Source: Bacillota bacterium
GTDB taxonomy: Bacteria > Bacillota > Clostridia > Caldicoprobacterales > DTU083
Assembly (NCBI GenBank): GCA_029549985.1
Contig: JAKPIB010000022.1
Location: 1-64,000 of the forward strand
DNA: 64,000 nucleotides
Reading direction: 5' to 3'
Position 1 is the first letter of the stretch, and each line of letters opens with the position of its first letter. Position numbers and translations under genes: made by a program. Shown here piece by piece: positions 1 through 64,000 of this stretch. Under the pieces are notes generated by a model, which was not told the DNA's origin, did not search any database, and worked only from the letters and a program-made list of their open reading frames with translations.

Positions 1-2713
1 TCAGGGGCCCTCCGTCCTTGTGGCGCATCAGCACCGGGCAGATCCAATCCAGGTAGGTCTTGCCGTGGGACAGGGTGTAGGGGCTCACCTTCTTGGCCCA
101 CTTTAGCGCAGCCTTGTCAAGGCCGCCCACCGAGCCTATCAGTATCAGCCTGTCCTTGGCACGGGTGAGGGCTACGTATAAAATACGCATTTCCTCGGAG
201 AGGTTTTCCAGGGCCGCCACCTGCTTTATAGCTGATTTGGCCAGGGTATCAAAGGACCGCCGGGTCTCCGGGTCCGTGTACTTCGGCCCAAGTCCCAGGT
301 CCTTATGGATCAGGAAGGACGCCCTTGAATCTTTCACATTGAACTTCTTGCCCAGGCCAGCCACGATACATACGGGGAATTCCAGCCCCTTGCTCTTGTG
401 TATGCTCATGATGCGGAGCACGTTTTCGTTTTCGCCTATGGCCTTTGCCACCCTCATGTCTCCGCTGCTTTCAGTCAGCTTGTCGACGAATTGGAGAAAT
501 CTGAACAGGCCTCTGATGGAGGTCTGGCTGAACTGAGCCGCACGGTCAAGGAGCAGCCTGAGGTTGGCCTGCCTCTGGAGACCGCCGGGCATAGCCCCGG
601 CATAGTAATAGTAGCCCGACTCCATGTAGAGCTTCCACAAAAAGTCCTCCATGGGCATATACCTGGCTGCCCGCTGCCACTGCTCGATCCTGCTCATGAA
701 GCCTTTCAGCCGTATGGCAAGGTCGTCATTCCGGTTCTCAGCATATTCCTTCAGGGCTTCATGGAAAAACCGCTTGCTGCTTTTGGCTCTTATACTTATG
801 AGGTCCTGGGCGCTGAAGCCCCCGATGGGCGAGCGCAGGACCGCCAGCAACGGGATGTCCTGCTGCTTGTTGTCAATTACTTTGAGCAGGTTTACGATGG
901 TTTTTATCTCTATCGCGTCGAAATACCCGTTGTTCACATCGGCAAAGACCGGGATCCCGTTGCGGGTCAGGATCTCCTGATAAACGGAAGCCCTGCCTGA
1001 AATGGCCCTCATGAGTATGACGATGTCCCTGTACTCCAGGAACCTGTAGTCCTTCAGCCTGGGGTCATAGATCTTCTGCCTTAGCAGGTCCTTTATCCTG
1101 TTGGCCGCCACCTGGGCTTCGACCTCTATATCGGTCATGTCCTCGATTTCCTCATCCAGGTCCTCAAGGTCCTCAACAGCCTTTTCAATAAGGCAGAGCT
1201 CTACCTGGGCATTCTCCAGGGGCTCAAACTCCCCACCCTGGTAAAGGGCGGCATTTTCATCATACTCGATCTCACCGAACCTTGAGGACATGATATTGCC
1301 GAATATATAGTTCACAGCGCTCAGGATATGCGGCCTGCTCCTGAAGTTTTTGTTGAGGTCGATGCGCCTGTCCGGGCTGCCGCCCGGCTTGAAGGTATCA
1401 TATTTGCTTAAGAATATCGTCGGGTCGGCCAGGCGGAACCTGTATATGCTCTGCTTGACGTCACCTACCATAAATAGGTTGTCGCCCCTGCATATCCTGC
1501 TGAGTATGGTTTCCTGGACGATATTGCTGTCCTGGTATTCGTCTATGAAAATGTATTCATACCTCTGCCTCAGCTCAGCGGCGGACTCCTCGTCAGCCAG
1601 GATATCCAGCGTATAGTGCTCCAGGTCGTTGAAATCTATGATGCCCTTTTCCTGCTTCCTGGCCTTGTATTCCCTGTCAAACCCTTCGACGAGGGAGTAT
1701 AGATACTCCAAATACGGATGAAGCTCATTGAGCTCCGATGCATAAGTATCTATATCGTATTTCAGGATGCCTTCGCCGGCTCCCCTTATCAATTTCTTGG
1801 CTTCCTCGCGCAGGTTTTTGACCGTTTCCTGCAGGTCTGCGTCCGTCTGCTTGCTGCAGCGGCCAAGCCTTATGAACTGAAGCCTGTGGAAAGCGTCGAT
1901 GCAGGCCTTCAGCCCGCTGCTTTCAAGTATCGAGAGGAGACCTTCGACCTCGCTGATATCGCTCGATATGGCCGATTCGTAACCGTCAGGACCGAACGGC
2001 TTTCGGCAGATTTCAAGTGCTTCCCTCAGGATGTCCAGGGCGCCTGAAAGCTCGAGGCTGATCTGCTTTTTGAGCGCCAGGCACCAGGGGCTGTTTTCGA
2101 GCTCCGGGGCGGTGAGGGCAAAGTCCCCCACCTGCTCCTTAAGCCATGCAAGGGGTTCGGGCTTGCTCTGGATGAAACCGTGCAGCCTGAGAACCAGGTC
2201 TTTCAGCGGGGCATCATCCTTCGAGCTGCCAAAGCGCTCGACCAGGCCCAGGAAACGGTCGTCACCCTTTTCATACTCCGCTTCGAAAAGGTCTTCGATC
2301 GCTTCCAGCTTGAGTATGGAGTTCTCCGTCTCATCACCGATACGAAAGCCGGGGTCCAGGTTTATCACATGGAAAAACTTGCGGATGACGCTTATGCAGA
2401 AGGAATGGATGGTGCTGATCGAAGCGCGGGGCAGGGCATTCATCTGCCTGCGAAGGTGGTCACTGTCAGCAGGCGAGGCTTCATCCAGGGCCCTGGTCAG
2501 GGCAGCCCCGATCCTCTCACGCATTTCACCCGCTGCCGCATTGGTGAAGGTAACGACCAGGAGCCTTTCTATATCCACCTTGTCCTTTATGATAAGCTGC
2601 AGGATGCGTTCGACCAGCACGGCGGTCTTGCCGGAGCCTGCCGCAGCGGCCACCAGCAGATTGCAACCCCTGGCATCTATGGCTTCCTGCTGTTCTTTCG
2701 TCCATCCGGCCAC
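1..2713 (-). CDS. addA: ATP-dependent helicase/nuclease subunit A, 3' end outside window
   Basis: Large subunit of the AddAB helicase-nuclease, which resects double-strand breaks for RecA-dependent repair. The reading frame is open from a GTG at 2713 to the window edge (about 904 residues of a family usually near 1200-1250), so the C-terminal nuclease domain is missing from view. A Walker A motif AAAAGSGKT lies near residue 20, followed by the UvrD-type motif VVTFTNAAAGEMRERI. The GTG start is chosen because a GAAGGGAGGG ribosome binding site sits about 8-10 bases upstream; it overlaps the end of addB by 37 bases, which indicates translational coupling in an addB-addA operon. Confidence 0.95.
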   Translation of the reverse strand, partial: MAGWTKEQQEAIDARGCNLLVAAAAGSGKTAVLVERILQLIIKDKVDIERLLVVTFTNAAAGEMRERIGAALTRALDEASPADSDHLRRQMNALPRASISTIHSFCISVIRKFFHVINLDPGFRIGDETENSILKLEAIEDLFEAEYEKGDDRFLGLVERFGSSKDDAPLKDLVLRLHGFIQSKPEPLAWLKEQVGDFALTAPELENSPWCLALKKQISLELSGALDILREALEICRKPFGPDGYESAISSDISEVEGLLSILESSGLKACIDAFHRLQFIRLGRCSKQTDADLQETVKNLREEAKKLIRGAGEGILKYDIDTYASELNELHPYLEYLYSLVEGFDREYKARKQEKGIIDFNDLEHYTLDILADEESAAELRQRYEYIFIDEYQDSNIVQETILSRICRGDNLFMVGDVKQSIYRFRLADPTIFLSKYDTFKPGGSPDRRIDLNKNFRSRPHILSAVNYIFGNIMSSRFGEIEYDENAALYQGGEFEPLENAQVELCLIEKAVEDLEDLDEEIEDMTDIEVEAQVAANRIKDLLRQKIYDPRLKDYRFLEYRDIVILMRAISGRASVYQEILTRNGIPVFADVNNGYFDAIEIKTIVNLLKVIDNKQQDIPLLAVLRSPIGGFSAQDLISIRAKSSKRFFHEALKEYAENRNDDLAIRLKGFMSRIEQWQRAARYMPMEDFLWKLYMESGYYYYAGAMPGGLQRQANLRLLLDRAAQFSQTSIRGLFRFLQFVDKLTESSGDMRVAKAIGENENVLRIMSIHKSKGLEFPVCIVAGLGKKFNVKDSRASFLIHKDLGLGPKYTDPETRRSFDTLAKSAIKQVAALENLSEEMRILYVALTRAKDRLILIGSVGGLDKAALKWAKKVSPYTLSHGKTYLDWICPVLMRHKDGGPL

Positions 2714-5700
2714 CCTCGAGCCCTCCCTTCTTCGCTTAGGCGTTTTATGATCTCTTTCCTGTCGGTTTTAGGTATACGCTTGAACCCGTTCTCCTCCAAC
2801 GTGGGATCGAACTGGCATATCCCGCTGTAAGGGCAGTAGGCGCAGGCTGTGGTATTGCCCTTCTTTACCGGCTCGATCCTGATGTTGCCTTCCAGCATCT
2901 CGCAGCCGATCCTCCCGATCAGCTTCTTCACATGGGCAAGCAGGGCCATGAACTCTTCCTCATCGAGCACCGAAGAGCCCTCCCGTATGGTCCCGTCCTT
3001 GTTGACGGCCAGGGGCAGCACCTCGGAACGGCTGTCGATATGGGCATCCATCTTTCTTACTATATTTACGTCCTTTAGCACCAGCCCCCTGAGCCTGAGA
3101 GTTTTCCTGATCTCCTGCTCGACAGCCTCTATCGCCTGCTCACGGGTATTTATCAAGGGATCGTCGATCTTGAAGTAGAAGATGCCGCCGGGCCTGGCCT
3201 TGCCGGTGATTCGCCGCTGGTATTCGTTGAGCAGGGCCTCGAGGTAGACCAGGAGCTGAAGCTTCAGTCCAAAATAGGCCTCCGACAGGTCGAAGTCCTG
3301 GCTGCCCGACTTGTAATCGATCACGTTTATATAGACATCCCCGTCCTCCATGTATACATCCGCCCTGTCGATCCTGCCTTCAAGGAGGAGCTTTTCGCCG
3401 TTTTCCAGCTCTATCTCGATGGGCGGGTACTTGCCCTTTTCGCCGAAGCTTACCTCATGGCCTATGGGGTCAAACCCGCTCCTTCTCACATGGTCCGTCA
3501 GCAGCCAGACCGCCCGCCGGCTTATGCGCTTGAGTCTGTTTGCCAGGTACTTGTAGCGGTTGGTGCTTTGGAGGACGCCATTGTTGTAAGTGGGTATTAT
3601 CTCGTCCATGACCTTATCCAGGATATCGTTTATGCGGGAGTCCTCCATACTGCGCCAGTCAACTCCGTCCTCCGCCAGCCGCTTCGTAAACTCCTCTATC
3701 GTACGGTGGAACACAACCCCAAGGTCCGGGGCCTCTACGGTATACATCCTGCGCTCCCTGGGCCTTAAGCCATACCTTACGAAATGGGCAAAGGGACAGC
3801 TTGAATAGGTCTCCAGCCTGGATATGCTGGCCCGGATGGGCGCAGAATAGAGCAAGCGGGACGCATTCCTGCCGATGGGGTCCTCCTGGTTGCGGTGAAA
3901 GAGCCCGTCAACAAGGAGTCTGCGCTTGCCGTCCCAGGCTTCCTGGTCCAGGTACCACCCATATACCTGCCACCATAGGTCATCCATCGGCTTGCCGTCA
4001 GCCAGGGTGCGCATATTCTCCACAAGGTATTTGAATGTGCTGTCAGGGACCGAGACAAGCCGGAGCTGCCTTTTTTGGTCCATGACGACGTCACTTTCCA
4101 CTTTGAGTTCCCTGAAGAGCTTCTTGAACCGGTCGATCAGGATCGAGGGGCGTATGGCATTGCCCTCGGCATTTGCCAGGGAGTAGCTGACCCACAGGAA
4201 ATCGGAGGGCTTAGAAAAGGCCATGTATATGTCGAGCTTTTCATCAGCAGCCCTGAGTTCGCTTCCGCCGCCCAGCTCCAGGCCGGTGCCCCTGAGCTTG
4301 TCGAGCTCCTCCACATCCAGGAGCCCTTCGTCCCCGCTTGAAGCCGGTATCAGCCCGTCATTGAAGCCTACGACGAACAGGGCCTTAATGTCCTTTATCT
4401 TGGAGCGCCGGATGTCGCCTACGAGCACCTGGTCCAGGGTCGTCGGGATGATGCCGACCTCCAGGGATGTAAACCCGGCCTCAAGGATTCGGGCAAAGGA
4501 GCCCAGGTCCACCCTGCGGTCGCCCAGGAACTCCACCAGCTGGTCAAAGACCTCCATTAGGATGTTCCATATCTGGGCATTCTCATTGACCTGGTCCAGG
4601 AGTCCGCTCCGCCGCAGGTCCCCTATCCAGTCCTCCAGCTTTTCCTTCAGCTCTATGCTGTTTAAGAACTCATAGAGGGATTTTACCATCCCTTCAACGG
4701 TCCTTTTGCGCTTCAATGACCTGCCTAAGGCGTCAAAGGGCTTGATGAACTCCTCCCTCAGGGCATTCAAGCGGTCCAGGTCATAGTCCTCCGCCCCGCG
4801 CTCAAAGGGCACAAGCCACTGCCTGCCCCGCACCCCGAACTCCAGGCAGTAGTTCTCAAGCTCCTCCACCTCATCCATGGACAGGCCTGAAAAGCCTGTT
4901 TTAAGGTACTTGAACACATCCTCATAGCGGTAGTCCCGTTCGATGATCCTAAGGCTCACCAGCAGGCAGTCGATGATCGGGTTTTGGATGATGCTCCGCT
5001 TCTCATCCATGAAATATGGGATCCCGTATTCGGTAAACACCCGCTTGATCATGCCGCCGTATACCTTTATGTCTCCGGCTACGACCGCCATCTCGTTGAA
5101 GCGCCAGCCTCTGTCCCGCACCAGCGATATTATCCGGGATGCGAGGTGCTCGACCTCGGACAGGAGGCTGCTGCCTGCGAATACCTCCAGGCTGGCCGGA
5201 TCGTCCGTAAACTGCTTGTAGGGATATCTGTATATCTCACGCTCAAGAAAAGCGATTTCCGGTGCCTTAATGCCTTTTTGCGCAGATGGGGTCTGATGTG
5301 TGAGATGGGTGAAATGCTCTTCAAAGCCATGATGGAGCGCCATTTTGCGGATCCTTTTGAGAGAAAGGGCATGGCTCAAAAATACGTCCCGGTCGTTGTG
5401 GCTTTCGTCACTGTCCAGGGTAAAGGTTATGGTCAGCTTTTTGGCCACCATGGCCAGCCTTTCGATAACGCGCACGGTCTGGGGGGCGAAATAGTCAAAG
5501 CCGTCCATCCATACGCTGGCGCCCTTTAGGAACTGTGCCTGGTCCATTTTTTCTATCAGCAGGTTTATGGCGTCTTCAGAGTCCAGGTACCTGCCGCTTA
5601 GGTATTCATTGAAGGCCTCATAGATCTTCGCTATGTCCAGGAGCTTGTGCTCCAAAAGCCCGCTGCCCTCTACCGCCCGGGCAGCCTCCTTGAGCTGGCC

Positions 5701-6105
5701 GGCTGTGACATCATGCTTTTTCAGCTCTGCCAGGGCAGCGTTTATCTTCTCTATGAACCCCTTTTGGCTGGATACGGTCCTGTAGACCGTCAGCTCATCC
5801 TTCAGGTCGTCCAGGAGCTTGCGCAGGACCATATGCCTGCCCTGCTCGTTTATGTGGGTCCGGGTCAGGCCTCCCGCCTCGCTGAACACCTTGTGGGCCA
5901 GCCTGGTCAGGCTGACCACCTCGACATTGAAAAGCCCCGGAAGGTCAAGGCTCCGTATCAGGTCGCTTTCAGCCTGGAGGGTGAACTGCTCAGGAACCAT
6001 GAGCATAAGCCGTTCCTCGCCCCTGGAAAGGGCTTCGCCGATCTCCCTGTACACGAGCCTGGTCTTGCCGGTGCCGGACCTGCCGGTTATGTAGTAGATA
6101 CCCAT
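2677..6105 (-). CDS. addB: ATP-dependent helicase/nuclease subunit B
   Basis: Partner of AddA in end resection and Chi recognition. 1142 residues. The N-terminus has a Walker A box GRSGTGKT. The C-terminal nuclease shows GRIDRADVY followed by VIDYKSG. Four cysteines of the Fe-S cluster are visible: one in YSSCPFAHF (near residue 790) and three in CAYCPYSGIC near the end, the pattern of AddB proteins. The start at 6105 is preferred over an ATG five codons upstream because GGGGAG sits 7 bases before it. It is first in an operon with addA. A perfect TATAAT lies at 6180-6185 on this strand, but its -35 is poor. Confidence 0.96.
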   Translation of the reverse strand: MGIYYITGRSGTGKTRLVYREIGEALSRGEERLMLMVPEQFTLQAESDLIRSLDLPGLFNVEVVSLTRLAHKVFSEAGGLTRTHINEQGRHMVLRKLLDDLKDELTVYRTVSSQKGFIEKINAALAELKKHDVTAGQLKEAARAVEGSGLLEHKLLDIAKIYEAFNEYLSGRYLDSEDAINLLIEKMDQAQFLKGASVWMDGFDYFAPQTVRVIERLAMVAKKLTITFTLDSDESHNDRDVFLSHALSLKRIRKMALHHGFEEHFTHLTHQTPSAQKGIKAPEIAFLEREIYRYPYKQFTDDPASLEVFAGSSLLSEVEHLASRIISLVRDRGWRFNEMAVVAGDIKVYGGMIKRVFTEYGIPYFMDEKRSIIQNPIIDCLLVSLRIIERDYRYEDVFKYLKTGFSGLSMDEVEELENYCLEFGVRGRQWLVPFERGAEDYDLDRLNALREEFIKPFDALGRSLKRKRTVEGMVKSLYEFLNSIELKEKLEDWIGDLRRSGLLDQVNENAQIWNILMEVFDQLVEFLGDRRVDLGSFARILEAGFTSLEVGIIPTTLDQVLVGDIRRSKIKDIKALFVVGFNDGLIPASSGDEGLLDVEELDKLRGTGLELGGGSELRAADEKLDIYMAFSKPSDFLWVSYSLANAEGNAIRPSILIDRFKKLFRELKVESDVVMDQKRQLRLVSVPDSTFKYLVENMRTLADGKPMDDLWWQVYGWYLDQEAWDGKRRLLVDGLFHRNQEDPIGRNASRLLYSAPIRASISRLETYSSCPFAHFVRYGLRPRERRMYTVEAPDLGVVFHRTIEEFTKRLAEDGVDWRSMEDSRINDILDKVMDEIIPTYNNGVLQSTNRYKYLANRLKRISRRAVWLLTDHVRRSGFDPIGHEVSFGEKGKYPPIEIELENGEKLLLEGRIDRADVYMEDGDVYINVIDYKSGSQDFDLSEAYFGLKLQLLVYLEALLNEYQRRITGKARPGGIFYFKIDDPLINTREQAIEAVEQEIRKTLRLRGLVLKDVNIVRKMDAHIDSRSEVLPLAVNKDGTIREGSSVLDEEEFMALLAHVKKLIGRIGCEMLEGNIRIEPVKKGNTTACAYCPYSGICQFDPTLEENGFKRIPKTDRKEIIKRLSEEGRARGWPDGRKNSRKP

Positions 6106-6124
6106 ACAGACACTCCCCATGCCT

Positions 6125-6145
6125 CAAGGGGCATATATCCCCTTG
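6125..6145 (-). other. Hairpin between queT and addB
   Basis: A perfect 7-bp inverted repeat (CAAGGGG / CCCCTTG) with a 7-base loop lies between the queT stop and the addB start. It has no T-run on either strand, so it is not a standard terminator; it could be an mRNA stability or processing element in the addB leader. Confidence 0.4.
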
Positions 6146-6192
6146 CAGCTTTTTCCCTTACATGCTATTGCTGTATATTATTATACATGCTG

Positions 6193-6669
6193 TCATTCGC
6201 CGGCGAAAAGGTACTTTTTGTACTTATCGAGCACGAACAGCAGTAACAAGCCCAGGCCATAGCATACTGCGAGTTGGCCTGCGCCTACTGACAAGACAGA
6301 CAGATACAAAGGGAACTTGTACACATAGTGCAGCATCCCGCCTATGATCAGGGCATTGACCACTACCGGGGGCAGGGGGGCCAACAGCTTGCTCCCGGAC
6401 CTGTAGGTGAGGTATGCAGCAAGCAGGGTCGCAAGGCTGCCCAGCACTATGTCAAGGGTCCCGACCGGGCTGAAAAGGTTGGATATCAGACAGCCGACAA
6501 AAAGTCCCGGTATGGCTGCCGGCGTATATAAGGGCAGGACGGTCAGGGCTTCCGCTATCCGAAACTCTATGAGGGTCTCACCGAAGCTGATCGGCGCGAA
6601 AATGAGCGTCAATACCACATATATGGCTGCAATTGCAGCTGCCTGTACAAGAAAACGTGTTTTATCCAT
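6193..6669 (-). CDS. queT: QueT-family membrane protein, probable ECF substrate-binding component for queuosine precursor
   Basis: 158-residue integral membrane protein resembling QueT, the S component of energy-coupling-factor importers for queuosine precursors. The family hallmarks are the N-terminal hydrophobic segment followed by FGETLIEFRIAEAL and then several helices (VLPLYTPAAIPGLFVGC, GSLATLLAAYLTYRSGSK). The start at 6669 is chosen from an AGGAGG site 8 bases upstream; the open frame extends further 5' but runs through the lepB terminator. It lacks the AAA ATPases and the T protein, which must come from elsewhere. I looked for a preQ1 riboswitch in the 76-base leader and did not see one. 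Confidence 0.85.
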   Translation of the reverse strand: MDKTRFLVQAAAIAAIYVVLTLIFAPISFGETLIEFRIAEALTVLPLYTPAAIPGLFVGCLISNLFSPVGTLDIVLGSLATLLAAYLTYRSGSKLLAPLPPVVVNALIIGGMLHYVYKFPLYLSVLSVGAGQLAVCYGLGLLLLFVLDKYKKYLFAGE

Positions 6670-6695
6670 CAATGTCCTCCTATTTTGCCGTGTCT

Positions 6696-6726
6696 TAAAA
6701 AAAAGGGGGCATCCAATGCCCCTTTT
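6696..6726 (-). terminator. Intrinsic terminator after lepB
   Basis: Read on the minus strand, an A-rich flank and GGGGCAT/ATGCCCC stem are followed by eight T residues. It lies 20-50 bases after the lepB stop and before the queT ribosome binding site, so queT depends on read-through or its own unrecognised promoter. Confidence 0.85.
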
Positions 6727-6745
6727 GACCTGTATACAACTGCTT

Positions 6746-7333
6746 TTATCTGAAAAGCGCCGTGATGTCCACAGCAAGGACTCCTTTGATGTTTTCCATC
6801 GGCAATGCGCCTATCATCCTGCTGTCCATGCTGTTGTTCCTGTTGTCGCCCATGACAAACACATGGCCTTCGGGCACATAAAAGGTCTTGTCTCCCTCAT
6901 TCATCACAGGATCCTTCAGGTATGGCTCGTTCAGGAGCTCACCGTTCCTGTACAGCTTGCCGTCCCTTATCTCTATCGTATCCCCCGGTTTGCCGATCAC
7001 CCTCTTTATGAGGAGATTGCGGTTCTCAAAACGGTTGAATATGCTTATTTCCCGTATCTCTTCCCAAATGTTGTCCAAAAAAGTCCTTTTTGCTGTATCG
7101 ATGCTTTTATCTATCACCACTATGTCGCCGTAATCCACCTTCAGGTTGAGGGTCCGGCCCAGCCTGGAAATGATGACGAAGTCGTTGTCATGGAGCGTGG
7201 GCAGCATGGACTCGCCGTCGACCTTTATCGGCTGCATGACGAACAGGTTTATGAATAAGGCGAGCACCACCGAGATCGCTATCACCTCGACCCATTCGAG
7301 GATGGCCTTCATACTCTTGTTAAGCTTTGGCAT
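6746..7333 (-). CDS. lepB: Signal peptidase I
   Basis: 195-residue type I signal peptidase that cleaves signal peptides from exported proteins on the outer face of the membrane. One N-terminal transmembrane segment (about residues 15-34) precedes the catalytic serine in GESMLPT (Ser42); the general-base lysine is Lys110 in NLLIKRVIGKPGD; the C-terminal box GDNRNNSMDSR is present. The start at 7333 has AGGGGTGAAAG just upstream; an ATG 12 codons earlier has no such site. The Ser-Lys dyad is the bacterial rather than the ER-type Ser-His form. It would process the many secreted proteins in this window. Confidence 0.96.
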   Translation of the reverse strand: MPKLNKSMKAILEWVEVIAISVVLALFINLFVMQPIKVDGESMLPTLHDNDFVIISRLGRTLNLKVDYGDIVVIDKSIDTAKRTFLDNIWEEIREISIFNRFENRNLLIKRVIGKPGDTIEIRDGKLYRNGELLNEPYLKDPVMNEGDKTFYVPEGHVFVMGDNRNNSMDSRMIGALPMENIKGVLAVDITALFR

Positions 7334-7374
7334 ACTTTCACCCCTACATTGATCATGCTTCGTCCCCAACAGTT

Positions 7375-7403
7375 ATTATATACCATATGAGCCGAACTAA
7401 CAA
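7375..7403 (-). promoter_or_regulatory. Sigma-A promoter of lepB
   Basis: Minus-strand TTGTTA, 17-base spacer, TATAAT, ending about 40 bases before the lepB start. The -10 matches consensus fully and the -35 at four of six. Confidence 0.75.
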
Positions 7404-7477
7404 ATGGATTTATTTGTGCTTGGATCAGGCTTCGTTAAGCCATTTTTTCATAGATTGCACTAAACAGACCGTTTTTC

Positions 7478-7506
7478 TTGTACAATTTGAAGGATTTTCA
7501 TATTTT
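7478..7506 (+). promoter_or_regulatory. Probable promoter of the sensor kinase gene
   Basis: TTGTAC, 17-base spacer, TATTTT in the 255-base divergent intergenic region. About 75 bases of leader would follow before the kinase start. The rest of the region holds no gene I can support. Confidence 0.5.
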
Positions 7507-7588
7507 CATGTCGAAGATTGTAACATATGGGAAAATCCAGACTGCTATTTGGTCCAACCCTTAACATATTTTCGGACGGGGGCTGCAA

Positions 7589-9394
7589 ATGGCTGATTTG
7601 AGCGTATCCCAGATCGATTCTCATATCAGGAAATGCGAAAAGGTCAGAACGAAGGCTCACAGTACGATTCTAACCGGTATAATCATCCTGTCTATCATAC
7701 CCATGGCTGCCTTAAGCCTGCTCACCTATTTTATAACCTTTTCACGGGTCATGGAGTCAAAAGCCAATGAAAGCAGGGTGATAGTCAACAACATCGCCGA
7801 AGCCACAGCTGATCTCTTTGAAGACAGGATATCCTTGATCCATGCCGTAAGTCATCATTGCAGCCGCATATCGGATGTCAGTCAACTGAAGAATGACCTG
7901 GAGCTGCTGGCAGAGGCTCACCCGGACGTGGAATCGATGAGCATAACAGACATAAACGGGATACAAGTGGTACGATCCGATGACAACCCCCTGCTCGATA
8001 TATCCGACAGGGAATTTTTCAGGCAGATCATCGCAGGAGAAGACCTGTGCGTATCCAGGGCGCTTATAAGCCGTACATCAGGCCTCCCATGCCTTGTGAT
8101 AGCCAAGGCTGTCAAGGATGAAAACTCCACGACCAAGGGCATAACGACCATACTCATAAGGCTTGACAACCTGTATCATGAGCTGGATAAGTATGAGCTG
8201 GATAAGGACACTGTCCTTTATATCACAGACAACACAGGCCAGATCGCCTATCATCCGGATAAAAGCTATATGCTCAACGGCAAGTCAGTGACATGGCCGC
8301 CTGTTGTCAAGGCCATGGATGTAAAGGACTCGGGGACCGCAGTATACATAAACCCAGTCGACAACACCAAGTATCTCTCGGCTTATGCATATATCCCCAA
8401 CGTACAATGGAGCGTCATAATCGACAGGAGTTATACGAGCGTCCTTATCGAGGCTCTGAGCCTCCACTCCACCACCCTGGTCATCACGCTCATATTCATA
8501 GTCGCAGCCCTGATCCTGGCCGGCATCATATACAAGCGGATAGAGAAAACAATGGTGAGCACCCAGATAGAAGGGGAGTATATGGCCAAGGCGCTCCTGG
8601 AGGAACAGAACAAGTATCTTTTCTATGCCAAGATCACCCATGAGCTGCGCACCCCGCTCAATATCATCCTGGGTGCCATCCAGGTGCTTGAGCTTGACAT
8701 GAAAAACAAACCGGAAGCATCCGGCGCCCTTAAGAGGGCAGTTCGCATCATGAAGCAAAACTGCCTGCGATTGCTGAGGCTGGTCAGCAACTTTATCGAT
8801 ATCTCCAAAATCGATACGGGCTTTGAAAGGCTGAACCTTATAAACGTGGATGTCATCTCCTTCATAGAGGATATGACCATGTCCGTCAGTGATTACCTGG
8901 CCAATAAGGATATATCCCTCGTGTTCGACACTGATACGGAAGAGCTGCTGACTGCATGCGATCCCGACAAGCTCGAACGGATAGTGCTGAACCTTTTATC
9001 CAACTCTGCAAAGTTTACACCCGCCGGCGGCAGCATAAAGGTCCAGGTGCAGGCCTTCACAAAAACCTTCCGGGTGTCCGTATCCGATACAGGCTGCGGG
9101 ATACCTGCAGGCGACCTGGACAGGGTATTCGACCGTTTCTGGCAAAATGAAGAGCTAAGCCGCAAGAACCCGACTTCAGGAAGCGGTATTGGCCTGTCGC
9201 TTGCCAAGTCCTTCGTAGAACTGCATGGAGGCACGATCTGGGCCGAAAGCCAGGAAGGCAAGGGTACGACCGTTGCCTTTGAACTGCCCATAAAGCTGGT
9301 CGAAGAGCCCAAGGCCATGCAGGGCCAGGCCGGAAAATACGATCAGTACGTTGAAAAGATCCAGATCGAGCTGTCTGACATATACCAGCTATGA
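7589..9394 (+). CDS. Membrane sensor histidine kinase with extracellular Cache-type domain
   Basis: 601 residues. A first transmembrane helix (about 28-52) is followed by an extracellular region of some 240 residues with Cache-like features (DREFFRQIIAGEDLCVS, TDNTGQIAYHPDKSY, YIPNVQWSVIIDRSY), a second helix (about 295-318), a short link, the HisKA box KITHELRTPLN with phosphoacceptor His351, and an HATPase_c domain with N box NLLSNSAKFTPAGG, G1 DTGCGI and G2 GSGIGLSLAKS. No HAMP domain is evident between helix 2 and HisKA. It stands alone: no response regulator gene is adjacent. GGGGGCT precedes the ATG. It converges with the deacetylase gene downstream, 15 bases away. Confidence 0.92.
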   Translation: MADLSVSQIDSHIRKCEKVRTKAHSTILTGIIILSIIPMAALSLLTYFITFSRVMESKANESRVIVNNIAEATADLFEDRISLIHAVSHHCSRISDVSQLKNDLELLAEAHPDVESMSITDINGIQVVRSDDNPLLDISDREFFRQIIAGEDLCVSRALISRTSGLPCLVIAKAVKDENSTTKGITTILIRLDNLYHELDKYELDKDTVLYITDNTGQIAYHPDKSYMLNGKSVTWPPVVKAMDVKDSGTAVYINPVDNTKYLSAYAYIPNVQWSVIIDRSYTSVLIEALSLHSTTLVITLIFIVAALILAGIIYKRIEKTMVSTQIEGEYMAKALLEEQNKYLFYAKITHELRTPLNIILGAIQVLELDMKNKPEASGALKRAVRIMKQNCLRLLRLVSNFIDISKIDTGFERLNLINVDVISFIEDMTMSVSDYLANKDISLVFDTDTEELLTACDPDKLERIVLNLLSNSAKFTPAGGSIKVQVQAFTKTFRVSVSDTGCGIPAGDLDRVFDRFWQNEELSRKNPTSGSGIGLSLAKSFVELHGGTIWAESQEGKGTTVAFELPIKLVEEPKAMQGQAGKYDQYVEKIQIELSDIYQL

Positions 9395-9409
9395 CTTTTC
9401 CTTAAGGGG

Positions 9410-10495
9410 TCAGGTCCCCCTGGAGCCCGGGAGGAGCTCGAACCTGTAGCCCTCTTCCTTCAGGTACCTGATTATCGCCGGCAGGGCCTCAACGGTGGTC
9501 TTTTTGCCGGGGGAGTCATGCATGAGCACCACCAGGCTGTTTTTCCCCTTGGCTGTCTCCATGAACCTGTCAATCAGCTCTTCCGGAGTCCTGGGCTTGC
9601 TGCTTTCCGCATCCCCCGTCTGGCAATTCCAGTCTATGTAAATAAATCCTCCTTCTTTGGCTCGTTCCCTGAAGGGAGCGAGCCTTTCTCCGTATGAACC
9701 ACCAGGAAAGCGCATCAGCCGGAACCTTTTATCAGTACCCAATATCGACTGCAGGAGCTTTTCGGTCCTGTACAGCTCTTCCATGAAATATTCCGTATCG
9801 CTGTATATTTTTTTGAAGGCATGGGTATAGGAGTGATTGCCTATTCCATGGCCTTCTGCATACTGGCGTCTCACCAGGCCGGGATACCTTTTTGCCTGGC
9901 TCCCTATCAGAAAAAAGGTCGCCTTCACATTTTCCTCTGCAAGTATATCGAGTATAAGAGGTGTGCACGATGAAGTGGGGCCGTCATCAAAGGTGAGATA
10001 TACCACCTTTTCGTCCTTGTGCTTGTAAACCCTGGACAGATCCTTCTGCGTAAGGACCGGGACCTCCTCATTTGCCGGAGTCTCGGCGGCTTCCTGCTGA
10101 TTTGTCGGTGTATTGACGGTATCATTCTTATCTGTCGGAGTCTTGACAGCATCCTGCTTATCTGCCGGCGGGTCCAAGCTTATGCCCAGCTCAAGCATTT
10201 GCATGACCATATCCCGCTTTGTCAGCCTGTTCCCTGGGACCGGATTTGCCCCAATGGGCCCATCCTTGATGGCCGGCTTCAGGTTGAGCAGGATCTTCCT
10301 TATGCGCGGATGATCCTTGCACATGGCTGCAGGGCCCGCAGGATATTGCCCTGTACCGGCACCGACGTCACTGCTGATTGATCTGACCCTGGCAGCTGCG
10401 CCGGACAGGTCCAGCGCCAGCAAGTTGAGTAAAATGAGCAGGCATAAGATCCTTGCCATGAAGGATGCACGCCCGGTAAAGGCCTTTGAAGTCAT
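9410..10495 (-). CDS. Secreted polysaccharide deacetylase (NodB/CE4), paralog 1
   Basis: 361 residues. All NodB motifs are visible: TFDDGPT (catalytic and metal Asp pair), HGIGNHSYTH (metal histidines), RFPGGSYG, DWNCQTGD and VVLMHDSPGKK. It should remove N- or O-acetyl groups from a cell-wall or extracellular polymer. The N-terminus has a hydrophobic export segment (residues about 14-33). A linker with four 10-residue repeats separates it from the catalytic domain. The start at 10495 is chosen over an upstream ATG because GGGGGGAC precedes it by about 6 bases. Its catalytic domain is closely similar to the deacetylase at 11998-13014, down to the C-terminal ending YRFELLPGSRG. Confidence 0.92.
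   Translation of the reverse strand: MTSKAFTGRASFMARILCLLILLNLLALDLSGAAARVRSISSDVGAGTGQYPAGPAAMCKDHPRIRKILLNLKPAIKDGPIGANPVPGNRLTKRDMVMQMLELGISLDPPADKQDAVKTPTDKNDTVNTPTNQQEAAETPANEEVPVLTQKDLSRVYKHKDEKVVYLTFDDGPTSSCTPLILDILAEENVKATFFLIGSQAKRYPGLVRRQYAEGHGIGNHSYTHAFKKIYSDTEYFMEELYRTEKLLQSILGTDKRFRLMRFPGGSYGERLAPFRERAKEGGFIYIDWNCQTGDAESSKPRTPEELIDRFMETAKGKNSLVVLMHDSPGKKTTVEALPAIIRYLKEEGYRFELLPGSRGT
10071..10175 (-). repeat. 30-base tandem repeat coding the deacetylase linker
   Basis: Four copies at 30-base spacing (starts near 10071, 10101, 10131, 10161, seen as TTTGCCGGAG-like words on the plus strand) encode units ADKQDAVKTP, TDKNDTVNTP, TNQQEAAETP and ANEEVPVLT. It is in frame and diverged, a typical flexible wall-spanning linker. 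Confidence 0.85.
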
Positions 10496-10587
10496 CCAAG
10501 TCCCCCCCGTGACCCGCTGATCAGGCATGAGCTATTTACATCCTATTCATGGCATATAGATATAATTCGTTCAGTTGCCGCTTTCAT

Positions 10588-10620
10588 AATAAAAAGCAGG
10601 TGATAAGCATATCACCTGCT
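10588..10620 (-). terminator. Terminator of the cellobiose 2-epimerase gene
   Basis: A perfect 11-bp stem (AGCAGGTGATA / TATCACCTGCT) with a four-base loop, followed on the minus strand by TTTTTATT. It lies about 60 bases after the epimerase stop and separates it from the downstream deacetylase. Confidence 0.9.
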
Positions 10621-10682
10621 CTTTCACTTGTTAATCAATATTCATGCCTGAAGCGGATATCCGGTCGTGCATATAAGTCATA

Positions 10683-11897
10683 TCAACTTCTACCGGCCTG
10701 CCCTAGCCGCGTCAGCACCTCCATGCAGGCCCTGCCGTTGTGATAAGGCCCCTTCCAGGGGTCAGCCTTGGCTTCATCCGGACCGGGAAGCCTGCCGCCC
10801 TCCTTTACATACTCGAACCAGTCACCGTTTTGCCTGTCCACCAGGCTGTTTTCAATAAAGGCCCAGCATTTGAGGGCTGCATCAAGGTATTTCCCTTCCC
10901 CTGTCAACTGCCAGGCGTTCAGGAATCCGACCACAGTCTCGGCCTGGGGCCACCAGTACTTGCCCCTGTTCGTTATGGACCTGCCGTCGCCCTCATAGAA
11001 CAAGCCTCCGTCGGCATCGACACCTTCATTGAGCACCGCTTCGGCCATCCTGATCGCTATTTCCTCAGCTCTGGCCAAAAGCGCCTTGTCTCCCGCCACC
11101 TCGGCCGCCTCGGTCAGGAGCCAGCTCCCTTCTATGTCATGGCCAAAGGAGACATCCTCCGTCAGGCTGTTCCACCTGTCATCAAAGAACAGCTTGAAAT
11201 GCCAGGTCTCATGGTCGATGATATGATCTATTACTATGTTTATAAGGTCGATGAGCTTTTCCCGCAGCAGGCTGCTGTCCCATACGCGCAGCAGATTGGT
11301 GTAGCATTCCATCAGGTGCAGATGGGTGTTCATCGTCTTGGTTGAATCCGGATGCTCAGCATCGCTGATGAGAAGCTCCTTTGAATAGGCCCATTCTCTC
11401 GTATATCCTTCAAAATACCCTCCGTAGACTGGATCTACCGCCTTTTGCTCGAGCAGCTCAAAAAGCTCGATCGCCTTGTTCAGGCTGTCTGCATCTGCCG
11501 TAGCCCTGTAGTACTCGGACAGGGCATAGATAGTAAAGGCCTCGCCATATACCTGTTTTTTGGGATCCAGCGGCCTGCCCTGCCAGTTAAGCATCCAGTA
11601 GCCGCCCTTGTGATCCTTGTCCCAGAAGCGGTCAACAAAATACTCGTAAGCCCTCTGTGCCATCCGGCGGTACTCATCATCCCCGAAAAGCCGCCAGGCT
11701 GCCGAATAGGTCCAAAGTATGCGGGTATTGAGCACCAGACCTTTCGGGGCCTCTTTGACCACCTTCAGGTCGTTGTTTATCCTGCCGTAGAACCCGCCCT
11801 GTTCATCGTCTGGCATATGCCGTATCCAAAACTTAAGGATATTGTCCCTAAGCTCTCTGTCTACCCTTTGAGTAAAATCCTCCAGCCTGTTGTCCAA
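10683..11897 (-). CDS. Cellobiose 2-epimerase (AGE superfamily)
   Basis: 404-residue (alpha/alpha)6-barrel enzyme converting the reducing-end glucose of cellobiose or mannose of mannobiose to its 2-epimer. Family signatures include NTRILWTYSAA, NTHLHLMECYTNLLRVW, SFGHDIEGSWLL and GPYHNGRACMEV, containing the conserved histidines of cellobiose 2-epimerases rather than of renin-binding-protein epimerases. There is no signal peptide, so it is cytoplasmic. The start is a TTG at 11897, with GGAGGTG seven bases upstream. In known beta-mannan pathways this enzyme feeds a GH130 mannosylglucose phosphorylase; such a gene is present at 30294-31511. It is transcribed between two deacetylase paralogs but ends in its own terminator. 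Confidence 0.9.
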   Translation of the reverse strand: MDNRLEDFTQRVDRELRDNILKFWIRHMPDDEQGGFYGRINNDLKVVKEAPKGLVLNTRILWTYSAAWRLFGDDEYRRMAQRAYEYFVDRFWDKDHKGGYWMLNWQGRPLDPKKQVYGEAFTIYALSEYYRATADADSLNKAIELFELLEQKAVDPVYGGYFEGYTREWAYSKELLISDAEHPDSTKTMNTHLHLMECYTNLLRVWDSSLLREKLIDLINIVIDHIIDHETWHFKLFFDDRWNSLTEDVSFGHDIEGSWLLTEAAEVAGDKALLARAEEIAIRMAEAVLNEGVDADGGLFYEGDGRSITNRGKYWWPQAETVVGFLNAWQLTGEGKYLDAALKCWAFIENSLVDRQNGDWFEYVKEGGRLPGPDEAKADPWKGPYHNGRACMEVLTRLGQAGRS

Positions 11898-11997
11898 TGA
11901 CTACACCTCCAGATATATAATGATTTATACATATATTCACCGGTATAGCCCTGTATTCCTGCCTGCTCCGGCCAAAATCCGCCTTACTGCCATTGGC

Positions 11998-13014
11998 CTA
12001 ATAGCCCCGGGAACCGGGCAGGAGCTCGAATCTGTAGCCCTGGGACCTCAGGTATTGGATTATTTCAGGCAGGGCCTCGACCGTAGTCTGCTTGCCCAGG
12101 GAGTCATGCATGAGCACGATCAGGCTGCTCTGGCCTTTCACGGTCTCCTTCAGCCTGTTAAGCAGCTTCTGCGGTGACTGATACTCCAGGGTTTCGGCAT
12201 CACCGTTCACGCAGTTCCAGTCTATATATACAAACCCCTCTGAGTTTACCCGCTCCCTGTACGGGGCCAGCTTTTCGCCAAAGGATCCGCCGGGGAACCG
12301 TATCAGCCTGAATTTCTTGTCAGTGTTCAGTATGGATTGGATAAGCCTCTCCATCCTGTACAGCTCATCCATAAAGCTGTCAGGGCTTTCGTATATCCTC
12401 TTGAATACATGGGTATAGGTATGGTTGCCTATGCCATGCCCTTCTGCATACTGCCTCCGGACTATATTGGGATACTGCTCAGCCTGGGTGCCGATCAGGA
12501 AAAATGTAGCCTTTATGTTTTCCCGGGCAAGGATGTCGAGTATTTGGTTGGTAAATTTAGCTGTAGGCCCGTCATCAAAGGTCAGGTATGCAACCTTGTC
12601 TTCCCTTCGCTTGTAAAGCTTGTTGATGTCGCTTTGAGTCACGGGCCCCACCACCACAGGTCCGGGGTCCCCTGTCTCTATCGGCTGCCCTGTATGATCA
12701 GGTTCGTCCGAAGGCAGGGGTGTACTCGTCTCCTCAGGCTCATCTGAAGGCTCCGGCGTATCGGGCCTATCGGTAGTCTCCGGCTGAGACGAAGGAAGGG
12801 GTGAAATCACCGGGCTTGTGGGCTCGGGCGTTTCTTTATCTCCTACGTTGGGAAGGGGACTTGTGTCAGGTCCCGGCCGCTCTTCATCCACTGGCTGGAC
12901 CGTTTCCTTCAAGGCACCGCTGATATCTATAAAGATGATCACATTTATCACCAGCAGGATGCATAACAATTTCAGTACAAAAACCGAGCGACGTGCAGAA
13001 CCAGACCTCTTCAT
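11998..13014 (-). CDS. Secreted polysaccharide deacetylase (NodB/CE4), paralog 2
   Basis: 338 residues. An N-terminal hydrophobic anchor or signal (about residues 12-31) is followed by a long Pro/Glu/Asp/Thr-rich linker (about 35-125) and a NodB domain with TFDDGPT, HGIGNHTYTH, RFPGGSFG, DWNCVNGD and VLMHDSLGKQ. It is very similar to the product of 9410-10495 across the catalytic domain but has an unrelated linker, which suggests gene duplication followed by linker replacement. It probably acts on a cell-wall or spore polymer outside the membrane. The minus-strand upstream region has a TTGCCC-N16-TATATA promoter-like pair and a small dyad, ACGGG/CCCGT (13096-13112). Confidence 0.92.
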   Translation of the reverse strand: MKRSGSARRSVFVLKLLCILLVINVIIFIDISGALKETVQPVDEERPGPDTSPLPNVGDKETPEPTSPVISPLPSSQPETTDRPDTPEPSDEPEETSTPLPSDEPDHTGQPIETGDPGPVVVGPVTQSDINKLYKRREDKVAYLTFDDGPTAKFTNQILDILARENIKATFFLIGTQAEQYPNIVRRQYAEGHGIGNHTYTHVFKRIYESPDSFMDELYRMERLIQSILNTDKKFRLIRFPGGSFGEKLAPYRERVNSEGFVYIDWNCVNGDAETLEYQSPQKLLNRLKETVKGQSSLIVLMHDSLGKQTTVEALPEIIQYLRSQGYRFELLPGSRGY

Positions 13015-13181
13015 CAGTATAAGCCCCCATTATTTACTCTAGTGTATGCTTGGATATGTGTGTTGCTGCAAGCTATATATAATTATAAACCTTCTACGGG
13101 CAAAAATCCCGTGGTTTGCGCTTGTTTAACAAAAGATTCAAAATCGTAACACAAAAGTCACACATATATGCCAAGGGCATG

Positions 13182-13217
13182 AAAAATGCCGGAAAACGCT
13201 GATTTTCCGGCATTTTA
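13182..13217 (-). terminator. Intrinsic terminator after the HelD-like gene
   Basis: Long inverted repeat AAAATGCCGGAAAA / TTTTCCGGCATTTT with a six-base loop, about 40 bases after the helicase stop. A/T flanks on both sides make it potentially bidirectional. Confidence 0.9.
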
Positions 13218-13254
13218 TATGTACTTTTCAGAAAAGCTCTGGTAATTGTCTATA

Positions 13255-15510
13255 CTATGCCTGTTCTTGTATATAGCAGTCCTCCGGAATGGCTGCCACA
13301 AAGGGTGAAATATCACCGGTATGGTAGACGTTCAGCCTGTGCATGGCCCTGGTGCAGGCGGTATATAAAAGCTTCCTGTCACGGTCGAGGCCATAGGTCT
13401 GGGCATCTGCTCCAACGACCAGGGCAGCATCGAACTCCAGCCCCTTGGCCAGATAGACCGGGATCACGACGATGCCCTTGGTGAAATGCTTGTCATCTCG
13501 CTTTACCAGTATGCATTTCATATGCTGCGACAGCCTGTGGTGGAGCGCCTGGGCGGCCACGGCTGTCTTTGTGATTATGCCGATGGATCCGTAGCCCTCT
13601 GCCCTCAGCTTCTGTATATCATCTGCCAGCCTGTCGATGAGCCTGAACTTGTCTTCCACCTTGATCACCCTCGGCTTTTCGCCGCTGCGCCGGATGGATC
13701 TTATCTCCTGGCCGCCGCCCAGTATCGGACGGGTAAAGTCCACGATCTCAGAAGTCGACCGATAGCCGGTTGACAGGGTGTGCAGTACATGGGTCCTGGG
13801 CTTCAGGATATCCAGCAGCATGCCGTAATCGAAGTCCCCTTTGAGCGGGTTTATGGTCTGGTTGATATCGCCCAGGAGAGTCATGCCGGCTGTGGGAAAG
13901 ACCTGCTTGAGTATCCCGTACTGCACAGGTGTATAGTCCTGGGCCTCATCCACTACGACATGCTTTATATGGCCCATGGAGGGCACTCCCTCCAGCATGC
14001 CCTTCAGATATACATAGGCCGCAGCATTTTCATAACCGAGCAGGTCCTGCGCCGGCCCTGAGCTTTCATCGCCGATGATCGCCCGTACATCAGCGGGCAG
14101 CGTATCATGATCCAGAGAGTCCAGGAATTCTTCATTCACAAACATATGCCAATATGCCCTGAAGGTATCGAAAGCCAGCATGGACTCAATATCCTGCCTG
14201 ACTGCCTTGAATTCCCTGTATACGAACAGCCTGCTGTAAGCCCTGACCTTATCCTTGTACTCAGGATGGCCTGCCAGCTCCTGCTCCAGTTCTGAAAGCC
14301 GCTGCTTCCAAGCCGGGCGGATAAGGTAGTGGAGCCTCAGGCTTATCCTCTTGAGCCGCTTCACGATGGGCATGGCCGCATAATCTTCGAAAAACAGCTT
14401 CTCTATGTCTTCCTTTCTGACCAGGACCTTGCCCCTGAAGACCACGTCATGGAATTTGAAGGCGTTGTGCTCAAGATAATGGGCGTAGCTGTTGAGCAGC
14501 CTGTAAAAGCCCATGGAGGACTTGTAGGCTATGAGCTTCAGCCTGGGCCCATCCTTTTCCCCGGCAGTCAGGATGTACTCCATATGGGCGCTGCCTTCCT
14601 CGAACCTGTACTCCGGCCCGATCATGGTCCGTATGTAGTCGTCAAAGGTGGTCTGCTGCATGTTCTCCTCGCCAAGCTCGGGCAGCACATGGGAGATATA
14701 GTCGTTGAACACTGTGTTGGGTGAGAATATCAATATATCCTTGGAGGTTATGTTTATGTCCCTGTACCTGTACAAAAGATAGGCGATGCGGTGGAGGGCG
14801 ATGGAGGTCTTGCCGCTGCCTGCCACTCCCTGAAGCATGAGGAGCTGGTTGCCCTCATCCCGTATGATCCGGTTTTGCTCCCGCTGGATCGTGGTGACTA
14901 TAGAGCGCATCTTTTCATCAGCGTTTTTGCTGAGTATCTCCTGCAAGAGCTCGTCATCGATCTTTATGCCCGTATCAAACATGTAATGCAGCTTGTTGCC
15001 GCTGATCTTGTACTGCCTCTTCAGGGTGATATCGCCCTCTATAAGGCCTTCGGGGCACATATAGGAGGCTTTTCCCAGGCCATAGTCATAAAACATGCTG
15101 GATATGGGGGCACGCCAGTCATAGATCAGGATATCGCCGTTTTCATCAAAAAAGGATGATGTGCCGATATAGACCTCTTCCTTATCCTCATAGCCCCTTT
15201 CGACGAAATCTATCCGGCCGAAGTACGGGGTCTCCTTGAGCCTCTCAAGCTTTGAAAGCAGCCGTACAGCCTGCCTGTATTTCTCGGTCTCGACTTTCAG
15301 GGCATCGATCGACTGCTTGACCTCTGCAGCGGCATCCAGGTCGCCTCGTTGCCAGACATGGGCGCCCTCTTCCCATAGGTAGCGCCCTGCTGTGACCAGG
15401 CTTTTTTTGTAGGTAGCAAGGATCCCTCGCCGCCTTTCATATTCATCCAGCAGCTTTGTATAGACCTGGTCCAGCCGTTTGGACTCAGCTCTGTATTGGG
15501 CATCATCCAT
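13255..15510 (-). CDS. helD: HelD-like UvrD/Rep-superfamily ATPase
   Basis: 751 residues, close to the length of Bacillus HelD (774), the helicase-like factor that removes RNA polymerase from stalled complexes. The N-terminal region is a coiled-coil (LDQVYTKLLDEYERRR onward), Walker A is GVAGSGKTSIALHR near residue 230, Walker B is HVVVDEAQDYTP, and the motif TACTRAMHRLNVYH lies near the C-terminus. The insert between motifs fits HelD rather than PcrA. The start at 15510 is chosen because AGGTGA lies seven bases before it; an ATG two codons earlier lies too close to that site. It directly follows yhaM (7-base gap), so the two are probably co-transcribed. Confidence 0.85.
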   Translation of the reverse strand: MDDAQYRAESKRLDQVYTKLLDEYERRRGILATYKKSLVTAGRYLWEEGAHVWQRGDLDAAAEVKQSIDALKVETEKYRQAVRLLSKLERLKETPYFGRIDFVERGYEDKEEVYIGTSSFFDENGDILIYDWRAPISSMFYDYGLGKASYMCPEGLIEGDITLKRQYKISGNKLHYMFDTGIKIDDELLQEILSKNADEKMRSIVTTIQREQNRIIRDEGNQLLMLQGVAGSGKTSIALHRIAYLLYRYRDINITSKDILIFSPNTVFNDYISHVLPELGEENMQQTTFDDYIRTMIGPEYRFEEGSAHMEYILTAGEKDGPRLKLIAYKSSMGFYRLLNSYAHYLEHNAFKFHDVVFRGKVLVRKEDIEKLFFEDYAAMPIVKRLKRISLRLHYLIRPAWKQRLSELEQELAGHPEYKDKVRAYSRLFVYREFKAVRQDIESMLAFDTFRAYWHMFVNEEFLDSLDHDTLPADVRAIIGDESSGPAQDLLGYENAAAYVYLKGMLEGVPSMGHIKHVVVDEAQDYTPVQYGILKQVFPTAGMTLLGDINQTINPLKGDFDYGMLLDILKPRTHVLHTLSTGYRSTSEIVDFTRPILGGGQEIRSIRRSGEKPRVIKVEDKFRLIDRLADDIQKLRAEGYGSIGIITKTAVAAQALHHRLSQHMKCILVKRDDKHFTKGIVVIPVYLAKGLEFDAALVVGADAQTYGLDRDRKLLYTACTRAMHRLNVYHTGDISPFVAAIPEDCYIQEQA

Positions 15511-15517
15511 GCACATA

Positions 15518-16555
15518 TCACCTCTGCCTGTATGTCAAAGAGTCATCATTGCTTTCCTCGTCAGCTTCACCTACGCCGGCACCTTTTGGCTTATACAACT
15601 GCCGGTTGTGAAGGAGCCATACCTTGTCGGAGAAACCACCCGGCTCAACACCCTCAAGGGCCTTCCTCATATCGAACATCCGGGCATCAATGAGATCCAG
15701 GTAATGCAGTATCTCGCCCTCGGGTATCATCGGCCGCTTGGGCGAACCGAACTCCGGTTCATAGTGGTGGGACAGGACCAGGTGCTGGAGGAGGATGACT
15801 GTCTCCTGATCTGCATTGAGCTCGCGGCCGACCCGTTCGATGGCCTTTATGCCCTGTATGATATGCCCGAGCAGCATGCCTTCCATCGTATATGTGGAAA
15901 CGAGGCCAAGCTCACTGGCCTCCATCTCGTCTATTTTTGCCAGGTCGTGGAGTATGACCCCGGCAAACAGGTAGTCCCTGTTGAGAAAGGGGTAGACCTC
16001 CATGACCTTCTCCGCCAGCCTCAGCATCGTAAGCATATGGAACAAGAGGCCGGACCGGATCGAATGATGGTTTTTCATGGCGGCAGGGTAATGCATCAGC
16101 TTGTCCCTGCGCTCATTCACCATGGCGCTGGTTATCTGTTTTATATCATTGTCCTTTATCCTCAAAATAAACTTGAGTATTTCACCAAGCATGTCCTCAG
16201 GCGCATAGGGCGCCGCGGGGACGAAATCCCCAATGTTTATACCGTCCTCAGGCAATGTCTGCCTGATTTTCTCGACCTTCAACTGCAGGGCTCCCTGCCA
16301 CTCGTTCACCAGCCCTCTGATCTTTACAAGCATGCCGTCTTTGAGTTCAAAGCCCCTGACCATTTCCGTATCCCAGATCTTTGCATTGACCTCGCCTGTG
16401 CTGTCAGCGATCGTCAGGTCATAGTACCTGTTGTTGGTATTGGATGTCTTGAGAGCGGCAGCCTTTACAAGGTAAAAGCCCTGTATCGTATCACCCTTTT
16501 CAAATGATGCCACGTTTTTCTGTTCGATCAACCCCAACGCCTCCCTGCTTTTCAT
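15518..16555 (-). CDS. yhaM: 3'-5' exoribonuclease YhaM
   Basis: 345 residues. An OB-fold nucleic-acid-binding domain (about residues 20-100, with TSNTNNRYYDLTIADSTGEV) precedes an HD phosphohydrolase domain: histidine in NHHSIRSGLLFHMLTMLRLA, the HD pair in GVILHDLAKIDEM, and HHYEPEFGSPKRP near the end. YhaM degrades RNA and single-stranded DNA from the 3' end. The C-terminal tail is acidic and basic mixed, without a recognisable domain. In Bacillus it is encoded with yhaO and yhaN; here those lie 2.1 kb upstream on the same strand, separated by a GH5 gene. The ribosome binding site of the start at 16555 is weak. Confidence 0.93.
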   Translation of the reverse strand: MKSREALGLIEQKNVASFEKGDTIQGFYLVKAAALKTSNTNNRYYDLTIADSTGEVNAKIWDTEMVRGFELKDGMLVKIRGLVNEWQGALQLKVEKIRQTLPEDGINIGDFVPAAPYAPEDMLGEILKFILRIKDNDIKQITSAMVNERRDKLMHYPAAMKNHHSIRSGLLFHMLTMLRLAEKVMEVYPFLNRDYLFAGVILHDLAKIDEMEASELGLVSTYTMEGMLLGHIIQGIKAIERVGRELNADQETVILLQHLVLSHHYEPEFGSPKRPMIPEGEILHYLDLIDARMFDMRKALEGVEPGGFSDKVWLLHNRQLYKPKGAGVGEADEESNDDSLTYRQR

Positions 16556-16565
16556 TCAATTTATT

Positions 16566-16739
16566 TTACCATATGCCCAGGGATATGACCAGTTCACACA
16601 ATACTGCCCATATATCTCTGAAAGGCGGTGCATATCCGGGCACCCCTTCCTTGTCAAACTCCATGGTCAGATTGATGGCCAGGCCGTGCTCTAAGCTGCG
16701 CAGTCTGCCCAGAAAGCCGCTTTTATCTGTGGCTTTCAT
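16566..16739 (-). CDS. Possible 57-residue protein of unknown function
   Basis: An ATG-to-TAA frame just 10 bases upstream of yhaM on the same strand. The predicted peptide runs from MKATDKSGFLGRLRS to ELVISLGIW and uses the AGA/CTG/GCC-rich codons of its neighbours. The ribosome binding site is poor and I recognise no family. It could be a real leader gene of yhaM or chance. The remaining bases up to the GH5 promoter hold nothing I can identify. Confidence 0.35.
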   Translation of the reverse strand: MKATDKSGFLGRLRSLEHGLAINLTMEFDKEGVPGYAPPFRDIWAVLCELVISLGIW

Positions 16740-16856
16740 CACTTAGGCATCATAGGCGGCATATCATTGCCATAATTCTACATTGATGTGATGATTCCTG
16801 CGCTCAAGCCCGATCTGCAACGCTAGATATAAGGACCACAGGCTGCGCCTTTGCGC

Positions 16857-16885
16857 TTGACAATAGTGACAATAATGGATATGCT
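16857..16885 (+). promoter_or_regulatory. Strong sigma-A promoter of the GH5 gene
   Basis: TTGACA, 17-base spacer, TATGCT. It would give a leader of about 55 bases before the ATG at 16947. Confidence 0.8.
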
Positions 16886-16946
16886 GGACTTGTGGCAATA
16901 AGCACTATATAAGCTTAGCAGCCAATATTGAGGAGGTGCTTGTCAG

Positions 16947-17990
16947 ATGAAAAAGATCATGGAAAACTACCAGGCCGGAGTAAACCTGGGAGGCTGGATA
17001 TCCCAGTACAGGAAGCTCGATCACGAGCATTTCAGGACCTTCATAGTTGAGGATGACATCAGGCAGATCGCTTCCTGGGGCATGGACCATGTTCGCCTGC
17101 CCTTCGACTATCCGGTGCTGGAGGACGATGAAAGGCCCTTTGAGTACAAGGAGGACGGTTTTGCATACCTGGACAACTGCATAGAGTGGTGCAAGAAGTA
17201 CGGGCTCAATGTCATCCTGGACCTGCACAGGGCGCCGGGCTACTTCTTTGGCACCCTGCAAAGCAACACCTTGTTTGAAGACAAGACGATGGAGGACCGC
17301 TTCCTGAACCTTTGGCGGACTATCGCAAAGCGTTATGCCAATGAGGGCGACAACATCATGTTCGAGCTTTTGAATGAAATGGTGGAGCCCACCAGCGACC
17401 GCTGGAACAAGCTGGCCCACAAGGCGATAAAGGCTATCCATGAGATAGACAGCGACAGGTACATAGTATACGGCGGCAATCATTACAACTCCATAAACGA
17501 GCTTAAAAACATCGACCTTGTAAAAGACAGCGACCGGATAATATATACATTCCACTTCTACCACCCGTTCCTCTTCACCCACCAGAGGGCCGGATGGAAC
17601 CAGTTCACCAGGGAATACAACGCTGTCATCGAGTATCCCGGCATGTGCCCGAACCTAAAGGAGTTTCTTGAGGCCAACCCCCAATATTATGAATGGAACA
17701 AGTTCTTCATAGACCATGAAATGAACAAGGACCTTATGATCCAGGACATGCAGCCCGCTGTTGATTTCATGGAATCCACCGGTGAAACCGTATACTGCGG
17801 TGAATACGGCGTTATCATGATAGCTCCTCTCCAAAGCAGGATAAACTGGCACAGGGATTTCATAGACATAACAAAGGAGCTGAAGATCGGAAGAGCATGC
17901 TGGAACTACAAGGTGCTGGATTTCGGCCTCGTTGACCACAACAGCAAGGTCATAAGCGAAGAGCTCGTCAAGGTGGTAAGCGCCAAATAG
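16947..17990 (+). CDS. Cytoplasmic glycoside hydrolase family 5 enzyme
   Basis: 347 residues. The TIM-barrel signatures of GH5 are clear: GVNLGGWISQY at the N-terminus, the acid/base Glu144 in FELLNEMVEP, histidine and tyrosine in YTFHFYHPF, and the nucleophile Glu286 in VYCGEYGV. Likely substrates are beta-1,4-glucan or glucomannan oligosaccharides; the exact specificity cannot be read. It has no signal peptide or carbohydrate-binding module, so it should act on imported oligosaccharides. AGGAGGTG lies 8 bases before the ATG. The gene is monocistronic, with its own promoter and a hairpin after the stop, and it points against all its neighbours between yhaM and yhaN. Confidence 0.9.
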   Translation: MKKIMENYQAGVNLGGWISQYRKLDHEHFRTFIVEDDIRQIASWGMDHVRLPFDYPVLEDDERPFEYKEDGFAYLDNCIEWCKKYGLNVILDLHRAPGYFFGTLQSNTLFEDKTMEDRFLNLWRTIAKRYANEGDNIMFELLNEMVEPTSDRWNKLAHKAIKAIHEIDSDRYIVYGGNHYNSINELKNIDLVKDSDRIIYTFHFYHPFLFTHQRAGWNQFTREYNAVIEYPGMCPNLKEFLEANPQYYEWNKFFIDHEMNKDLMIQDMQPAVDFMESTGETVYCGEYGVIMIAPLQSRINWHRDFIDITKELKIGRACWNYKVLDFGLVDHNSKVISEELVKVVSAK

Positions 17991-18076
17991 CATGGCAATG
18001 TTGCATCCGGCGAATATTCTTACCACCAAGCCCACAAGGGGCTTAACAAAAGTCCATGTTGAGTACTCCTAATATC

Positions 18077-18102
18077 AGAGAGCGGCTGATTTGCCGCTCT
18101 CT
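18077..18102 (+). terminator. Hairpin downstream of the GH5 gene
   Basis: A perfect 10-bp stem AGAGAGCGGC / GCCGCTCTCT with a six-base loop, about 85 bases after the stop codon. There is no clear T-run, so termination efficiency is uncertain. A second small hairpin (AAGCCC/GGGCTT) lies at about 18027-18043. Confidence 0.6.
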
Positions 18103-18144
18103 GCATGTTTAGCCAGATACCTGCATGGATGCTTATTTCCACAT

Positions 18145-18666
18145 CTACTCGTATCTATAATACTCATTTATAATCTTGTTATCAAAGGTGTAGATGATAT
18201 CTCCATTGGGGACTTCATTTTCTTCACGAGTCATATCCCATCCCGCTTCTGTATTGCGTTTTATAAATTCTTCAACTGCACTGTCAAATTGCTCACGAGT
18301 GATATTAAAGTGCTTGATAAACGAAACCAGCAGCATTTCTTCTCGTTCTCCTCCGCTTATTTCTTCCTCAAACCACTCGTCATATTCGCTCCATTGCTCC
18401 TCATTTAATAACCCTGCTGTGAACTCACCCCATAAAATATAATATATCTTTCTGTATTTACGTCCAGCGAAATATTCATCATCATCTTGTGGATCAAGTT
18501 TAAATGACCCAGGCTGGTATACAGGAAGCTTGCCATATTTAGGATGGAATGTCACGGCTGGGTCGGAGTCAGGTGTTGGGCTGAGGCTTGAACTTAGTAT
18601 AGGATGCAATGAACGATTCATTGCATCCCATTTTTGTGTCTTATGATGTAAAGATTCTGTCTTCAA
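18145..18666 (-). CDS. Hypothetical protein in AT-rich DNA, possibly truncated at its N-terminus
   Basis: Up to 173 residues. The C-terminal two thirds are acidic and rich in aromatic residues (YRKIYYILWGEFTAGLL, EEQWSEYDEWFEEEIS, FIKRNTEAGWDMTREEN) and look like a genuine folded domain. The N-terminal part, through SSSLSPTPDSDPA, resembles the linker of a lipoprotein whose signal peptide has been lost. Base composition is clearly more AT-rich than its neighbours. A perfect 11-bp inverted repeat sits inside the first 25 codons, and no good ribosome binding site is seen. It follows yhaN by 30 bases on the same strand. I recognise no function; it may be a remnant of a transferred gene. Confidence 0.5.
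   Translation of the reverse strand: MKTESLHHKTQKWDAMNRSLHPILSSSLSPTPDSDPAVTFHPKYGKLPVYQPGSFKLDPQDDDEYFAGRKYRKIYYILWGEFTAGLLNEEQWSEYDEWFEEEISGGEREEMLLVSFIKHFNITREQFDSAVEEFIKRNTEAGWDMTREENEVPNGDIIYTFDNKIINEYYRYE
18602..18628. repeat. Perfect 11-bp inverted repeat
   Basis: GGATGCAATGA and TCATTGCATCC separated by five bases, at the 5' end of the hypothetical gene just after yhaN. A CATTTTT run follows it on the plus strand. It could be a transcription terminator pointing rightwards or a relic at a deletion or insertion junction. Confidence 0.7.
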
Positions 18667-18696
18667 TGCAAAGGTTCATGAGAGCTTATGGAACTG

Positions 18697-21585
18697 CTAC
18701 AAGATCAGGGGAGGTTTTAAGTGGTCATACAACCTTTCGGCATCCGACAGGGTGAATACTCCCCGCTCCAGCTTCCAGTACTGGCAATCCCCCGCTTCAT
18801 CCTCAAGCAGCTGTACCATATGGGGATGGCATGTCATGACGAAGATCTGGTGGGTCTCGCTCAGCCTCCTGAGTATCCTTACCGCGTTTCTAAGGTGGCG
18901 AGCATCGAAATTCACAAAGGAATCATCGATTATGACCGGAGCCGGTTTTGAATCCTTTATCCTGCCCAGCCTTACTGCCAGGAAGACCTGCTCCTGGGTG
19001 CCCCGGCTGAGGATGCTGACGCTGTCCTGCCTGGTACCGTCATCGAGCCTGAAGGAGTAATCGATGCTGCTCAGGTCCTCGCAGGGCGCGATCTCCGCAT
19101 ACTCTCCTCCTGTCAGCTCGAACAGGATGTCCCTGGCGCTGCTCAGGAGCTCTTCGCCCATCTTTTTCAGGAAGGTTTGCTTTATCTCACTGCACAGGAT
19201 AGCAGCTGCCTTGTTGACGGCATACTTATAGGCCAGGGGCCTTAAGCCGGCCTGCCCTTTTGCGATCATCCGATGGGCTTCTTCCAGCTTGTCTGTCAGA
19301 GCCAGGGCTTTCAGCCTGTCATTGGCGGATTGGATCTGCTTTACCAGGTCGAGCTGGCCTGCCTTCATAGCATCCAGCTCCTGCCTTGCCGCAGCCAGGC
19401 TGTCCCGGGCGCTGTCCCGGGAGCCGAAGCTGTCATGCCACTCAAAAAGGTATTCGGTCACGGATCCGTTTTTGATATACCCTGCCAGCTCTGCCGCACT
19501 GCGAAGCCTTTCAGCGCCAGCAGCCCGTTGCACTGCCCTGGACAGCTCATCCTTTTCCCGGACCAGGTACTTGTACTCCCTGACGTACTCCGATTTCTCC
19601 AGAAATGAGCTCACTGCCGCGCTCAAGGGCTCAACTTCAAAGCCCGGGCCCATCAGGTCAAGCAGCTTTGCCTTTATCTCAGACATGCTTATATTCAGCT
19701 TGTTCAGTTCCAATGCCTTTTCAAGCAGGCTGTGCCATTTCTCCGTCCTATGCCTTATCCTGTCCCAATCGCTCAGGTCAAGCTCAAAAGGCTCAGCCCC
19801 GCCTATCCCGGTGCCTGTAATGCCGTCCGGGCTGGCAGGTGAAATGGTGTCAAGCAATCCGGTGATCTTGCCTGCCTCGTCCAGGATGGACCGCTCCAGG
19901 CCGTTTATTCTTTCCAGGCTGCCTTTATACTTCAAGAGCCTAACTTTTACCTCCATGAGCCTGCGGAAGCAGTCCAGGGTCATATCAGGGCTCAGGTCTC
20001 CTGCTATGCCCAGCTCTTTTCTGATGCCTTCCAGCCTGTCCTCTATCTCACTTGACTCGGCCTGCAGCTCGTCTATCCTTCGCTTGGTTTCAGCGAGCCG
20101 GTCATTTATATCATCAAGCTCCGCTTTAGCTTGCTCCTGCCTGATAAGAACTTCCTTCCCCGCCTGGCCTCTTGACAAGGTAAGCAATAATGCGACAGCT
20201 ATGCCGCCTATACCGACTATAAGGCCGATAGGCCAGTATAGCAATGAGAGCCCTATACCGGCTATAGCTGAAGCGATCATGGCTGCCACATACGGCCGGA
20301 TGGAAGCTGGCCCTGCCAGGGCAGACAAGCGGTCAAGCTCCTTTTGGCATTTCCCCTGCTCCCTGGTATACTGATCCAGTTCCAGATGCAGCCCTCTTTC
20401 CTCTTCACTGATCTGCTTTGCCCTGTCTGCCAGCTTCATAAGCTCCGATTCACGGGCAGGATCGAGAGTGAGCCCCTCAATGCGGCTGAATTCCGCATCA
20501 GAAGGCGCAAGGCCCAGATTTTCAAGCTGAAGGATGATCGCACTCTTTTCGTTGGCTGCTTCCTTTTTCAGTTCAGCCAGTCCGACCAGCCTCTCGTCGA
20601 TCATGGGCAGCCTTCTATAGGCCTCAGACAGCCTGTCACGCAGGCCAAGGAGCAGATCGACGGTGCTGCCGGCATCCATACCCTCGTCCAGCTCTGACTT
20701 GATGACCGTCAGCATACTGTCCCGCTTGTCTGAAATGCCTTTATACTCATCGAAATATTCCTTTACTGTGATGCTGTTCTCCCACGGAAGATCATCCGGT
20801 ATGCCGCCGCCCGGGTGGTGGTCCAGCCCGGCTGTAAGGTCCTTTATCCTCTGTATGTCATCAAAGGTGTTTACCAGGCATTCCAGCACTTCACACCTGG
20901 CCTCACTCAGCCTGATGCTTTCCCCCAGGCTCCGGTTTTCCATCTCAAGCTCTTCAAGCGTTTGCCTTTCAACCCGGTAGGCATCTACCTGTTTGAGGGC
21001 CTCCGCCTTTCTCCTGCGGCCTTCATCTATCTGGGCTGAATAAGACTTCAGCTTTTTGACCGTCGGTTTGCCGTCTTTGCCCCCAATATCATTGGCCCTG
21101 CTCAGGAACATTTCCTCAAGGCGGGGTATGCCTGCTATGTCGCTCAAGCCGGCACCAAGCAAGGCCGACTGGAGCTGACGGATGCCGTCCTTCCCCTCCA
21201 GGTCCGGGGGCAGGGCGGTCAGCTGGTCAAGGATTATGGTATAGAGATGCCTGTATGTAAACTCGTCAGGATAGAGATCCCCTATGGCATACTTCTTGTC
21301 AAAGTCCGAAAACAGGACCGGGGCAGAATGGCCTTCCAGCCTGAGCCTGCAAAGGTCCTTTGATCCATCCGGAACGATATCCGCCTCCACCCTGTATGTG
21401 GTCTTCGCAGGCGGTATCTGGCCGCTCCTGGGGAACCCGCTGCAAAGGTAGCGGAGCACCTTCATAAAGGTGCTTTTGCCCGAGCGGTTCCTGCCGCCTA
21501 CCACTACTATACCGGGCTTTATGTCGTCAAGGGTCTGATTGCGCAGGATACCAAAGTCCCCTATATACAGCCGCTTGATCCACAT
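18697..21585 (-). CDS. yhaN: YhaN-like SMC/SbcC-type ATPase
   Basis: 962 residues. An N-terminal P-loop GGRNRSGKST follows MWIKRLYIGDFGILRN, the typical opening of SbcC/Rad50-like proteins. Long coiled-coils fill the middle (about 170-440 and 480-750), interrupted near 430-465 by two hydrophobic stretches (IRPYVAAMIASAIAGIGL, LIVGIGGIAVALLLT) that are a YhaN trait and suggest membrane association. The C-terminal ABC signature LSRGTQEQVFLAVRLG and Walker B PVIIDDSFVNFD complete the head. The start at 21585 is one base after the yhaO stop, with CAGGTGA just upstream; an upstream in-frame start would overlap yhaO. It works with the YhaO phosphoesterase in DNA repair, by analogy with SbcCD. Confidence 0.9.
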   Translation of the reverse strand: MWIKRLYIGDFGILRNQTLDDIKPGIVVVGGRNRSGKSTFMKVLRYLCSGFPRSGQIPPAKTTYRVEADIVPDGSKDLCRLRLEGHSAPVLFSDFDKKYAIGDLYPDEFTYRHLYTIILDQLTALPPDLEGKDGIRQLQSALLGAGLSDIAGIPRLEEMFLSRANDIGGKDGKPTVKKLKSYSAQIDEGRRRKAEALKQVDAYRVERQTLEELEMENRSLGESIRLSEARCEVLECLVNTFDDIQRIKDLTAGLDHHPGGGIPDDLPWENSITVKEYFDEYKGISDKRDSMLTVIKSELDEGMDAGSTVDLLLGLRDRLSEAYRRLPMIDERLVGLAELKKEAANEKSAIILQLENLGLAPSDAEFSRIEGLTLDPARESELMKLADRAKQISEEERGLHLELDQYTREQGKCQKELDRLSALAGPASIRPYVAAMIASAIAGIGLSLLYWPIGLIVGIGGIAVALLLTLSRGQAGKEVLIRQEQAKAELDDINDRLAETKRRIDELQAESSEIEDRLEGIRKELGIAGDLSPDMTLDCFRRLMEVKVRLLKYKGSLERINGLERSILDEAGKITGLLDTISPASPDGITGTGIGGAEPFELDLSDWDRIRHRTEKWHSLLEKALELNKLNISMSEIKAKLLDLMGPGFEVEPLSAAVSSFLEKSEYVREYKYLVREKDELSRAVQRAAGAERLRSAAELAGYIKNGSVTEYLFEWHDSFGSRDSARDSLAAARQELDAMKAGQLDLVKQIQSANDRLKALALTDKLEEAHRMIAKGQAGLRPLAYKYAVNKAAAILCSEIKQTFLKKMGEELLSSARDILFELTGGEYAEIAPCEDLSSIDYSFRLDDGTRQDSVSILSRGTQEQVFLAVRLGRIKDSKPAPVIIDDSFVNFDARHLRNAVRILRRLSETHQIFVMTCHPHMVQLLEDEAGDCQYWKLERGVFTLSDAERLYDHLKPPLIL

Positions 21586-21586
21586 A

Positions 21587-22984
21587 TCAGTCACCTGCCT
21601 TTTCCGGGATATTTTCAAGTATCAACTGGCGGGCATCCTGAATGATGGACCTTAGTGTCTCATCATCGAGGAAAAGCCTGTTGTAAAGCCTTTCCTCATC
21701 CGTTTCCTCATGATCCCCTGAGCCCTGCCATACGAGCCCCAGCTCGGATTTGAGCTGTCTGGCCTTGCCTTCATCCGTCAGCAGCTCGGCTGCAGACCTT
21801 TCCAGGAGCTCAAGCAGGGTTTTGTGCTCGGCAAGCGCCTGGTCCGTGAGAGGGCTGCCTGTCCTGATAACGATAGAATCGGTCCATACAAAAGGCCTGA
21901 GATTGTCCAGCCTTCTTCGCAGGGACTGGGTGATGTCAGCCTCGTCGCCCTCTCCAAGGCTCTTCAGAGCCCGGTTGAGGCTGCCCCTGCCGGTTATGAC
22001 CCATCTGACCGCATAGCCTTCGATCTCCTTAAGGTCATCAGGCTCATTCAGGCCGGTATAGACTCCAGGCATAAGTGGACCGGCACTATCCGCCATCCCG
22101 TCTGCTTCCGGGCCGTCAAAGCCCTGGGCAATGCTGCCGGCCATGCTGATCATATATGTCTCAAGGTCGTCGATGGTTTCGGCAGCATTCAGTTCAGCCG
22201 AGGATATGTCTATATGTACGGATCTGAACAAGACCGAAGATGTGATGAGGCGTTTCATGCTAATGATCTCAGTCCCATCGACCTCGACAAGGTAGCAGCC
22301 TCCCGGGCCTTCCTCCCCGAAGTCCCTGCCCTGGGTCGTACCGGGATAGGCGATTACCGGCTTGTCCTCGTTTATGATCTCCGGCCTGTGGATATGGCCC
22401 AGTGCCCAGTAGTGGATGTTCGGCACTTTCATCAGATCTGAAGCCGTTGAAGGTATGTAGTTGCCGCCTGCCTCAAGCTGGGTATGGAGCATGGCTATGT
22501 TGAACACGCCGTCGCCCGGAAGGTCGAAGCTCCGGTATATTGGCTTCCGGATCCATTGTGTATCATATGACTGGCCTATTACTCTGGCAATCACCCTGCC
22601 CTTGTCTTCGACCTCAAACACCGAAGGCGAATCAGCCCTGCAGATATGCACATTTGGGGTAGGGGCGAACAGCTCCTGGTTTTCCCTGAGCGGGTCATGA
22701 TTGCCGGCTGCAACGTAAACATCTATGCCTTTTTCATCCAGCATCCGGCACATGTCTACAAACAGGCGGTTGGCGTATACATTCCTGGATTCTCTGTCAT
22801 ACAGGTCACCGGAGATCAGTATGAATCTTGCCTGATGCTCAACTGCTTTACGGCAGAGCTTTTCAAAGGCCTTGTATACGGCCTTCCGGCAGTGGTCCGC
22901 TGGCCCTCCTTCCTCTGCGCCGTCAATATGCAGCATGCTGCCTAAATGGATATCGGCAGCATGTATGAATCGAAATCGGTCCAA
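21587..22984 (-). CDS. yhaO: YhaO-like metallophosphoesterase, SbcD family
   Basis: 465 residues. The N-terminal calcineurin-like nuclease domain shows all metal motifs: FIHAADIHLG, ILISGDLYDRE, VAAGNHDP, MLHTQLE and WALGHIHRPE. The C-terminal half is a capping and partner-binding region. The start is a TTG at 22984 preceded by AAGGGGG at a spacing of 8. It overlaps or abuts yhaN, which implies a stoichiometric complex. The upstream gap to the CotH-like gene is 51 bases and contains a perfect TATAAT (23023-23028) without a good -35. Confidence 0.92.
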   Translation of the reverse strand: MDRFRFIHAADIHLGSMLHIDGAEEGGPADHCRKAVYKAFEKLCRKAVEHQARFILISGDLYDRESRNVYANRLFVDMCRMLDEKGIDVYVAAGNHDPLRENQELFAPTPNVHICRADSPSVFEVEDKGRVIARVIGQSYDTQWIRKPIYRSFDLPGDGVFNIAMLHTQLEAGGNYIPSTASDLMKVPNIHYWALGHIHRPEIINEDKPVIAYPGTTQGRDFGEEGPGGCYLVEVDGTEIISMKRLITSSVLFRSVHIDISSAELNAAETIDDLETYMISMAGSIAQGFDGPEADGMADSAGPLMPGVYTGLNEPDDLKEIEGYAVRWVITGRGSLNRALKSLGEGDEADITQSLRRRLDNLRPFVWTDSIVIRTGSPLTDQALAEHKTLLELLERSAAELLTDEGKARQLKSELGLVWQGSGDHEETDEERLYNRLFLDDETLRSIIQDARQLILENIPEKAGD

Positions 22985-23035
22985 GCTGCATACCCCCTTG
23001 TCCCTTGTTTTTATCTGATGCCATTATATCATGCT

Positions 23036-25156
23036 TTACCTGAGCGGCGATCTGGTCTTTGAAACAAACAGCAGCACTCCGGTGATCATCAGCAATCCGA
23101 CCAGGACTGCGGCGATCATAAAGCCGTTCGTGCCTGGACCTGCCGGGACGGCAGACGGGTCCAGTGGCTCAAAGACAGCCTTTATCTCCTGGGGGCCGTC
23201 AAGATACAGGGTTATCGTTTCCGACTGCCTCTCCTCCTCCGGTATCTTGCCGCCTACCCAGCCGGCGAAGCGGTAGCCTGCATAAGCATGGGCTGTCAGG
23301 GTAGTGGGCATAGACCTGAAATACATTCCGCTGAAGGGGTAAGGATCGGCCGGCACCCCGGGCGTGCCCTCCTTTATGTCAACGGTATTTACCTGGATAT
23401 AACCTCCCGCCTTATTGCAGTCAAGGGTAAGCCTGCTCGTCCCGCCCAGCCTGAGCACACCATTGAGCTGGGTGTACAAGGACCCGGGCCTGTTGCTTGC
23501 AAATATCCTGAGTTCATCGACCTTGCCGCGCCAGTCACCGATAGATCCGTGGGAGTTCCACCGGTTTATATGCTCCTCGATCTCCGATTCATACAAGGCC
23601 TCATATTTGTTGATCATGTCGATCACCCTGGCCGGGGCAAAGGTCGTGTTCAGGTGGTCTGTAAAGCGGATGACAAAGGCCTGCTTGAACTCCTCATTTT
23701 GCATCAGGCTGCGAAACAGGAAGGTTGACCAGTCGGGGTTGGGCCAGGAAGTGCCTCCTTCCTGCATGGCAAAGGCCAGGGTCTGGTGGTTGTAGCCCCC
23801 GCCCTCATACAGGCCGAAACCGAAGTCCGTGTCATAGACCATCCAGCGCCAGCGCCCGTCCAGGTAGCCTGCGCCTTCTATATACTGATCGGTCCTGACC
23901 CGCCAGAACTTTATATTGTTGCCGGGCCAGTCGTCATTGCCGTAGTATATCTGGCTTATCTGGTAGTCTATATAGTTGTCCACATCCATCTGGGTCTTTA
24001 TATACTCGTAGTGGCTGCTCACCCTTATATCCCTGGTGCCGATGTATTCCAGCATTTGATGATAGTGGGCTTCGTCCCCGCTGGCTCCTTCGCTGAGCCA
24101 GCCGTCGCCTTCCAGGATGACGACCCGGTTTTCGTCCACGTCATACTTGTTTTTTATATAGAACCGGTCCAACCGCTCCCGGATATTCTGAAAGCCCCAG
24201 TATTCGCCGTTTAGAAATACGATGGCAGGCCTGCTGGCCTGAATGTCCAGGCCGGTGTGGGCAATCAGATCCTGCATCAGGGCATCGCGGAAGTAGGCAT
24301 ACCAGTAGTCATTGCCACCGTTTCTCAGGAGCAGCCGCTTGAATTCGGCCAGGGTAGTCCCGTCAGCCTTCTTAAGGCCCGGGAAGATCTCATACTTTAT
24401 GTTTTTTTCAGTATCGTACTCTGATTTAGCATAGATCCGCAGGGACTTCTGGGCGGTTGCCCGGCTGGCCCCGCCATGTATCCTTATGCCTACGTTCAGG
24501 TCAAAGGCCAATGTCCCATCAGTCTCGAAAAACTCGATATGGGCGGGCCGCTCCCAGTTTGCGCCCCGCTGCATGTAGTTGGCATTCCTTTCGTAATCCG
24601 GTTTCCCCGGGTCATAGTTGTCGTCGTATATCTTGCCTGGCACGTAGATACCCCGTTCATAGCCGAAGAAGTCGTCCGGGTCTCCTACTATGGATATCAC
24701 GGGAAAGGTGTACCTGCCGCTTTTTTCAGGATCGACAAAATAGGTGTGGGTTATGACATCGCTGGGCTCCAGGTCGGGGCTGTAGACCCTTGCCCTTACG
24801 ACCGTCCCCTTGTATACCTTGCCTCTGGGCTGGCTGTAGTTTGGGGCGGTCCGGATCGCTGAGAAATGATTGGGCTCACTGGTCCTGTTCCGGATCGTTA
24901 TGGGTGTAGTGTATACAAGGGAGCTCTCATCCGGCACAGAGCCATCCAGTGTATAGTATATGACCGCATTCTCTTCCTTGGTGGACAAGGTGAGCTGGAA
25001 GGGCTCGCTGTACCAGCCGCTTTTATGGGAAAACACAGGGGCCATTGCCCTGTGATCCCCGGCCTTGGCTGATGATCCGCCAATACCGGGCAAAAGGAAG
25101 GCGATAAGCAGGACTCCGGCTAAAAGATATGCGGCCAGGTTTCTTATTGACCTCAT
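23036..25156 (-). CDS. CotH-kinase family surface protein with beta-hexosaminidase-type C-terminal domain and membrane anchor
   Basis: 706 residues. A signal peptide (about 1-31) is followed by a chitobiase/beta-hexosaminidase C-terminal-like domain (VIYYTLDGSVPDESSLVYT, about 45-140), then a CotH protein-kinase-like domain (about 150-540) with IRIHGGASR, KRLLLRNGGND, FLNGEYWGFQNIRERLD and the metal motif VYDTDFGFGLYEGG. Next come a beta repeat (about 590-665, with YRFAGWVGGKI) and a C-terminal transmembrane helix with an RSPLR tail. CotH proteins phosphorylate spore-coat proteins in Bacillus, but the domain is also common in cellulolytic anaerobes with unknown targets; here the protein is anchored outside. 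It follows radC by 30 bases. Confidence 0.88.
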   Translation of the reverse strand: MRSIRNLAAYLLAGVLLIAFLLPGIGGSSAKAGDHRAMAPVFSHKSGWYSEPFQLTLSTKEENAVIYYTLDGSVPDESSLVYTTPITIRNRTSEPNHFSAIRTAPNYSQPRGKVYKGTVVRARVYSPDLEPSDVITHTYFVDPEKSGRYTFPVISIVGDPDDFFGYERGIYVPGKIYDDNYDPGKPDYERNANYMQRGANWERPAHIEFFETDGTLAFDLNVGIRIHGGASRATAQKSLRIYAKSEYDTEKNIKYEIFPGLKKADGTTLAEFKRLLLRNGGNDYWYAYFRDALMQDLIAHTGLDIQASRPAIVFLNGEYWGFQNIRERLDRFYIKNKYDVDENRVVILEGDGWLSEGASGDEAHYHQMLEYIGTRDIRVSSHYEYIKTQMDVDNYIDYQISQIYYGNDDWPGNNIKFWRVRTDQYIEGAGYLDGRWRWMVYDTDFGFGLYEGGGYNHQTLAFAMQEGGTSWPNPDWSTFLFRSLMQNEEFKQAFVIRFTDHLNTTFAPARVIDMINKYEALYESEIEEHINRWNSHGSIGDWRGKVDELRIFASNRPGSLYTQLNGVLRLGGTSRLTLDCNKAGGYIQVNTVDIKEGTPGVPADPYPFSGMYFRSMPTTLTAHAYAGYRFAGWVGGKIPEEERQSETITLYLDGPQEIKAVFEPLDPSAVPAGPGTNGFMIAAVLVGLLMITGVLLFVSKTRSPLR

Positions 25157-25186
25157 GCTATACCCCCAAAGCTTAAAATCATACGG

Positions 25187-25852
25187 CTATATAAGGCCGT
25201 TGTCGGCAAAGCTGAAGTATTTTTCGCCTGCCACTATTATATGATCCATTACCCTGACATTTATGGTATCGCAGGCTGAGATGATCCTTTTGGTAGCTTC
25301 TATGTCTGCACTTGAAGGGTTCAGGCTGCCGCCCGGATGGTTGTGGGCGAGGATTATCCCCGTGGCCTGATGCCTGAGGGCTGCCTGGACGATCTCCCTC
25401 GGATAGACCGGCGCGGTATCGATCGTGCCCTCATGGACAAGGGCGGGATATGTCACCCTGTTCTGTGAGTCAAGGCATATAGCGTAAAAGACCTCGGAAA
25501 GCCTGCCACTGAAGAGGGGCACGACATATTCCCCGGCCAGCCTTGTGCTGCTGAGCTGAGGCCTGCTGCCCCACCTGTCGTTCAGATACCTGCGGCAGAG
25601 CTGGGGTATCATCGAAAGGAGTACAGCCGTGTTCTTGCCTACTCCCTTCAGCTTTTGCAGCTCCCTGGGGTCTGCCTCCAATACACCGGAAAGGGAACCA
25701 TACCTGTCTATCAGCTCATGAGCAAGCGGATTGGTGTCCTTTTGGGGTATTGCATAGAACAAAAGAAGCTCCAGGACCTGGTGGTTATCAAAGTTGTCCA
25801 GCCCTTCGTTCAGGAACCGGTTTTTTACCCTGTCCCTGTGACCTTCATGCAT
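25187..25852 (-). CDS. radC: RadC/MPN-domain DNA-repair-associated protein
   Basis: 221 residues. An N-terminal helix-hairpin-helix part (LQKLKGVGKNTAVLL) precedes a JAMM-like domain with the metal motif AHNHPGGSLNPSSADIE. The biological role of RadC is not settled. The ATG at 25852 is chosen because GGAGG lies 8 bases upstream; the GTG at 25861 would overlap that site. It is followed closely by the CotH-like gene on the same strand. Confidence 0.95.
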   Translation of the reverse strand: MHEGHRDRVKNRFLNEGLDNFDNHQVLELLLFYAIPQKDTNPLAHELIDRYGSLSGVLEADPRELQKLKGVGKNTAVLLSMIPQLCRRYLNDRWGSRPQLSSTRLAGEYVVPLFSGRLSEVFYAICLDSQNRVTYPALVHEGTIDTAPVYPREIVQAALRHQATGIILAHNHPGGSLNPSSADIEATKRIISACDTINVRVMDHIIVAGEKYFSFADNGLI

Positions 25853-25980
25853 GCCGGGCACCTCCGATATCGCTATCTTTTTTGTCTATATTCTACAAGC
25901 TGCCACCGAATCCTGCAAAAATTAACAAACATACACCAGGCATCAAGGGTCAATCACATAGGCAAAGGGCGGATCGGCAA

Positions 25981-26019
25981 AATAAAATACCGGAACCTGC
26001 CAAAGTCTCAGTCCCGGTA
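25981..26019 (-). terminator. Terminator of the HTH regulator gene
   Basis: Minus strand: TACCGGGAC / GTTCCGGTA stem with one mismatch and a 14-base loop, followed by TTTTATTTT, about 30-70 bases after the stop at 26051. Confidence 0.75.
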
Positions 26020-26050
26020 CCTTTAGGTGTAACGTGCGACTATTTTCATC

Positions 26051-26905
26051 TCATTCAGCCAGGCAGGCCTTGAGCCTGTCAACATAATTGCTGAGCTCTG
26101 CCAGCTTGTCAGTATCGGACAAGGCCAGGAAATCCCTGCATACGTTTGCAAGCTCATCATATCTGGCGCTCAGCCTGTCGAGCTCATCTCTGCTCCAATC
26201 CAGGCCGGAGCTGTTGCCCGCTGCCAGGCTGGACAGATCCCTGAGCCCTGCCATGAGGTCATGGAGGGTCGAAAGATTTATGGCCTTCAAGTTGTTCACA
26301 AGCTGCCCTACAAGCTCCAGGAACTGCCCGTCATTGCCCGCCAGGCCTTGCATGCTGCCTGATGCTATGCCCTTGATCCGCCTTCTGGTGTATGGGTTGA
26401 AGCATACGATGCCTTCCCGTTCCAGCTCCCTGATCACTTCCCTGACATAGTCAGGCTCCCTCGCAATGACGCTCCTGTACTTGTTTTGCAGCCTTATGAG
26501 CACCCGCTTGTCGCCTCCGCTGAGCCGGTTGGCGCAGCCCCTGACGGATTCGCCCCGCCCCTGGGCTATTAGCATCTCCCGCATCAGCTTCTTTGTCTCT
26601 GCAGGTGTGAAGGCCCTGCCAATGGCATCGCTCGTGAAGACCGTTTCCTCATCGCTGACAACGGTAGTGGATCTCCTGTCCTTCAGCTCATGGGCATGGA
26701 GATAGCGGTAGTAATAATTCCTGATCGTGTTGGCCTTCAGGCCGGACCGCTTCGCAACGGCCTCAAATGCCCTGATAATGGGGATCCTGCTCTCCCTTGC
26801 CCTGCCTACCTCCTCCTTCATCATAGACATAAGCTCAGGCTGCAGCTCCTGTCGTTTATTGGACCCTATATCCTGATAAAGGACCTGTCCCTTTTCCACT
26901 AACAT
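26051..26905 (-). CDS. Helix-turn-helix protein of unknown target, possibly RsfA-like
   Basis: About 284 residues. A helix-turn-helix or Myb-like segment lies at about residues 35-70 (AFEAVAKRSGLKANTIRNYY), recalling the DNA-binding part of the Bacillus sporulation regulator RsfA. A second basic region is AIGRAFTPAETKKLMREML, and the C-terminal half is alpha-helical and leucine-rich. The frame extends 12 codons further upstream, but the AAGGAGG site lies inside that extension, so translation starts at the ATG at 26905 (spacing short) or the GTG two codons later. TGTGTACACA overlaps the upstream edge of the ribosome binding site. No target or pathway can be assigned from sequence alone. Confidence 0.75.
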   Translation of the reverse strand: MLVEKGQVLYQDIGSNKRQELQPELMSMMKEEVGRARESRIPIIRAFEAVAKRSGLKANTIRNYYYRYLHAHELKDRRSTTVVSDEETVFTSDAIGRAFTPAETKKLMREMLIAQGRGESVRGCANRLSGGDKRVLIRLQNKYRSVIAREPDYVREVIRELEREGIVCFNPYTRRRIKGIASGSMQGLAGNDGQFLELVGQLVNNLKAINLSTLHDLMAGLRDLSSLAAGNSSGLDWSRDELDRLSARYDELANVCRDFLALSDTDKLAELSNYVDRLKACLAE

Positions 26906-26914
26906 CTTCCTCCT

Positions 26915-27022
26915 TGTGTACACAGTTAATAAAACAGCCACAAAATTCTAGGTATATTATTCTCAACATCAAACAGGTTTATTCCCTAAATATACCTATA
27001 TTTTAATATTTTTGTACACAAA
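26915..27022 (-). promoter_or_regulatory. Promoter with nested dyads upstream of the HTH gene
   Basis: Minus-strand promoter TTGATG (26967-26972), 16-base spacer, TAGAAT (26945-26950). A perfect palindrome TGTGTACACA lies at 26915-26924, just downstream of the expected transcription start. A near-palindrome, TTTGTACACAAA, lies at 27011-27022 with its centre 97 bases away. A perfect 10-bp inverted repeat, TAGGTATATT (26949-26958) with AATATACCTA (26989-26998), brackets the -35. This is consistent with autoregulation by the HTH protein. Confidence 0.6.
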
Positions 27023-27062
27023 GAGGATAACTTGGGATAGATGCATCTTTACAGATACAGGC

Positions 27063-27665
27063 TTATTCCAAAACTATATAGATCCTATAATACCTGACCC
27101 CTTCTCCGCCATTTATCGCCTTATCGACCCTGCCGAGCTTCTCTAGCTCATCGAACAAGATCTTGTCCTGCTCCCTTGTCGTGACCGCAACGGTGACCGT
27201 ATCACCTGCAGTCTCTATGATCTTAAGTTTCCTATCAGCAGCCATCCTACGAAGCGAGTCAAAGGCATCGGCCTTGTTCTTCACGTAAAGCCTGACTTCT
27301 CCTGCTTCGGCAATGTATCCGCCAGTCTCTTCAGGAATGCCGGGCTGCCCCTCAGCCTTGTCGTTGCCCTTTATATAGCCGTTGTCGTCCCCGCCTGAAG
27401 TAGTAGTAAGGGGGTCATTCAATTCCTGCTTTGCCCGATCCCTGGCCAGGTCCGCAAATGGGGAGGTCCCGCTGTCCATGAATCGTACGGTAATAAACAG
27501 CACCAACACAGCCGCCAGGCCGGCTGCCAGCCTGATCGTGTCCTTGCGTCTGGCTTCCTTCTGCTTCTCCTTTTGCAGCCTGTCCATCAGCCGTTCCCGG
27601 AAGCCCTGAGGCGGCTCCTTTTCAGGCAGCGAGTCCAGTATCTTTTTGATATCTTCCGGGTTCAT
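27063..27665 (-). CDS. Single-pass membrane anti-sigma factor
   Basis: 200 residues. A cytoplasmic N-terminus of about 43 residues (ILDSLPEKEPPQGFRERLMD) is followed by one transmembrane helix (LAAGLAAVLVLFITVRF) and an extracellular part with a Gly/Asp-rich linker and a small alpha/beta domain (EVRLYVKNKADAFDSLRRM). It overlaps the sigma factor gene by four bases (ATGA), the usual arrangement for a sigma/anti-sigma pair. There is no Cys/His zinc-binding anti-sigma motif, so it is not of the ZAS type. The extracellular domain probably senses an envelope signal or is the site of regulated proteolysis; this is inference. Confidence 0.78.
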   Translation of the reverse strand: MNPEDIKKILDSLPEKEPPQGFRERLMDRLQKEKQKEARRKDTIRLAAGLAAVLVLFITVRFMDSGTSPFADLARDRAKQELNDPLTTTSGGDDNGYIKGNDKAEGQPGIPEETGGYIAEAGEVRLYVKNKADAFDSLRRMAADRKLKIIETAGDTVTVAVTTREQDKILFDELEKLGRVDKAINGGEGVRYYRIYIVLE

Positions 27666-28240
27666 CCTGTTCCACCTCCCTTAAGGCGCATGCAAACGAT
27701 TTCCCGCAATGCGGACCGGGCCCTGCTGATATGTGATTTTACGGTCCCGATCGGTATATCCATGATCCTGGAGATCTCTTCATAGCTGTAATTTTGTATA
27801 TCACGCAGGACGATGGCTGAACGATACTGAGGCTTCAGCTCCGTAATACATTTTTGCAAGAGCTCCTGCTGCTCCCTGGTTATGACCGCTTCCTCCGGCG
27901 ACTGATCATTGGATGCTATCTCGATTTCCTTGTCATCTTCTCCGGAGCCTCCCGCAGACAAGGATACAGACGATATTTTCATTCGTCTGTATCTGTCGAT
28001 GCATATATTATGTGCTATCCTGTATACCCAGGTTGAAAAATGGCTGTTGCCTCTGAAGGATTTGAGGTTCTTATACACCTTGATAAAAACCTCCTGGGTG
28101 AGATCCTCAGCATCCTGTTCATTATTGGTCATCCTGTAGCAGTAGTTGTAAATCTTTTTCTCGTAGCGCAGCACCAGTTCTTCAAAGGCAGCAAGGCTTC
28201 CGGCTCTGGCTGACTCCAGTAGCTGAGTCTCCCCACTCAT
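27662..28240 (-). CDS. ECF-type RNA polymerase sigma factor (SigW-like)
   Basis: 192 residues. Region 2 includes YNYCYRMTNNEQDAEDLTQE and FSTWVYRIAHNICIDRYRR; region 4 has the helix-turn-helix YSYEEISRIMDIPIGTVKSH. The inter-region linker is long and polar (about 90-120). A GGGGGG-rich ribosome binding site precedes the ATG. It lies 60 bases after the large surface protein gene and overlaps the anti-sigma gene. The 60-base leader shows no convincing ECF-type GAAC/CGT promoter, so it is probably transcribed with the gene upstream. Confidence 0.93.
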   Translation of the reverse strand: MSGETQLLESARAGSLAAFEELVLRYEKKIYNYCYRMTNNEQDAEDLTQEVFIKVYKNLKSFRGNSHFSTWVYRIAHNICIDRYRRMKISSVSLSAGGSGEDDKEIEIASNDQSPEEAVITREQQELLQKCITELKPQYRSAIVLRDIQNYSYEEISRIMDIPIGTVKSHISRARSALREIVCMRLKGGGTG

Positions 28241-28299
28241 AACGATCCCCCCAGAATACTATATAACGGCCCCTCCTTTTGGGTGAAATCCTTTAGTAC

Positions 28300-30144
28300 T
28301 CAGGCTGCTCTGCGCTTTTTGCCGAACCATTTCTTGAAGTAATCCTTGCTCATGTATATCAAGGTACCGATTATCAGCAGGCACAGGAGTATGATTATTA
28401 TCAGTATGACCTTCAGTATATTCGTGCTGCCGCCCGGATTCGTATTTGCGACCTCAATGGTGATAGGCTCGCTTTCAGCGGTGAATGTGGTGTCATCGAT
28501 TCCAAGGGCGGTCACGATCACCTTGAGGGTCTTCGTCTCATCGAGCTTGAAAGGCATAATCTGTATACTGATCTCTTCACCGGGCTCAAGCTGGGTTATA
28601 CTCTTAATATGGGTCTCTATCTCCATATCGGTGTCCGTCAACACAAAGGAAAGGTTGTACAGGGACTCCGTGCCGGTGTTCTTGGCAATGCATTCCAGTT
28701 CTATGGGGCCGGGTTTATCCAGTATATTGGTATTGGGCACCAGGGTCATGGCCAGCTGGTGTTTTACCCCGGCGGGCTGCACTGTTATCTTTATCTCCGA
28801 AGCAGTATACTTATACTCCTTGTTCATTTCGGCATCGACGGCCTTGAGCACAGGAGCACTGACAGCATCCAGGGTGAGGGTGAACTCCTTTTTGCGGACG
28901 ACTTCCCTGCCGGGCTCGATGATATCGATGATCGCAACCTCTCCAAGCTGGGGATCGGGCTCTTCGATGAGGATGTTCTTCAGGGCAACATTGCCGGTAT
29001 TCCTGATGATATACTCTATCTCAAAGGGCTGGCCTGCAACGATGCCCGTAGGTATGTTGCGTTCGATCTCCACCCTTTGATCAAGCTTTTTAAGAGATAT
29101 GCTGTAGGAGCTGACCGTATCGCCGCTGCCCGGTACCTCGGCTCTGGCAGTGACCGTATAGGTGACTTCCGGTTTTACCTTGGTTTTCAGGGTGACGGGG
29201 ATGGCCTGGCCGGGCTTCAACGGGCCGGGGCTTGAATAGAAGGATACTCCGTTCCAGTCTACCAGCTCTATATTGTGCAGGTCGACGTTTCCAATGTTCC
29301 TGACGTCAAATGTGAAGCTTACCTCTGTCTCGCCGGGTATCGCATTGACCTGGGGCGTACCTTCTAATTTGATGCCGGTGACCTTGGTTACATTATTGAG
29401 CTCTATGTTTACTGAAGCTTCATTGATCTCTTTACTATATTCCTCCTGGGTCAAGGGGTTCAAATATTTGACGATAATATGTCCGTTAGCCCTCTTGTCC
29501 AGGTTGATAGTCTTTGTGATGGTACCGGACTTCTCTGGTGCCAGTGAAGGTATGGTTCCCAATAGTCCCAGTACCGAATCATGTATTTCGATGTTCTCCA
29601 GCAATATATTGGATTTTGACTTTAACTCAACTGTAAAGTTCACCGGATCCCCTTTGAAGACCGGGCCTGTTTTGTCAGCGCTGTATTTGACCTCAAAAGC
29701 GGTGTTAAGTACATGGATCTCATCGTTGAAGTCTATCTGATGCCATTCATCGTTTCCTTCCAGTCTGTATTTGAGCCTGTACTTGTATGAGCCATGGTCC
29801 TCATTGGCCAGATAGAGCTTTCCCTGGACGATCTTAGAGGAGCTTGCATCTATTTGCTCTCCCTGCGCAAGCAGGCTGCCCTGGGGTATCACTTCGCCCT
29901 TCTTGGTTATGAATTCCTCCTTAAGCTCTACTATGGGCTTTTCATTGCTATTGCTTATGTTGTATCTCAAAGCAATACCATCCATGGGTGTCACATATTT
30001 GCTGCCATCGTATTGATATATCGCGGAGTTGTACTCAACTGTCACATCAACACCATTGCTTGTGCTGGCCGCTCCGACTCCGGATATGAGCTGCAGGCTC
30101 AATATGGCAGCAAGCAATATAATGCTCAACAACCGTTTCCTCAA
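28300..30144 (-). CDS. Large membrane-anchored surface protein with repeated CARDB/DUF11-like beta domains
   Basis: 614 residues from a TTG at 30144, chosen because AAGGAGG lies 8 bases upstream and the signal peptide (LRKRLLSIILLAAILSLQL) begins exactly there; the frame extends 48 codons further without support. The exported part contains several immunoglobulin-like beta repeats with the recurrent phrases VRNIGNVDLHNIELVDW, IRNTGNVALKNILIEEP and AKNTGTESLYNLSFVL. A C-terminal transmembrane helix (ILKVILIIIILLCLLIIGT) ends in a basic tail. It resembles COG1361-type S-layer-like proteins. Proximity to the sigma/anti-sigma pair suggests an envelope-stress or adhesion role, unproven. Confidence 0.82.
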   Translation of the reverse strand: MRKRLLSIILLAAILSLQLISGVGAASTSNGVDVTVEYNSAIYQYDGSKYVTPMDGIALRYNISNSNEKPIVELKEEFITKKGEVIPQGSLLAQGEQIDASSSKIVQGKLYLANEDHGSYKYRLKYRLEGNDEWHQIDFNDEIHVLNTAFEVKYSADKTGPVFKGDPVNFTVELKSKSNILLENIEIHDSVLGLLGTIPSLAPEKSGTITKTINLDKRANGHIIVKYLNPLTQEEYSKEINEASVNIELNNVTKVTGIKLEGTPQVNAIPGETEVSFTFDVRNIGNVDLHNIELVDWNGVSFYSSPGPLKPGQAIPVTLKTKVKPEVTYTVTARAEVPGSGDTVSSYSISLKKLDQRVEIERNIPTGIVAGQPFEIEYIIRNTGNVALKNILIEEPDPQLGEVAIIDIIEPGREVVRKKEFTLTLDAVSAPVLKAVDAEMNKEYKYTASEIKITVQPAGVKHQLAMTLVPNTNILDKPGPIELECIAKNTGTESLYNLSFVLTDTDMEIETHIKSITQLEPGEEISIQIMPFKLDETKTLKVIVTALGIDDTTFTAESEPITIEVANTNPGGSTNILKVILIIIILLCLLIIGTLIYMSKDYFKKWFGKKRRAA

Positions 30145-30293
30145 ATCTATCTCCTCCTTAAGACTTCTCCCAATCACTAAAAATATAGGCTTGAGCATAA
30201 ACATGCCAAGCTCTCTGATAAACACATTATAACATATAATCAACCCTGTGAGAATGATGTCGGGCCCTTTTTTACTAATTATTAACAATTTGT

Positions 30294-31511
30294 TTATAGA
30301 AAAGTCATTTTCATTACACTATTGTCATCATCGTTTATATACTTCAGGTTTTTCTCTATAAGCTCCCTGCGCTGCGCCACACATGCATAAGACCTGCCCG
30401 GGTCCGGCGGTGTGTTGATGCAGTAGTCCACAAGCCTGTCCACCGTCGTCTCAGCCACATGGCACCTTGTATCGGAGGATGCATAGTAGATATATACCTG
30501 GCCGTTTTCACGGGCAATCAGGCCGTTGCAGAATACCACATTGGAAACGTCGCCTACCCGCTCCTCACCCTGAGGCGCGAGGAAGTACCCGCCGGGTGCA
30601 TATATGACCCTCTCAGGTGCGTTCAGGTCCGTCATAAAGGCATACAGCACATACCTGAGGCCTGCTGCGGTATTGCGCACGCCATGGGCTATATGTATCC
30701 AGCCCTTGTCTGTTTTTATCGGGGCAGGGCCCTGTCCGTTCTTGACTTCTTTGATGGTATGGTATTCCTTCTGATCGACTATTGTTTCTTCTTCGATCAC
30801 AGCTTCTTCAATGGAATCGGACAAGCCCCATCCTATCCCGCCTCCGGTGCCTGCCTCTATGAACCCGTCCTGGGGCCTTGTATAGAAGGCATACTTGCCC
30901 TGGACAAATTCAGGATGGAGGACGACATTGCGCTGCTGGGGCGAGCTTGTTTTTATATCAGCCAGCCTTTCCCAATGCCTGAGATCCTTTGTCCTCGCCA
31001 CCCCGCACTGGGCAATGGCAGCCGAGGTATCCCAGGAAGGAGCGTCGGGGTCCTTGCGTTCAGTGCAGAACAGGCCGTATATCCAACCATCCTCGTGGGC
31101 GGTCAGCCGCATGTCATACACATTTACGTCCGGATCGTCCGTCTCAGGGATCAGAAGGGGATAATCCCAGAATTTGAAACCGTCTACCGGCGAATCGCTC
31201 TCAGCGACTGCGAAAAAGGATTTCCGGTCATTGCCTTCTACCCTGGCTACCAGGTAGAACTTACCGTTCAACTCGATGGCGCTGGGATTGAAGACCGCAT
31301 TTATGCCCATCCTCTCCATAAGGTAGGGGTTTGTTTCATAGTTGAGATCATAGCGCCAGAACAGGGGGGTATGGTCTGCAGTCAGTACCGGATACTTGTA
31401 TCTGAAATATATCCCGTTGCCGCAGGGCTCCTTTTCGTTTTTCCTTTGTATGATCCTTCTGTAGTTTTCGATTAATTGCACACAGCGTTGATCGAATTCG
31501 TTCCTGGTCAT
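30294..31511 (-). CDS. GH130 phosphorylase, probable beta-1,4-mannosylglucose phosphorylase
   Basis: 405 residues, the size of GH130 subfamily 1 enzymes that split 4-O-beta-mannosyl-glucose with phosphate to mannose-1-phosphate and glucose. Landmarks: [20 protein letters not shown], the predicted catalytic Asp133 in [23 protein letters not shown], and TRPQDGF with GGGIGWGLS. It has no signal peptide, so it is cytoplasmic. GGGAGG lies 8 bases before the ATG. Paired with the cellobiose 2-epimerase at 10683-11897 it completes the known route from mannobiose to mannosylglucose to sugar phosphates. Subfamily 2 mannooligosaccharide phosphorylase is the alternative, less likely because of length and motifs. 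Confidence 0.88.
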
Positions 31512-31656
31512 GTCTGTAACCTCCCACGTCGGATAGAATATTTATACATTTTTTCTTATTATATAACACACTAAGCTGAAAGAAAAGCCTGTACCGAATG
31601 AATTGCATGTCCAATCAGCATACTAATACCAGTCTGTTTGCACGGGAGGAATAATT

Positions 31657-33096
31657 TTGCGAAAGCTAAGATCCGCAACCACCCTATTGGCAGCATTGGG
31701 TGCTGCAGGCCTGGCAGGTACCCTCGCTGCCAGGCAGTTGGGCAGAGCATTGGCCAACAGGCTGCATGACGAGTTCATGAAAAGGATAATGTCCGACCTG
31801 TATGAAGAAAATCTATGGGAGGTCGTTTCCTCTACGGCAAGGGTAGGCCCGGAAGTAGTGCTGGAGACAAGTCTCAGGGCCCAGGAAGGAAAGCTGATCG
31901 AGCGGCCCATGGGCCCGCCTCGCCAGTTCCCGGGTCTGGACGATATCAAGTTCGACATTGCCCAGCTGCATACAATGCCCACAGAGATCGAGACTGAGAT
32001 CGACATCAGTGCCGTGATCGGCCCGCAGGCAAGAAGGCCATTGGAAATCAAGCACTTTATGATGATGGCCCCCATGGCATACGGAATAGCCCTGAGCAAG
32101 CGGATGAAGATAGCTCTGGCAAAGGGCTCGGCGGCTGCCGGCACAGCATCCCATACAGGAGCAGGCGCTTTCCTTAAGGAAGAGCGAGAGGCAGCCAAGT
32201 ACCTGGTCTACCAGTACAACCGGGGAGACTGGGGCAAGACGGCGGATATAATGTGCCAATGCGATGCCGTCGAGATACAGCTGGGACAGGGGGCTTACGG
32301 GGGCATAGGCCATGTGTTCAAGGCAGACCTTATGGATGCCGAGCTGAGACAAGCGTTCAAAAAGAAAAAGGGTGAAGACCTTATTACCCATGCAAGGCAG
32401 CCCGAGGTCCAAAGCCCCAAGGAGCTCAAAAGGCTGATCGACAGGCTCCGTGCCATGACCGACGGTCTGCCCATTGGGGTCAAAATAACGGCAGGCAAGC
32501 ACCTTGAAGCCGATCTGTACTGGGTATGCTCCTCCGGTGCCGATTTTGTTGTGATCGACGGGGCGGAAGCAGCCTCAAAGGGCTCACCACCCATAATCCA
32601 GGATGATTTCGGAGTACCCACGGCCTTTGCGGTCGACAGGGCGGCCAACTGGATGAGGAAAAACGGCTACAAGGACAAGGTATCCCTAATCGCTTCCGGC
32701 AGGATACGTACCCCTGGCGATGCGCTCAAGGTCAGGGCCTTGGGGGCCGATGCATGCGAGATAGGTACGATCGCCCTGATCGCAGCTTCCCATCTGCAGA
32801 CACTCAAGGCCCTGCCCTTCGAACCTCCCACTGCAATAGCATTTTACGGAGAAGCTGATGCATATGATTTCGATATAGACCAGGCGGCAGGATTCCTGGC
32901 CAACTTCCTGGAATCATGCAGGCTTGAGATGGCCGAAGGCATCAGGGCTCTGGGCAAGACGTCGATAAAAGAGGTGGTCAAGTCTGATCTGATGACCACC
33001 AATGAGATGTATGCAAAGGCCCTGGGCATACCAATGGTATACGATCCTTTCAATACTGAAGGCTTTGCACCCAGGGTCCGGAGGATCAAGCTATAG
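31657..33096 (+). CDS. Glutamate synthase-like FMN-binding protein (YerD type)
   Basis: 479 residues. A short N-terminal hydrophobic stretch (LLAALGAAGLAGTLAARQL) precedes a TIM-barrel domain of the ferredoxin-type glutamate synthase family: HFMMMAPMAYGIALSK, VEIQLGQGAYGGIGH, IGVKITAGKHLEAD, DFVVIDGAEAASKGSPP and LIASGRIRTPGDALKVRALG, which form the FMN and substrate site. The glutaminase domain of GltB is absent, as in Bacillus YerD, so its physiological reaction is uncertain. The start is a TTG with GGGAGG at good spacing. It diverges from the GH130 gene across 145 bases, in which I could not settle the promoters. Confidence 0.85.
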   Translation: MRKLRSATTLLAALGAAGLAGTLAARQLGRALANRLHDEFMKRIMSDLYEENLWEVVSSTARVGPEVVLETSLRAQEGKLIERPMGPPRQFPGLDDIKFDIAQLHTMPTEIETEIDISAVIGPQARRPLEIKHFMMMAPMAYGIALSKRMKIALAKGSAAAGTASHTGAGAFLKEEREAAKYLVYQYNRGDWGKTADIMCQCDAVEIQLGQGAYGGIGHVFKADLMDAELRQAFKKKKGEDLITHARQPEVQSPKELKRLIDRLRAMTDGLPIGVKITAGKHLEADLYWVCSSGADFVVIDGAEAASKGSPPIIQDDFGVPTAFAVDRAANWMRKNGYKDKVSLIASGRIRTPGDALKVRALGADACEIGTIALIAASHLQTLKALPFEPPTAIAFYGEADAYDFDIDQAAGFLANFLESCRLEMAEGIRALGKTSIKEVVKSDLMTTNEMYAKALGIPMVYDPFNTEGFAPRVRRIKL

Positions 33097-33103
33097 AAAA
33101 CCA

Positions 33104-33143
33104 TTTGACTTTCCTTGACTTTTGTCAAGATCCCTGTTATAGT
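33104..33143 (+). promoter_or_regulatory. CtsR-like box overlapping the sigma-A promoter of yugP
   Basis: The promoter is TTGACT (33115-33120), 17-base spacer, TATAGT (33138-33143). Overlapping its -35 is TTTGACT-TTC-CTTGACT (33104-33120), the reverse of the CtsR consensus (A/G)GTCAAA-N3-(A/G)GTCAAA with one mismatch. The -35 is also part of a dyad CTTGAC-TTTT-GTCAAG (33114-33129). Confidence 0.65.
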
Positions 33144-33184
33144 TGTATTGCAGCAAAAGATGTTTATAGTAAGGAGGACGTCAT

Positions 33185-33886
33185 ATGCCCTTTTTCTATT
33201 ACGATCCCACTTATATCCTACTTATACCGGCCATACTGCTGGCGCTGTATGCCCAGGCCAAGGTCCAGTCGACCTATGCCAGGTATTCGCGCGTCCTGTC
33301 CCGACGCGGCATTACGGGAGCGCAGGTCGCGGCCGAGCTGCTGCGCAGCAAAGGGCTGTATGATGTGAAGATAGAGCCTATTCGGGGCAGGCTGACGGAT
33401 CATTATGACCCCAGGACAAAGACCCTGAGGCTGTCAGAGCAGATCTACGGCTCCACCTCTCTTGCCGCCTTAGGTATCGCTGCCCATGAGGTAGGCCATG
33501 CATTCCAGCATGCTGATGAATACGGGCCTCTTAAGCTTCGCAATGCGATAGTGCCCGTTGCCAATATCGGCTCAAACCTGGCCATCCCGCTTCTGCTCCT
33601 GGGTCTGGTTCTCAGCCTTCCCGGCCTGGCTGCTGCCGGTGTCCTGGCCTTCAGCCTTGCGGTATTGTTCCAGCTCATTACCCTGCCTGTAGAGTACAAT
33701 GCCAGCAACCGGGCCCTGGAGGTATTGGAGACAGGCGGATATCTCAACAGGGATGAGATAGGCAGTACACGAAAGGTATTGAACGCTGCCGCTTTGACCT
33801 ACGTTGCAGCAACGATCATGGCAGTCATGCAGCTATTGCGGCTGATGCTCCTGTCCGGCATGCTGGGCAACCGCCGCCGGAATTGA
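33185..33886 (+). CDS. yugP: YugP-family membrane zinc metallopeptidase
   Basis: 233 residues. A membrane segment at the N-terminus (YILLIPAILLALYA) is followed by a soluble part with the zinc motif AAHEVGHAFQHA (His101, Glu102, His105) and then two further hydrophobic helices (about 128-165) and a C-terminal one. Such proteins are membrane-embedded proteases of unknown substrate in Firmicutes. AAGGAGG precedes the ATG. Its promoter carries a CtsR-like operator, which suggests induction by heat or protein misfolding and a quality-control role; no such role is established for this family as far as I know. Confidence 0.9.
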   Translation: MPFFYYDPTYILLIPAILLALYAQAKVQSTYARYSRVLSRRGITGAQVAAELLRSKGLYDVKIEPIRGRLTDHYDPRTKTLRLSEQIYGSTSLAALGIAAHEVGHAFQHADEYGPLKLRNAIVPVANIGSNLAIPLLLLGLVLSLPGLAAAGVLAFSLAVLFQLITLPVEYNASNRALEVLETGGYLNRDEIGSTRKVLNAAALTYVAATIMAVMQLLRLMLLSGMLGNRRRN

Positions 33887-34057
33887 CAGTATATAGACAC
33901 AGGATCAGCAAACCTGTAAAGCTTGACACACAGAAGAAATGATCTGCTTACTCAATCAGACAACTGTAACCATATGCCGTTAGAACCATAGGTTGTGTGG
34001 CAGGATGGTTATATGAAGGTTTTTGTGGTAAGACTTAGAGCCTGTTGACGAAGCTTA
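33887..34057. other. Intergenic region without identifiable gene
   Basis: Between yugP and the tyrS terminator. A 14-codon frame near 33940 lacks a ribosome binding site. I see no RNA gene or repeat of note here. Confidence 0.6.
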
Positions 34058-34102
34058 TGAAAAAAGCGCCTCACTGTTCGCGAATGCGAGTTTGAGGCGC
34101 TT
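34058..34102 (-). terminator. Terminator of tyrS
   Basis: Perfect 10-bp stem AAGCGCCTCA / TGAGGCGCTT, with a 19-base loop containing TTCGCGAA, followed on the minus strand by TTTTTT. It lies about 60 bases after the tyrS stop. Between it and the stop there are two imperfect copies of a CCGGCA-TCCATATA-like word. Confidence 0.85.
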
Positions 34103-34162
34103 CATAGTATCCATCCGGCAGCCATATATACAACCGGCATCCATATAACCAACGGCACCGGC

Positions 34163-35395
34163 TCAATCCTTGACCGTCACCTTGTGGTACACCTTTTTTC
34201 CCTTTCTTATCATAAGGCTGCCGTCCTTAAGGTCGTTATCCGCCAGGGTATGGCCTATATCATCTATCCTCTCATCATTCACATATATACCGCCCTGCTG
34301 GATGAGCCTCCGCCCTTCACCCTTTGAAGGGATCAGGCCCAGCAATAGCAGTATATCGATGATGTTTGCATTTTCTCTGAACTGGACCATGCTGATCGTA
34401 GAACCCGGCACCTCGGCTCCTGCTCCGCCGCCTCCGAAGAGGGCTTCGGCCGCTGCCCTGGCCTTGTCAGCTTCCTCCCGGCCATGGACAAGCTTTGTGA
34501 CCTCATAGGCCAGGACCTTCTTGGCCTCATTGATCTTCTCATCCTTGAGGCTTCCAAGCCTCCTGACCTCATCCATGGGCAGGAAGGTAAGGAGTGCAAG
34601 GCATTTCATGACGTCAGCATCGTCTACGTTTCTCCAGTACTGGTAGAAGTCATAGGGCGATGTCTTGGCTGGGTCGAGCCACAGAGCGCCCGCTTCCGTT
34701 TTGCCCATCTTTTTGCCCTCGCTTGTTGTAAGCAGGGTAAAGGTCATGCCGTATGCGCTGCCCCCTTCGACCCTGCGGATAAGCTCGGCGCCTCCCAGGA
34801 TGTTGGACCATTGATCGTCGCCGCCAAGCTGCATTTTGCAGTTGTACTTCCGATAGAGCATAAGGAAATCATAGCTTTGCATCAGCATATAGTTGAACTC
34901 CAGGAAAGACAAGCCTCTCTCCAGGCGGGACCTGAAGCATTCTGCAGTCAGCATCCTGTTGACCGAGAAATGCACGCCTATCTCTCTCAGGAACTCTACA
35001 TAATTCAGGTCAAGCAGCCAATCTGCATTGTTGACCATCACCGCCTTGCCTTCTGAAAAGTCGAGGAACCTTGAAAGCTGCTTCTTGAAGGACTCGGCAT
35101 TATGCCTGATCGTATCGATAGTCATCATCTTACGCATATCGGTCCTGCCGGAAGGGTCTCCCACCATGGCAGTGCCCCCGCCTACCAGGGCTATCGGCCT
35201 GTGCCCTGCCTGCTGCATATGCATCATGACCATGATCTGGATGAAATGCCCTACATGCAGGCTGTCGGCTGTCGGGTCGAAACCTATATAGAATGTGACA
35301 GGCTCCTTGCCCAGCATATCCCTGATCTCATCCTCATGGGTCGTCTGGGCAATAAATCCTCTTTCCTTTAATACATCGAAAACATTGACACTCAT
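34163..35395 (-). CDS. tyrS: Tyrosyl-tRNA synthetase
   Basis: 410 residues, class I synthetase charging tRNA-Tyr. The HIGH-like motif is SLHVGHFIQ, the tyrosine site is [10 protein letters not shown] and [11 protein letters not shown], the KMSKS-like motif is [12 protein letters not shown], and the C-terminal S4 RNA-binding domain is [26 protein letters not shown] precedes the ATG. The 149-base upstream region shared with xylA shows no T-box features, so regulation by uncharged tRNA is not evident. Confidence 0.97.
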
Positions 35396-35544
35396 AGGTA
35401 TCCTCCGTTACAGTGCTTTCTGTTCATTCTACACCAACATTTTCTTGTTTTCAAGCCCGAGTGCAGGGCAGCCGGACAGCTTTTACGCTTGCCTGATTAG
35501 GATATATTCTTTTGTATAATTAGCAATAGTATATCCAACTTGTC

Positions 35545-35573
35545 TTGAACAAAGTGAATAAATGTGGTATTCT
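35545..35573 (+). promoter_or_regulatory. Sigma-A promoter of xylA
   Basis: TTGAAC, 17-base spacer, TATTCT, giving a leader of about 36 bases. I see no convincing XylR-type operator dyad over it. Confidence 0.75.
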
Positions 35574-35616
35574 TTATAAAAAAGCCTTCGTATGCGATAT
35601 GAAAGGAGGAAGAACC

Positions 35617-36936
35617 ATGAGCGAATACTTCAAAAACATCCCCAAGATTAAGTACGAGGGGAAAAACTCCGACAATCCCATGGCATTCAAGTACTACAAC
35701 CCGGATGAGGTAGTCGGCGACAAGACGATGAAAGAGCACCTGAAATTTTCAGTGGCCTACTGGCACACCTTCACCGGTGGCGGTGTCGATCCCTTCGGTT
35801 CGGCCACCATGCAGAGGCCCTGGGACCATATCACGGATCCCATGGACAAGGCCAAGGCCAGAGTAGATGCAGCCTTTGAGTTCTTTGACAAGCTCGGCGT
35901 CGAGTATTTCTGCTTCCATGACAGGGATATAGCTCCCGAGGCGGATACCCTGGCTGAGACCAACAAAAGGCTCGATGAGATAGTAAAGCTGATAAAAGAC
36001 AGGATGGCATCCTCAGGAGTCAAGCTGCTCTGGGGTACAGCCAGCCTGTTCACCAATCCCCGCTTTATGCACGGCGCAGCCACATCATGCAATGCCGATG
36101 TCTTTGCCTATGCAGCTGCCCAGGTCAAAAAGGCCATGGAGATCACCCATGAGCTGGACGGTGCCGGCTATACCTTCTGGGGCGGCCGCGAAGGCTATGA
36201 GACCCTGCTCAACACCGATATGAAGCTTGAGCTGGACAATATGGCCCGCTTCCTGCATATGGCCGTTGACTATGCAAAGGAGATCGGCTTCAAGGGCACC
36301 TTCTACATAGAGCCCAAGCCGAAGGAGCCCACAAAGCATCAATATGATTTTGACTGCGCTACAGTATTGGGCTTCCTGAAGTCCTACGGTCTTGACAAGC
36401 ATTTCAAGTTCAACATAGAGACCAACCACGCTACCCTGGCAGGCCATACGATGCAGCACGAGCTCCACTTTGCCCGCATCAACGGTATGCTTGGCAGCGT
36501 AGACGCCAACCAGGGCGACATGCTGCTGGGATGGGATACGGACCAGTTCCCGACCGACCTGTATGTGACCACACTGGCCATGTATGAGATACTCAAGAAC
36601 GGCGGACTCCACAGCGGCGGCCTCAACTTTGACGCCAAGCCCAGAAGGACCTCCTTTGAGCCAGAGGACATGTTCTATGCCCACATCGCCGGCATGGATG
36701 CCTTTGCAAGAGGCCTGAAGATAGCCCACAAGATGCTTTCAGACGGCAAGCTTGAAAAGTTTGTCCAAGAGAGATACTCCAGCTTCACTAAAGGCATCGG
36801 CGCTGACATAGTAAACGGCAAAGTTGGCTTCAAAGAGCTTGAGCAATATGCGCTCAACAACACCATAACCAACACTTCCGGCAGACAGGAAGTCCTTGAG
36901 GCCCTTGTCAACCAGTATATACTCGGAGATCTGTAA
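35617..36936 (+). CDS. xylA: Xylose isomerase
   Basis: 439 residues, class II enzyme interconverting xylose and xylulose (and glucose and fructose), using two divalent metals. Signatures: [27 protein letters not shown] (catalytic His), [30 protein letters not shown] and [17 protein letters not shown]. The open frame begins 24 codons earlier, inside the promoter; AAAGGAGG 8 bases before 35617 fixes the start. It stands alone: no xylulokinase or repressor gene lies next to it, and a terminator follows it. Confidence 0.97.
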
Positions 36937-36983
36937 TATTAAGCCCGATAGGATCGACAGGGCATTAGCGGATGCTGACAATG

Positions 36984-37023
36984 ACAATGCATGGTTTTTA
37001 TGTTCATGCATTGTTTTTGTTTT
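36984..37023 (+). terminator. Terminator of xylA
   Basis: Perfect 10-bp stem ACAATGCATG / CATGCATTGT with an 11-base loop followed by TTTTGTTTT. Confidence 0.9.
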
Positions 37024-37080
37024 AATCCGACTGTTGTTTGGTTATATATATAACAGTACATATTCAAGGAGGGAATGATC

Positions 37081-37458
37081 ATGGATTCTTTAGGAAAACT
37101 GCTGCAAACCGGTGACTGGAAAGGTGAAAAGCATGTACCGGTGATACATGCGCCTGAAGAAGTGAAAGCAGGCGAAGATTTTGAGATCGCAGTATCCATA
37201 GGGGATGCCATAAAGCATCCGAACACGCTGGAGCATCACATAGCATGGATCAAGGTATTCTACTTCGAGGACGGAGGCAAGTTCCCTGTCGAACTGGCGA
37301 CCTTCAATTTCACAGCCCATGGTGAGGCCGGTGCCTTTACAGAGCCTTTCGGAAAAACGACCGTCAGACTCAGCAAATGCGGTACGATATTTGCAATTAG
37401 CTACTGCAACATCCACGGACTCTGGGAAAATACCGCAAAGATCAAGGTAAAAGAATAA
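37081..37458 (+). CDS. Class II superoxide reductase (neelaredoxin type)
   Basis: 125 residues. It reduces superoxide to hydrogen peroxide at a mononuclear Fe(His)4Cys centre. The ligands are visible in EKHVPVI, HPNTLEHHI and CNIHGLW. The N-terminal desulforedoxin Cys4 domain of class I enzymes is absent, hence class II. The start at 37081 is set by AAGGAGG 8 bases upstream; the ATG two codons earlier is too close. Its presence points to an anaerobe dealing with occasional oxygen. It is monocistronic, between two terminators. Confidence 0.93.
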   Translation: MDSLGKLLQTGDWKGEKHVPVIHAPEEVKAGEDFEIAVSIGDAIKHPNTLEHHIAWIKVFYFEDGGKFPVELATFNFTAHGEAGAFTEPFGKTTVRLSKCGTIFAISYCNIHGLWENTAKIKVKE

Positions 37459-37513
37459 GAACACGATCTGATAAAAGCAAATACTAAATGCATCAGCCAA
37501 GATACCTGAAGAT

Positions 37514-37552
37514 GACACTATGACCGGAAAACAGGTCATGGTGTCTTTTTTT
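37514..37552 (+). terminator. Terminator of the superoxide reductase gene
   Basis: 12-bp stem GACACTATGACC / GGTCATGGTGTC (one G-U pair), 8-base loop, then seven T residues. It ends four bases before the convergent acyltransferase gene. Confidence 0.92.
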
Positions 37553-37555
37553 ACG

Positions 37556-38233
37556 TTACTCCTTCCAGTCTATGCCCTCCTTGATTATCCTCATGGGATT
37601 GCCGACTGCCAGGCAGTTGGGGGGCACATCCTTGTTAACCAGGGTGTTGGCTCCGATCACCGAATTATCGCCGATGGTCACACCCTTGAGTATCGTGGTA
37701 TTGCTCCCTATCCACACCCTGTTGCCTATTTTGACCGGCTTGCTCAGCTCATTTGTCGTGCCGTCCGGATAATAGATATGATGGAAATCAGTATCGATGA
37801 TAGTGGTGTTCCAGGATATCGCACATTCCCTGCCTATTTCGATCTCTTTGGAGCAAAATATTATTGAATTGGCAGTAATATATGAATTGTCCCCTATCGT
37901 CAGCCTGGCATCATTGCCGACCACGATGCCGACCCCGGGGCCAAGCTTCACCTTGCCGGCTGCATGGAAGCAGGCCCCCCTGTACAGGAGCAGGCTGGCC
38001 TTCGCCTTTGACATATCGCCTATATATCTCCCTCCAAGATATAGCCTTTTGTCTATCCTAAGCCTGGCTGAAGGCATCTTGGATATGCTGCTGCCAAAGT
38101 CAGCGAAGATCTTGAACCTGAAAAAGCTTGTGAAGGTATAAAACAGGTTGAGAAAGAGGCTGTATATGAAATTCAGTATGAGCTTCGGATGCAGCCACAG
38201 CCGCTGCAGCCCCAGTCTGAGCTTTTTGTGCAT
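37556..38233 (-). CDS. Left-handed beta-helix acyltransferase (WbbJ/maltose acetyltransferase-like)
   Basis: 225 residues. The N-terminus is basic and hydrophobic (LILNFIYSLFLNLFYTFTSF), possibly membrane-associated. The rest is made of hexapeptide repeats (VKLGPGVGIVVGNDARLTIG, VWIGSNTTILKGVTIGDNSV) with the active-site histidine in IIDTDFHHIYY. Such enzymes acetylate sugars in surface polysaccharide synthesis using acetyl-CoA. AGGTGAG precedes the ATG. No sugar-polymer biosynthesis genes surround it. Confidence 0.88.
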   Translation of the reverse strand: MHKKLRLGLQRLWLHPKLILNFIYSLFLNLFYTFTSFFRFKIFADFGSSISKMPSARLRIDKRLYLGGRYIGDMSKAKASLLLYRGACFHAAGKVKLGPGVGIVVGNDARLTIGDNSYITANSIIFCSKEIEIGRECAISWNTTIIDTDFHHIYYPDGTTNELSKPVKIGNRVWIGSNTTILKGVTIGDNSVIGANTLVNKDVPPNCLAVGNPMRIIKEGIDWKE

Positions 38234-38287
38234 TATCTCACCTCAGAGAAACGATTCATCCTCAGTCCATCCATTCCGGGTCATGCC

Positions 38288-38315
38288 ATCATACACATTC
38301 GACAGCTTGGGACAA
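38288..38315 (-). promoter_or_regulatory. Probable promoter of the acyltransferase gene
   Basis: Minus strand TTGTCC, 16-base spacer, TATGAT in the 129-base gap after the amidohydrolase gene; about 48 bases of leader follow. Confidence 0.5.
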
Positions 38316-38362
38316 TGCGGACACAACATCATTATACAATACCTCTGCCGGCTTTGCCATAT

Positions 38363-39535
38363 TTATGAGTCTTCATCCTGTCGGCCCCTCTGATAGACCA
38401 GGTCTCCGCTGATGTAGACGCGTTCGACCTTGGAATCCATGTCAAGGGGATGGCCGTTCAGTACTACTATATCAGCATCCTTGCCGGCATCCAGGCTGCC
38501 CAGCCTGTCATCAATGCCCAGGATGGATGCCGGGTTTATAGTGATGGCCTTCAGGGCGTCAGGTCCACTCAAGCCCTCCTGATGGGCAATTATCGCTGAC
38601 AGTCTCAGGTGCTCTATGGAGTTGTATGGATGATCGGTAATTATGGCTATCATGACTCCCGCCTCTGCTAGCTCGCGGGCTGTATCATAGCTGCGGTTTT
38701 TGAGCTCCATCTTGTCTCTTGGAGTTATCATCGGCCCTATTGCGACCGGGACATTTTTCTCCTTCAGGTAATCCCTGATAAGATACGCTTCCGTTCCATG
38801 CTCTATCACGATACGGAGGCCAAATTCCTCTGCCAGCCTGATCCCGGTGACGATATCATCGGCCCTGTGAGCATGGACCCTTATGGGGATATCTCCGTTC
38901 AAAGCCAACAAAACAGCCTCCATGTTCAGATCCCTGTATTCAAGCCTGCCCTGCGCCTTGAGCCCTGCATAATCCTGGGCCCGCAAAAACAAGGACCTGA
39001 TGAGGGCAGCCGTCCCCATCCTGGTGACCGGCATTTCATTGCCCTGGCTGAACGTCTTTATCGGATTCTCGCCAAGTGCAATCTTAAGCCCCGTAGGATC
39101 CTTTATTACCATCCGGTCTATTATGCTGCCATGGGTTTTGAGGGCCAGATTGAGCCCGCCTACGGGTATATTGCTCCCGGGCCCGGTCATCACCGTCGTT
39201 ATACCATTCCTCAGAGCATCTGCAAAGCCCGGGTCGTTTGGGTTTACTCCGTCCAAAGCCCTAAGGCCCGGCGCCAGGGGCACCGAGGTCTCATTGTTGT
39301 CCTTGCCTATCTCCCCCATCTTTTCCTCAAGGATACCCAGATGAGTATGACAGTCTATCAGGCCCGGCATGACATGCTTCCCCTTCAGATCGATCATGTC
39401 GGCACCGGGTCCACTCGCAGGTTCGCCCTCTGCCACCTCAAGTATTTTCCCGTTCTCCATCACTATATATCCGGGATCCATGGTACCTGCTGTTATCCTG
39501 TGAAGCACCCCGCCATACAACACGGTATGAGCCAT
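38363..39535 (-). CDS. Amidohydrolase, imidazolonepropionase/prolidase-like
   Basis: 390 residues. Metal-dependent hydrolase of the amidohydrolase superfamily: first metal motif GLIDCHTHLG, carboxylated-lysine region LKIALGENPIK, histidines in IRVHAHRADD and VIEHGTEAY, and the late aspartate in IITDHPYN; the C-terminal beta domain is LGSLDAGKDADIVVLNG. No signal peptide. The substrate is unknown; related enzymes act on dipeptides or cyclic amides. It lies after the solute-binding lipoprotein gene on the same strand, behind that gene's terminator. Confidence 0.88.
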   Translation of the reverse strand: MAHTVLYGGVLHRITAGTMDPGYIVMENGKILEVAEGEPASGPGADMIDLKGKHVMPGLIDCHTHLGILEEKMGEIGKDNNETSVPLAPGLRALDGVNPNDPGFADALRNGITTVMTGPGSNIPVGGLNLALKTHGSIIDRMVIKDPTGLKIALGENPIKTFSQGNEMPVTRMGTAALIRSLFLRAQDYAGLKAQGRLEYRDLNMEAVLLALNGDIPIRVHAHRADDIVTGIRLAEEFGLRIVIEHGTEAYLIRDYLKEKNVPVAIGPMITPRDKMELKNRSYDTARELAEAGVMIAIITDHPYNSIEHLRLSAIIAHQEGLSGPDALKAITINPASILGIDDRLGSLDAGKDADIVVLNGHPLDMDSKVERVYISGDLVYQRGRQDEDS

Positions 39536-39602
39536 ATTAAATCCATCTCTCCTGCTGCGTTTGATGTTTTCTATATTTTAGCCAAAAGCCTGCAGTAAAA
39601 AA

Positions 39603-39638
39603 ACAAAAAAATAGCCCGGTGTGTTGTATACCGGGCTA
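39603..39638 (-). terminator. Terminator of the solute-binding lipoprotein gene
   Basis: Perfect 9-bp stem TAGCCCGGT / ACCGGGCTA with a 9-base loop, followed on the minus strand by TTTTTTTG and further T-rich DNA. Confidence 0.93.
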
Positions 39639-39648
39639 AGGTGGTTAA

Positions 39649-41031
39649 TTAGTCGTTTTTAAGGAAGTCGTCGAGTGCCTGCTGCAGGGTATCGAAGTAC
39701 TCGTCGATTATCTCAGCAACGGTCTTGTCGCCCTTCAGCAAGGAATCCTGCGGACCCCACCAGGTCTCTACAGCTGCCTTTACAGAACCCCAGAGGCCAA
39801 CGCTTACATATGCATTGTTGTCATACATGTACTCGAGTACATCGAAGTAAGCATCGTCACGTGCTCTGTCTTCATGAGCTTCCTTCCAGGAATCAGGATC
39901 GTCTTCGGGGAAGGGCTCTGTCCACTTGTTCCAGATGAACGCTACATCTTCAGGCTTGTTGACGTTCATGGGTATGGTCTGGAAGTTGTGGCCTGTGATA
40001 TAAGCCTTGTAGGACTGCTCGGGATCATCGGGACCGATCGGGGGCAGTACGATGCTGTAGTCGTCTTCCATGTTTTCCCTGAAGCTGTCAACTTTCCAGT
40101 ACTGATACCAGAACATTCCTACGTGTCCCTGCTCGAACATGGTTGCAGCTATATCCCACGGAGGATTGTCGCCATAGAGATATTTGCTGTATACAACCTT
40201 GTCGGTATTGCAGAGGTTCCAGTAGTAGTTGAGTGCGTTTACAACCTTCTGGTCTCTCAGGTTGAGGGTAGCTTTGCCATCAGCATAGGATGCCATTGTG
40301 CCGCCGTTGGAGTAAACCATGGACAGATCCAAGTCCATACCGGCAAGGCCCCACTGGTCGATAACGCCGTCATTGTCGGTATCCTTTGTCAATGCTTTTG
40401 CATACTCTCTCATCTTATCCCAGGTCCATTCCTTGGTCTTCATGAGCTCGTTGGGATAGGTGAGACCTGCTTCGTCGAATATTCTCTTGTTGAAGAAGAC
40501 CATGCCCCTGGGCCACCATTTACCGGTTGCCATGCCGTATACTTTTCCATCGATGGTCGTGGATTCAACAGTCAGGGGATCCCATTTCTCTTCACTGAAA
40601 TCGAACCACTGATCGAGAGCCTGGACTTCGTTCAGTTTGTAGTGCTGCATGAGCCAGTTGTCTTCAATGGTAGCGATATCAGCGAAGGGGGTACCGCTCA
40701 TTACAGAGGATGAATATGTCTCGTTGACATTTTCCCATTCAAGGATGACATACTCAAATGTGAAGTTGTACTTCTCCTCCATCTCGGCTCTGCGCTGTAC
40801 CTGACGGTCGCCGCCAGGTGTACCGCCCTGGGGAGTCATATCCCACCAAGCAGCTACCTTGATGATCCTGCCGCCCAGATCCCTAACTTCTTCGGGAGTG
40901 GGTGAAGGCTCATCAGAAGGCTCAGGAGACGGTGAGTTCTCAACTGCAGGCTTGTTGCAGCTTACTGCCAGTGCAGCAACCAGAACAACAACCATGGTTA
41001 AGGTCAGTAATCTCTTAAGACCTTTTGACAT
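39649..41031 (-). CDS. Extracellular sugar-binding lipoprotein of an ABC importer
   Basis: 460 residues. A lipoprotein signal peptide ends at lipobox ALAVSC, followed by an Asn/Pro/Ser/Glu linker (SPSPEPSDEPSPTPEE) and a family 1 solute-binding domain (IIKVAAWWDMTPQGG; YGMATGKWWPRGMVFFNKRI; WTWDKMREYAKALTKDTDND). The many tryptophans suggest a carbohydrate ligand. The start at 41031 is set by AGGAGG about 9 bases upstream; the frame extends into the promoter. It has its own strong promoter and terminator, which fits the need for excess binding protein over the permeases encoded upstream (43-44 kb). Its codon use is less GC-rich than its neighbours, as expected for a highly expressed gene. Confidence 0.93.
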   Translation of the reverse strand: MSKGLKRLLTLTMVVVLVAALAVSCNKPAVENSPSPEPSDEPSPTPEEVRDLGGRIIKVAAWWDMTPQGGTPGGDRQVQRRAEMEEKYNFTFEYVILEWENVNETYSSSVMSGTPFADIATIEDNWLMQHYKLNEVQALDQWFDFSEEKWDPLTVESTTIDGKVYGMATGKWWPRGMVFFNKRIFDEAGLTYPNELMKTKEWTWDKMREYAKALTKDTDNDGVIDQWGLAGMDLDLSMVYSNGGTMASYADGKATLNLRDQKVVNALNYYWNLCNTDKVVYSKYLYGDNPPWDIAATMFEQGHVGMFWYQYWKVDSFRENMEDDYSIVLPPIGPDDPEQSYKAYITGHNFQTIPMNVNKPEDVAFIWNKWTEPFPEDDPDSWKEAHEDRARDDAYFDVLEYMYDNNAYVSVGLWGSVKAAVETWWGPQDSLLKGDKTVAEIIDEYFDTLQQALDDFLKND

Positions 41032-41158
41032 AACAGAATACCTCCTATATTGTGTGATTGTTTTATTAAAACCCATATGGGTCTTAAACTGTGCTTTAAG
41101 CTTTTTCGCAGCTGTCATACATATTGTACAAATATACAGCCGGTATTTATGCAATTTG

Positions 41159-41187
41159 ATTGTATCATATAGGTTAGTTCAAGTCAA
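41159..41187 (-). promoter_or_regulatory. Strong promoter of the solute-binding lipoprotein gene
   Basis: Minus strand TTGACT, 17-base spacer, TACAAT. The leader of about 120 bases contains the palindrome ACCCATATGGGT followed by TTTAAT (near 41075), a possible transcript-stabilising or attenuating hairpin. Confidence 0.8.
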
Positions 41188-41211
41188 TATACCGAAATAT
41201 AGTGTATAGTT

Positions 41212-42402
41212 CTAAAATCTATCATTTATATACAGTTTCTTACGCGGGAACAGCCCTTCAAGCACATCCGCCTTGCCATTGATCTCGATCCTGCCTGCCT
41301 CCTTAAGCTGGGCGGGAGTCGCAAAGCCTGTTACAAGAGGCCCCAGGTCCTTGATGCCGCATACCAGGTCAGCCTCCCTGTCGGTCGTCTTGACTTCGAC
41401 TTCTCCCTTGTCCCAGGATACACAGTATCTTGCGGTATTGGCATCCAGGATGGCATCAGCAGCTTGTATGACAACACTGCCGCTGCCCTGAGGAGGGCTT
41501 ATGAGCTCCAGGGCCCGACGGGCATTCACCACCCTGTTCATGCCGTTGGTCATGATCTCCTGCCCGATATCGTAAGGCTCGGGGAAGTAGGAAAGCAGGT
41601 CGAAAAACGAGGGACATTCCCATATCAGGTTGGAAAACTGTGCGGACAGGCCCCTGACAAAGGCCATGATCCCCTCAAAGGCCTGGGTATCAAGCCATAC
41701 AAGCTCCTCTGCGATCAGGTCATATCCATATTCCGAGGTTTTCCTGATCCTGTGCTTCAGGTATCCTCGCAGAACATCGTCCTGGTTGTACCATAGGTAG
41801 ATGTATACGTTATCCTTATAGGGGTCGGCTGAGAAGAACCTCTTCCACCGGTACTCATCCCGGACTACCGCCAGGTTCTTGTCTTTTATGAAATCCCCAT
41901 AGACCGAAACAAGGGGCTGGCAGTCCATATCCTTTGTATACAGGCGGACGCTCCCGGTCTGACTGAAATGAGCCAGGCTCGAAAGCGGGATGGAGTACCT
42001 GGTCCGGGTCATGTTGAGCTCATAGCCGAACCGGCGGTAAAAGGGATGGGAAAAGGGATAAAGGTAGGAAAATACATATCCCTCGTCATACATCTCCTGC
42101 ATGCAGTACTGGAATATACTGCGAACGCCCCCCTTTTTCCGGTCTTCCGGATGAGTGGCTACCCCGCCTATGCCGCCCATGGCTACCATATGCCCGTCAT
42201 ACATGACGGTGTAAGGCAGCAGCTCAAGGCAGGAGCACATCTTGCCCCTATCATCAAAAGCCGCCCTGGTGGTCTCATAACCCTTACAATACTCTTCAGG
42301 GTTGGTTACGGCACCTGAAAAGTCTTCCTCCAAAAGGAAGGCCAGGTTTTGTATCTTGCGGGCTGTTATCTTCTCTTCTGGCTTGATCGGTCTGACTGTC
42401 AT
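41212..42402 (-). CDS. Eis-like GNAT acetyltransferase
   Basis: 396 residues. The N-terminal GNAT fold has the acetyl-CoA loop in VATHPEDRKKGGVRSIF after MVAMGGIGG, and the Eis-type second GNAT and SCP2-like C-terminal regions fill the rest (SYLYPFSHPFYRRFGYE is characteristic). Mycobacterial Eis acetylates aminoglycosides and peptides at several positions; substrates in Firmicutes are mostly unknown. It starts 15 bases after the second MalG-type permease gene and seems to be the last gene of the transport operon, which is an unexpected partner. Confidence 0.88.
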   Translation of the reverse strand: MTVRPIKPEEKITARKIQNLAFLLEEDFSGAVTNPEEYCKGYETTRAAFDDRGKMCSCLELLPYTVMYDGHMVAMGGIGGVATHPEDRKKGGVRSIFQYCMQEMYDEGYVFSYLYPFSHPFYRRFGYELNMTRTRYSIPLSSLAHFSQTGSVRLYTKDMDCQPLVSVYGDFIKDKNLAVVRDEYRWKRFFSADPYKDNVYIYLWYNQDDVLRGYLKHRIRKTSEYGYDLIAEELVWLDTQAFEGIMAFVRGLSAQFSNLIWECPSFFDLLSYFPEPYDIGQEIMTNGMNRVVNARRALELISPPQGSGSVVIQAADAILDANTARYCVSWDKGEVEVKTTDREADLVCGIKDLGPLVTGFATPAQLKEAGRIEINGKADVLEGLFPRKKLYINDRF

Positions 42403-42417
42403 AGCCGGCCCTTTCCA

Positions 42418-43416
42418 TCAACCTACTATACCGGTCCGCTCGATGCTTTCCACAAAGTACCTCTGGGCTACGAGGTAAACGAGCAGGAGCGGCAGTATTA
42501 CGAGCAGGCTTGCTGTATTGATATACATGGAGCTAAGCACCGGAGAGAGATATACAGTTGTCGCACTTCCTCTTAGATTGGTCAGATGCAGGGCTATAGC
42601 GTGCGAAACTCCTGACAGGGCGTTGGACAGCACCCTGAGACCTCCGGACAGGAAGAGGGAGGAGTAGAATGAGTCAGTCCACTGCCATACGAAGGAGAAC
42701 AGGAATACCGTCAGCATAGCCGGCACCGCACTTGGCAGCATGATCTTGTAAAAGGTCCTGAAAAGGCCTGCTCCGTCAACATAGGCTGCCTCCTCAAGCT
42801 CCTTGGGCATGCCCCTGAAGAATTGGCGGATTATATAGATATACAATCCGTTTTTGAGCCCCATGCCGGTCGCGGACATGAGGACGAACGGGGCATATCC
42901 ACCGAGCAACTTGAGCGGTTTGCCCAGGATCAGCTTGAAAATGCCAAGTATGTCGAAATCCTTGAAATGCAGGTACAGGGGTATCATTATGGTCTGGGGG
43001 GGTACGATCAGGGTGATGATGACCAATGCGAACAAGAGTCCCCTGCCCTTGAATTTGAACCTGGCGAACCCATAGCCGATTATGGTGCAGGACACAAGCT
43101 GCATTATGCTGGTGAACAATGAGAGCTTAAGGGTGTTCCAGAAGGCTTCCGGATACTTCATAGCTGTAATTACTGTCTTGTAATTATCCAGGGTAGGATT
43201 CTTAGCGATATACTTGACCGATATATCATAAAGGTCCTGCTCAGACATCACTGAAACGAGGAATTTGACCATGGTGGGGTATAATATCAGGAAGCAGATA
43301 CCGATTATTATGACCCCCCTGACGATCGACCATCCAAGTCTGCCCAGAGTATAGCCGGTCAGCCTGTGGTGGCCAAATAGCTTTATGTTGGTTATCTTTT
43401 CTAACATGGCATTCAT
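42418..43416 (-). CDS. Carbohydrate ABC importer permease, MalG type (second pair)
   Basis: 332 residues with six predicted membrane helices. The EAA loop that docks to the ATPase is EEAAYVDGAGLFRTFYKIML. The periplasmic-side loops are longer than in standard MalG. GGAGGTATGTT precedes the ATG. It follows its MalF partner by 51 bases. No ATPase gene is nearby; such permeases commonly use a shared MsmX-type ATPase. Confidence 0.93.
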   Translation of the reverse strand: MNAMLEKITNIKLFGHHRLTGYTLGRLGWSIVRGVIIIGICFLILYPTMVKFLVSVMSEQDLYDISVKYIAKNPTLDNYKTVITAMKYPEAFWNTLKLSLFTSIMQLVSCTIIGYGFARFKFKGRGLLFALVIITLIVPPQTIMIPLYLHFKDFDILGIFKLILGKPLKLLGGYAPFVLMSATGMGLKNGLYIYIIRQFFRGMPKELEEAAYVDGAGLFRTFYKIMLPSAVPAMLTVFLFSFVWQWTDSFYSSLFLSGGLRVLSNALSGVSHAIALHLTNLRGSATTVYLSPVLSSMYINTASLLVILPLLLVYLVAQRYFVESIERTGIVG

Positions 43417-43467
43417 AACATACCTCCAAATTATCAGTTATCCGGCCTTTAATGCAGACTTCATGGT

Positions 43468-44400
43468 TTATTCCTGATAGAACACCAGCCTGGATATGAT
43501 ACCGGTTATGATCGCTACTACCAGCATTATGGCTACGAAGTAGATCCAGGCCATGGCCGAGCTCAGGCCATATTTGGCATTCCTGAAGGCCTCGTCCCTG
43601 ATGATCGTCATTACAACGCTGTTGGAGTTGGTAAGCGTATCGATAACTGTATATACTGTATTGACCAGGATGAGCGGGCTTACCATCGGGAAGGTGATCT
43701 TCCAGAAGTTTTCCCAGCCTGTGGCGCCCTCGATGTTCGATGCTTCAAACAGGGAGGGTGAGATGGATTGCAGGCCGGCAAGGAATACCAGTATCTGGAC
43801 GCCCGATGCTGAAACGATCTCGTATATGCGGTTTACCGCGCTCACGATGAAGTCTACGAACCTGGTATCCAGCCTGGTGGACAGCAGCACTCTTGCCAGC
43901 GCTACAGCCTGAAATGAGCCTTCCTGGGCGTCTGTCTGGGTAAGCCCCATTGAGGACTGAAGCAAGTCCCCGCTGTCAACCGCGATGATAACACCTGACA
44001 TCAGGATGACCGGCAGGAAGAATATCGCCCTGGCAACGGAGCGACCCCTGAACTTCTGGTTGAGCAGGTTTGCGGCAAAAAAGCTGAAGATAACAACCAA
44101 AAGGACCTGTGTCGCCATAGCAGCCAAGCCTTCGCCGATCAGGGTCATAAAGCTCTTGCCCTCATTCGCTGTGGAAACATACTGAAGCAATGCGGTCTTG
44201 TAATAGTTGATTCCGTTAGGGCGCAAGGTGTAGCCGCCTTCAACGACTTCGATCACGTTCAGGCTGAATATGAAGGATTGTATCATAGGAAAGAGGAAGA
44301 ATGTAAGCAGTCCTATGATAAAAGGAAGCACGAACACATATCCCATCATGGCCTTTTTTTCCTCAAGGCCCATCCTGCGCTTTTTCCTTTTAGCCGCCAT
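43468..44400 (-). CDS. Carbohydrate ABC importer permease, MalF type (second pair)
   Basis: 310 residues, six predicted helices. The EAA loop is FEASNIEGATGWENFWKITF. A large external loop after helix 1 (VVEGGYTLRPNGINYYKTAL) is present. It starts one base after the DUF5696 gene ends, so translation is probably coupled. Together with the MalG-type protein downstream it forms one transmembrane channel, most likely served by the lipoprotein encoded at 39649-41031. Confidence 0.93.
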   Translation of the reverse strand: MAAKRKKRRMGLEEKKAMMGYVFVLPFIIGLLTFFLFPMIQSFIFSLNVIEVVEGGYTLRPNGINYYKTALLQYVSTANEGKSFMTLIGEGLAAMATQVLLVVIFSFFAANLLNQKFRGRSVARAIFFLPVILMSGVIIAVDSGDLLQSSMGLTQTDAQEGSFQAVALARVLLSTRLDTRFVDFIVSAVNRIYEIVSASGVQILVFLAGLQSISPSLFEASNIEGATGWENFWKITFPMVSPLILVNTVYTVIDTLTNSNSVVMTIIRDEAFRNAKYGLSSAMAWIYFVAIMLVVAIITGIISRLVFYQE

Positions 44401-44401
44401 A

Positions 44402-47056
44402 TCACTTGCCCTCCTTTACTACCTTGAAGCTTTGAGCTTCTATAGTTACGCCGTCAATGGTCACCGGCCGCCTGTTATAGTTGACGATTATCTCTCTGCC
44501 GTTTTCGTAGGTCGTCTTGTAAACATCATGCTGGAGTCTCTCATGGCCGACCATAAACATGCCCTGTACCGGCCCCAGGGCCTCCATGGCCTGTTCATAG
44601 AAGGTGAGGGCATCCTCCATCCAAACCTTGTAGTTGTTGGAGTAATAGTGGTCATAGAGGGTCTCCTTGACTACGGAGTTTTCCTTGTGGATGAAGCTGA
44701 AATACACTCCAGAACCGGTCTCTATGGCTTTCAGGAAAGCTGTCCTATACTCAGGAGACATATTGATAGGTTCACTTGCATAATCGATGTAGCCTCTGAT
44801 CGCCATCTGGAAGAAGGGTATGCTTTCATCGGTCAGATGGAACCTGTTCGATTCATCAGGGATGTTGAGCACATGGTTGGTATAGGGCAAGGCATATGAG
44901 TTGCCGCCATCCACCATGAGGTTCTTGCCTGCATCCCGTAACTTTTTCATCTGCTCTGCGAGCGTATCTGCAGCTTCCTGTCTGTCATAAAGCTCATTTT
45001 TCCTGAAGTTGGAATTTACATCGATAGCCGCATCATTGAGCGAAATGCCCGTGATGCCGAGCTTGTTCATGCTCTTCAGCATACCGTCCACTATATTGAC
45101 GATCTTGGCCGGGCTTATGATATACAGCAGGCCTCTCGTCCTGTCTTCACGGTTGGTTGCGATGTTGAACCTGAAGATCGAGGCTACCAGCTTGGTTATA
45201 TACCTGGATGCATGGGCCCTGGGATTGAACCCGTCAAACCAGGTGTCCTTGTATGCATATACGATCCCGAAATCAGGATAGTATTCATAACCCATCTCTT
45301 CCAAATAGGACTGGAGCGCTTTGAAGCCCTTGCTGCCGCCAAGCTTTGACATGAGCTTGATGGTCTGGGGTATGGTATGGTCTACCCCGCCGTTGGCCCA
45401 GCCCTTGTACCTGAGCACTATGTTGTCGACACCGCCGTCGTTGAGCTCCTTCATTATCTCTACTGCCTGTTCATAGGTGGTGAGCGGCTCGACAGTATTT
45501 ACCGGTATGCCCAGGATGGAGCGTACCTTATTGATAGCACCTATTATCTCGAGGTAGAAGGGCACCTTCCCGTCCTGTTCCTGCCTTGAAAGCCCGTATT
45601 TTTCAGCCAGATAGCTGCGGTAATACGCGGCCATGCCTGCATAGTCGGCTTCCTTGCCGTCCAGGAAGGCATACCTCAGCTGGATGCCGCTGTTGAAGGT
45701 CCTGGGCTGATAAACGCTTATGATGCTGAGTCCGGAATAATCGCTTATATCCAGCTCATCCCGGGGTATCAGGGTGAAGCTTGAATACACATAGTTGAAG
45801 GAGGTCTGCCTGCCGCTGATGTCAGCCTTGACTGCCGCCATGGCATCGCCTCTTTCTATGATGCAGAAGAAGGCTTCATTCTCGGTTTTGAGGCCGTACA
45901 CCGGCAGGTATGCCTGCTCGATGACCGTGGATCTTTCAACCAGCGGTATCGAACGGTCCAGGCCATATACATCGATCGAATAGCTCGATGCATACAGCTT
46001 GTTGTTGTTGAGGTATATAAGGGAGCCGGACCCGTCGGGGACCAGCATGTACCCCTGCTCCTGGGTGCCTGCTGCACCGAAGAAGGGGAGCACATCGATG
46101 CTCGCGATCGGGTAGGTCTCGTGATATTCGATCTCCCTGGTGGGTATGCTTACGACCAGGTTGTCGTCATCCAGCCTGTACTCAAGGGGTATGAAGAAGA
46201 CATCCAGGTTGCCCTCCTCCGGAGGCACATTGTTGGCTATATGGTCTTCGTTCTTGTCATCCATGGTGTATCCAGCGGAAACGACGATCTCTTCAAGCTG
46301 CCTTAATCTGAACTCCTGGATGACCGCTGAAATGACATATATATCGCCCTCTGCCAGGCTGGGATACTGCTCTTTCTGGGCTGCCGTAGCCTTTTCATAA
46401 GTGAGCAGGGAATAATATCTGAGCAGGGTTTTCGCCTGAGACTCAGAAATATTGGCGATGATCTTCTCTTCCATCCTGGCCTTGCTTATGACCTTGGGCA
46501 GGGTGTATATGGTCTCTTCCTCGCCTACGCGGTACTCTATCCGGGCCCCGTTTTCGATCTTCTTTATCTCAAACTGTCCAAGCTTCACCGAATCGGGATA
46601 GCTGTAATAGATGCTTGGCTGGGAGGCCGGAGTATAGTACACTACGCGAAGCTGGGAGTTCATCAGGTTCTTATATGCCGGTGAGGCCTTTGGATCCGAA
46701 TTGCGGCCTCTTGGGTTGGTATACCATATCTTGCCGGTCTTTTTTACCTTGACAGCCGCTTCAGCTGTTTCCCTGCTGATATATAGCTCAAGCTTGCTGT
46801 TTTCAGCTATTTTCTCCATTGACTCTATGCCCGGCTCTGCCGGGAGATTCCCCGGTTCCTCCTCTTCTTCTTCGGTACCGGGCTCCTCTGACGACTCGTC
46901 AGTGTTTTCTCCAACTTCAGCCTCGTTGGTATCAGCGGGCGCTGTCTGCTCCTGGTCCGTGTCCTGGCCGCCAACAGGCTCCATATAGGCAACCGAACCG
47001 GATAAAAGGAGAGTGATGGCGAGTGTCAGAACTATGATTTTCCTGATTATTTTCAT
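44402..47056 (-). CDS. Large exported DUF5696-type protein, possibly a glycoside-hydrolase-like enzyme
   Basis: 884 residues. A signal peptide (about 1-24) is followed by a very acidic linker (about 27-75), a beta-rich region (about 80-480), a segment that reads like a TIM barrel (about 500-770: VPFYLEIIGAINKVR, NIVLRYKGWANGGVDH, YEYYPDFGIVYAYKD, GITGISLNDAAIDVNSNF, MVDGGNSYALPYTNHVL) and a C-terminal small beta domain (NYNRRPVTIDGVTIEAQSF). The barrel-like strands ending in acidic residues suggest a glycosidase fold, but I cannot name catalytic residues. It sits between a YIP1 gene and a permease pair with gaps of 17 bases and 1 base, so it belongs to the transport operon. DUF5696 assignment is from memory of the cluster and motifs. 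Confidence 0.75.
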   Translation of the reverse strand: MKIIRKIIVLTLAITLLLSGSVAYMEPVGGQDTDQEQTAPADTNEAEVGENTDESSEEPGTEEEEEEPGNLPAEPGIESMEKIAENSKLELYISRETAEAAVKVKKTGKIWYTNPRGRNSDPKASPAYKNLMNSQLRVVYYTPASQPSIYYSYPDSVKLGQFEIKKIENGARIEYRVGEEETIYTLPKVISKARMEEKIIANISESQAKTLLRYYSLLTYEKATAAQKEQYPSLAEGDIYVISAVIQEFRLRQLEEIVVSAGYTMDDKNEDHIANNVPPEEGNLDVFFIPLEYRLDDDNLVVSIPTREIEYHETYPIASIDVLPFFGAAGTQEQGYMLVPDGSGSLIYLNNNKLYASSYSIDVYGLDRSIPLVERSTVIEQAYLPVYGLKTENEAFFCIIERGDAMAAVKADISGRQTSFNYVYSSFTLIPRDELDISDYSGLSIISVYQPRTFNSGIQLRYAFLDGKEADYAGMAAYYRSYLAEKYGLSRQEQDGKVPFYLEIIGAINKVRSILGIPVNTVEPLTTYEQAVEIMKELNDGGVDNIVLRYKGWANGGVDHTIPQTIKLMSKLGGSKGFKALQSYLEEMGYEYYPDFGIVYAYKDTWFDGFNPRAHASRYITKLVASIFRFNIATNREDRTRGLLYIISPAKIVNIVDGMLKSMNKLGITGISLNDAAIDVNSNFRKNELYDRQEAADTLAEQMKKLRDAGKNLMVDGGNSYALPYTNHVLNIPDESNRFHLTDESIPFFQMAIRGYIDYASEPINMSPEYRTAFLKAIETGSGVYFSFIHKENSVVKETLYDHYYSNNYKVWMEDALTFYEQAMEALGPVQGMFMVGHERLQHDVYKTTYENGREIIVNYNRRPVTIDGVTIEAQSFKVVKEGK

Positions 47057-47073
47057 TTCTGCTCAACCCTCCT

Positions 47074-47700
47074 TTAGAATCGCAATGAAATTTCCTGGAA
47101 TACTGTCCATGCAAACCAGAACATCTGCTGCAACAGGCTGAAGAACAGCAGCCCTATGAAGATTATCAGTCCGACACCAACGATGATGCAGATGCAGGTG
47201 ATAAAGGCCTTGGTCATGGAATACTGGTGTACGACGCTTGTACCTACCAGCATCAGGGCCGCAGCCCATACGGTGCTCAAGGATATGAAGAAATAGTAGA
47301 AAGCGCCTTCGTCCACGGTTATCACATTGCTGACCAGGATCATCGGCAGGTTTATCAGTATTAGCGGAGTCAGGGCATAGGCCGAGGTTATGATGATATC
47401 CTTGAAGCTGCCTTCACCGTCCATCAGAGTGGTCAGGCACCAGTTCGAAATGCACCAGAGCATGAAGGGCAGCACGACGCTGATTATCTCTACCAGGATA
47501 TTGAGCTCCAGGAGGTTCACGGTATTGAATATGAAGCCCGTAGCCTGCCTTCTGAGGATATAGGTGATGCTCAGCAGGGCTACTATGACCAACGCAGATC
47601 CGAGATTACCCTTCTTTTCATGCTTCAGGTCCCAGAATCCGTTGAATGGATGAAAGATCAGATATGTTACATATCTAAGGCCTCTTAATACTTCCATCAT
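47074..47700 (-). CDS. YIP1-family membrane protein
   Basis: 208 residues with about five membrane helices (ALVIVALLSITYILRR, VVLPFMLWCISNWCLTTLMD, ALTPLILINLPMIL, SLSTVWAAALMLVGTSVVH, CIIVGVGLIIFIGLLFF). The pattern MDGEGSFKDIIITSAYALTP is typical of the YIP1 fold. The family has no defined bacterial function. It overlaps the NHL-repeat gene by four bases and precedes the DUF5696 gene by 17 bases, so all three are co-expressed and probably form one membrane complex; that is inference. Confidence 0.82.
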   Translation of the reverse strand: MMEVLRGLRYVTYLIFHPFNGFWDLKHEKKGNLGSALVIVALLSITYILRRQATGFIFNTVNLLELNILVEIISVVLPFMLWCISNWCLTTLMDGEGSFKDIIITSAYALTPLILINLPMILVSNVITVDEGAFYYFFISLSTVWAAALMLVGTSVVHQYSMTKAFITCICIIVGVGLIIFIGLLFFSLLQQMFWFAWTVFQEISLRF

Positions 47701-49190
47701 GCTACCACCTCTCTCCTGCCCTTTCTTTTGGCACGAATGTAAAGTCCGACGCTAAGTATCAATATCACTGCAACGATGACGCCGAAGTAGCGGCTAAGGA
47801 CCTCCTTGCGGTACAGCTTGAAGGCCTTGCTGTAATAATCCCTTTTGTTGCCGAGCCTGAAATACTTCATTGCCGTATAGAATTCATCCTGATCGAGAGC
47901 TGCCTTGCCCATTCCTATATAGGCCAGCTCGGAGTTGGCATTGTATTTGAGGACTTCCTCCCAGCAGGCGGTAGCTTCGTCATATTTTCCTTCGTTGTGG
48001 TAGTATACGGCCTGCAGGACCAGCCTGCCATAGTCAGTGGGTTCGAATACCGTGATCTGACCCTGGCCGGATACGCTCTTGTCAAGGACTATGAAATTCT
48101 CACCGACCTTGTCGAAGGCCACAGGGTTGTTGAAGGTACCGAGGCGGTTGCCCTTGCCTCCGAAGATGAAGAGGATGTTGCTGTCGCCGTCATAGGTGAA
48201 GATACGGCCGCGCTTGTTGTCCAGCACGCTGTATATGCCGTATTTATCAGCGCATACGTCTACCAGGAGGGACTGACCGCCTTCGGCGTAGCCCCTGGAG
48301 AAGAACTGGACGTCCCCGACCGGCGGGAAATAGCCGCGGCGCCTGAGGATGTCCTTGCCCGTGGGATTCAGCTTCCTGACCGGCGACACCCTGTCATCGG
48401 TCGACCGGCCGCTGATGGCTCCCTGTATGGCGTAAACGCTTATGGTGGAAGTGGTGACGTATATGAACCCATCCTCATCCATCCTGATATTGTTGTACTC
48501 AGTGGGGACGAAGTCCGTTGTCCTGTCGAGCATCTCCTCGGTATAGAACAGCCTTATGAAGTACTGGTACATGTTCACCGATACTCTCGGCGCGCCCATG
48601 TATGTCCTGAAGTTGCCTTCGCTGTCAAACTCCATCAGACCCTGGTTGACGCCGGTAGCGACCACATACAGTCTTTGCGCCCTGTCAACTACCAGGGCTG
48701 TAGGCTTGTACTCGAAATTTTCAGGTATGATCTCATTGACAGGTTTGCCGATCACCCGTACCAGGTTGCCGTCTTCATCGAGCTCTACGACCCTGCCGTT
48801 GCCCGTATCAGCAACATACAGGTGCTCTGCATCGGTTATGAACACGCCCTGGGGTGCATTGAAGGTCTGCTCTTCGCCGTTCATGACGAAACTGTCGACG
48901 ATCCTTTCTACCTCCCATTGATCATTCAGAACGACTATCCTGTTGTTGCCCGTATCGGCAACATAGATCTTGCCTGCCGGGGAGACGAACAGATCGTTCG
49001 CATTGTTGAAAGCGCCTATCCCTAAGGTTGTGCCTTCCACGATCCGTGTAGGAACATAGGGCGCGGGAGCAGGTACGGGATTGCCCCAATAGTCATATGT
49101 GTAGCTGCTGTAGGGAATTTCTGCAAAAGCTGTGGTAGTAAGCAAAACAGATATCAGTACGGTACATATCAGATATTTTCTCAGCTTCAA
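47697..49190 (-). CDS. NHL-repeat beta-propeller protein with TPR segment and C-terminal membrane helix
   Basis: 497 residues from a TTG at 49190, chosen because GGGAGGG lies upstream and a signal peptide (KYLICTVLISVLLTTTAFA) begins there. NHL repeats are evident: FVSPAGKIYVADTGNNRIVV, HLYVADTGNGRVVELDEDG, PTALVVDRAQRLYVVATG. After the propeller comes a TPR-like pair (YHNEGKYDEATACWEEVLKY, ALDQDEFYTAMKYFRLG) and a transmembrane helix (YFGVIVAVILILSVGLYI) with a basic tail. The propeller and TPR are thus outside the cell, anchored by the C-terminus. A scaffold or ligand-sensing role in the transport complex is inferred. Confidence 0.85.
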   Translation of the reverse strand: MKLRKYLICTVLISVLLTTTAFAEIPYSSYTYDYWGNPVPAPAPYVPTRIVEGTTLGIGAFNNANDLFVSPAGKIYVADTGNNRIVVLNDQWEVERIVDSFVMNGEEQTFNAPQGVFITDAEHLYVADTGNGRVVELDEDGNLVRVIGKPVNEIIPENFEYKPTALVVDRAQRLYVVATGVNQGLMEFDSEGNFRTYMGAPRVSVNMYQYFIRLFYTEEMLDRTTDFVPTEYNNIRMDEDGFIYVTTSTISVYAIQGAISGRSTDDRVSPVRKLNPTGKDILRRRGYFPPVGDVQFFSRGYAEGGQSLLVDVCADKYGIYSVLDNKRGRIFTYDGDSNILFIFGGKGNRLGTFNNPVAFDKVGENFIVLDKSVSGQGQITVFEPTDYGRLVLQAVYYHNEGKYDEATACWEEVLKYNANSELAYIGMGKAALDQDEFYTAMKYFRLGNKRDYYSKAFKLYRKEVLSRYFGVIVAVILILSVGLYIRAKRKGRREVVA

Positions 49191-49206
49191 TTGCTTGCCC
49201 TCCCCT

Positions 49207-50079
49207 CTATTCCTTAATGCCAGATGTGGCCATGGTCTGTATGACACTGCTCTCTGTAGCCATAAACAGCACTATTGGAACTATCATGATAAGCAGGATT
49301 GCAGCAGCGCCGGCACCGGCCCTGGCAAAACCGCCTAAAAGGATCTGGTTGAGGGCATAGGGCAATGTCTTCAGCTCTTCGCTGTATATGAAGGTGCTTC
49401 CCGTCTGGCCCCACAGGGACTGGAAGCAGAATATGATCAGAGTCAGCCAGCCGGGTTTGACGCAGGGCATTGCGATCCTCCAGAAGGTCCTGAACTCTCC
49501 CGCCCCGTCCATGCGGGCCGATTCAAGCAGCGAGTCGGGGATCGTTACCATGAACTGCTTCATCAGGAACAGGCCCAGGGAATATCCAAAGGCCGGTACG
49601 ACGAGTGACAGATATGTGTCAAGAAAGCCCAGCTTCGCCATCGTAAGGTAGTTGGGTATGGCTGTGACAGCCGCTGAGAACATAAGGGATGTCACGACCA
49701 TCGTGAAGAATGCCTTGCTGCCCGGGAACTTGTGCTTTTCAAGCACAAAGGCCGCCATGGAAGCTATGACCACATGGCCCAGGGTACCGACTGCCGTTAT
49801 GAACAGGGTATTGAAGATGTACCGTGTAAAGGGCACCCAGGATTGAGCCATGAGGAGGAACAGGTCGGTAAAGTTGTCAAGGGTGGGGTTCACTACGTAG
49901 AATCTCGGCGGGAACATGTAGATCTCGTCCAGGGGCTTGAATGCCTGCATTATGGCATATATAAGGGGCAATACCATGAAAATGCCGAAAATAGTGATTA
50001 TCACGAGATTGAATATGTCACCGCCCAATGACCGGTTCAGTCTTCTGGTCCTGATCCGTCTGAACTTCCTCTTCTTCAT
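49207..50079 (-). CDS. Carbohydrate ABC importer permease, MalG type (first pair)
   Basis: 290 residues, six predicted helices, with a basic N-terminus (KKRKFRRIRTRRLNRS). The EAA loop is ESARMDGAGEFRTFWRIAMP. It starts one base after the MalF-type gene ends. It ends 17 bases before the NHL gene start, within the same operon. Confidence 0.94.
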   Translation of the reverse strand: MKKRKFRRIRTRRLNRSLGGDIFNLVIITIFGIFMVLPLIYAIMQAFKPLDEIYMFPPRFYVVNPTLDNFTDLFLLMAQSWVPFTRYIFNTLFITAVGTLGHVVIASMAAFVLEKHKFPGSKAFFTMVVTSLMFSAAVTAIPNYLTMAKLGFLDTYLSLVVPAFGYSLGLFLMKQFMVTIPDSLLESARMDGAGEFRTFWRIAMPCVKPGWLTLIIFCFQSLWGQTGSTFIYSEELKTLPYALNQILLGGFARAGAGAAAILLIMIVPIVLFMATESSVIQTMATSGIKE

Positions 50080-50080
50080 G

Positions 50081-51031
50081 CTATCTCCCCACCTTTCTTA
50101 AAAGATTCTGTACGATCTTATTGCAGCCGATCATGGTTATGAACAATACTGTTGCAATAGCTGACGCATAGCCCATCTCGAACCTTGTGCTGCCGTAGTC
50201 GATCAGGTGGTTGACTACCGTATGGGCTGCGTAGTCGACACTGGGCATACCTGCCAGGGCGATCGTCACATCGCTTATGGCAAAGGAAGAGGTTATGGAC
50301 ATGACCGCGCCGAACATGAGCATGGGCTTCATGTTGGGCAGGGTGATATACCAAAGCTCCTGCCAGCGGTTCTTGATCCCGTCAACTATGCCTGCCTCGT
50401 ACTGGCTCCTGTCGATGCCCTGCAAGCCTGCCACGAAGGCCAGGAAGCCAGTGCCCAGGCTCATCCAGAGGACGACTATCATAATTACCGTCAGCATGTA
50501 CTTGGGATCGGTCAGCCATTGGATGGGCTCATATATGATACCTAGCTTCATAAGGGTAGAATTCATGTAGCCGTATGAATCACCGCTGAACATGACCGTC
50601 CAGATCATGTAGACGTTGCCAGATATGGATGGGGCGTAGAAAATCAGGATCAGGAACGCCCTTACCTTGGGGGGCAGTTCATTGATGAACCAGGCGAACA
50701 TCAGGGATGCAAGATAGCCTATAGGCCCGGTTATAGCTGCAAGCACGAAGGTGTTCTTGACTGCCACAAGGAAGATATCATCGCCCAAAAAGAGCTTGAT
50801 ATAGTTTTGCAGCCCCTGGAACTTCGGTGGTTCCAGGATGTTGTAGTAGGTAAAGCTCAGATATATGGAGATGATGACGGGTATGACCGTAAAGGTTATG
50901 AATATCAGGGCATAGGGGGCAAGGAAGGCATAGGACACCCTATGTTTGACGATATCCCTTCCAAGACCGGTCATCCTGTCCACTAACCTGCTTTTATAAG
51001 CAGGCTTGACTTTTTCGATCACAGTGGCCAT
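50081..51031 (-). CDS. Carbohydrate ABC importer permease, MalF type (first pair)
   Basis: 316 residues with six predicted helices (SYAFLAPYALIFITFTVIPV first). The EAA loop is EAGIVDGIKNRWQELWYITL. It abuts the stop codon of the giant solute-binding protein gene directly, so translation is coupled. It probably forms a channel with the MalG-type protein downstream, fed by that binding protein. Confidence 0.94.
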   Translation of the reverse strand: MATVIEKVKPAYKSRLVDRMTGLGRDIVKHRVSYAFLAPYALIFITFTVIPVIISIYLSFTYYNILEPPKFQGLQNYIKLFLGDDIFLVAVKNTFVLAAITGPIGYLASLMFAWFINELPPKVRAFLILIFYAPSISGNVYMIWTVMFSGDSYGYMNSTLMKLGIIYEPIQWLTDPKYMLTVIMIVVLWMSLGTGFLAFVAGLQGIDRSQYEAGIVDGIKNRWQELWYITLPNMKPMLMFGAVMSITSSFAISDVTIALAGMPSVDYAAHTVVNHLIDYGSTRFEMGYASAIATVLFITMIGCNKIVQNLLRKVGR

Positions 51032-53923
51032 TTACTTCCCTCCATCCCTCAGCTCGAGGCCGAATTCTTTTCTCTTATTATCGATCTCATCATTGATGAT
51101 CCTGACATAATCAAGCAGAGTCTCCCTTGGGTCGGCGCCCTCATTGATGACCTTCCTGAAGGCATTGTTCAGATGCCTTGGAGTGAAGTAGCCGCCCGGT
51201 ACTTCGGGATTGCCGATCACCCACTGCCTTTGGGTATTCAGGGCCTTATAATCCTTGGTCGGCCAGGGAAGCTGCTCTGCGGCCACTATATTTGCAGTAG
51301 GATGGCGGGCCGAGGCACCCATAAGGCTCTCCATCTCACGGCCGAAGCGCACCTGTGTCTCAGCGCTGACCCACCATTTCATAAACTGCCATGCGGCCTC
51401 GGGGTCTTTGGCGTTCTTGAGCATCATCACGCAGTTGCCGCCGCTGGTGGTCGACCTGTCTATCGTCCCGTCCTCCCGCTCGACACCGGGTATGGGGGCC
51501 ATCTCCCACAGTCCCCTTATCTCCGGCGCAAAGACCTGGAGGTTGTTGTACAGCCAGTACTCATTTATAGCAATTGGGATCTCACCGGTCCTGAACCTGT
51601 TCATGACATCGAACTGCAGGGGGAAGCCGTAGTTGAGGTAAAGGTCGGTCCACTCCTTGAATGCAGCTATAGCCTCCTCGGTGTCAAGGCCGCTGGCCTT
51701 GTCATCATCCACATAGAGCCTGCCGCCCTTCTGGTACAGGAAGGTACTGAAGGTCTGCATAGCCCCCCACATATCGGTGTTCACTGCGACAGGAACGCTG
51801 ATATCCATGTTCTTCTTCTGGATGTCAGGTATGATCTCATACAGCTCCTTCCAGGTGTTCGGTGGCTTTACCCCAAGCTCTTCCAGTATGTCTGTACGGT
51901 AGAACATCATCTGGAACTGCTGCTGCTCGGGCAGGCCATATACACCGCCGTTGAACCGGAAGGGTACCAGGGAGTTGGGCAGGAACTCCTTTATGACATC
52001 TTCAAAGCCCTCAAAGCCCGTCAGATCCATCGAAGCATTACGGGTCGCATAGTTGACCGGCTCACCGTTGCCAACGGACAAGGCGACATCGGGCCCCCTG
52101 CCGGCAACCGTGGCAGGCAGGAGCACAGTCGCCTGGACCAGCTGGACGTTGACCGGAATACCATACTCCGGAGTGAAGGTATCATCTATCATCCTCTTTA
52201 CGGTATTGGCCTGGTCACGGCCGGTGGTTATCCAGACAGTAACAGCCTTGCTCTTGTCGTAGACGTTGCCCACGCTGTCATAGTCCTCGACGAAGGAAGC
52301 AAAGAAAGCGGAGATCTCGTGCCATGCCTTCCTCAGGAAGGACGCATCGGCAGCGGGCAGCTTTGCATCCTTGGACGAAACGACTATATAGTCGATCTCA
52401 AAGGGCTGCTCACGGGTATTGAGTATCCAGGTGCTCAGGGCACCCACGTTGTCCTTGAACTGCTGGAGCCTGTTCTGGATAGTCCTTGGCTTCTTGGCCA
52501 TGGTCTTGAGCTGGTATGCAAGGCGGTCAAGGACCGCGTTGTGGGAACCACGCTGCTTGGTATATGCAACGAGCCTTTCGGACAGCTCGTATAACCTTTC
52601 GCTTTGCTCTGCAAAGGTCTGTATTACTCCGGGCAGCTTCTTGTCAAGATCATAATCACGGTACTGGTCGGGGTTCTTGCCCGTGATCATGAGGATCTGC
52701 CTGTAGGCGTTGTTCAATATATAGACCATGTCTTCGGCTTCACGGAGGATATCTGCCAGATCGCCCAGCACTATCTCCATCTTGATCACGTTTTTGCCTT
52801 TTTTAAGATGGAACAGATAGGGCTCATCCTCTGTGCCCAGGACAAAATTCTGCCAGTTGGTGGAATAGTTGAAGGGTATGGTCTCGACCTCTTTGAAGGG
52901 GACCTCACCGTTTATGATCAGCTTTCTGTTGGCGTAAAGGCCGCGGGTGATGTTCTGCCTTCCCTTTATGGTTATCTGGTAAAGGCCTTCCTCGGGAACC
53001 TCTACTTCCCATGTGACCCACTGGCCTGGTATGCGCCAGTTGTATCCGCCTATGGTATTGAGTCTTACCTTTGAGACATGATAGGGCACTGTAGCCGGAG
53101 AAGTGCGGTCGTTCAAAGGATATATGGTCGGGTCGGATTTGAAGACGGCATCCTCGCCCTGGATGATGATGGGCTCGGTGGATATCACCTTGTATCCCTT
53201 TGCTTCATATTCCTTCCTGACTTCTTCATAAGTAGGTATTTGCGCAGTCTGACAAAGCTTGATGGAACCTATGACCATAGGCTCCTTGACTGAAACCAGT
53301 CTGATGGTGTTTTCGCCTTTTTTAAAGTAGAAGAGATAGGGCTCCGTGTGATAGCCCATATAGTCGCTGAACCAGGCTTCCTGCCACCGGGGGCTTTCCT
53401 CCTGGCGAGGCCTGATATCATTGCCGCGATTGTCCTGCCTGATCTCCTCGGAGTCAGCCCAGACCCTTGTAAAGGTCAGGTGGTTGGCATCCGTAAAAGG
53501 AGATTCGCCATTGATCCACAGCTCCCGCTCTATGGAAGACTGCCTGCCCTTGACAGGGTAGTACTCGATCCAAATGTTGTACAGGCCTTCCTCCTGAACA
53601 TCGACCTTGTACTCGATAAAGCCTTCCTCATCGGTAAGTATGGATTTGCCGGACTTGCCTTCATAATCTTCAAGTATCTCGATGGTCATATCCTTAAGTG
53701 AATACTTGTCGGGAGAAATGACTATCTCCGTCTGAGGCCTTGTGGCGTTCGGAAATTTACTTATGTACTCCTCATAGGTGCCGGAACGCTCGATGACGCT
53801 GTCGCCTCCCGAGCCCGAGCCGGTATCGGCGGAAACCGAAATACCGCTCAAATTGAAAAAAGTGATGAATAGGACAAGGATGCAGATTTGTGAAGTCAGT
53901 CTGATTATCTTCTTTCCCCTCAT
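51032..53923 (-). CDS. Giant extracellular solute-binding protein with two repeated N-terminal beta domains
   Basis: 963 residues, about twice the size of usual family 1 binding proteins. A signal peptide ends near ISVSA (residue 32); there is no lipobox. Two similar beta-sandwich units follow (about 105-220 and 305-390), sharing EEGLYNIWIEYYPVKG versus EEGLYQITIKGRQNI, then RELWINGESPF versus RKLIINGEVPF, and LFYFKKGENTIRLV versus LFHLKKGKNVIKME. A helical region (about 395-500) precedes the binding domain (about 560-960: VWITTGRDQANTVKRMID, LEELGVKPPNTWKELYEII). The start at 53923 is set by AAGGGG 8 bases upstream. The beta units may bind glycan and present it to the transporter; this is inference. 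Confidence 0.9.
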   Translation of the reverse strand: MRGKKIIRLTSQICILVLFITFFNLSGISVSADTGSGSGGDSVIERSGTYEEYISKFPNATRPQTEIVISPDKYSLKDMTIEILEDYEGKSGKSILTDEEGFIEYKVDVQEEGLYNIWIEYYPVKGRQSSIERELWINGESPFTDANHLTFTRVWADSEEIRQDNRGNDIRPRQEESPRWQEAWFSDYMGYHTEPYLFYFKKGENTIRLVSVKEPMVIGSIKLCQTAQIPTYEEVRKEYEAKGYKVISTEPIIIQGEDAVFKSDPTIYPLNDRTSPATVPYHVSKVRLNTIGGYNWRIPGQWVTWEVEVPEEGLYQITIKGRQNITRGLYANRKLIINGEVPFKEVETIPFNYSTNWQNFVLGTEDEPYLFHLKKGKNVIKMEIVLGDLADILREAEDMVYILNNAYRQILMITGKNPDQYRDYDLDKKLPGVIQTFAEQSERLYELSERLVAYTKQRGSHNAVLDRLAYQLKTMAKKPRTIQNRLQQFKDNVGALSTWILNTREQPFEIDYIVVSSKDAKLPAADASFLRKAWHEISAFFASFVEDYDSVGNVYDKSKAVTVWITTGRDQANTVKRMIDDTFTPEYGIPVNVQLVQATVLLPATVAGRGPDVALSVGNGEPVNYATRNASMDLTGFEGFEDVIKEFLPNSLVPFRFNGGVYGLPEQQQFQMMFYRTDILEELGVKPPNTWKELYEIIPDIQKKNMDISVPVAVNTDMWGAMQTFSTFLYQKGGRLYVDDDKASGLDTEEAIAAFKEWTDLYLNYGFPLQFDVMNRFRTGEIPIAINEYWLYNNLQVFAPEIRGLWEMAPIPGVEREDGTIDRSTTSGGNCVMMLKNAKDPEAAWQFMKWWVSAETQVRFGREMESLMGASARHPTANIVAAEQLPWPTKDYKALNTQRQWVIGNPEVPGGYFTPRHLNNAFRKVINEGADPRETLLDYVRIINDEIDNKRKEFGLELRDGGK

Positions 53924-54059
53924 ACATACAGCCCCTTTATGAAAGATGTGTTTATTTGTAGAATACGGGATCATATTCTGTATATCCAACTGCAAATTAC
54001 AAATCCAGCTCGCGAGTGAAGGAACCTGGCAGCAAGCTGAGCGGAAATATTAATTAGGT

Positions 54060-54115
54060 ATATTGCACAATATTACTATAACATAAATATACCATGCATA
54101 CAAATCGTATGTCAA
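54060..54115 (-). promoter_or_regulatory. Strong promoter and dyads before the transport operon
   Basis: Minus strand TTGACA (54110-54115), 18-base spacer, TATATT (54086-54091). The spacer contains an inverted repeat CATAC-AAATC-GTATG (54097-54111). Just after the expected start lies ATATTG-CA-CAATAT (54060-54073). Both could be operators. About 155 bases of leader follow, containing CTCGCGAG near 54008-54015. No regulator gene is adjacent. Confidence 0.72.
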
Positions 54116-54220
54116 CAGTCAATATATGCATCGTCCCTGGCTAACACTCTGCTTCATATGCAATTTTATGTATCTTTAATTTTTGCATATTATTATCTGT
54201 TGACAGCCCGGCCTCTTCCC

Positions 54221-57082
54221 TTAGCTGTTCTCGCCCATCTTTATGCAGCTGAATATCTTCAGCCTCGACAGCATGAACCCTATGATCGACAGGCCGGCCA
54301 GCACCAGTATCCCCAGGATGACATATATCCTTATGTAGTCCCCCGCAAAGGCGATCACCCTGAAGGGCGGTATCTGGTCCTTTGCCGCAAAAGACATCTG
54401 GAGCATGGGCACGAACAGGGAACTGGACACACCGCCGACCACGACTCCGAACAGCATGGGTATCACGGAGGTCAAGAGCTGCTCCCAGGTCATCATGGTC
54501 AAAAGCTCCCTCAGCTTTATACCCATGGCCATCATGATGCCGGACTGGAACATCCGTGCATACATGGCCAGGATCCAGAAGATCAGGAACCCCGACAGAA
54601 TGATCAATACCGATATGATGAATACCAGGGTCAGGGCGCCATTTAAGCCCATCTGCACCGGATCCCGGCTGAGCTTTATATAGTCCTCGTTTATGTCAGT
54701 GATCCGGCTGATCCTGACCTTTTTATCCACAATATCCCGGTACAGCTCCTCCGTAGCGGCCCCCTCCTTCATCCTGAGCCAGACATCATAGGGCTGGACT
54801 ATGGAGTTTTCAGTAAGATAGCTCAAGTGGGCCACGACGAGCATGTCATAGACCTTGTTGTCCCTGTCGAGCTTGACATTGGGATTGTAGGTAGGCCAAT
54901 AGTCGATAATGCCCGCAACCATGACCTGGGCCATGCCATTTGGCGGCCAGTATATCGTAAAGGTGTCCCAGAGCTTCAGGTTGAGCTTTTCAGCCACATT
55001 CCTTGAGATCAATACCATGCTCTCGCTGTAGGACATTTGGTTGATGTCGTAGTACCAATGCCTTTTGCCAAGGCCTGAAGGATACCAGGCGGTCCTGGCG
55101 AAGGCAGCGGGCTCTATGCCTAAAAGGCGGGCATAATAAGTGGTGCTCCCGCGGTAGAACCTTGCCTCGGTGTCCAGGACCTTGGCCGCGCTTTCCACGC
55201 CCGCAAGGTCCTCAAAAACATAGGGAGGCTCTTCGTAGTGGGGCATCTTGCTCCCCGCAGCCGGCGTCTCCTCAGGCATCGGGGCTCCCGAACCGGGCGG
55301 AGGCGCCGAGCCGCCCGAGGGCACGCCTTCCCCTGTCCATATGGCTGTCAGTATATGATCTGCGCCCCTTGCATACCTGATCTTATCCCTTGCATTCTGG
55401 TTGATCGTGCGGGCGGAGGTAGCGCTGAATATGCTCGTAGAGACGGTCATCACTATAAACAGGGTCAGGAAACGGTAAGCATTGGCACTGCGGGCCACCT
55501 GGATAAGGCTCGTATATATGGACAGGGGCCAGAAGCGCCTGCCCAGGCGGTACAGCCCCTCAACGATATAAGGAAACAGCCTTATGAAGATCATGGCAAG
55601 CCCCAGGGTAAAAAGGGCCGGGACAGCGAACAGGAGCGGGTCTATGGACATACTTTCGGCACCCGTCTGTATAAGGTCCTTCTGCCTTACCGTGAAGCGG
55701 TAGTATCCATATATGGATACTGCCAGGATCAATATATCGATGAAGTATTTTCTCCACAGGGGCGCCTTGCTCTGCCTGGTTATGTTGCGCTTGTGCTCGA
55801 CTATGTTGACCCTTGTGGCGGAATAGGTGGGGAGCATGGTCATGATTATGGACAAAACCACACCGGCCACCGAAAAATACAGGGTCTGGGCATTGAAATG
55901 GATCTTTAAGGCACCTCGGTCCACAAACTCCAGGAAGTTGCTGGTGGATCCGAGCATGCGGGTGAAGAATATGGCCAGAAGCGGACCGACCGCCAGACCC
56001 AGGCCGCCCAGAATCAGCGATTCTATGAAATATGTCAGCATGAGCTGGCCCCGCCCTGCGCCGCGGCTTATGAGGACGGATATCTCATTCCTCTGGCGCT
56101 CGACTACAAGGGCTGAAACCATGTACAGATACAAAAGCAGCATTATGATTATCGGTACATACAAGGCCATGAGAAGGGGTGTCAGCCTGGCCTGCTGCTG
56201 CTTGTACGAAGGCAGGGAGCTTATCGTGGGTATATAGGTCATAAAGCCCTTGTTCTTGATATAGGCAGCAAGCCCGTCATACCCGGCATATACATGCTCT
56301 ACATTGTCTACGTTGATCCTGTGGTAATCCATATAATAATGCCACAGGGTCTTATCTATCAGGAAATCCTCCAAAAACTCCTGCTCAAACAGCCCGGAGC
56401 TCAGGTATATGTTCCTGTTGTACTGGGACAGGTTGTCAGCCCAGTACAGGGGATTTTTGTTGTCTATCTCGAACACGCCGACTATCCTGATCGTTTTGAT
56501 GCTCCTGTCGCCCAGCTTCTTGCTTTCAACGACGAACACATCGCCCACTGCCAGGTGATAGGCGTACATGGTCTGCTGGGTCACGATGACCTCATAGACC
56601 CCGTCCTTTGCCTCGTCAGAAGGCAGGGCACCGTCAAGGAGCCTTATATTGTCATACATGTCGGAAAAATAACCAAACTTGAAGCTCAAGGGGTCGTCAG
56701 GCACAGCTCTTTGCCTGTTGTCCTCGATCACTCTGAACAGGGGCGTCTCGTGGTAGTACACCTTCTGCAGGCAGGGTATCCCGATCATTGCCAAAAAGTC
56801 ACCCTCCACCCGGTCGGTGACCTCGCTGAACAGGCGCTTGTTCACTTCATAACCGCCCACATAATAATCATATTCACTTTCTATGCGCACATAGCCGGGG
56901 TACCGGTTCTTCTGCTCCTGCTGGTCCCTGAACTCTCTGTCCAGAAGGCTTTGCATTATGCCGTTGGTATATAGGGGGATGCTGCACATCAGGGCAATGA
57001 ACAATATGTATCCCATCAGTAGGCATAGTATGAGCCACCTGTTTCTGAGCATCTTCCTGAAGATCATTTTCAAAATGGACAT
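54221..57082 (-). CDS. Very large FtsX/MacB-type ABC permease
   Basis: 953 residues. One helix at the N-terminus (WLILCLLMGYILFIALMCSI), a long external domain (about 40-300), three helices typical of FtsX domains (ALYVPIIIMLLLYLYMVSAL; IESLILGGLGLAVGPLLAIFF; LYFSVAGVVLSIIMTMLP), a central pair, a second external domain (about 530-780) with a Gly/Pro/Ser-rich loop, and a final three-helix FtsX domain. This is a double-FtsX permease as in lipoprotein or peptide exporters. It needs an ATPase that is not encoded nearby. It starts 12 bases after the HlyD-like gene. Confidence 0.87.
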   Translation of the reverse strand: MSILKMIFRKMLRNRWLILCLLMGYILFIALMCSIPLYTNGIMQSLLDREFRDQQEQKNRYPGYVRIESEYDYYVGGYEVNKRLFSEVTDRVEGDFLAMIGIPCLQKVYYHETPLFRVIEDNRQRAVPDDPLSFKFGYFSDMYDNIRLLDGALPSDEAKDGVYEVIVTQQTMYAYHLAVGDVFVVESKKLGDRSIKTIRIVGVFEIDNKNPLYWADNLSQYNRNIYLSSGLFEQEFLEDFLIDKTLWHYYMDYHRINVDNVEHVYAGYDGLAAYIKNKGFMTYIPTISSLPSYKQQQARLTPLLMALYVPIIIMLLLYLYMVSALVVERQRNEISVLISRGAGRGQLMLTYFIESLILGGLGLAVGPLLAIFFTRMLGSTSNFLEFVDRGALKIHFNAQTLYFSVAGVVLSIIMTMLPTYSATRVNIVEHKRNITRQSKAPLWRKYFIDILILAVSIYGYYRFTVRQKDLIQTGAESMSIDPLLFAVPALFTLGLAMIFIRLFPYIVEGLYRLGRRFWPLSIYTSLIQVARSANAYRFLTLFIVMTVSTSIFSATSARTINQNARDKIRYARGADHILTAIWTGEGVPSGGSAPPPGSGAPMPEETPAAGSKMPHYEEPPYVFEDLAGVESAAKVLDTEARFYRGSTTYYARLLGIEPAAFARTAWYPSGLGKRHWYYDINQMSYSESMVLISRNVAEKLNLKLWDTFTIYWPPNGMAQVMVAGIIDYWPTYNPNVKLDRDNKVYDMLVVAHLSYLTENSIVQPYDVWLRMKEGAATEELYRDIVDKKVRISRITDINEDYIKLSRDPVQMGLNGALTLVFIISVLIILSGFLIFWILAMYARMFQSGIMMAMGIKLRELLTMMTWEQLLTSVIPMLFGVVVGGVSSSLFVPMLQMSFAAKDQIPPFRVIAFAGDYIRIYVILGILVLAGLSIIGFMLSRLKIFSCIKMGENS

Positions 57083-57094
57083 ATGGCTCTCCCC

Positions 57095-58231
57095 TTAGCG
57101 CAGTATTATTACGTCGCCTTCCTCAAGGCCTGAGATGACTTCTAAGTATGTGGCCGTCTGCATGCCGATGTCGATGTCCACTTCTCTGTTCTTGTCTCCC
57201 TCACGCACCAGGACATAGTTCCTGCTGCCGTATGTCCTCAGGCCCGCCTTGGGGATCACCAGCGCGTCGGAGCGTTGTTCCAGCAAAACCCTGACTATTG
57301 CCTGGTCTCCCGGCAGTACGCTCAGGGGCAGGTCGTCCACCGTCAGTATAATAGCGTTGCGCAGCCTTTGATCTGACGGCCGCTGGCTGGTGGAGTTCGG
57401 GGTCATCACGACTGTACCCTTATAGGTCTCGCCATTTATCTCTACATCTGCCGCCATGCCCATATACAGGCCGCTTACGCTGGTGGAGTTGAGCCTCAGG
57501 TACAGGTTGGTCGGATCGACGACAGTGCAGATGGTCCTGTTGGAATCGACCCAATCACCGGGATCCAGCCCTTCGGCAAAGCTGACTATCCCGTTTATCG
57601 GCGAACGGAGCAGGGCGTTCTCCAGCCTTTGCTTAGCCCTCTCCAGGTTGGTCTCCTGCTGCTTGAGGTTGAGCTTATATATCTCGATGTCTATATCGGT
57701 TTTCTGCCGCTGCCGCTCAAGGTTGTCCAGGCTGGCCTGGGCCTGCCTTCTGGCCTCCTCATCCTGCGCGGCGGCGAGGGCGGCTTTCGCAGCTTTTATA
57801 TCTGACAGCAGCTTCTCATAGTCGATATTCATTTTCTCAAAGGACAGCTTCTGCTTTTTCAGCTCGATCTCCATCTGGCTTATGTTGTATTCCAGGTCCT
57901 CCACATCCAGCTTGGCAAGCAGGTCTCCTTTTCTTACGAACTCACCCGATTTTATGTTGATCTCGGCGATCCTGCCTGAGTTGTCGCCAAAGCTCAAGGG
58001 ATATTCGGTGACCGGTATGAAAATGCCGCTTTCCTGTATCTGGTTGACAAGGTCCATGCGCTTCACAGTATACAGGTTGTAGCTTGGCTCAGGTGGTTCT
58101 GCAAGAGGAGGGGGAAGGGGCTCCTGTTCTTTGGGCAGCAGTATGCTGCATGATGTGAATGCTGGGATGATGATTGCGGACACTAACAAAACCGAAGCGA
58201 TCCTGACTGCTTTTTTCAGAGCTGTGTTCAT
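57095..58231 (-). CDS. HlyD/MacA-like membrane-fusion lipoprotein
   Basis: 378 residues. A lipoprotein signal peptide (lipobox near AFTSC) is followed by a proline-rich linker, half of a lipoyl-like domain (SGRIAEINIKSGEFVRKGDLL), a long coiled-coil hairpin (about 115-205), the second lipoyl half (ALLRSPINGIVSFAEGLDPGD), and beta-barrel domains ending in YLEVISGLEEGDVIILR. In Gram-positive bacteria such adaptors couple a MacB-like permease to external partners. It is the first gene of the pair. The ribosome binding site (GGGGGT) is moderate. Confidence 0.9.
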   Translation of the reverse strand: MNTALKKAVRIASVLLVSAIIIPAFTSCSILLPKEQEPLPPPLAEPPEPSYNLYTVKRMDLVNQIQESGIFIPVTEYPLSFGDNSGRIAEINIKSGEFVRKGDLLAKLDVEDLEYNISQMEIELKKQKLSFEKMNIDYEKLLSDIKAAKAALAAAQDEEARRQAQASLDNLERQRQKTDIDIEIYKLNLKQQETNLERAKQRLENALLRSPINGIVSFAEGLDPGDWVDSNRTICTVVDPTNLYLRLNSTSVSGLYMGMAADVEINGETYKGTVVMTPNSTSQRPSDQRLRNAIILTVDDLPLSVLPGDQAIVRVLLEQRSDALVIPKAGLRTYGSRNYVLVREGDKNREVDIDIGMQTATYLEVISGLEEGDVIILR

Positions 58232-58510
58232 TTTATAGACCCCCAGTAAAATATATGTTTTTCTGATTTGACACTAGATAGCGGTTACTTTCAACAAGTG
58301 GACAGCTGCTAATTTATATGATTGTCACAAATCCATTTATCACGATTCTACCATATAACATATTATTTTACAATCCAATTTGATTTTTCCCTTGTATTGC
58401 ATTATTCCGCAAAAATTATCAGGCTTTTTGCTAAAAAGAAGGATTTCCGGCTCATTTATAGAATTAGTTTTACTATTGTACAAGCAAGAGTAGTTACAGG
58501 GGTGAATAGC
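58232..58510. other. Divergent intergenic region
   Basis: AT-rich 279-base region between the adaptor gene and the conserved gene at 58511. The open frame that enters it from the right has no ribosome binding site before 58511. Promoters must lie here, but none stands out. Confidence 0.5.
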
Positions 58511-59143
58511 ATGACCCAGGCCCAGAGATCAGAAGAATACCAAACGCTTTTGAACAAGCTGCCTGGAGTGGTTTCGTCAAAGGTTTTGCTTGACGAAAAC
58601 GGACATATAACCGACATACACATACTGGCCGACATTGGCCGGGGGGCCAAGCAGATAGCCCGGGACGTCCAGTCGGCATTATTGACGAAATATGACATAG
58701 GCGTTGATCATAAAATCATCAGTATAGCCCAGGTCGATGAGGGCGGGATCCAGGTCAGGCAGTCACGCCTGGCGATCGGCCGGGTCGACCTGCAGACAGA
58801 GCAGGGAAAAGCCCAGGCCGGCGTTGTGCTCATCAAAGACGGAGAGACCTTCGAGGGTACGGCGATAGGAGGCAATTCGGTCCAGGGCCGGCTCCGGGTC
58901 GTCGTAGAGGCCACGCTGGCAGCCATCCACAAGTGTATAGGGGCGGATTTTACCTTTGCCTTGTCTGATATCGTAAAGGTCAACCTGGCAGGCCAGTGTG
59001 CAATGCTTTTGACCGTCCTGCACTATGCAGGCTACGGCATGGAATACCTGAGCGGGTCGTCCATCGTGAAGGACGATGAGTATCTGGCCGCAGTCAAGGC
59101 TACCCTGGATGCAGTGAACCGCAGGCTCAACCAGTATTTCTGA
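58511..59143 (+). CDS. Conserved protein of unknown function
   Basis: 210 residues, cytoplasmic. The N-terminal half reads LLNKLPGVVSSKVLLDENG then ITDIHILADIGRGAKQIARD, like small alpha/beta domains that appear in conserved Clostridial proteins; the second half (AGVVLIKDGETFEGTAIGGN, VVVEATLAAIHKCIGADFT) is a separate alpha/beta domain. I do not recognise a named family. The start at 58511 is supported by AGGGGTG; a longer frame to 58322 lacks support. It lies upstream of the 29-residue peptide and the HD-GYP pair on the same strand. Confidence 0.75.
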   Translation: MTQAQRSEEYQTLLNKLPGVVSSKVLLDENGHITDIHILADIGRGAKQIARDVQSALLTKYDIGVDHKIISIAQVDEGGIQVRQSRLAIGRVDLQTEQGKAQAGVVLIKDGETFEGTAIGGNSVQGRLRVVVEATLAAIHKCIGADFTFALSDIVKVNLAGQCAMLLTVLHYAGYGMEYLSGSSIVKDDEYLAAVKATLDAVNRRLNQYF

Positions 59144-59259
59144 CCCCATCAGCATAGTAAGCCAAAACATCCGTAGTCCTCTCTTTTTTTATTCAGCGGA
59201 GCGGATATAGCCTGTCTGTCTAGCGAAGGACAGAGATTGATAGATGGAGGCTATATGCG

Positions 59260-59349
59260 ATGAAGAAGATTTGGGCTAGTATAGTTACCCTGTTGATCAG
59301 CCTTGTTTCCTTGCTGCTTGCTGGCGGCGCAATGTTCTCTTTCAGATAA
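59260..59349 (+). CDS. 29-residue hydrophobic membrane peptide
   Basis: ATG to TAA, 30 codons, with GGAGG 9 bases upstream. The product begins MKKIWASIVTLLISL and ends AGGAMFSFR: a basic start, one membrane-spanning stretch and a short tail, as in small regulatory or stress membrane proteins. It lies 51 bases before the HD-GYP gene on the same strand, so the two are probably co-transcribed. I know of no function; it could also be the remnant signal peptide of a lost gene. Confidence 0.6.
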   Translation: MKKIWASIVTLLISLVSLLLAGGAMFSFR

Positions 59350-59400
59350 ACCCACTATGACCGGATGTTTTGGCTTATCTATAAATACCAAGGAGCAGAT

Positions 59401-60717
59401 ATGATGAGCAAAAAGCTATACTACACGGTGCTCGCTACAACTACAGCAGTGACGATCGCAATATTGGCATATTGCGGCTTGAGCCTGGAAAACACCACTT
59501 TGCCCCAGCTCCTTTTCTGGATGCTGATAGGTTCTGTCTGCGAATCACAGCCTGTATATTTTTCAAAGGGCCGCGTCGTCAGTGTGACCTTTGCCATCCT
59601 CCTGGCCCTTCAGCTCAGTCACGGGACATATGCTGCGACCCTGGTCGCCGCTTCGTCGATAGTTTTCTTCATAATCAAGAATGAAGACGGTACATATACC
59701 CATACGTTCAACTTCCCCTTGAGCAAGACCCTGATGAACCTGGTCAACTTTACCTTCTCAGCCTTCTTTGCAGGCCTGGCATACGATGCGCTGTCCGGCT
59801 GGATCGGTGACAAGGGCACCTATATGTTCATACCCTTGATGATCGCTTACCTTTCTTTCGTGTTCATAATAAATACGGTTATCATGACAGCTTTCATGAA
59901 GCTGTTGACCGGGTGCCCCTTGCTCAGCACATGGATGAAGGGTGCCCTGTGGGCTGTTCCCAACTATCTGGCCATAATGCCTCTGGGCTTTTTCATCAAC
60001 AAGCTCTATGAAAACCCTTCGGGCATGGTCTATGTCATCATGCTCTTCGGCCCCCTGCTGCTGGCAAGGCGTTCCTTCAAGCTCTACCTGGATTCCAGGG
60101 AGCAATACTACAAGGTGATCAAGACCCTGACAGCAGCCATAGAGGCCAGGGATCCATATACAGAGGGCCATTCGAAGCGGGTGGAGTACTACTCTGAACG
60201 CATCGCCCGCAAGCTGGGCTACACCCCCGGCCGGATCGAAGCCGTAAAGGTCGCGGCCCTGCTGCACGACATCGGAAAAATCGGCATAGAAGACGCCATC
60301 CTGTATAAAAAGGGGAGCCTGACCAGCGATGAATGGGACCGCATAAGGCAGCATCCCATCATTGGAGTCAAGATACTGGAGGACGTCATTTCACCCAAAA
60401 GCGTACTGGATGCCATACTCCATCACCATGAAAGGTATGACGGCAGCGGCTATCCGGATGGGCTGAAAATGGGCCAGGTATCAACGGATGCCTATATCCT
60501 GGGCGCAGCTGATGCCTTTGACGCCATGACCTCCGACCGGGTATACCGCAAAGCCCTCAGCAGGGATACGGCTATCAGCATTTTGGCAAATGAAAAGGGC
60601 AAGCAGTTCCATCCCGAAGTGGCAGATGCCCTGATATCGGTCCTGTTGGAAGAGGACAGGACCCAGTACGGCGAAGCTGAAAACATGCAAAAGGCAGAAG
60701 CTGACTATGTTTATTAG
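59401..60717 (+). CDS. Membrane HD-GYP domain protein, probable cyclic-di-GMP phosphodiesterase
   Basis: 438 residues. An N-terminal region of about six to seven membrane helices (residues 1-210) is followed by an HD-GYP domain: TEGHSKRVEYYSERIARKLG, catalytic HD in LLHDIGKIGIEDAIL, HHHERYDGSGYPDG (the GYP signature) and GAADAFDAMTSDRVYR. It should hydrolyse c-di-GMP or related cyclic dinucleotides in response to a membrane signal. AAGGAG precedes the ATG pair at 59401/59404. Its end overlaps the DUF5317 gene by 11 bases. Confidence 0.9.
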   Translation: MMSKKLYYTVLATTTAVTIAILAYCGLSLENTTLPQLLFWMLIGSVCESQPVYFSKGRVVSVTFAILLALQLSHGTYAATLVAASSIVFFIIKNEDGTYTHTFNFPLSKTLMNLVNFTFSAFFAGLAYDALSGWIGDKGTYMFIPLMIAYLSFVFIINTVIMTAFMKLLTGCPLLSTWMKGALWAVPNYLAIMPLGFFINKLYENPSGMVYVIMLFGPLLLARRSFKLYLDSREQYYKVIKTLTAAIEARDPYTEGHSKRVEYYSERIARKLGYTPGRIEAVKVAALLHDIGKIGIEDAILYKKGSLTSDEWDRIRQHPIIGVKILEDVISPKSVLDAILHHHERYDGSGYPDGLKMGQVSTDAYILGAADAFDAMTSDRVYRKALSRDTAISILANEKGKQFHPEVADALISVLLEEDRTQYGEAENMQKAEADYVY

Positions 60718-61285
60718 CATGATTATCCTGGCAGTCCTGCTGGGGTTGTTAAGGGGAGGCAGGCTTGCCAACCTGACCGGGATAAGGCTCAGATATCCCC
60801 TGCTGATTTTGTTGTCGGTGATAATCGAATACACCGGCCTTTTCCTTATGCAATCCGGCATTCTGTCATCGCGTCCGGTGATTTTCGCCTTCGTGGTCGT
60901 CCACTATGTCCTGCTTTTCGCCTTCATATGGCTCAACAGGGATCTGCCCTACCTGTGGTGCGCAGGAGCGGGCAGCGTGCTCAACTTTCTGGTCATACTG
61001 GTGAACAAGGGCTCCATGCCGCTTTCAGCCAGAGTGACCGAGGTCTCCGAGGTCACGGGCAATCTAAGGCACCTGCTCGAAGGCCGCTTCCTTACCTATC
61101 ATATAATCAACGAAAGTACAAGGCTTTGGTTCCTCGGGGATGTGGTCCTCCTTCCATGGCCATTTAGCTGCTTCGTCAGCATCGGCGACATCATCCTTTA
61201 CGCAGGAGTGTTCCTGCTTGTCCAGTCAGTCGTGGCCGGAGGCAAAAAGGATGAATCAGGGACAAAAGATGGATCCAAGGCTTGA
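60707..61285 (+). CDS. DUF5317-type membrane protein
   Basis: 192 residues with about five helices (FISMIILAVLLGLLRGG, YPLLILLSVIIEYTGLFL, VIFAFVVVHYVLLFAFIW). The conserved pattern LVNKGSMPLSA and FLGDVVLLPWP.FSCFVSIGD (as WPFSCFVSIGDIILYAG) matches the DUF5317 family, often adjacent to HD-domain proteins. Function unknown. Overlap with the HD-GYP gene implies translational coupling; it may be the sensory or scaffold partner. Confidence 0.82.
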   Translation: MFISMIILAVLLGLLRGGRLANLTGIRLRYPLLILLSVIIEYTGLFLMQSGILSSRPVIFAFVVVHYVLLFAFIWLNRDLPYLWCAGAGSVLNFLVILVNKGSMPLSARVTEVSEVTGNLRHLLEGRFLTYHIINESTRLWFLGDVVLLPWPFSCFVSIGDIILYAGVFLLVQSVVAGGKKDESGTKDGSKA

Positions 61286-61321
61286 TCCGGTCAAGAGATC
61301 ATATGGTTGATGAAAAGGGAT

Positions 61322-61354
61322 AAAAAAAGAAGGGTTTTGAGCCCTCTCTTTTTA
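61322..61354. terminator. Bidirectional terminator between DUF5317 and hsp20 genes
   Basis: Stem AAAAAGAAGGG / CCCTCTCTTTTT (one bulge) with a short loop and A/T runs on both sides; convergent genes end 37 bases to either side. Confidence 0.8.
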
Positions 61355-61391
61355 TATATGTGTGCAATCGTCCTTCAAATGGCCAGGGCGA

Positions 61392-61862
61392 TCACTCGAT
61401 CTGTATCCTGTGCTTTCTCCTTTGCTCACCGTCGGCCTTCGGGAGTACGATGGTCAGTATGCCGTTCTGGAACCTTGCCTTGACATCCTCTTCCCTGACC
61501 CCGTCTACATAGAAGGTCCTGGAGCAGGAGCTGAGCCTGCGCTCTCTCCGGATATAGTTCTCCCTTTCCTCGTTGGTGATCTCCTTGCGCTCGACGCCGA
61601 TGGTCAGCCTGCCATCCCTCAGCTCTACACTGATCTCATCCTTGTCTACGCCGGGCAGCTCAGCTTCCACCTTGTAGGCGTTGTCGTCCTCCTTGATGTC
61701 GACCCTGATCTGGTTGTCAAACCCATAAAAGGACGGGAAAAAGCTGTCATTGAAAAAGCGATCGAACATTGACGGTATGTCGAATATGTCCCTGATTTCT
61801 CTGTCCCTTCTCTGGATGCTATCGTTCCTTCTGTTGTAAGGTGTCAATCCGAACATTTTCAA
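61392..61862 (-). CDS. hsp20: Small heat-shock protein, Hsp20/alpha-crystallin family
   Basis: 156 residues. ATP-independent holdase chaperone. The alpha-crystallin domain (about 45-145) contains IRVDIKEDDNAYKVEAELPG and ends with the GILTIVLPK motif; the N-terminal arm has SMFDRFFNDSFFPSF. The C-terminal tail is short and basic, lacking a clear I-x-I/V. GGGAGGAATTG precedes the ATG. The promoter carries a perfect CtsR box. Confidence 0.95.
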   Translation of the reverse strand: MKMFGLTPYNRRNDSIQRRDREIRDIFDIPSMFDRFFNDSFFPSFYGFDNQIRVDIKEDDNAYKVEAELPGVDKDEISVELRDGRLTIGVERKEITNEERENYIRRERRLSSCSRTFYVDGVREEDVKARFQNGILTIVLPKADGEQRRKHRIQIE

Positions 61863-61924
61863 TTCCTCCCTCGTTCTATTCTTAGTAATTATTATCGGTC
61901 GTTCTGCCTTGATTTATGTTTTAC

Positions 61925-61941
61925 TTTGACTTTCTTTGACC
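61925..61941 (-). promoter_or_regulatory. CtsR operator of hsp20
   Basis: Minus strand GGTCAAA-GAA-AGTCAAA, a perfect match to the CtsR heptad repeat (A/G)GTCAAA-N3-(A/G)GTCAAA. It lies just downstream of the -10, over the expected transcription start. Confidence 0.88.
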
Positions 61942-61949
61942 TTAGCTAC

Positions 61950-61978
61950 TATATACCATATGCGAGGGCTTTGTTCAA
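61950..61978 (-). promoter_or_regulatory. Sigma-A promoter of hsp20
   Basis: Minus strand TTGAAC, 17-base spacer, TATATA, immediately upstream of the CtsR box. About 80 bases of leader follow. Confidence 0.75.
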
Positions 61979-62118
61979 TGTTCGTAATAGACGATATATT
62001 GCTATTATTTGTTAATATTTGTGCTCAACTTAAATCATTTTCCGATCGCTTTGATTTTTGATTTATTTCTTGATTTATCATTCACTCTCGTGTTATAAAT
62101 GCTGCAGACTGAAGCCCA

Positions 62119-62724
62119 TTAGCCCAAATGGTCAGCGATATTGACCGCAGCCACCCTCCATCCGCTGCCGCCATGCTTTATGATGCTTATCGAGCAGTTG
62201 TACAGCTCAAGGCGGCTGCATACCGTCCGGAAATCTGCTTTGAGTACATATGCCAGCATCGCTGCTATAGGCCCGAAATGAGTGACGACAGCTATCCTCT
62301 CCATGCCCGGGCACTCTGCTTCAAGGGCTTTCAGGAAGCCAACCACCCGCTTCTCCATGTCACAGGCATGTTCTCCACCAAAGGGCCTGAAATCCCAGCC
62401 ATCCTCCCTTTCGGAATACAGGCTGCCGTACCTTCCTTCAGCCTGGGCAGGGGTCAGCTCATCCAGACACCCGCAGCCGGTCTCCCTCAGTTCCCTCGTA
62501 AAGAGGATACGGCCCTTATCATCAGGAAAAACAAGCCCGGCTGTCTCAGCCGCCCTGGCAGTATCACTGGCATATATGCGGTCAAGCCTGACTCCCTTAA
62601 GCCTGGCTTTGGCCATCAGCGCCTGCGTCCGGCCGCGCTCTGAAAGGCCGTAGTCAGCCCAGCCCTGGAAAACGCCCAGCACGTTGCCTTCCGATTCTCC
62701 ATGCCTTATCAAATATACTTCCAT
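62119..62724 (-). CDS. Histidine phosphatase (phosphoglycerate mutase-like)
   Basis: 201 residues. The RHG motif YLIRHGESEGN holds the phosphorylated histidine; the second catalytic histidine lies in VVTHFGPIA; DRIYASDTARAAETA is the usual family core. The gene could be a CobC-like or general sugar-phosphate phosphatase. Its start has a weak ribosome binding site; it follows the GH26 gene by 24 bases, so co-transcription is likely and a role in sugar-phosphate handling is possible. Confidence 0.9.
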   Translation of the reverse strand: MEVYLIRHGESEGNVLGVFQGWADYGLSERGRTQALMAKARLKGVRLDRIYASDTARAAETAGLVFPDDKGRILFTRELRETGCGCLDELTPAQAEGRYGSLYSEREDGWDFRPFGGEHACDMEKRVVGFLKALEAECPGMERIAVVTHFGPIAAMLAYVLKADFRTVCSRLELYNCSISIIKHGGSGWRVAAVNIADHLG

Positions 62725-62748
62725 CCGTTAGTGCCTCGATTCCCGTTT

Positions 62749-63723
62749 TTATTCATATGACTTCAGGTCCGGAAGCTTATCCAGGGTGATCACATAGGGG
62801 TGGTTGTAGACCTTGTAAAGGTGGTCAGGTGTATTGCATTTCCCGTCCGTAACAAAATCGCCGAACCAGGGGCAGAACCACAGCCATTTTGCCTCCTCGC
62901 CGATCAAGAGGTCAGGATCCGGGATAGGCCCGTTTTCCGTCATGGCGATAAGCTTTATATCGCCTCCGAAGGACAGCAGGGCTTCAAAGCCCTCCTTGTT
63001 GGGATTGTAGTCTCCTGCCGGGAAGTACTTGTCTATACCGATGATGTCAACGCAGTCATGGCCGGGATACCAGTCGGTGTTGAGTTCATTGAAGGCAAAG
63101 GTCCAGACCCAGATCAGGTTGTTCAGCTTGAACTCGTATGTGAACCTTTCATACATGAGCCGGTAAAGGTCCTTGCAGGGCCCGGGCCCATGGGCTCCCC
63201 ACCAGAACCAGGCCCCGTCAGCCTCGTGGAAGGGCCGCCAGAGCACCGGCACGCCTGCATCCCTAAGGCGCGCAAGCTCCCGTCCTACTATTTCCATATC
63301 CTTCATGGCTGCAGCATGCTCCGGTGTACCCTTATTGAGCAGCCTTCTTATGTCAAAATCCGTCTGGCTGGTGTAAAAGCTTTTTGTAACGGGCTTCCCG
63401 CCCATGGGGGAATACCAGTGCCAGCAGATGGTGACAAGGCCGCCCTTGTTCAAATACCAGTCCATGGCCCTTTCAGTGACATCGTCCGGCCAGGACATGG
63501 CCGATGAGTAGTTGAGAAAATCCATGCTTCGTATGGCCGGCAGCTTGCCTGTGACCTCCAGGATGCGGTCAAGCTCCGGCCTGTAGGGAAACTCCGCTTC
63601 ATGCTGGCCGGAGAGTATGCCCTTGCCGTAGGTGTCAGCCAGATAGCTTATGACCCCCCTTGCCTCCTTTGAGGGGTCGGGATTCACCAGTTCCTTGTTT
63701 ATGCTTTTAGGATACTTGCTCAT
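62749..63723 (-). CDS. Cytoplasmic GH26 beta-mannanase-like enzyme
   Basis: 324 residues, single domain. GH26 landmarks: GILSGQHEAEF near the N-terminus, acid/base Glu167 in WRPFHEADGAWFWWG, nucleophile Glu263 in AMTENGPIPD, and WYPGHDCVDIIGIDKYFP. It should cleave beta-1,4-mannan or glucomannan. There is no signal peptide or binding module, so it acts inside the cell on imported oligomers. The start at 63723 is set by GGAGG 5 bases upstream; the GTG at 63735 lies over that site. It complements the 2-epimerase and GH130 enzymes elsewhere in this window. Confidence 0.92.
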   Translation of the reverse strand: MSKYPKSINKELVNPDPSKEARGVISYLADTYGKGILSGQHEAEFPYRPELDRILEVTGKLPAIRSMDFLNYSSAMSWPDDVTERAMDWYLNKGGLVTICWHWYSPMGGKPVTKSFYTSQTDFDIRRLLNKGTPEHAAAMKDMEIVGRELARLRDAGVPVLWRPFHEADGAWFWWGAHGPGPCKDLYRLMYERFTYEFKLNNLIWVWTFAFNELNTDWYPGHDCVDIIGIDKYFPAGDYNPNKEGFEALLSFGGDIKLIAMTENGPIPDPDLLIGEEAKWLWFCPWFGDFVTDGKCNTPDHLYKVYNHPYVITLDKLPDLKSYE

Positions 63724-63769
63724 ATTTGCCTCCACTCGAATTCAATTTTTATCAGTGTCAAGATTTTTG

Positions 63770-63797
63770 TTTGATTTCCCTCGGGATTGTGTATAAT
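63770..63797 (+). promoter_or_regulatory. Probable promoter of the DegV-family gene
   Basis: TTTGAT, 16-base spacer, perfect TATAAT, about 90 bases before the start codon. Confidence 0.55.
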
Positions 63798-63886
63798 TTC
63801 TATCAATAGTTTCAATGCGCATCCGGTTGTGTTAGAATAAACTTATTACGCCCATGAAACCAAGGGCTGAGCAAAGGAGAATAAAG

Positions 63887-64000
63887 TTGGATATAAAGGA
63901 TTATAAGATAGTTGCTGACAGCTGCTGTGATATCAGTGAAGAAATCAAAAAGGAAACTAACATCGACATCGTGCCTTTGACCATGAGGATCGGAGATAAG
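63887..64000 (+). CDS. DegV-family fatty-acid-binding protein, 5' end only
   Basis: 38 codons from a TTG with AAAGGAG about 8 bases upstream; the gene runs off the window. The opening KIVADSCCDISEEIKK and DIVPLTMRIGD match the DegV N-terminal domain, which binds fatty acids (FakB-like) for phosphorylation by FakA. The first TTG is the only supported start. Confidence 0.85.
   Translation, partial: MDIKDYKIVADSCCDISEEIKKETNIDIVPLTMRIGDK

Follow-up and report, generated by a model that had tools for sequence, protein, structure and literature searches.

A conserved cassette joining two CUT1-type permease pairs with NHL/TPR, YIP1 and DUF5696 proteins, and its possible role in glycan uptake

The ten-gene locus and its surroundings

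The locus described here belongs to an uncultured bacterium and lies in a window of 64,000 nucleotides (the whole stretch of DNA that was analysed). It comprises ten genes, all on the minus strand and read from 53923 to 39649, which encode, in this order, the binding protein SBP1, the permeases MalF1 and MalG1, an NHL/TPR protein, a YIP1 protein, a DUF5696 protein, the permeases MalF2 and MalG2, a GNAT acetyltransferase and the binding protein SBP2. An earlier note on this DNA had already listed ten co-oriented genes with these families, and the gene positions and the Pfam matches bear it out. In the protein scan, SBP1 (51032..53923 (-), E 1.8e-29) and the solute-binding lipoprotein SBP2 (39649..41031 (-), E 1.8e-11, with a lipobox-like AVSC) match SBP_bac_1, and the four permeases, all of the CUT1 type, match BPD_transp_1. 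Each permease carries the EAA loop that provides the contact with the ATPase: EAGIVDGI in MalF1 (50081..51031 (-)), ESARMDGA in MalG1 (49207..50079 (-)), EASNIEGA in MalF2 (43468..44400 (-)) and EAAYVDGA in MalG2 (42418..43416 (-)). Between both pairs lie the NHL propeller and TPR protein (47697..49190 (-); Pfam NHL E 4.8e-13, TPR_11 sub-threshold at E 2.7e-4), a multi-spanning membrane protein of the YIP1 family (47074..47700 (-); Pfam Yip1 E 2.1e-15) and the DUF5696 protein (44402..47056 (-); DUF5696 E 1.7e-215), predicted to be exported or anchored and to have a GH129 fold. The Eis-like GNAT acetyltransferase (41212..42402 (-)) combines Acetyltransf_9/17 with SCP2_2. NCBIfam returned no match for the YIP1, DUF5696 and SBP2 proteins of the window.

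The genes are closely packed over most of this length. SBP1 and MalF1 are separated by 0 bases, MalF1 and MalG1 by 1, YIP1 and DUF5696 by 17, DUF5696 and MalF2 by 1, MalF2 and MalG2 by 51 and MalG2 and GNAT by 15, while the NHL and YIP1 genes overlap by 4; the coordinates thus agree with the one- and four-base junctions reported before for NHL/YIP1, DUF5696/MalF2 and MalF1/MalG1. The gap between MalG1 and NHL amounts to 16 bases given an NHL start at the TTG at 49190, which is preceded by a GAGGGGAGGG ribosome site and is rated a likely start. The tight spacing implied by the earlier note holds at these upstream junctions, but not at SBP2, whose likely start (ATG 41031, with AGGAGG in front) leaves a larger gap of 180 bases behind GNAT. 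This last gene has a promoter-like site of its own at 41159..41187 (-) (TTGACT-17-TACAAT, a 10/12 consensus match). Ahead of SBP1, the best of 29 matches in the scanned region is a promoter-like site of the extended type at 54086..54115 (-) (TTGACA-18-TATATT with TG before the -10, 11/12, likewise a consensus match).

SBP1 is more than a binding protein in its predicted architecture. Its AlphaFold model (pLDDT 85) begins with an N-terminal hydrophobic segment and two beta-sandwiches (about 60-225 and 244-388), and continues through a helical bundle into a C-terminal oligosaccharide-type solute-binding domain (about 556-956) that reaches Z 37.2 to the MalE3 of T. maritima. Since the fold search with the whole model retrieved this binding domain only, the identity of the sandwiches was approached by sequence profiles: the second one matches a cycloisomaltooligosaccharide glucanotransferase chain at E 4.7e-5 and gives weak matches to other CBM35 chains, while the first one and Pfam CBM_35 gave sub-threshold matches only. 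These profile matches suggest that SBP1 bears a CBM35-like module. No ATPase is encoded among the cassette genes; a UgpC/MsmX-type ATPase is found elsewhere in the genome (G000:C20:155351, 500 bits, over the family cut-off). In this respect the locus resembles the CUT1 importers that share an MsmX/UgpC ATPase, in which a binding protein and MalF/MalG permeases with EAA loops are likewise encoded apart from the ATPase. Unlike them, it adds a second permease pair and three conserved extras, namely the NHL/TPR, YIP1 and DUF5696 proteins.

The genes directly upstream on the same strand (54221-58231 (-)) are of the efflux type, not CAZymes, and encode an ADOP/FtsX-type permease and an RND_mfp/MacA-type adaptor; no ATPase gene for this pair is seen within 54221-58231. 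The FtsX gene is also present in a genome of the same genus and in one of the same family (L036, L038). Farther away, the window encodes a CotH-kinase protein with Fn3-associated and chitobiase C-terminal-like domains (23036-25156 (-)), and a stand-alone desulfoferrodoxin ferrous-iron domain of the superoxide reductase type (37075-37458 (+)) beside a xylose isomerase gene (35545-36936).

Conservation of the cassette

Of 61 genomes close to that of the window, 29 proved to contain DUF5696, with 41 full-length copies between them. A second set, of 80 named loci, was drawn from a genome-wide scan; Paenibacillus contributes most of them, the others including Cohnella, Lederbergia, Gracilibacillus and Clostridia as well as a halanaerobe and a spirochaete. 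The loci of both sets were searched with one profile per cassette component. A strict automatic test finds the full series SBP1-MalF1-MalG1-NHL-YIP-DUF5696-MalF2-MalG2, with its order unchanged, in 87 of the 111 loci; the loci that fail are mostly explained by contig ends or over-extended start codons, although there are real variants as well. Given that the same order recurs in 87 of 111 related loci, the gene order of the window is not due to chance. The conserved cassettes are also compact, with neighbours mostly within 30 bases of each other and median gaps of -14 to 17 bases. Furthermore, the pairwise distances of seven components correlate at 0.86-0.97 over the 87 cassettes (uncorrected for the species phylogeny), which indicates that the cassette is inherited whole. 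The earlier note had mentioned similar neighbourhoods in Paenibacillus-like genomes, correctly so. Its proposal of a joint envelope machine would have had to be given up if the NHL, YIP1 and DUF5696 genes were not conserved beside permeases, but they are, in Paenibacillus, Cohnella, other Bacilli, Clostridia, the halanaerobe and the spirochaete.

The association is close to exclusive from the side of the NHL protein. Searched alone in the 61 genomes, it appears in 40 places, 38 of which are beside DUF5696; the two NHL hits that lack DUF5696, like the three DUF5696 copies that lack NHL, are all on broken contigs, and two of these contigs appear to carry corresponding pieces of cassettes that were split. 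YIP1 is present at every locus, and in 33 loci it forms one protein of about 680-810 residues with the NHL/TPR part, the two being separate genes elsewhere. At least 12 changes between the fused and the split state are counted on the DUF5696 tree. What could such a protein look like at the membrane? The transmembrane scan gives the NHL/TPR protein an N-terminal hydrophobic segment (signal or anchor) and a single C-terminal transmembrane segment, in agreement with the C-terminal anchor assigned to it before. Since this segment is followed by a basic tail, as judged from hydrophobicity, YIP1 would begin on the cytoplasmic side. The fusions fit a role as membrane scaffold. For an accessory role of YIP1 there is a precedent: YknW, a Yip1 protein of Bacillus, modulates the assembly of an ABC exporter (PMC4887032), so that by analogy the YIP1 of the cassette may be an assembly factor. 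In both systems a Yip1 membrane protein is accessory to an ABC transporter; YknWXYZ, however, is a MacB-type exporter (PMC4887032), whereas the YIP1 described here sits with importers and has an extracellular propeller/TPR protein as its partner, either encoded separately or fused to it.

The possibility has to be considered that the locus holds two independent, ordinary CUT1 importers together with unrelated surface proteins, merely co-regulated and co-inherited and forming no joint machine. Each permease pair has its EAA loops and a plausible binding protein, and the short form described below, devoid of the first pair, tells that the channels can be uncoupled. Nonetheless, what is conserved over the lineages is the order, beyond the content, the NHL-YIP fusion occurs repeatedly and the NHL protein is exclusive to the cassette context in the genomes searched, so that we regard this explanation as quite unlikely. 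By the same order, exclusivity and fusions, the case for a joint envelope machine is strengthened. A glycan-sensing complex, in which NHL/TPR-YIP1 and DUF5696 would monitor surface glycans and, through nearby AraC-type or sensor-kinase regulators, tune how active the two importers are or how strongly they are expressed, appears very unlikely: AraC and histidine-kinase genes do flank some cassettes, but these regulators are inconstant neighbours, and the Pfam protein scan found no cytoplasmic signalling domain in NHL or YIP1.

Not all ten genes belong to the conserved unit. In the halanaerobe genome, which has 10 copies, six of the six examined lack SBP1, MalF1 and MalG1 and follow the order NHL-YIP-DUF5696-MalF2-MalG2-SBP2, and two other loci look alike. 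The existence of this short form points to an inner core composed of NHL, YIP1, DUF5696 and the second permease pair, with the first pair and SBP1 as an extension. Both of the import channels proposed earlier are thus encoded, in the standard gene order, at 87 of the 111 loci, but they are not essential, the short form having the second pair only. SBP2 is a frequent companion of variable place: Paenibacillus has it upstream of SBP1, whereas in Clostridia it mostly lies downstream. The GNAT gene, listed among the ten genes of the operon in the earlier note and evaluated here as a candidate member of the unit, was rejected on its restricted distribution: it occurs in the window's genus and, beyond that, in a single genome of the same family, and is better described as a local addition.

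Copy numbers range from 1 to 16 DUF5696 per genome (30 genomes). The window's own genome holds a second, diverged full cassette (L043, G000:C20:45000-64999). This cassette is followed by a GH106 alpha-L-rhamnosidase gene, and its DUF5696 lacks a carboxylate where the nucleophile would be. At another locus (L045:7582-9060 (-)), the MalF2-type reading frame has 493 residues against the usual 310 or so, and may represent an elongated permease, a fusion protein or a start codon that was misread.

DUF5696 and its catalytic positions

The AlphaFold model of the DUF5696 protein (pLDDT 88) matches NagBb (Z 31.2) and ZgDagB (Z 31.1) over 577-580 residues and its whole length, the next matches in the fold search being GH101, GH36 and GH13 at Z about 20. 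The full sequence profile also finds GH129-like chains at E 4.5e-9, so that DUF5696 has in common with GH129 (NagBb) and the GH129-like ZgDagB a fold of about 580 residues and a distant sequence homology. The protein scan gave no match of DUF5696 to Pfam Glyco_hydro_129 (PF11308) at E 0.1. PF11308 had no match either in the window's own genome at E 0.001, a search that came out blank with its controls included and, lacking a positive control, adds little and is uninformative on the distribution of GH129. A profile of the C-terminal half brought chance PDB matches; the route that worked combined the full profile with the free-standing homologues, i.e., proteins of 561-668 residues outside the cassette that align to NagBb at E 2e-32. 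Their conserved Asp and Glu fall on NagBb Asp435 and on the Glu counted as 478, which we take to be the acid/base. Asp435 has been named catalytic (PMC5698469). The mapping relies on profile alignments, a profile-profile step carrying the NagBb positions to D675 and D716 of the window protein.

At these positions the window's copy has an Asp both at the nucleophile (D675, at the end of strand 4) and at the acid/base site, where Asp716 stands in place of the Glu found in 12 of 12 free-standing homologues. A plainly dead protein, as considered at one point, is therefore rejected for this copy, which may have a hydrolytic activity of its own. Position 683 (Asp in most members, Asn in the window) was also considered as nucleophile and rejected, since the profile alignment gives 675. 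Among 117 cassette DUF5696 proteins, an Asp or Glu occupies position 675 in 87, position 716 in 48 and both in 40, whereas both carboxylates are kept in all 12 distinct free-standing homologues (40/117 vs 12/12; Fisher p 8e-6, shared ancestry being ignored). The carboxylate at the nucleophile position is missing even from 22 of the 87 complete cassettes, and its state changes at least nine times on the tree. Other residues are far more constant: P747 and N765 are invariant, W553, R692, N719 and E779 are conserved in about 97%, and E779, D743, D683 and D341 in about 90% or more.

The earlier note had proposed that DUF5696 trims a glycan. This does not agree with catalytic positions that are lost repeatedly inside intact cassettes; since the dyad is kept in the free-standing homologues and lost in cassettes, trimming is not the conserved function, and hydrolysis, to judge from these residues, is not what keeps DUF5696 in the cassette. 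The capture and hand-over of glycan chains would suit the protein better. The contrary view is that DUF5696 is an active surface exo-glycosidase which trims the chains to be imported, its mechanism being GH129-like except that many members would use another general acid. This view is attractive for the fold and homology, for the nucleophile-position carboxylate in 87/117 members, for the Asp at both positions in the window and for the four acidic residues (E779, D743, D683 and D341) so widely conserved. It can also point to ZgDagB, where the second catalytic residue of NagBb is absent and acids other than the Asp are required (PMC5698469), and by analogy with which a different general acid is possible for hydrolysis by DUF5696. 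Against it stand the 22 complete cassettes without the nucleophile carboxylate, the repeated changes of its state and the retention of both residues in every free-standing homologue, and on this balance we find it unlikely. In comparison with GH129, then, the cassette proteins differ in a dyad that is not conserved, in an extra N-terminal anchor and in a constant transporter neighbourhood.

Five of the free-standing proteins that match the DUF5696 model (L147:1087-2790, L148:6005-7762, L149:419-2200, L151:4332-6029 and L157:6243-7961; 565-593 residues) have no obvious signal peptide, keep both catalytic residues and, as a profile, match NagBb at E 2e-32. They are probably unrecognised GH129-type enzymes.

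Flanking enzymes and a possible working of the cassette

The genes downstream of related cassettes encode GH9, GH26, GH10, GH43, GH5, GH3, GH2 and GH38 enzymes and sulfatases. For example, GH26-CBM35 and GH5 genes come immediately after a near cassette (L035), another (L032) goes with GH9 and GH10, and others are flanked by GH78, GH106, GH130 and GH43. In a control of 76 genes, taken from the same genomes away from cassettes, none of the 25 families listed is a GH family; families with a single member may fall beyond this list. In P. mendelii, which has 16 copies, ten have different downstream genes.

From the gene content, order, fusions and residue losses observed, together with the predicted folds and these flanking enzymes, the reading to which we incline, by a modest margin over its negation, is that the cassette is a surface glycan-uptake device of plant-polysaccharide gene clusters, with an NHL/TPR-YIP1 scaffold, DUF5696 as holder of chain ends and two importers. 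Secreted glycoside hydrolases would release oligosaccharides, which SBP1 and SBP2 would pick up and deliver to the two CUT1 importers, MalF1G1 and MalF2G2, both presumably powered by the unlinked MsmX/UgpC-type ATPase. The GH129-derived DUF5696, exported and anchored to the membrane and with its catalytic pair weakly constrained, would mainly hold the ends of chains or present them to the second importer, with hydrolysis perhaps retained in some copies. The NHL/TPR protein and its YIP1 partner would act as the scaffold that fixes the extracellular components to the membrane next to the permeases. We infer this physical assembly, as well as the binding by DUF5696, from the genes and models described above.

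In Bacteroidota, SusC/SusD loci form a modular glycan-capture unit that is repeated within a genome with differing enzyme sets, as is the cassette. More tentatively, and with less than an even chance of being right, the whole could be a single machine and, in function, a Gram-positive counterpart of SusCD, composed of a retired GH129 chain-end receptor, a propeller-TPR-YIP1 scaffold and one or two ABC importers, and redeployed many times with differing enzymes. The comparison implies no homology: the cassette has no SusC or SusD (none among the window's cassette proteins in the Pfam protein scan) and occurs in mostly single-membrane lineages. Sugar ABC import in CAZyme clusters is known; for the cassette with its conserved accessory core, no published description was found within an open-access full-text library, nor a paper there on DUF5696 or on NHL repeats with YIP1 and a sugar transporter. 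Paenibacillus-type bacteria are strong degraders of plant fibre, and the transfer of oligosaccharides from their surface to the importers is poorly described. Now that a family without known function has been assigned the GH129 fold, and given a recurrent propeller-YIP1 fusion and up to 16 copies per genome, some questions become testable, namely whether YIP1 and NHL tie the receptor to the permease, and whether DUF5696 acts as receptor or as enzyme. The cassette would, moreover, mark glycan loci, and the neighbouring enzymes would predict their substrates.

As for the window itself, four enzymes point to a substrate. A GH26 protein of the beta-mannanase family (62749..63735 (-), E 2.1e-68) is a likely partner outside the operon; a GH130 4-O-beta-D-mannosyl-D-glucose phosphorylase (30294..31511 (-), E 2.7e-172 to 3was) and a member of the cellobiose 2-epimerase family (10683..11897 (-), E 2.1e-113 to 9l8i) are likely cytosolic partners; and a GH5 protein (16947..17990 (+), E 1.9e-40) is a possible one. 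The epimerase stays below the NCBIfam equivalog cut-off, and its role as mannobiose epimerase is inferred. These mannan genes are scattered, some on the opposite strand and none in the operon, with GH26 9 kb away. Taken together with the GH26-CBM35 and GH5 genes behind L035, they make beta-mannan the best guess, and the window's cassette probably serves beta-1,4-mannan or glucomannan oligosaccharides. A similar set, with GH26, a 2-epimerase, a GH130 mannosylglucose phosphorylase and an ABC importer, makes up the beta-mannan route of the MULL locus in Roseburia intestinalis (PMC6385246); there, however, the importer has one binding protein and one permease pair (PMC6385246), whereas the window combines scattered enzymes with the expanded importer of the cassette. 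Two polysaccharide deacetylase genes flank the epimerase gene, at 9410-10528 and 11998-13014 (-).
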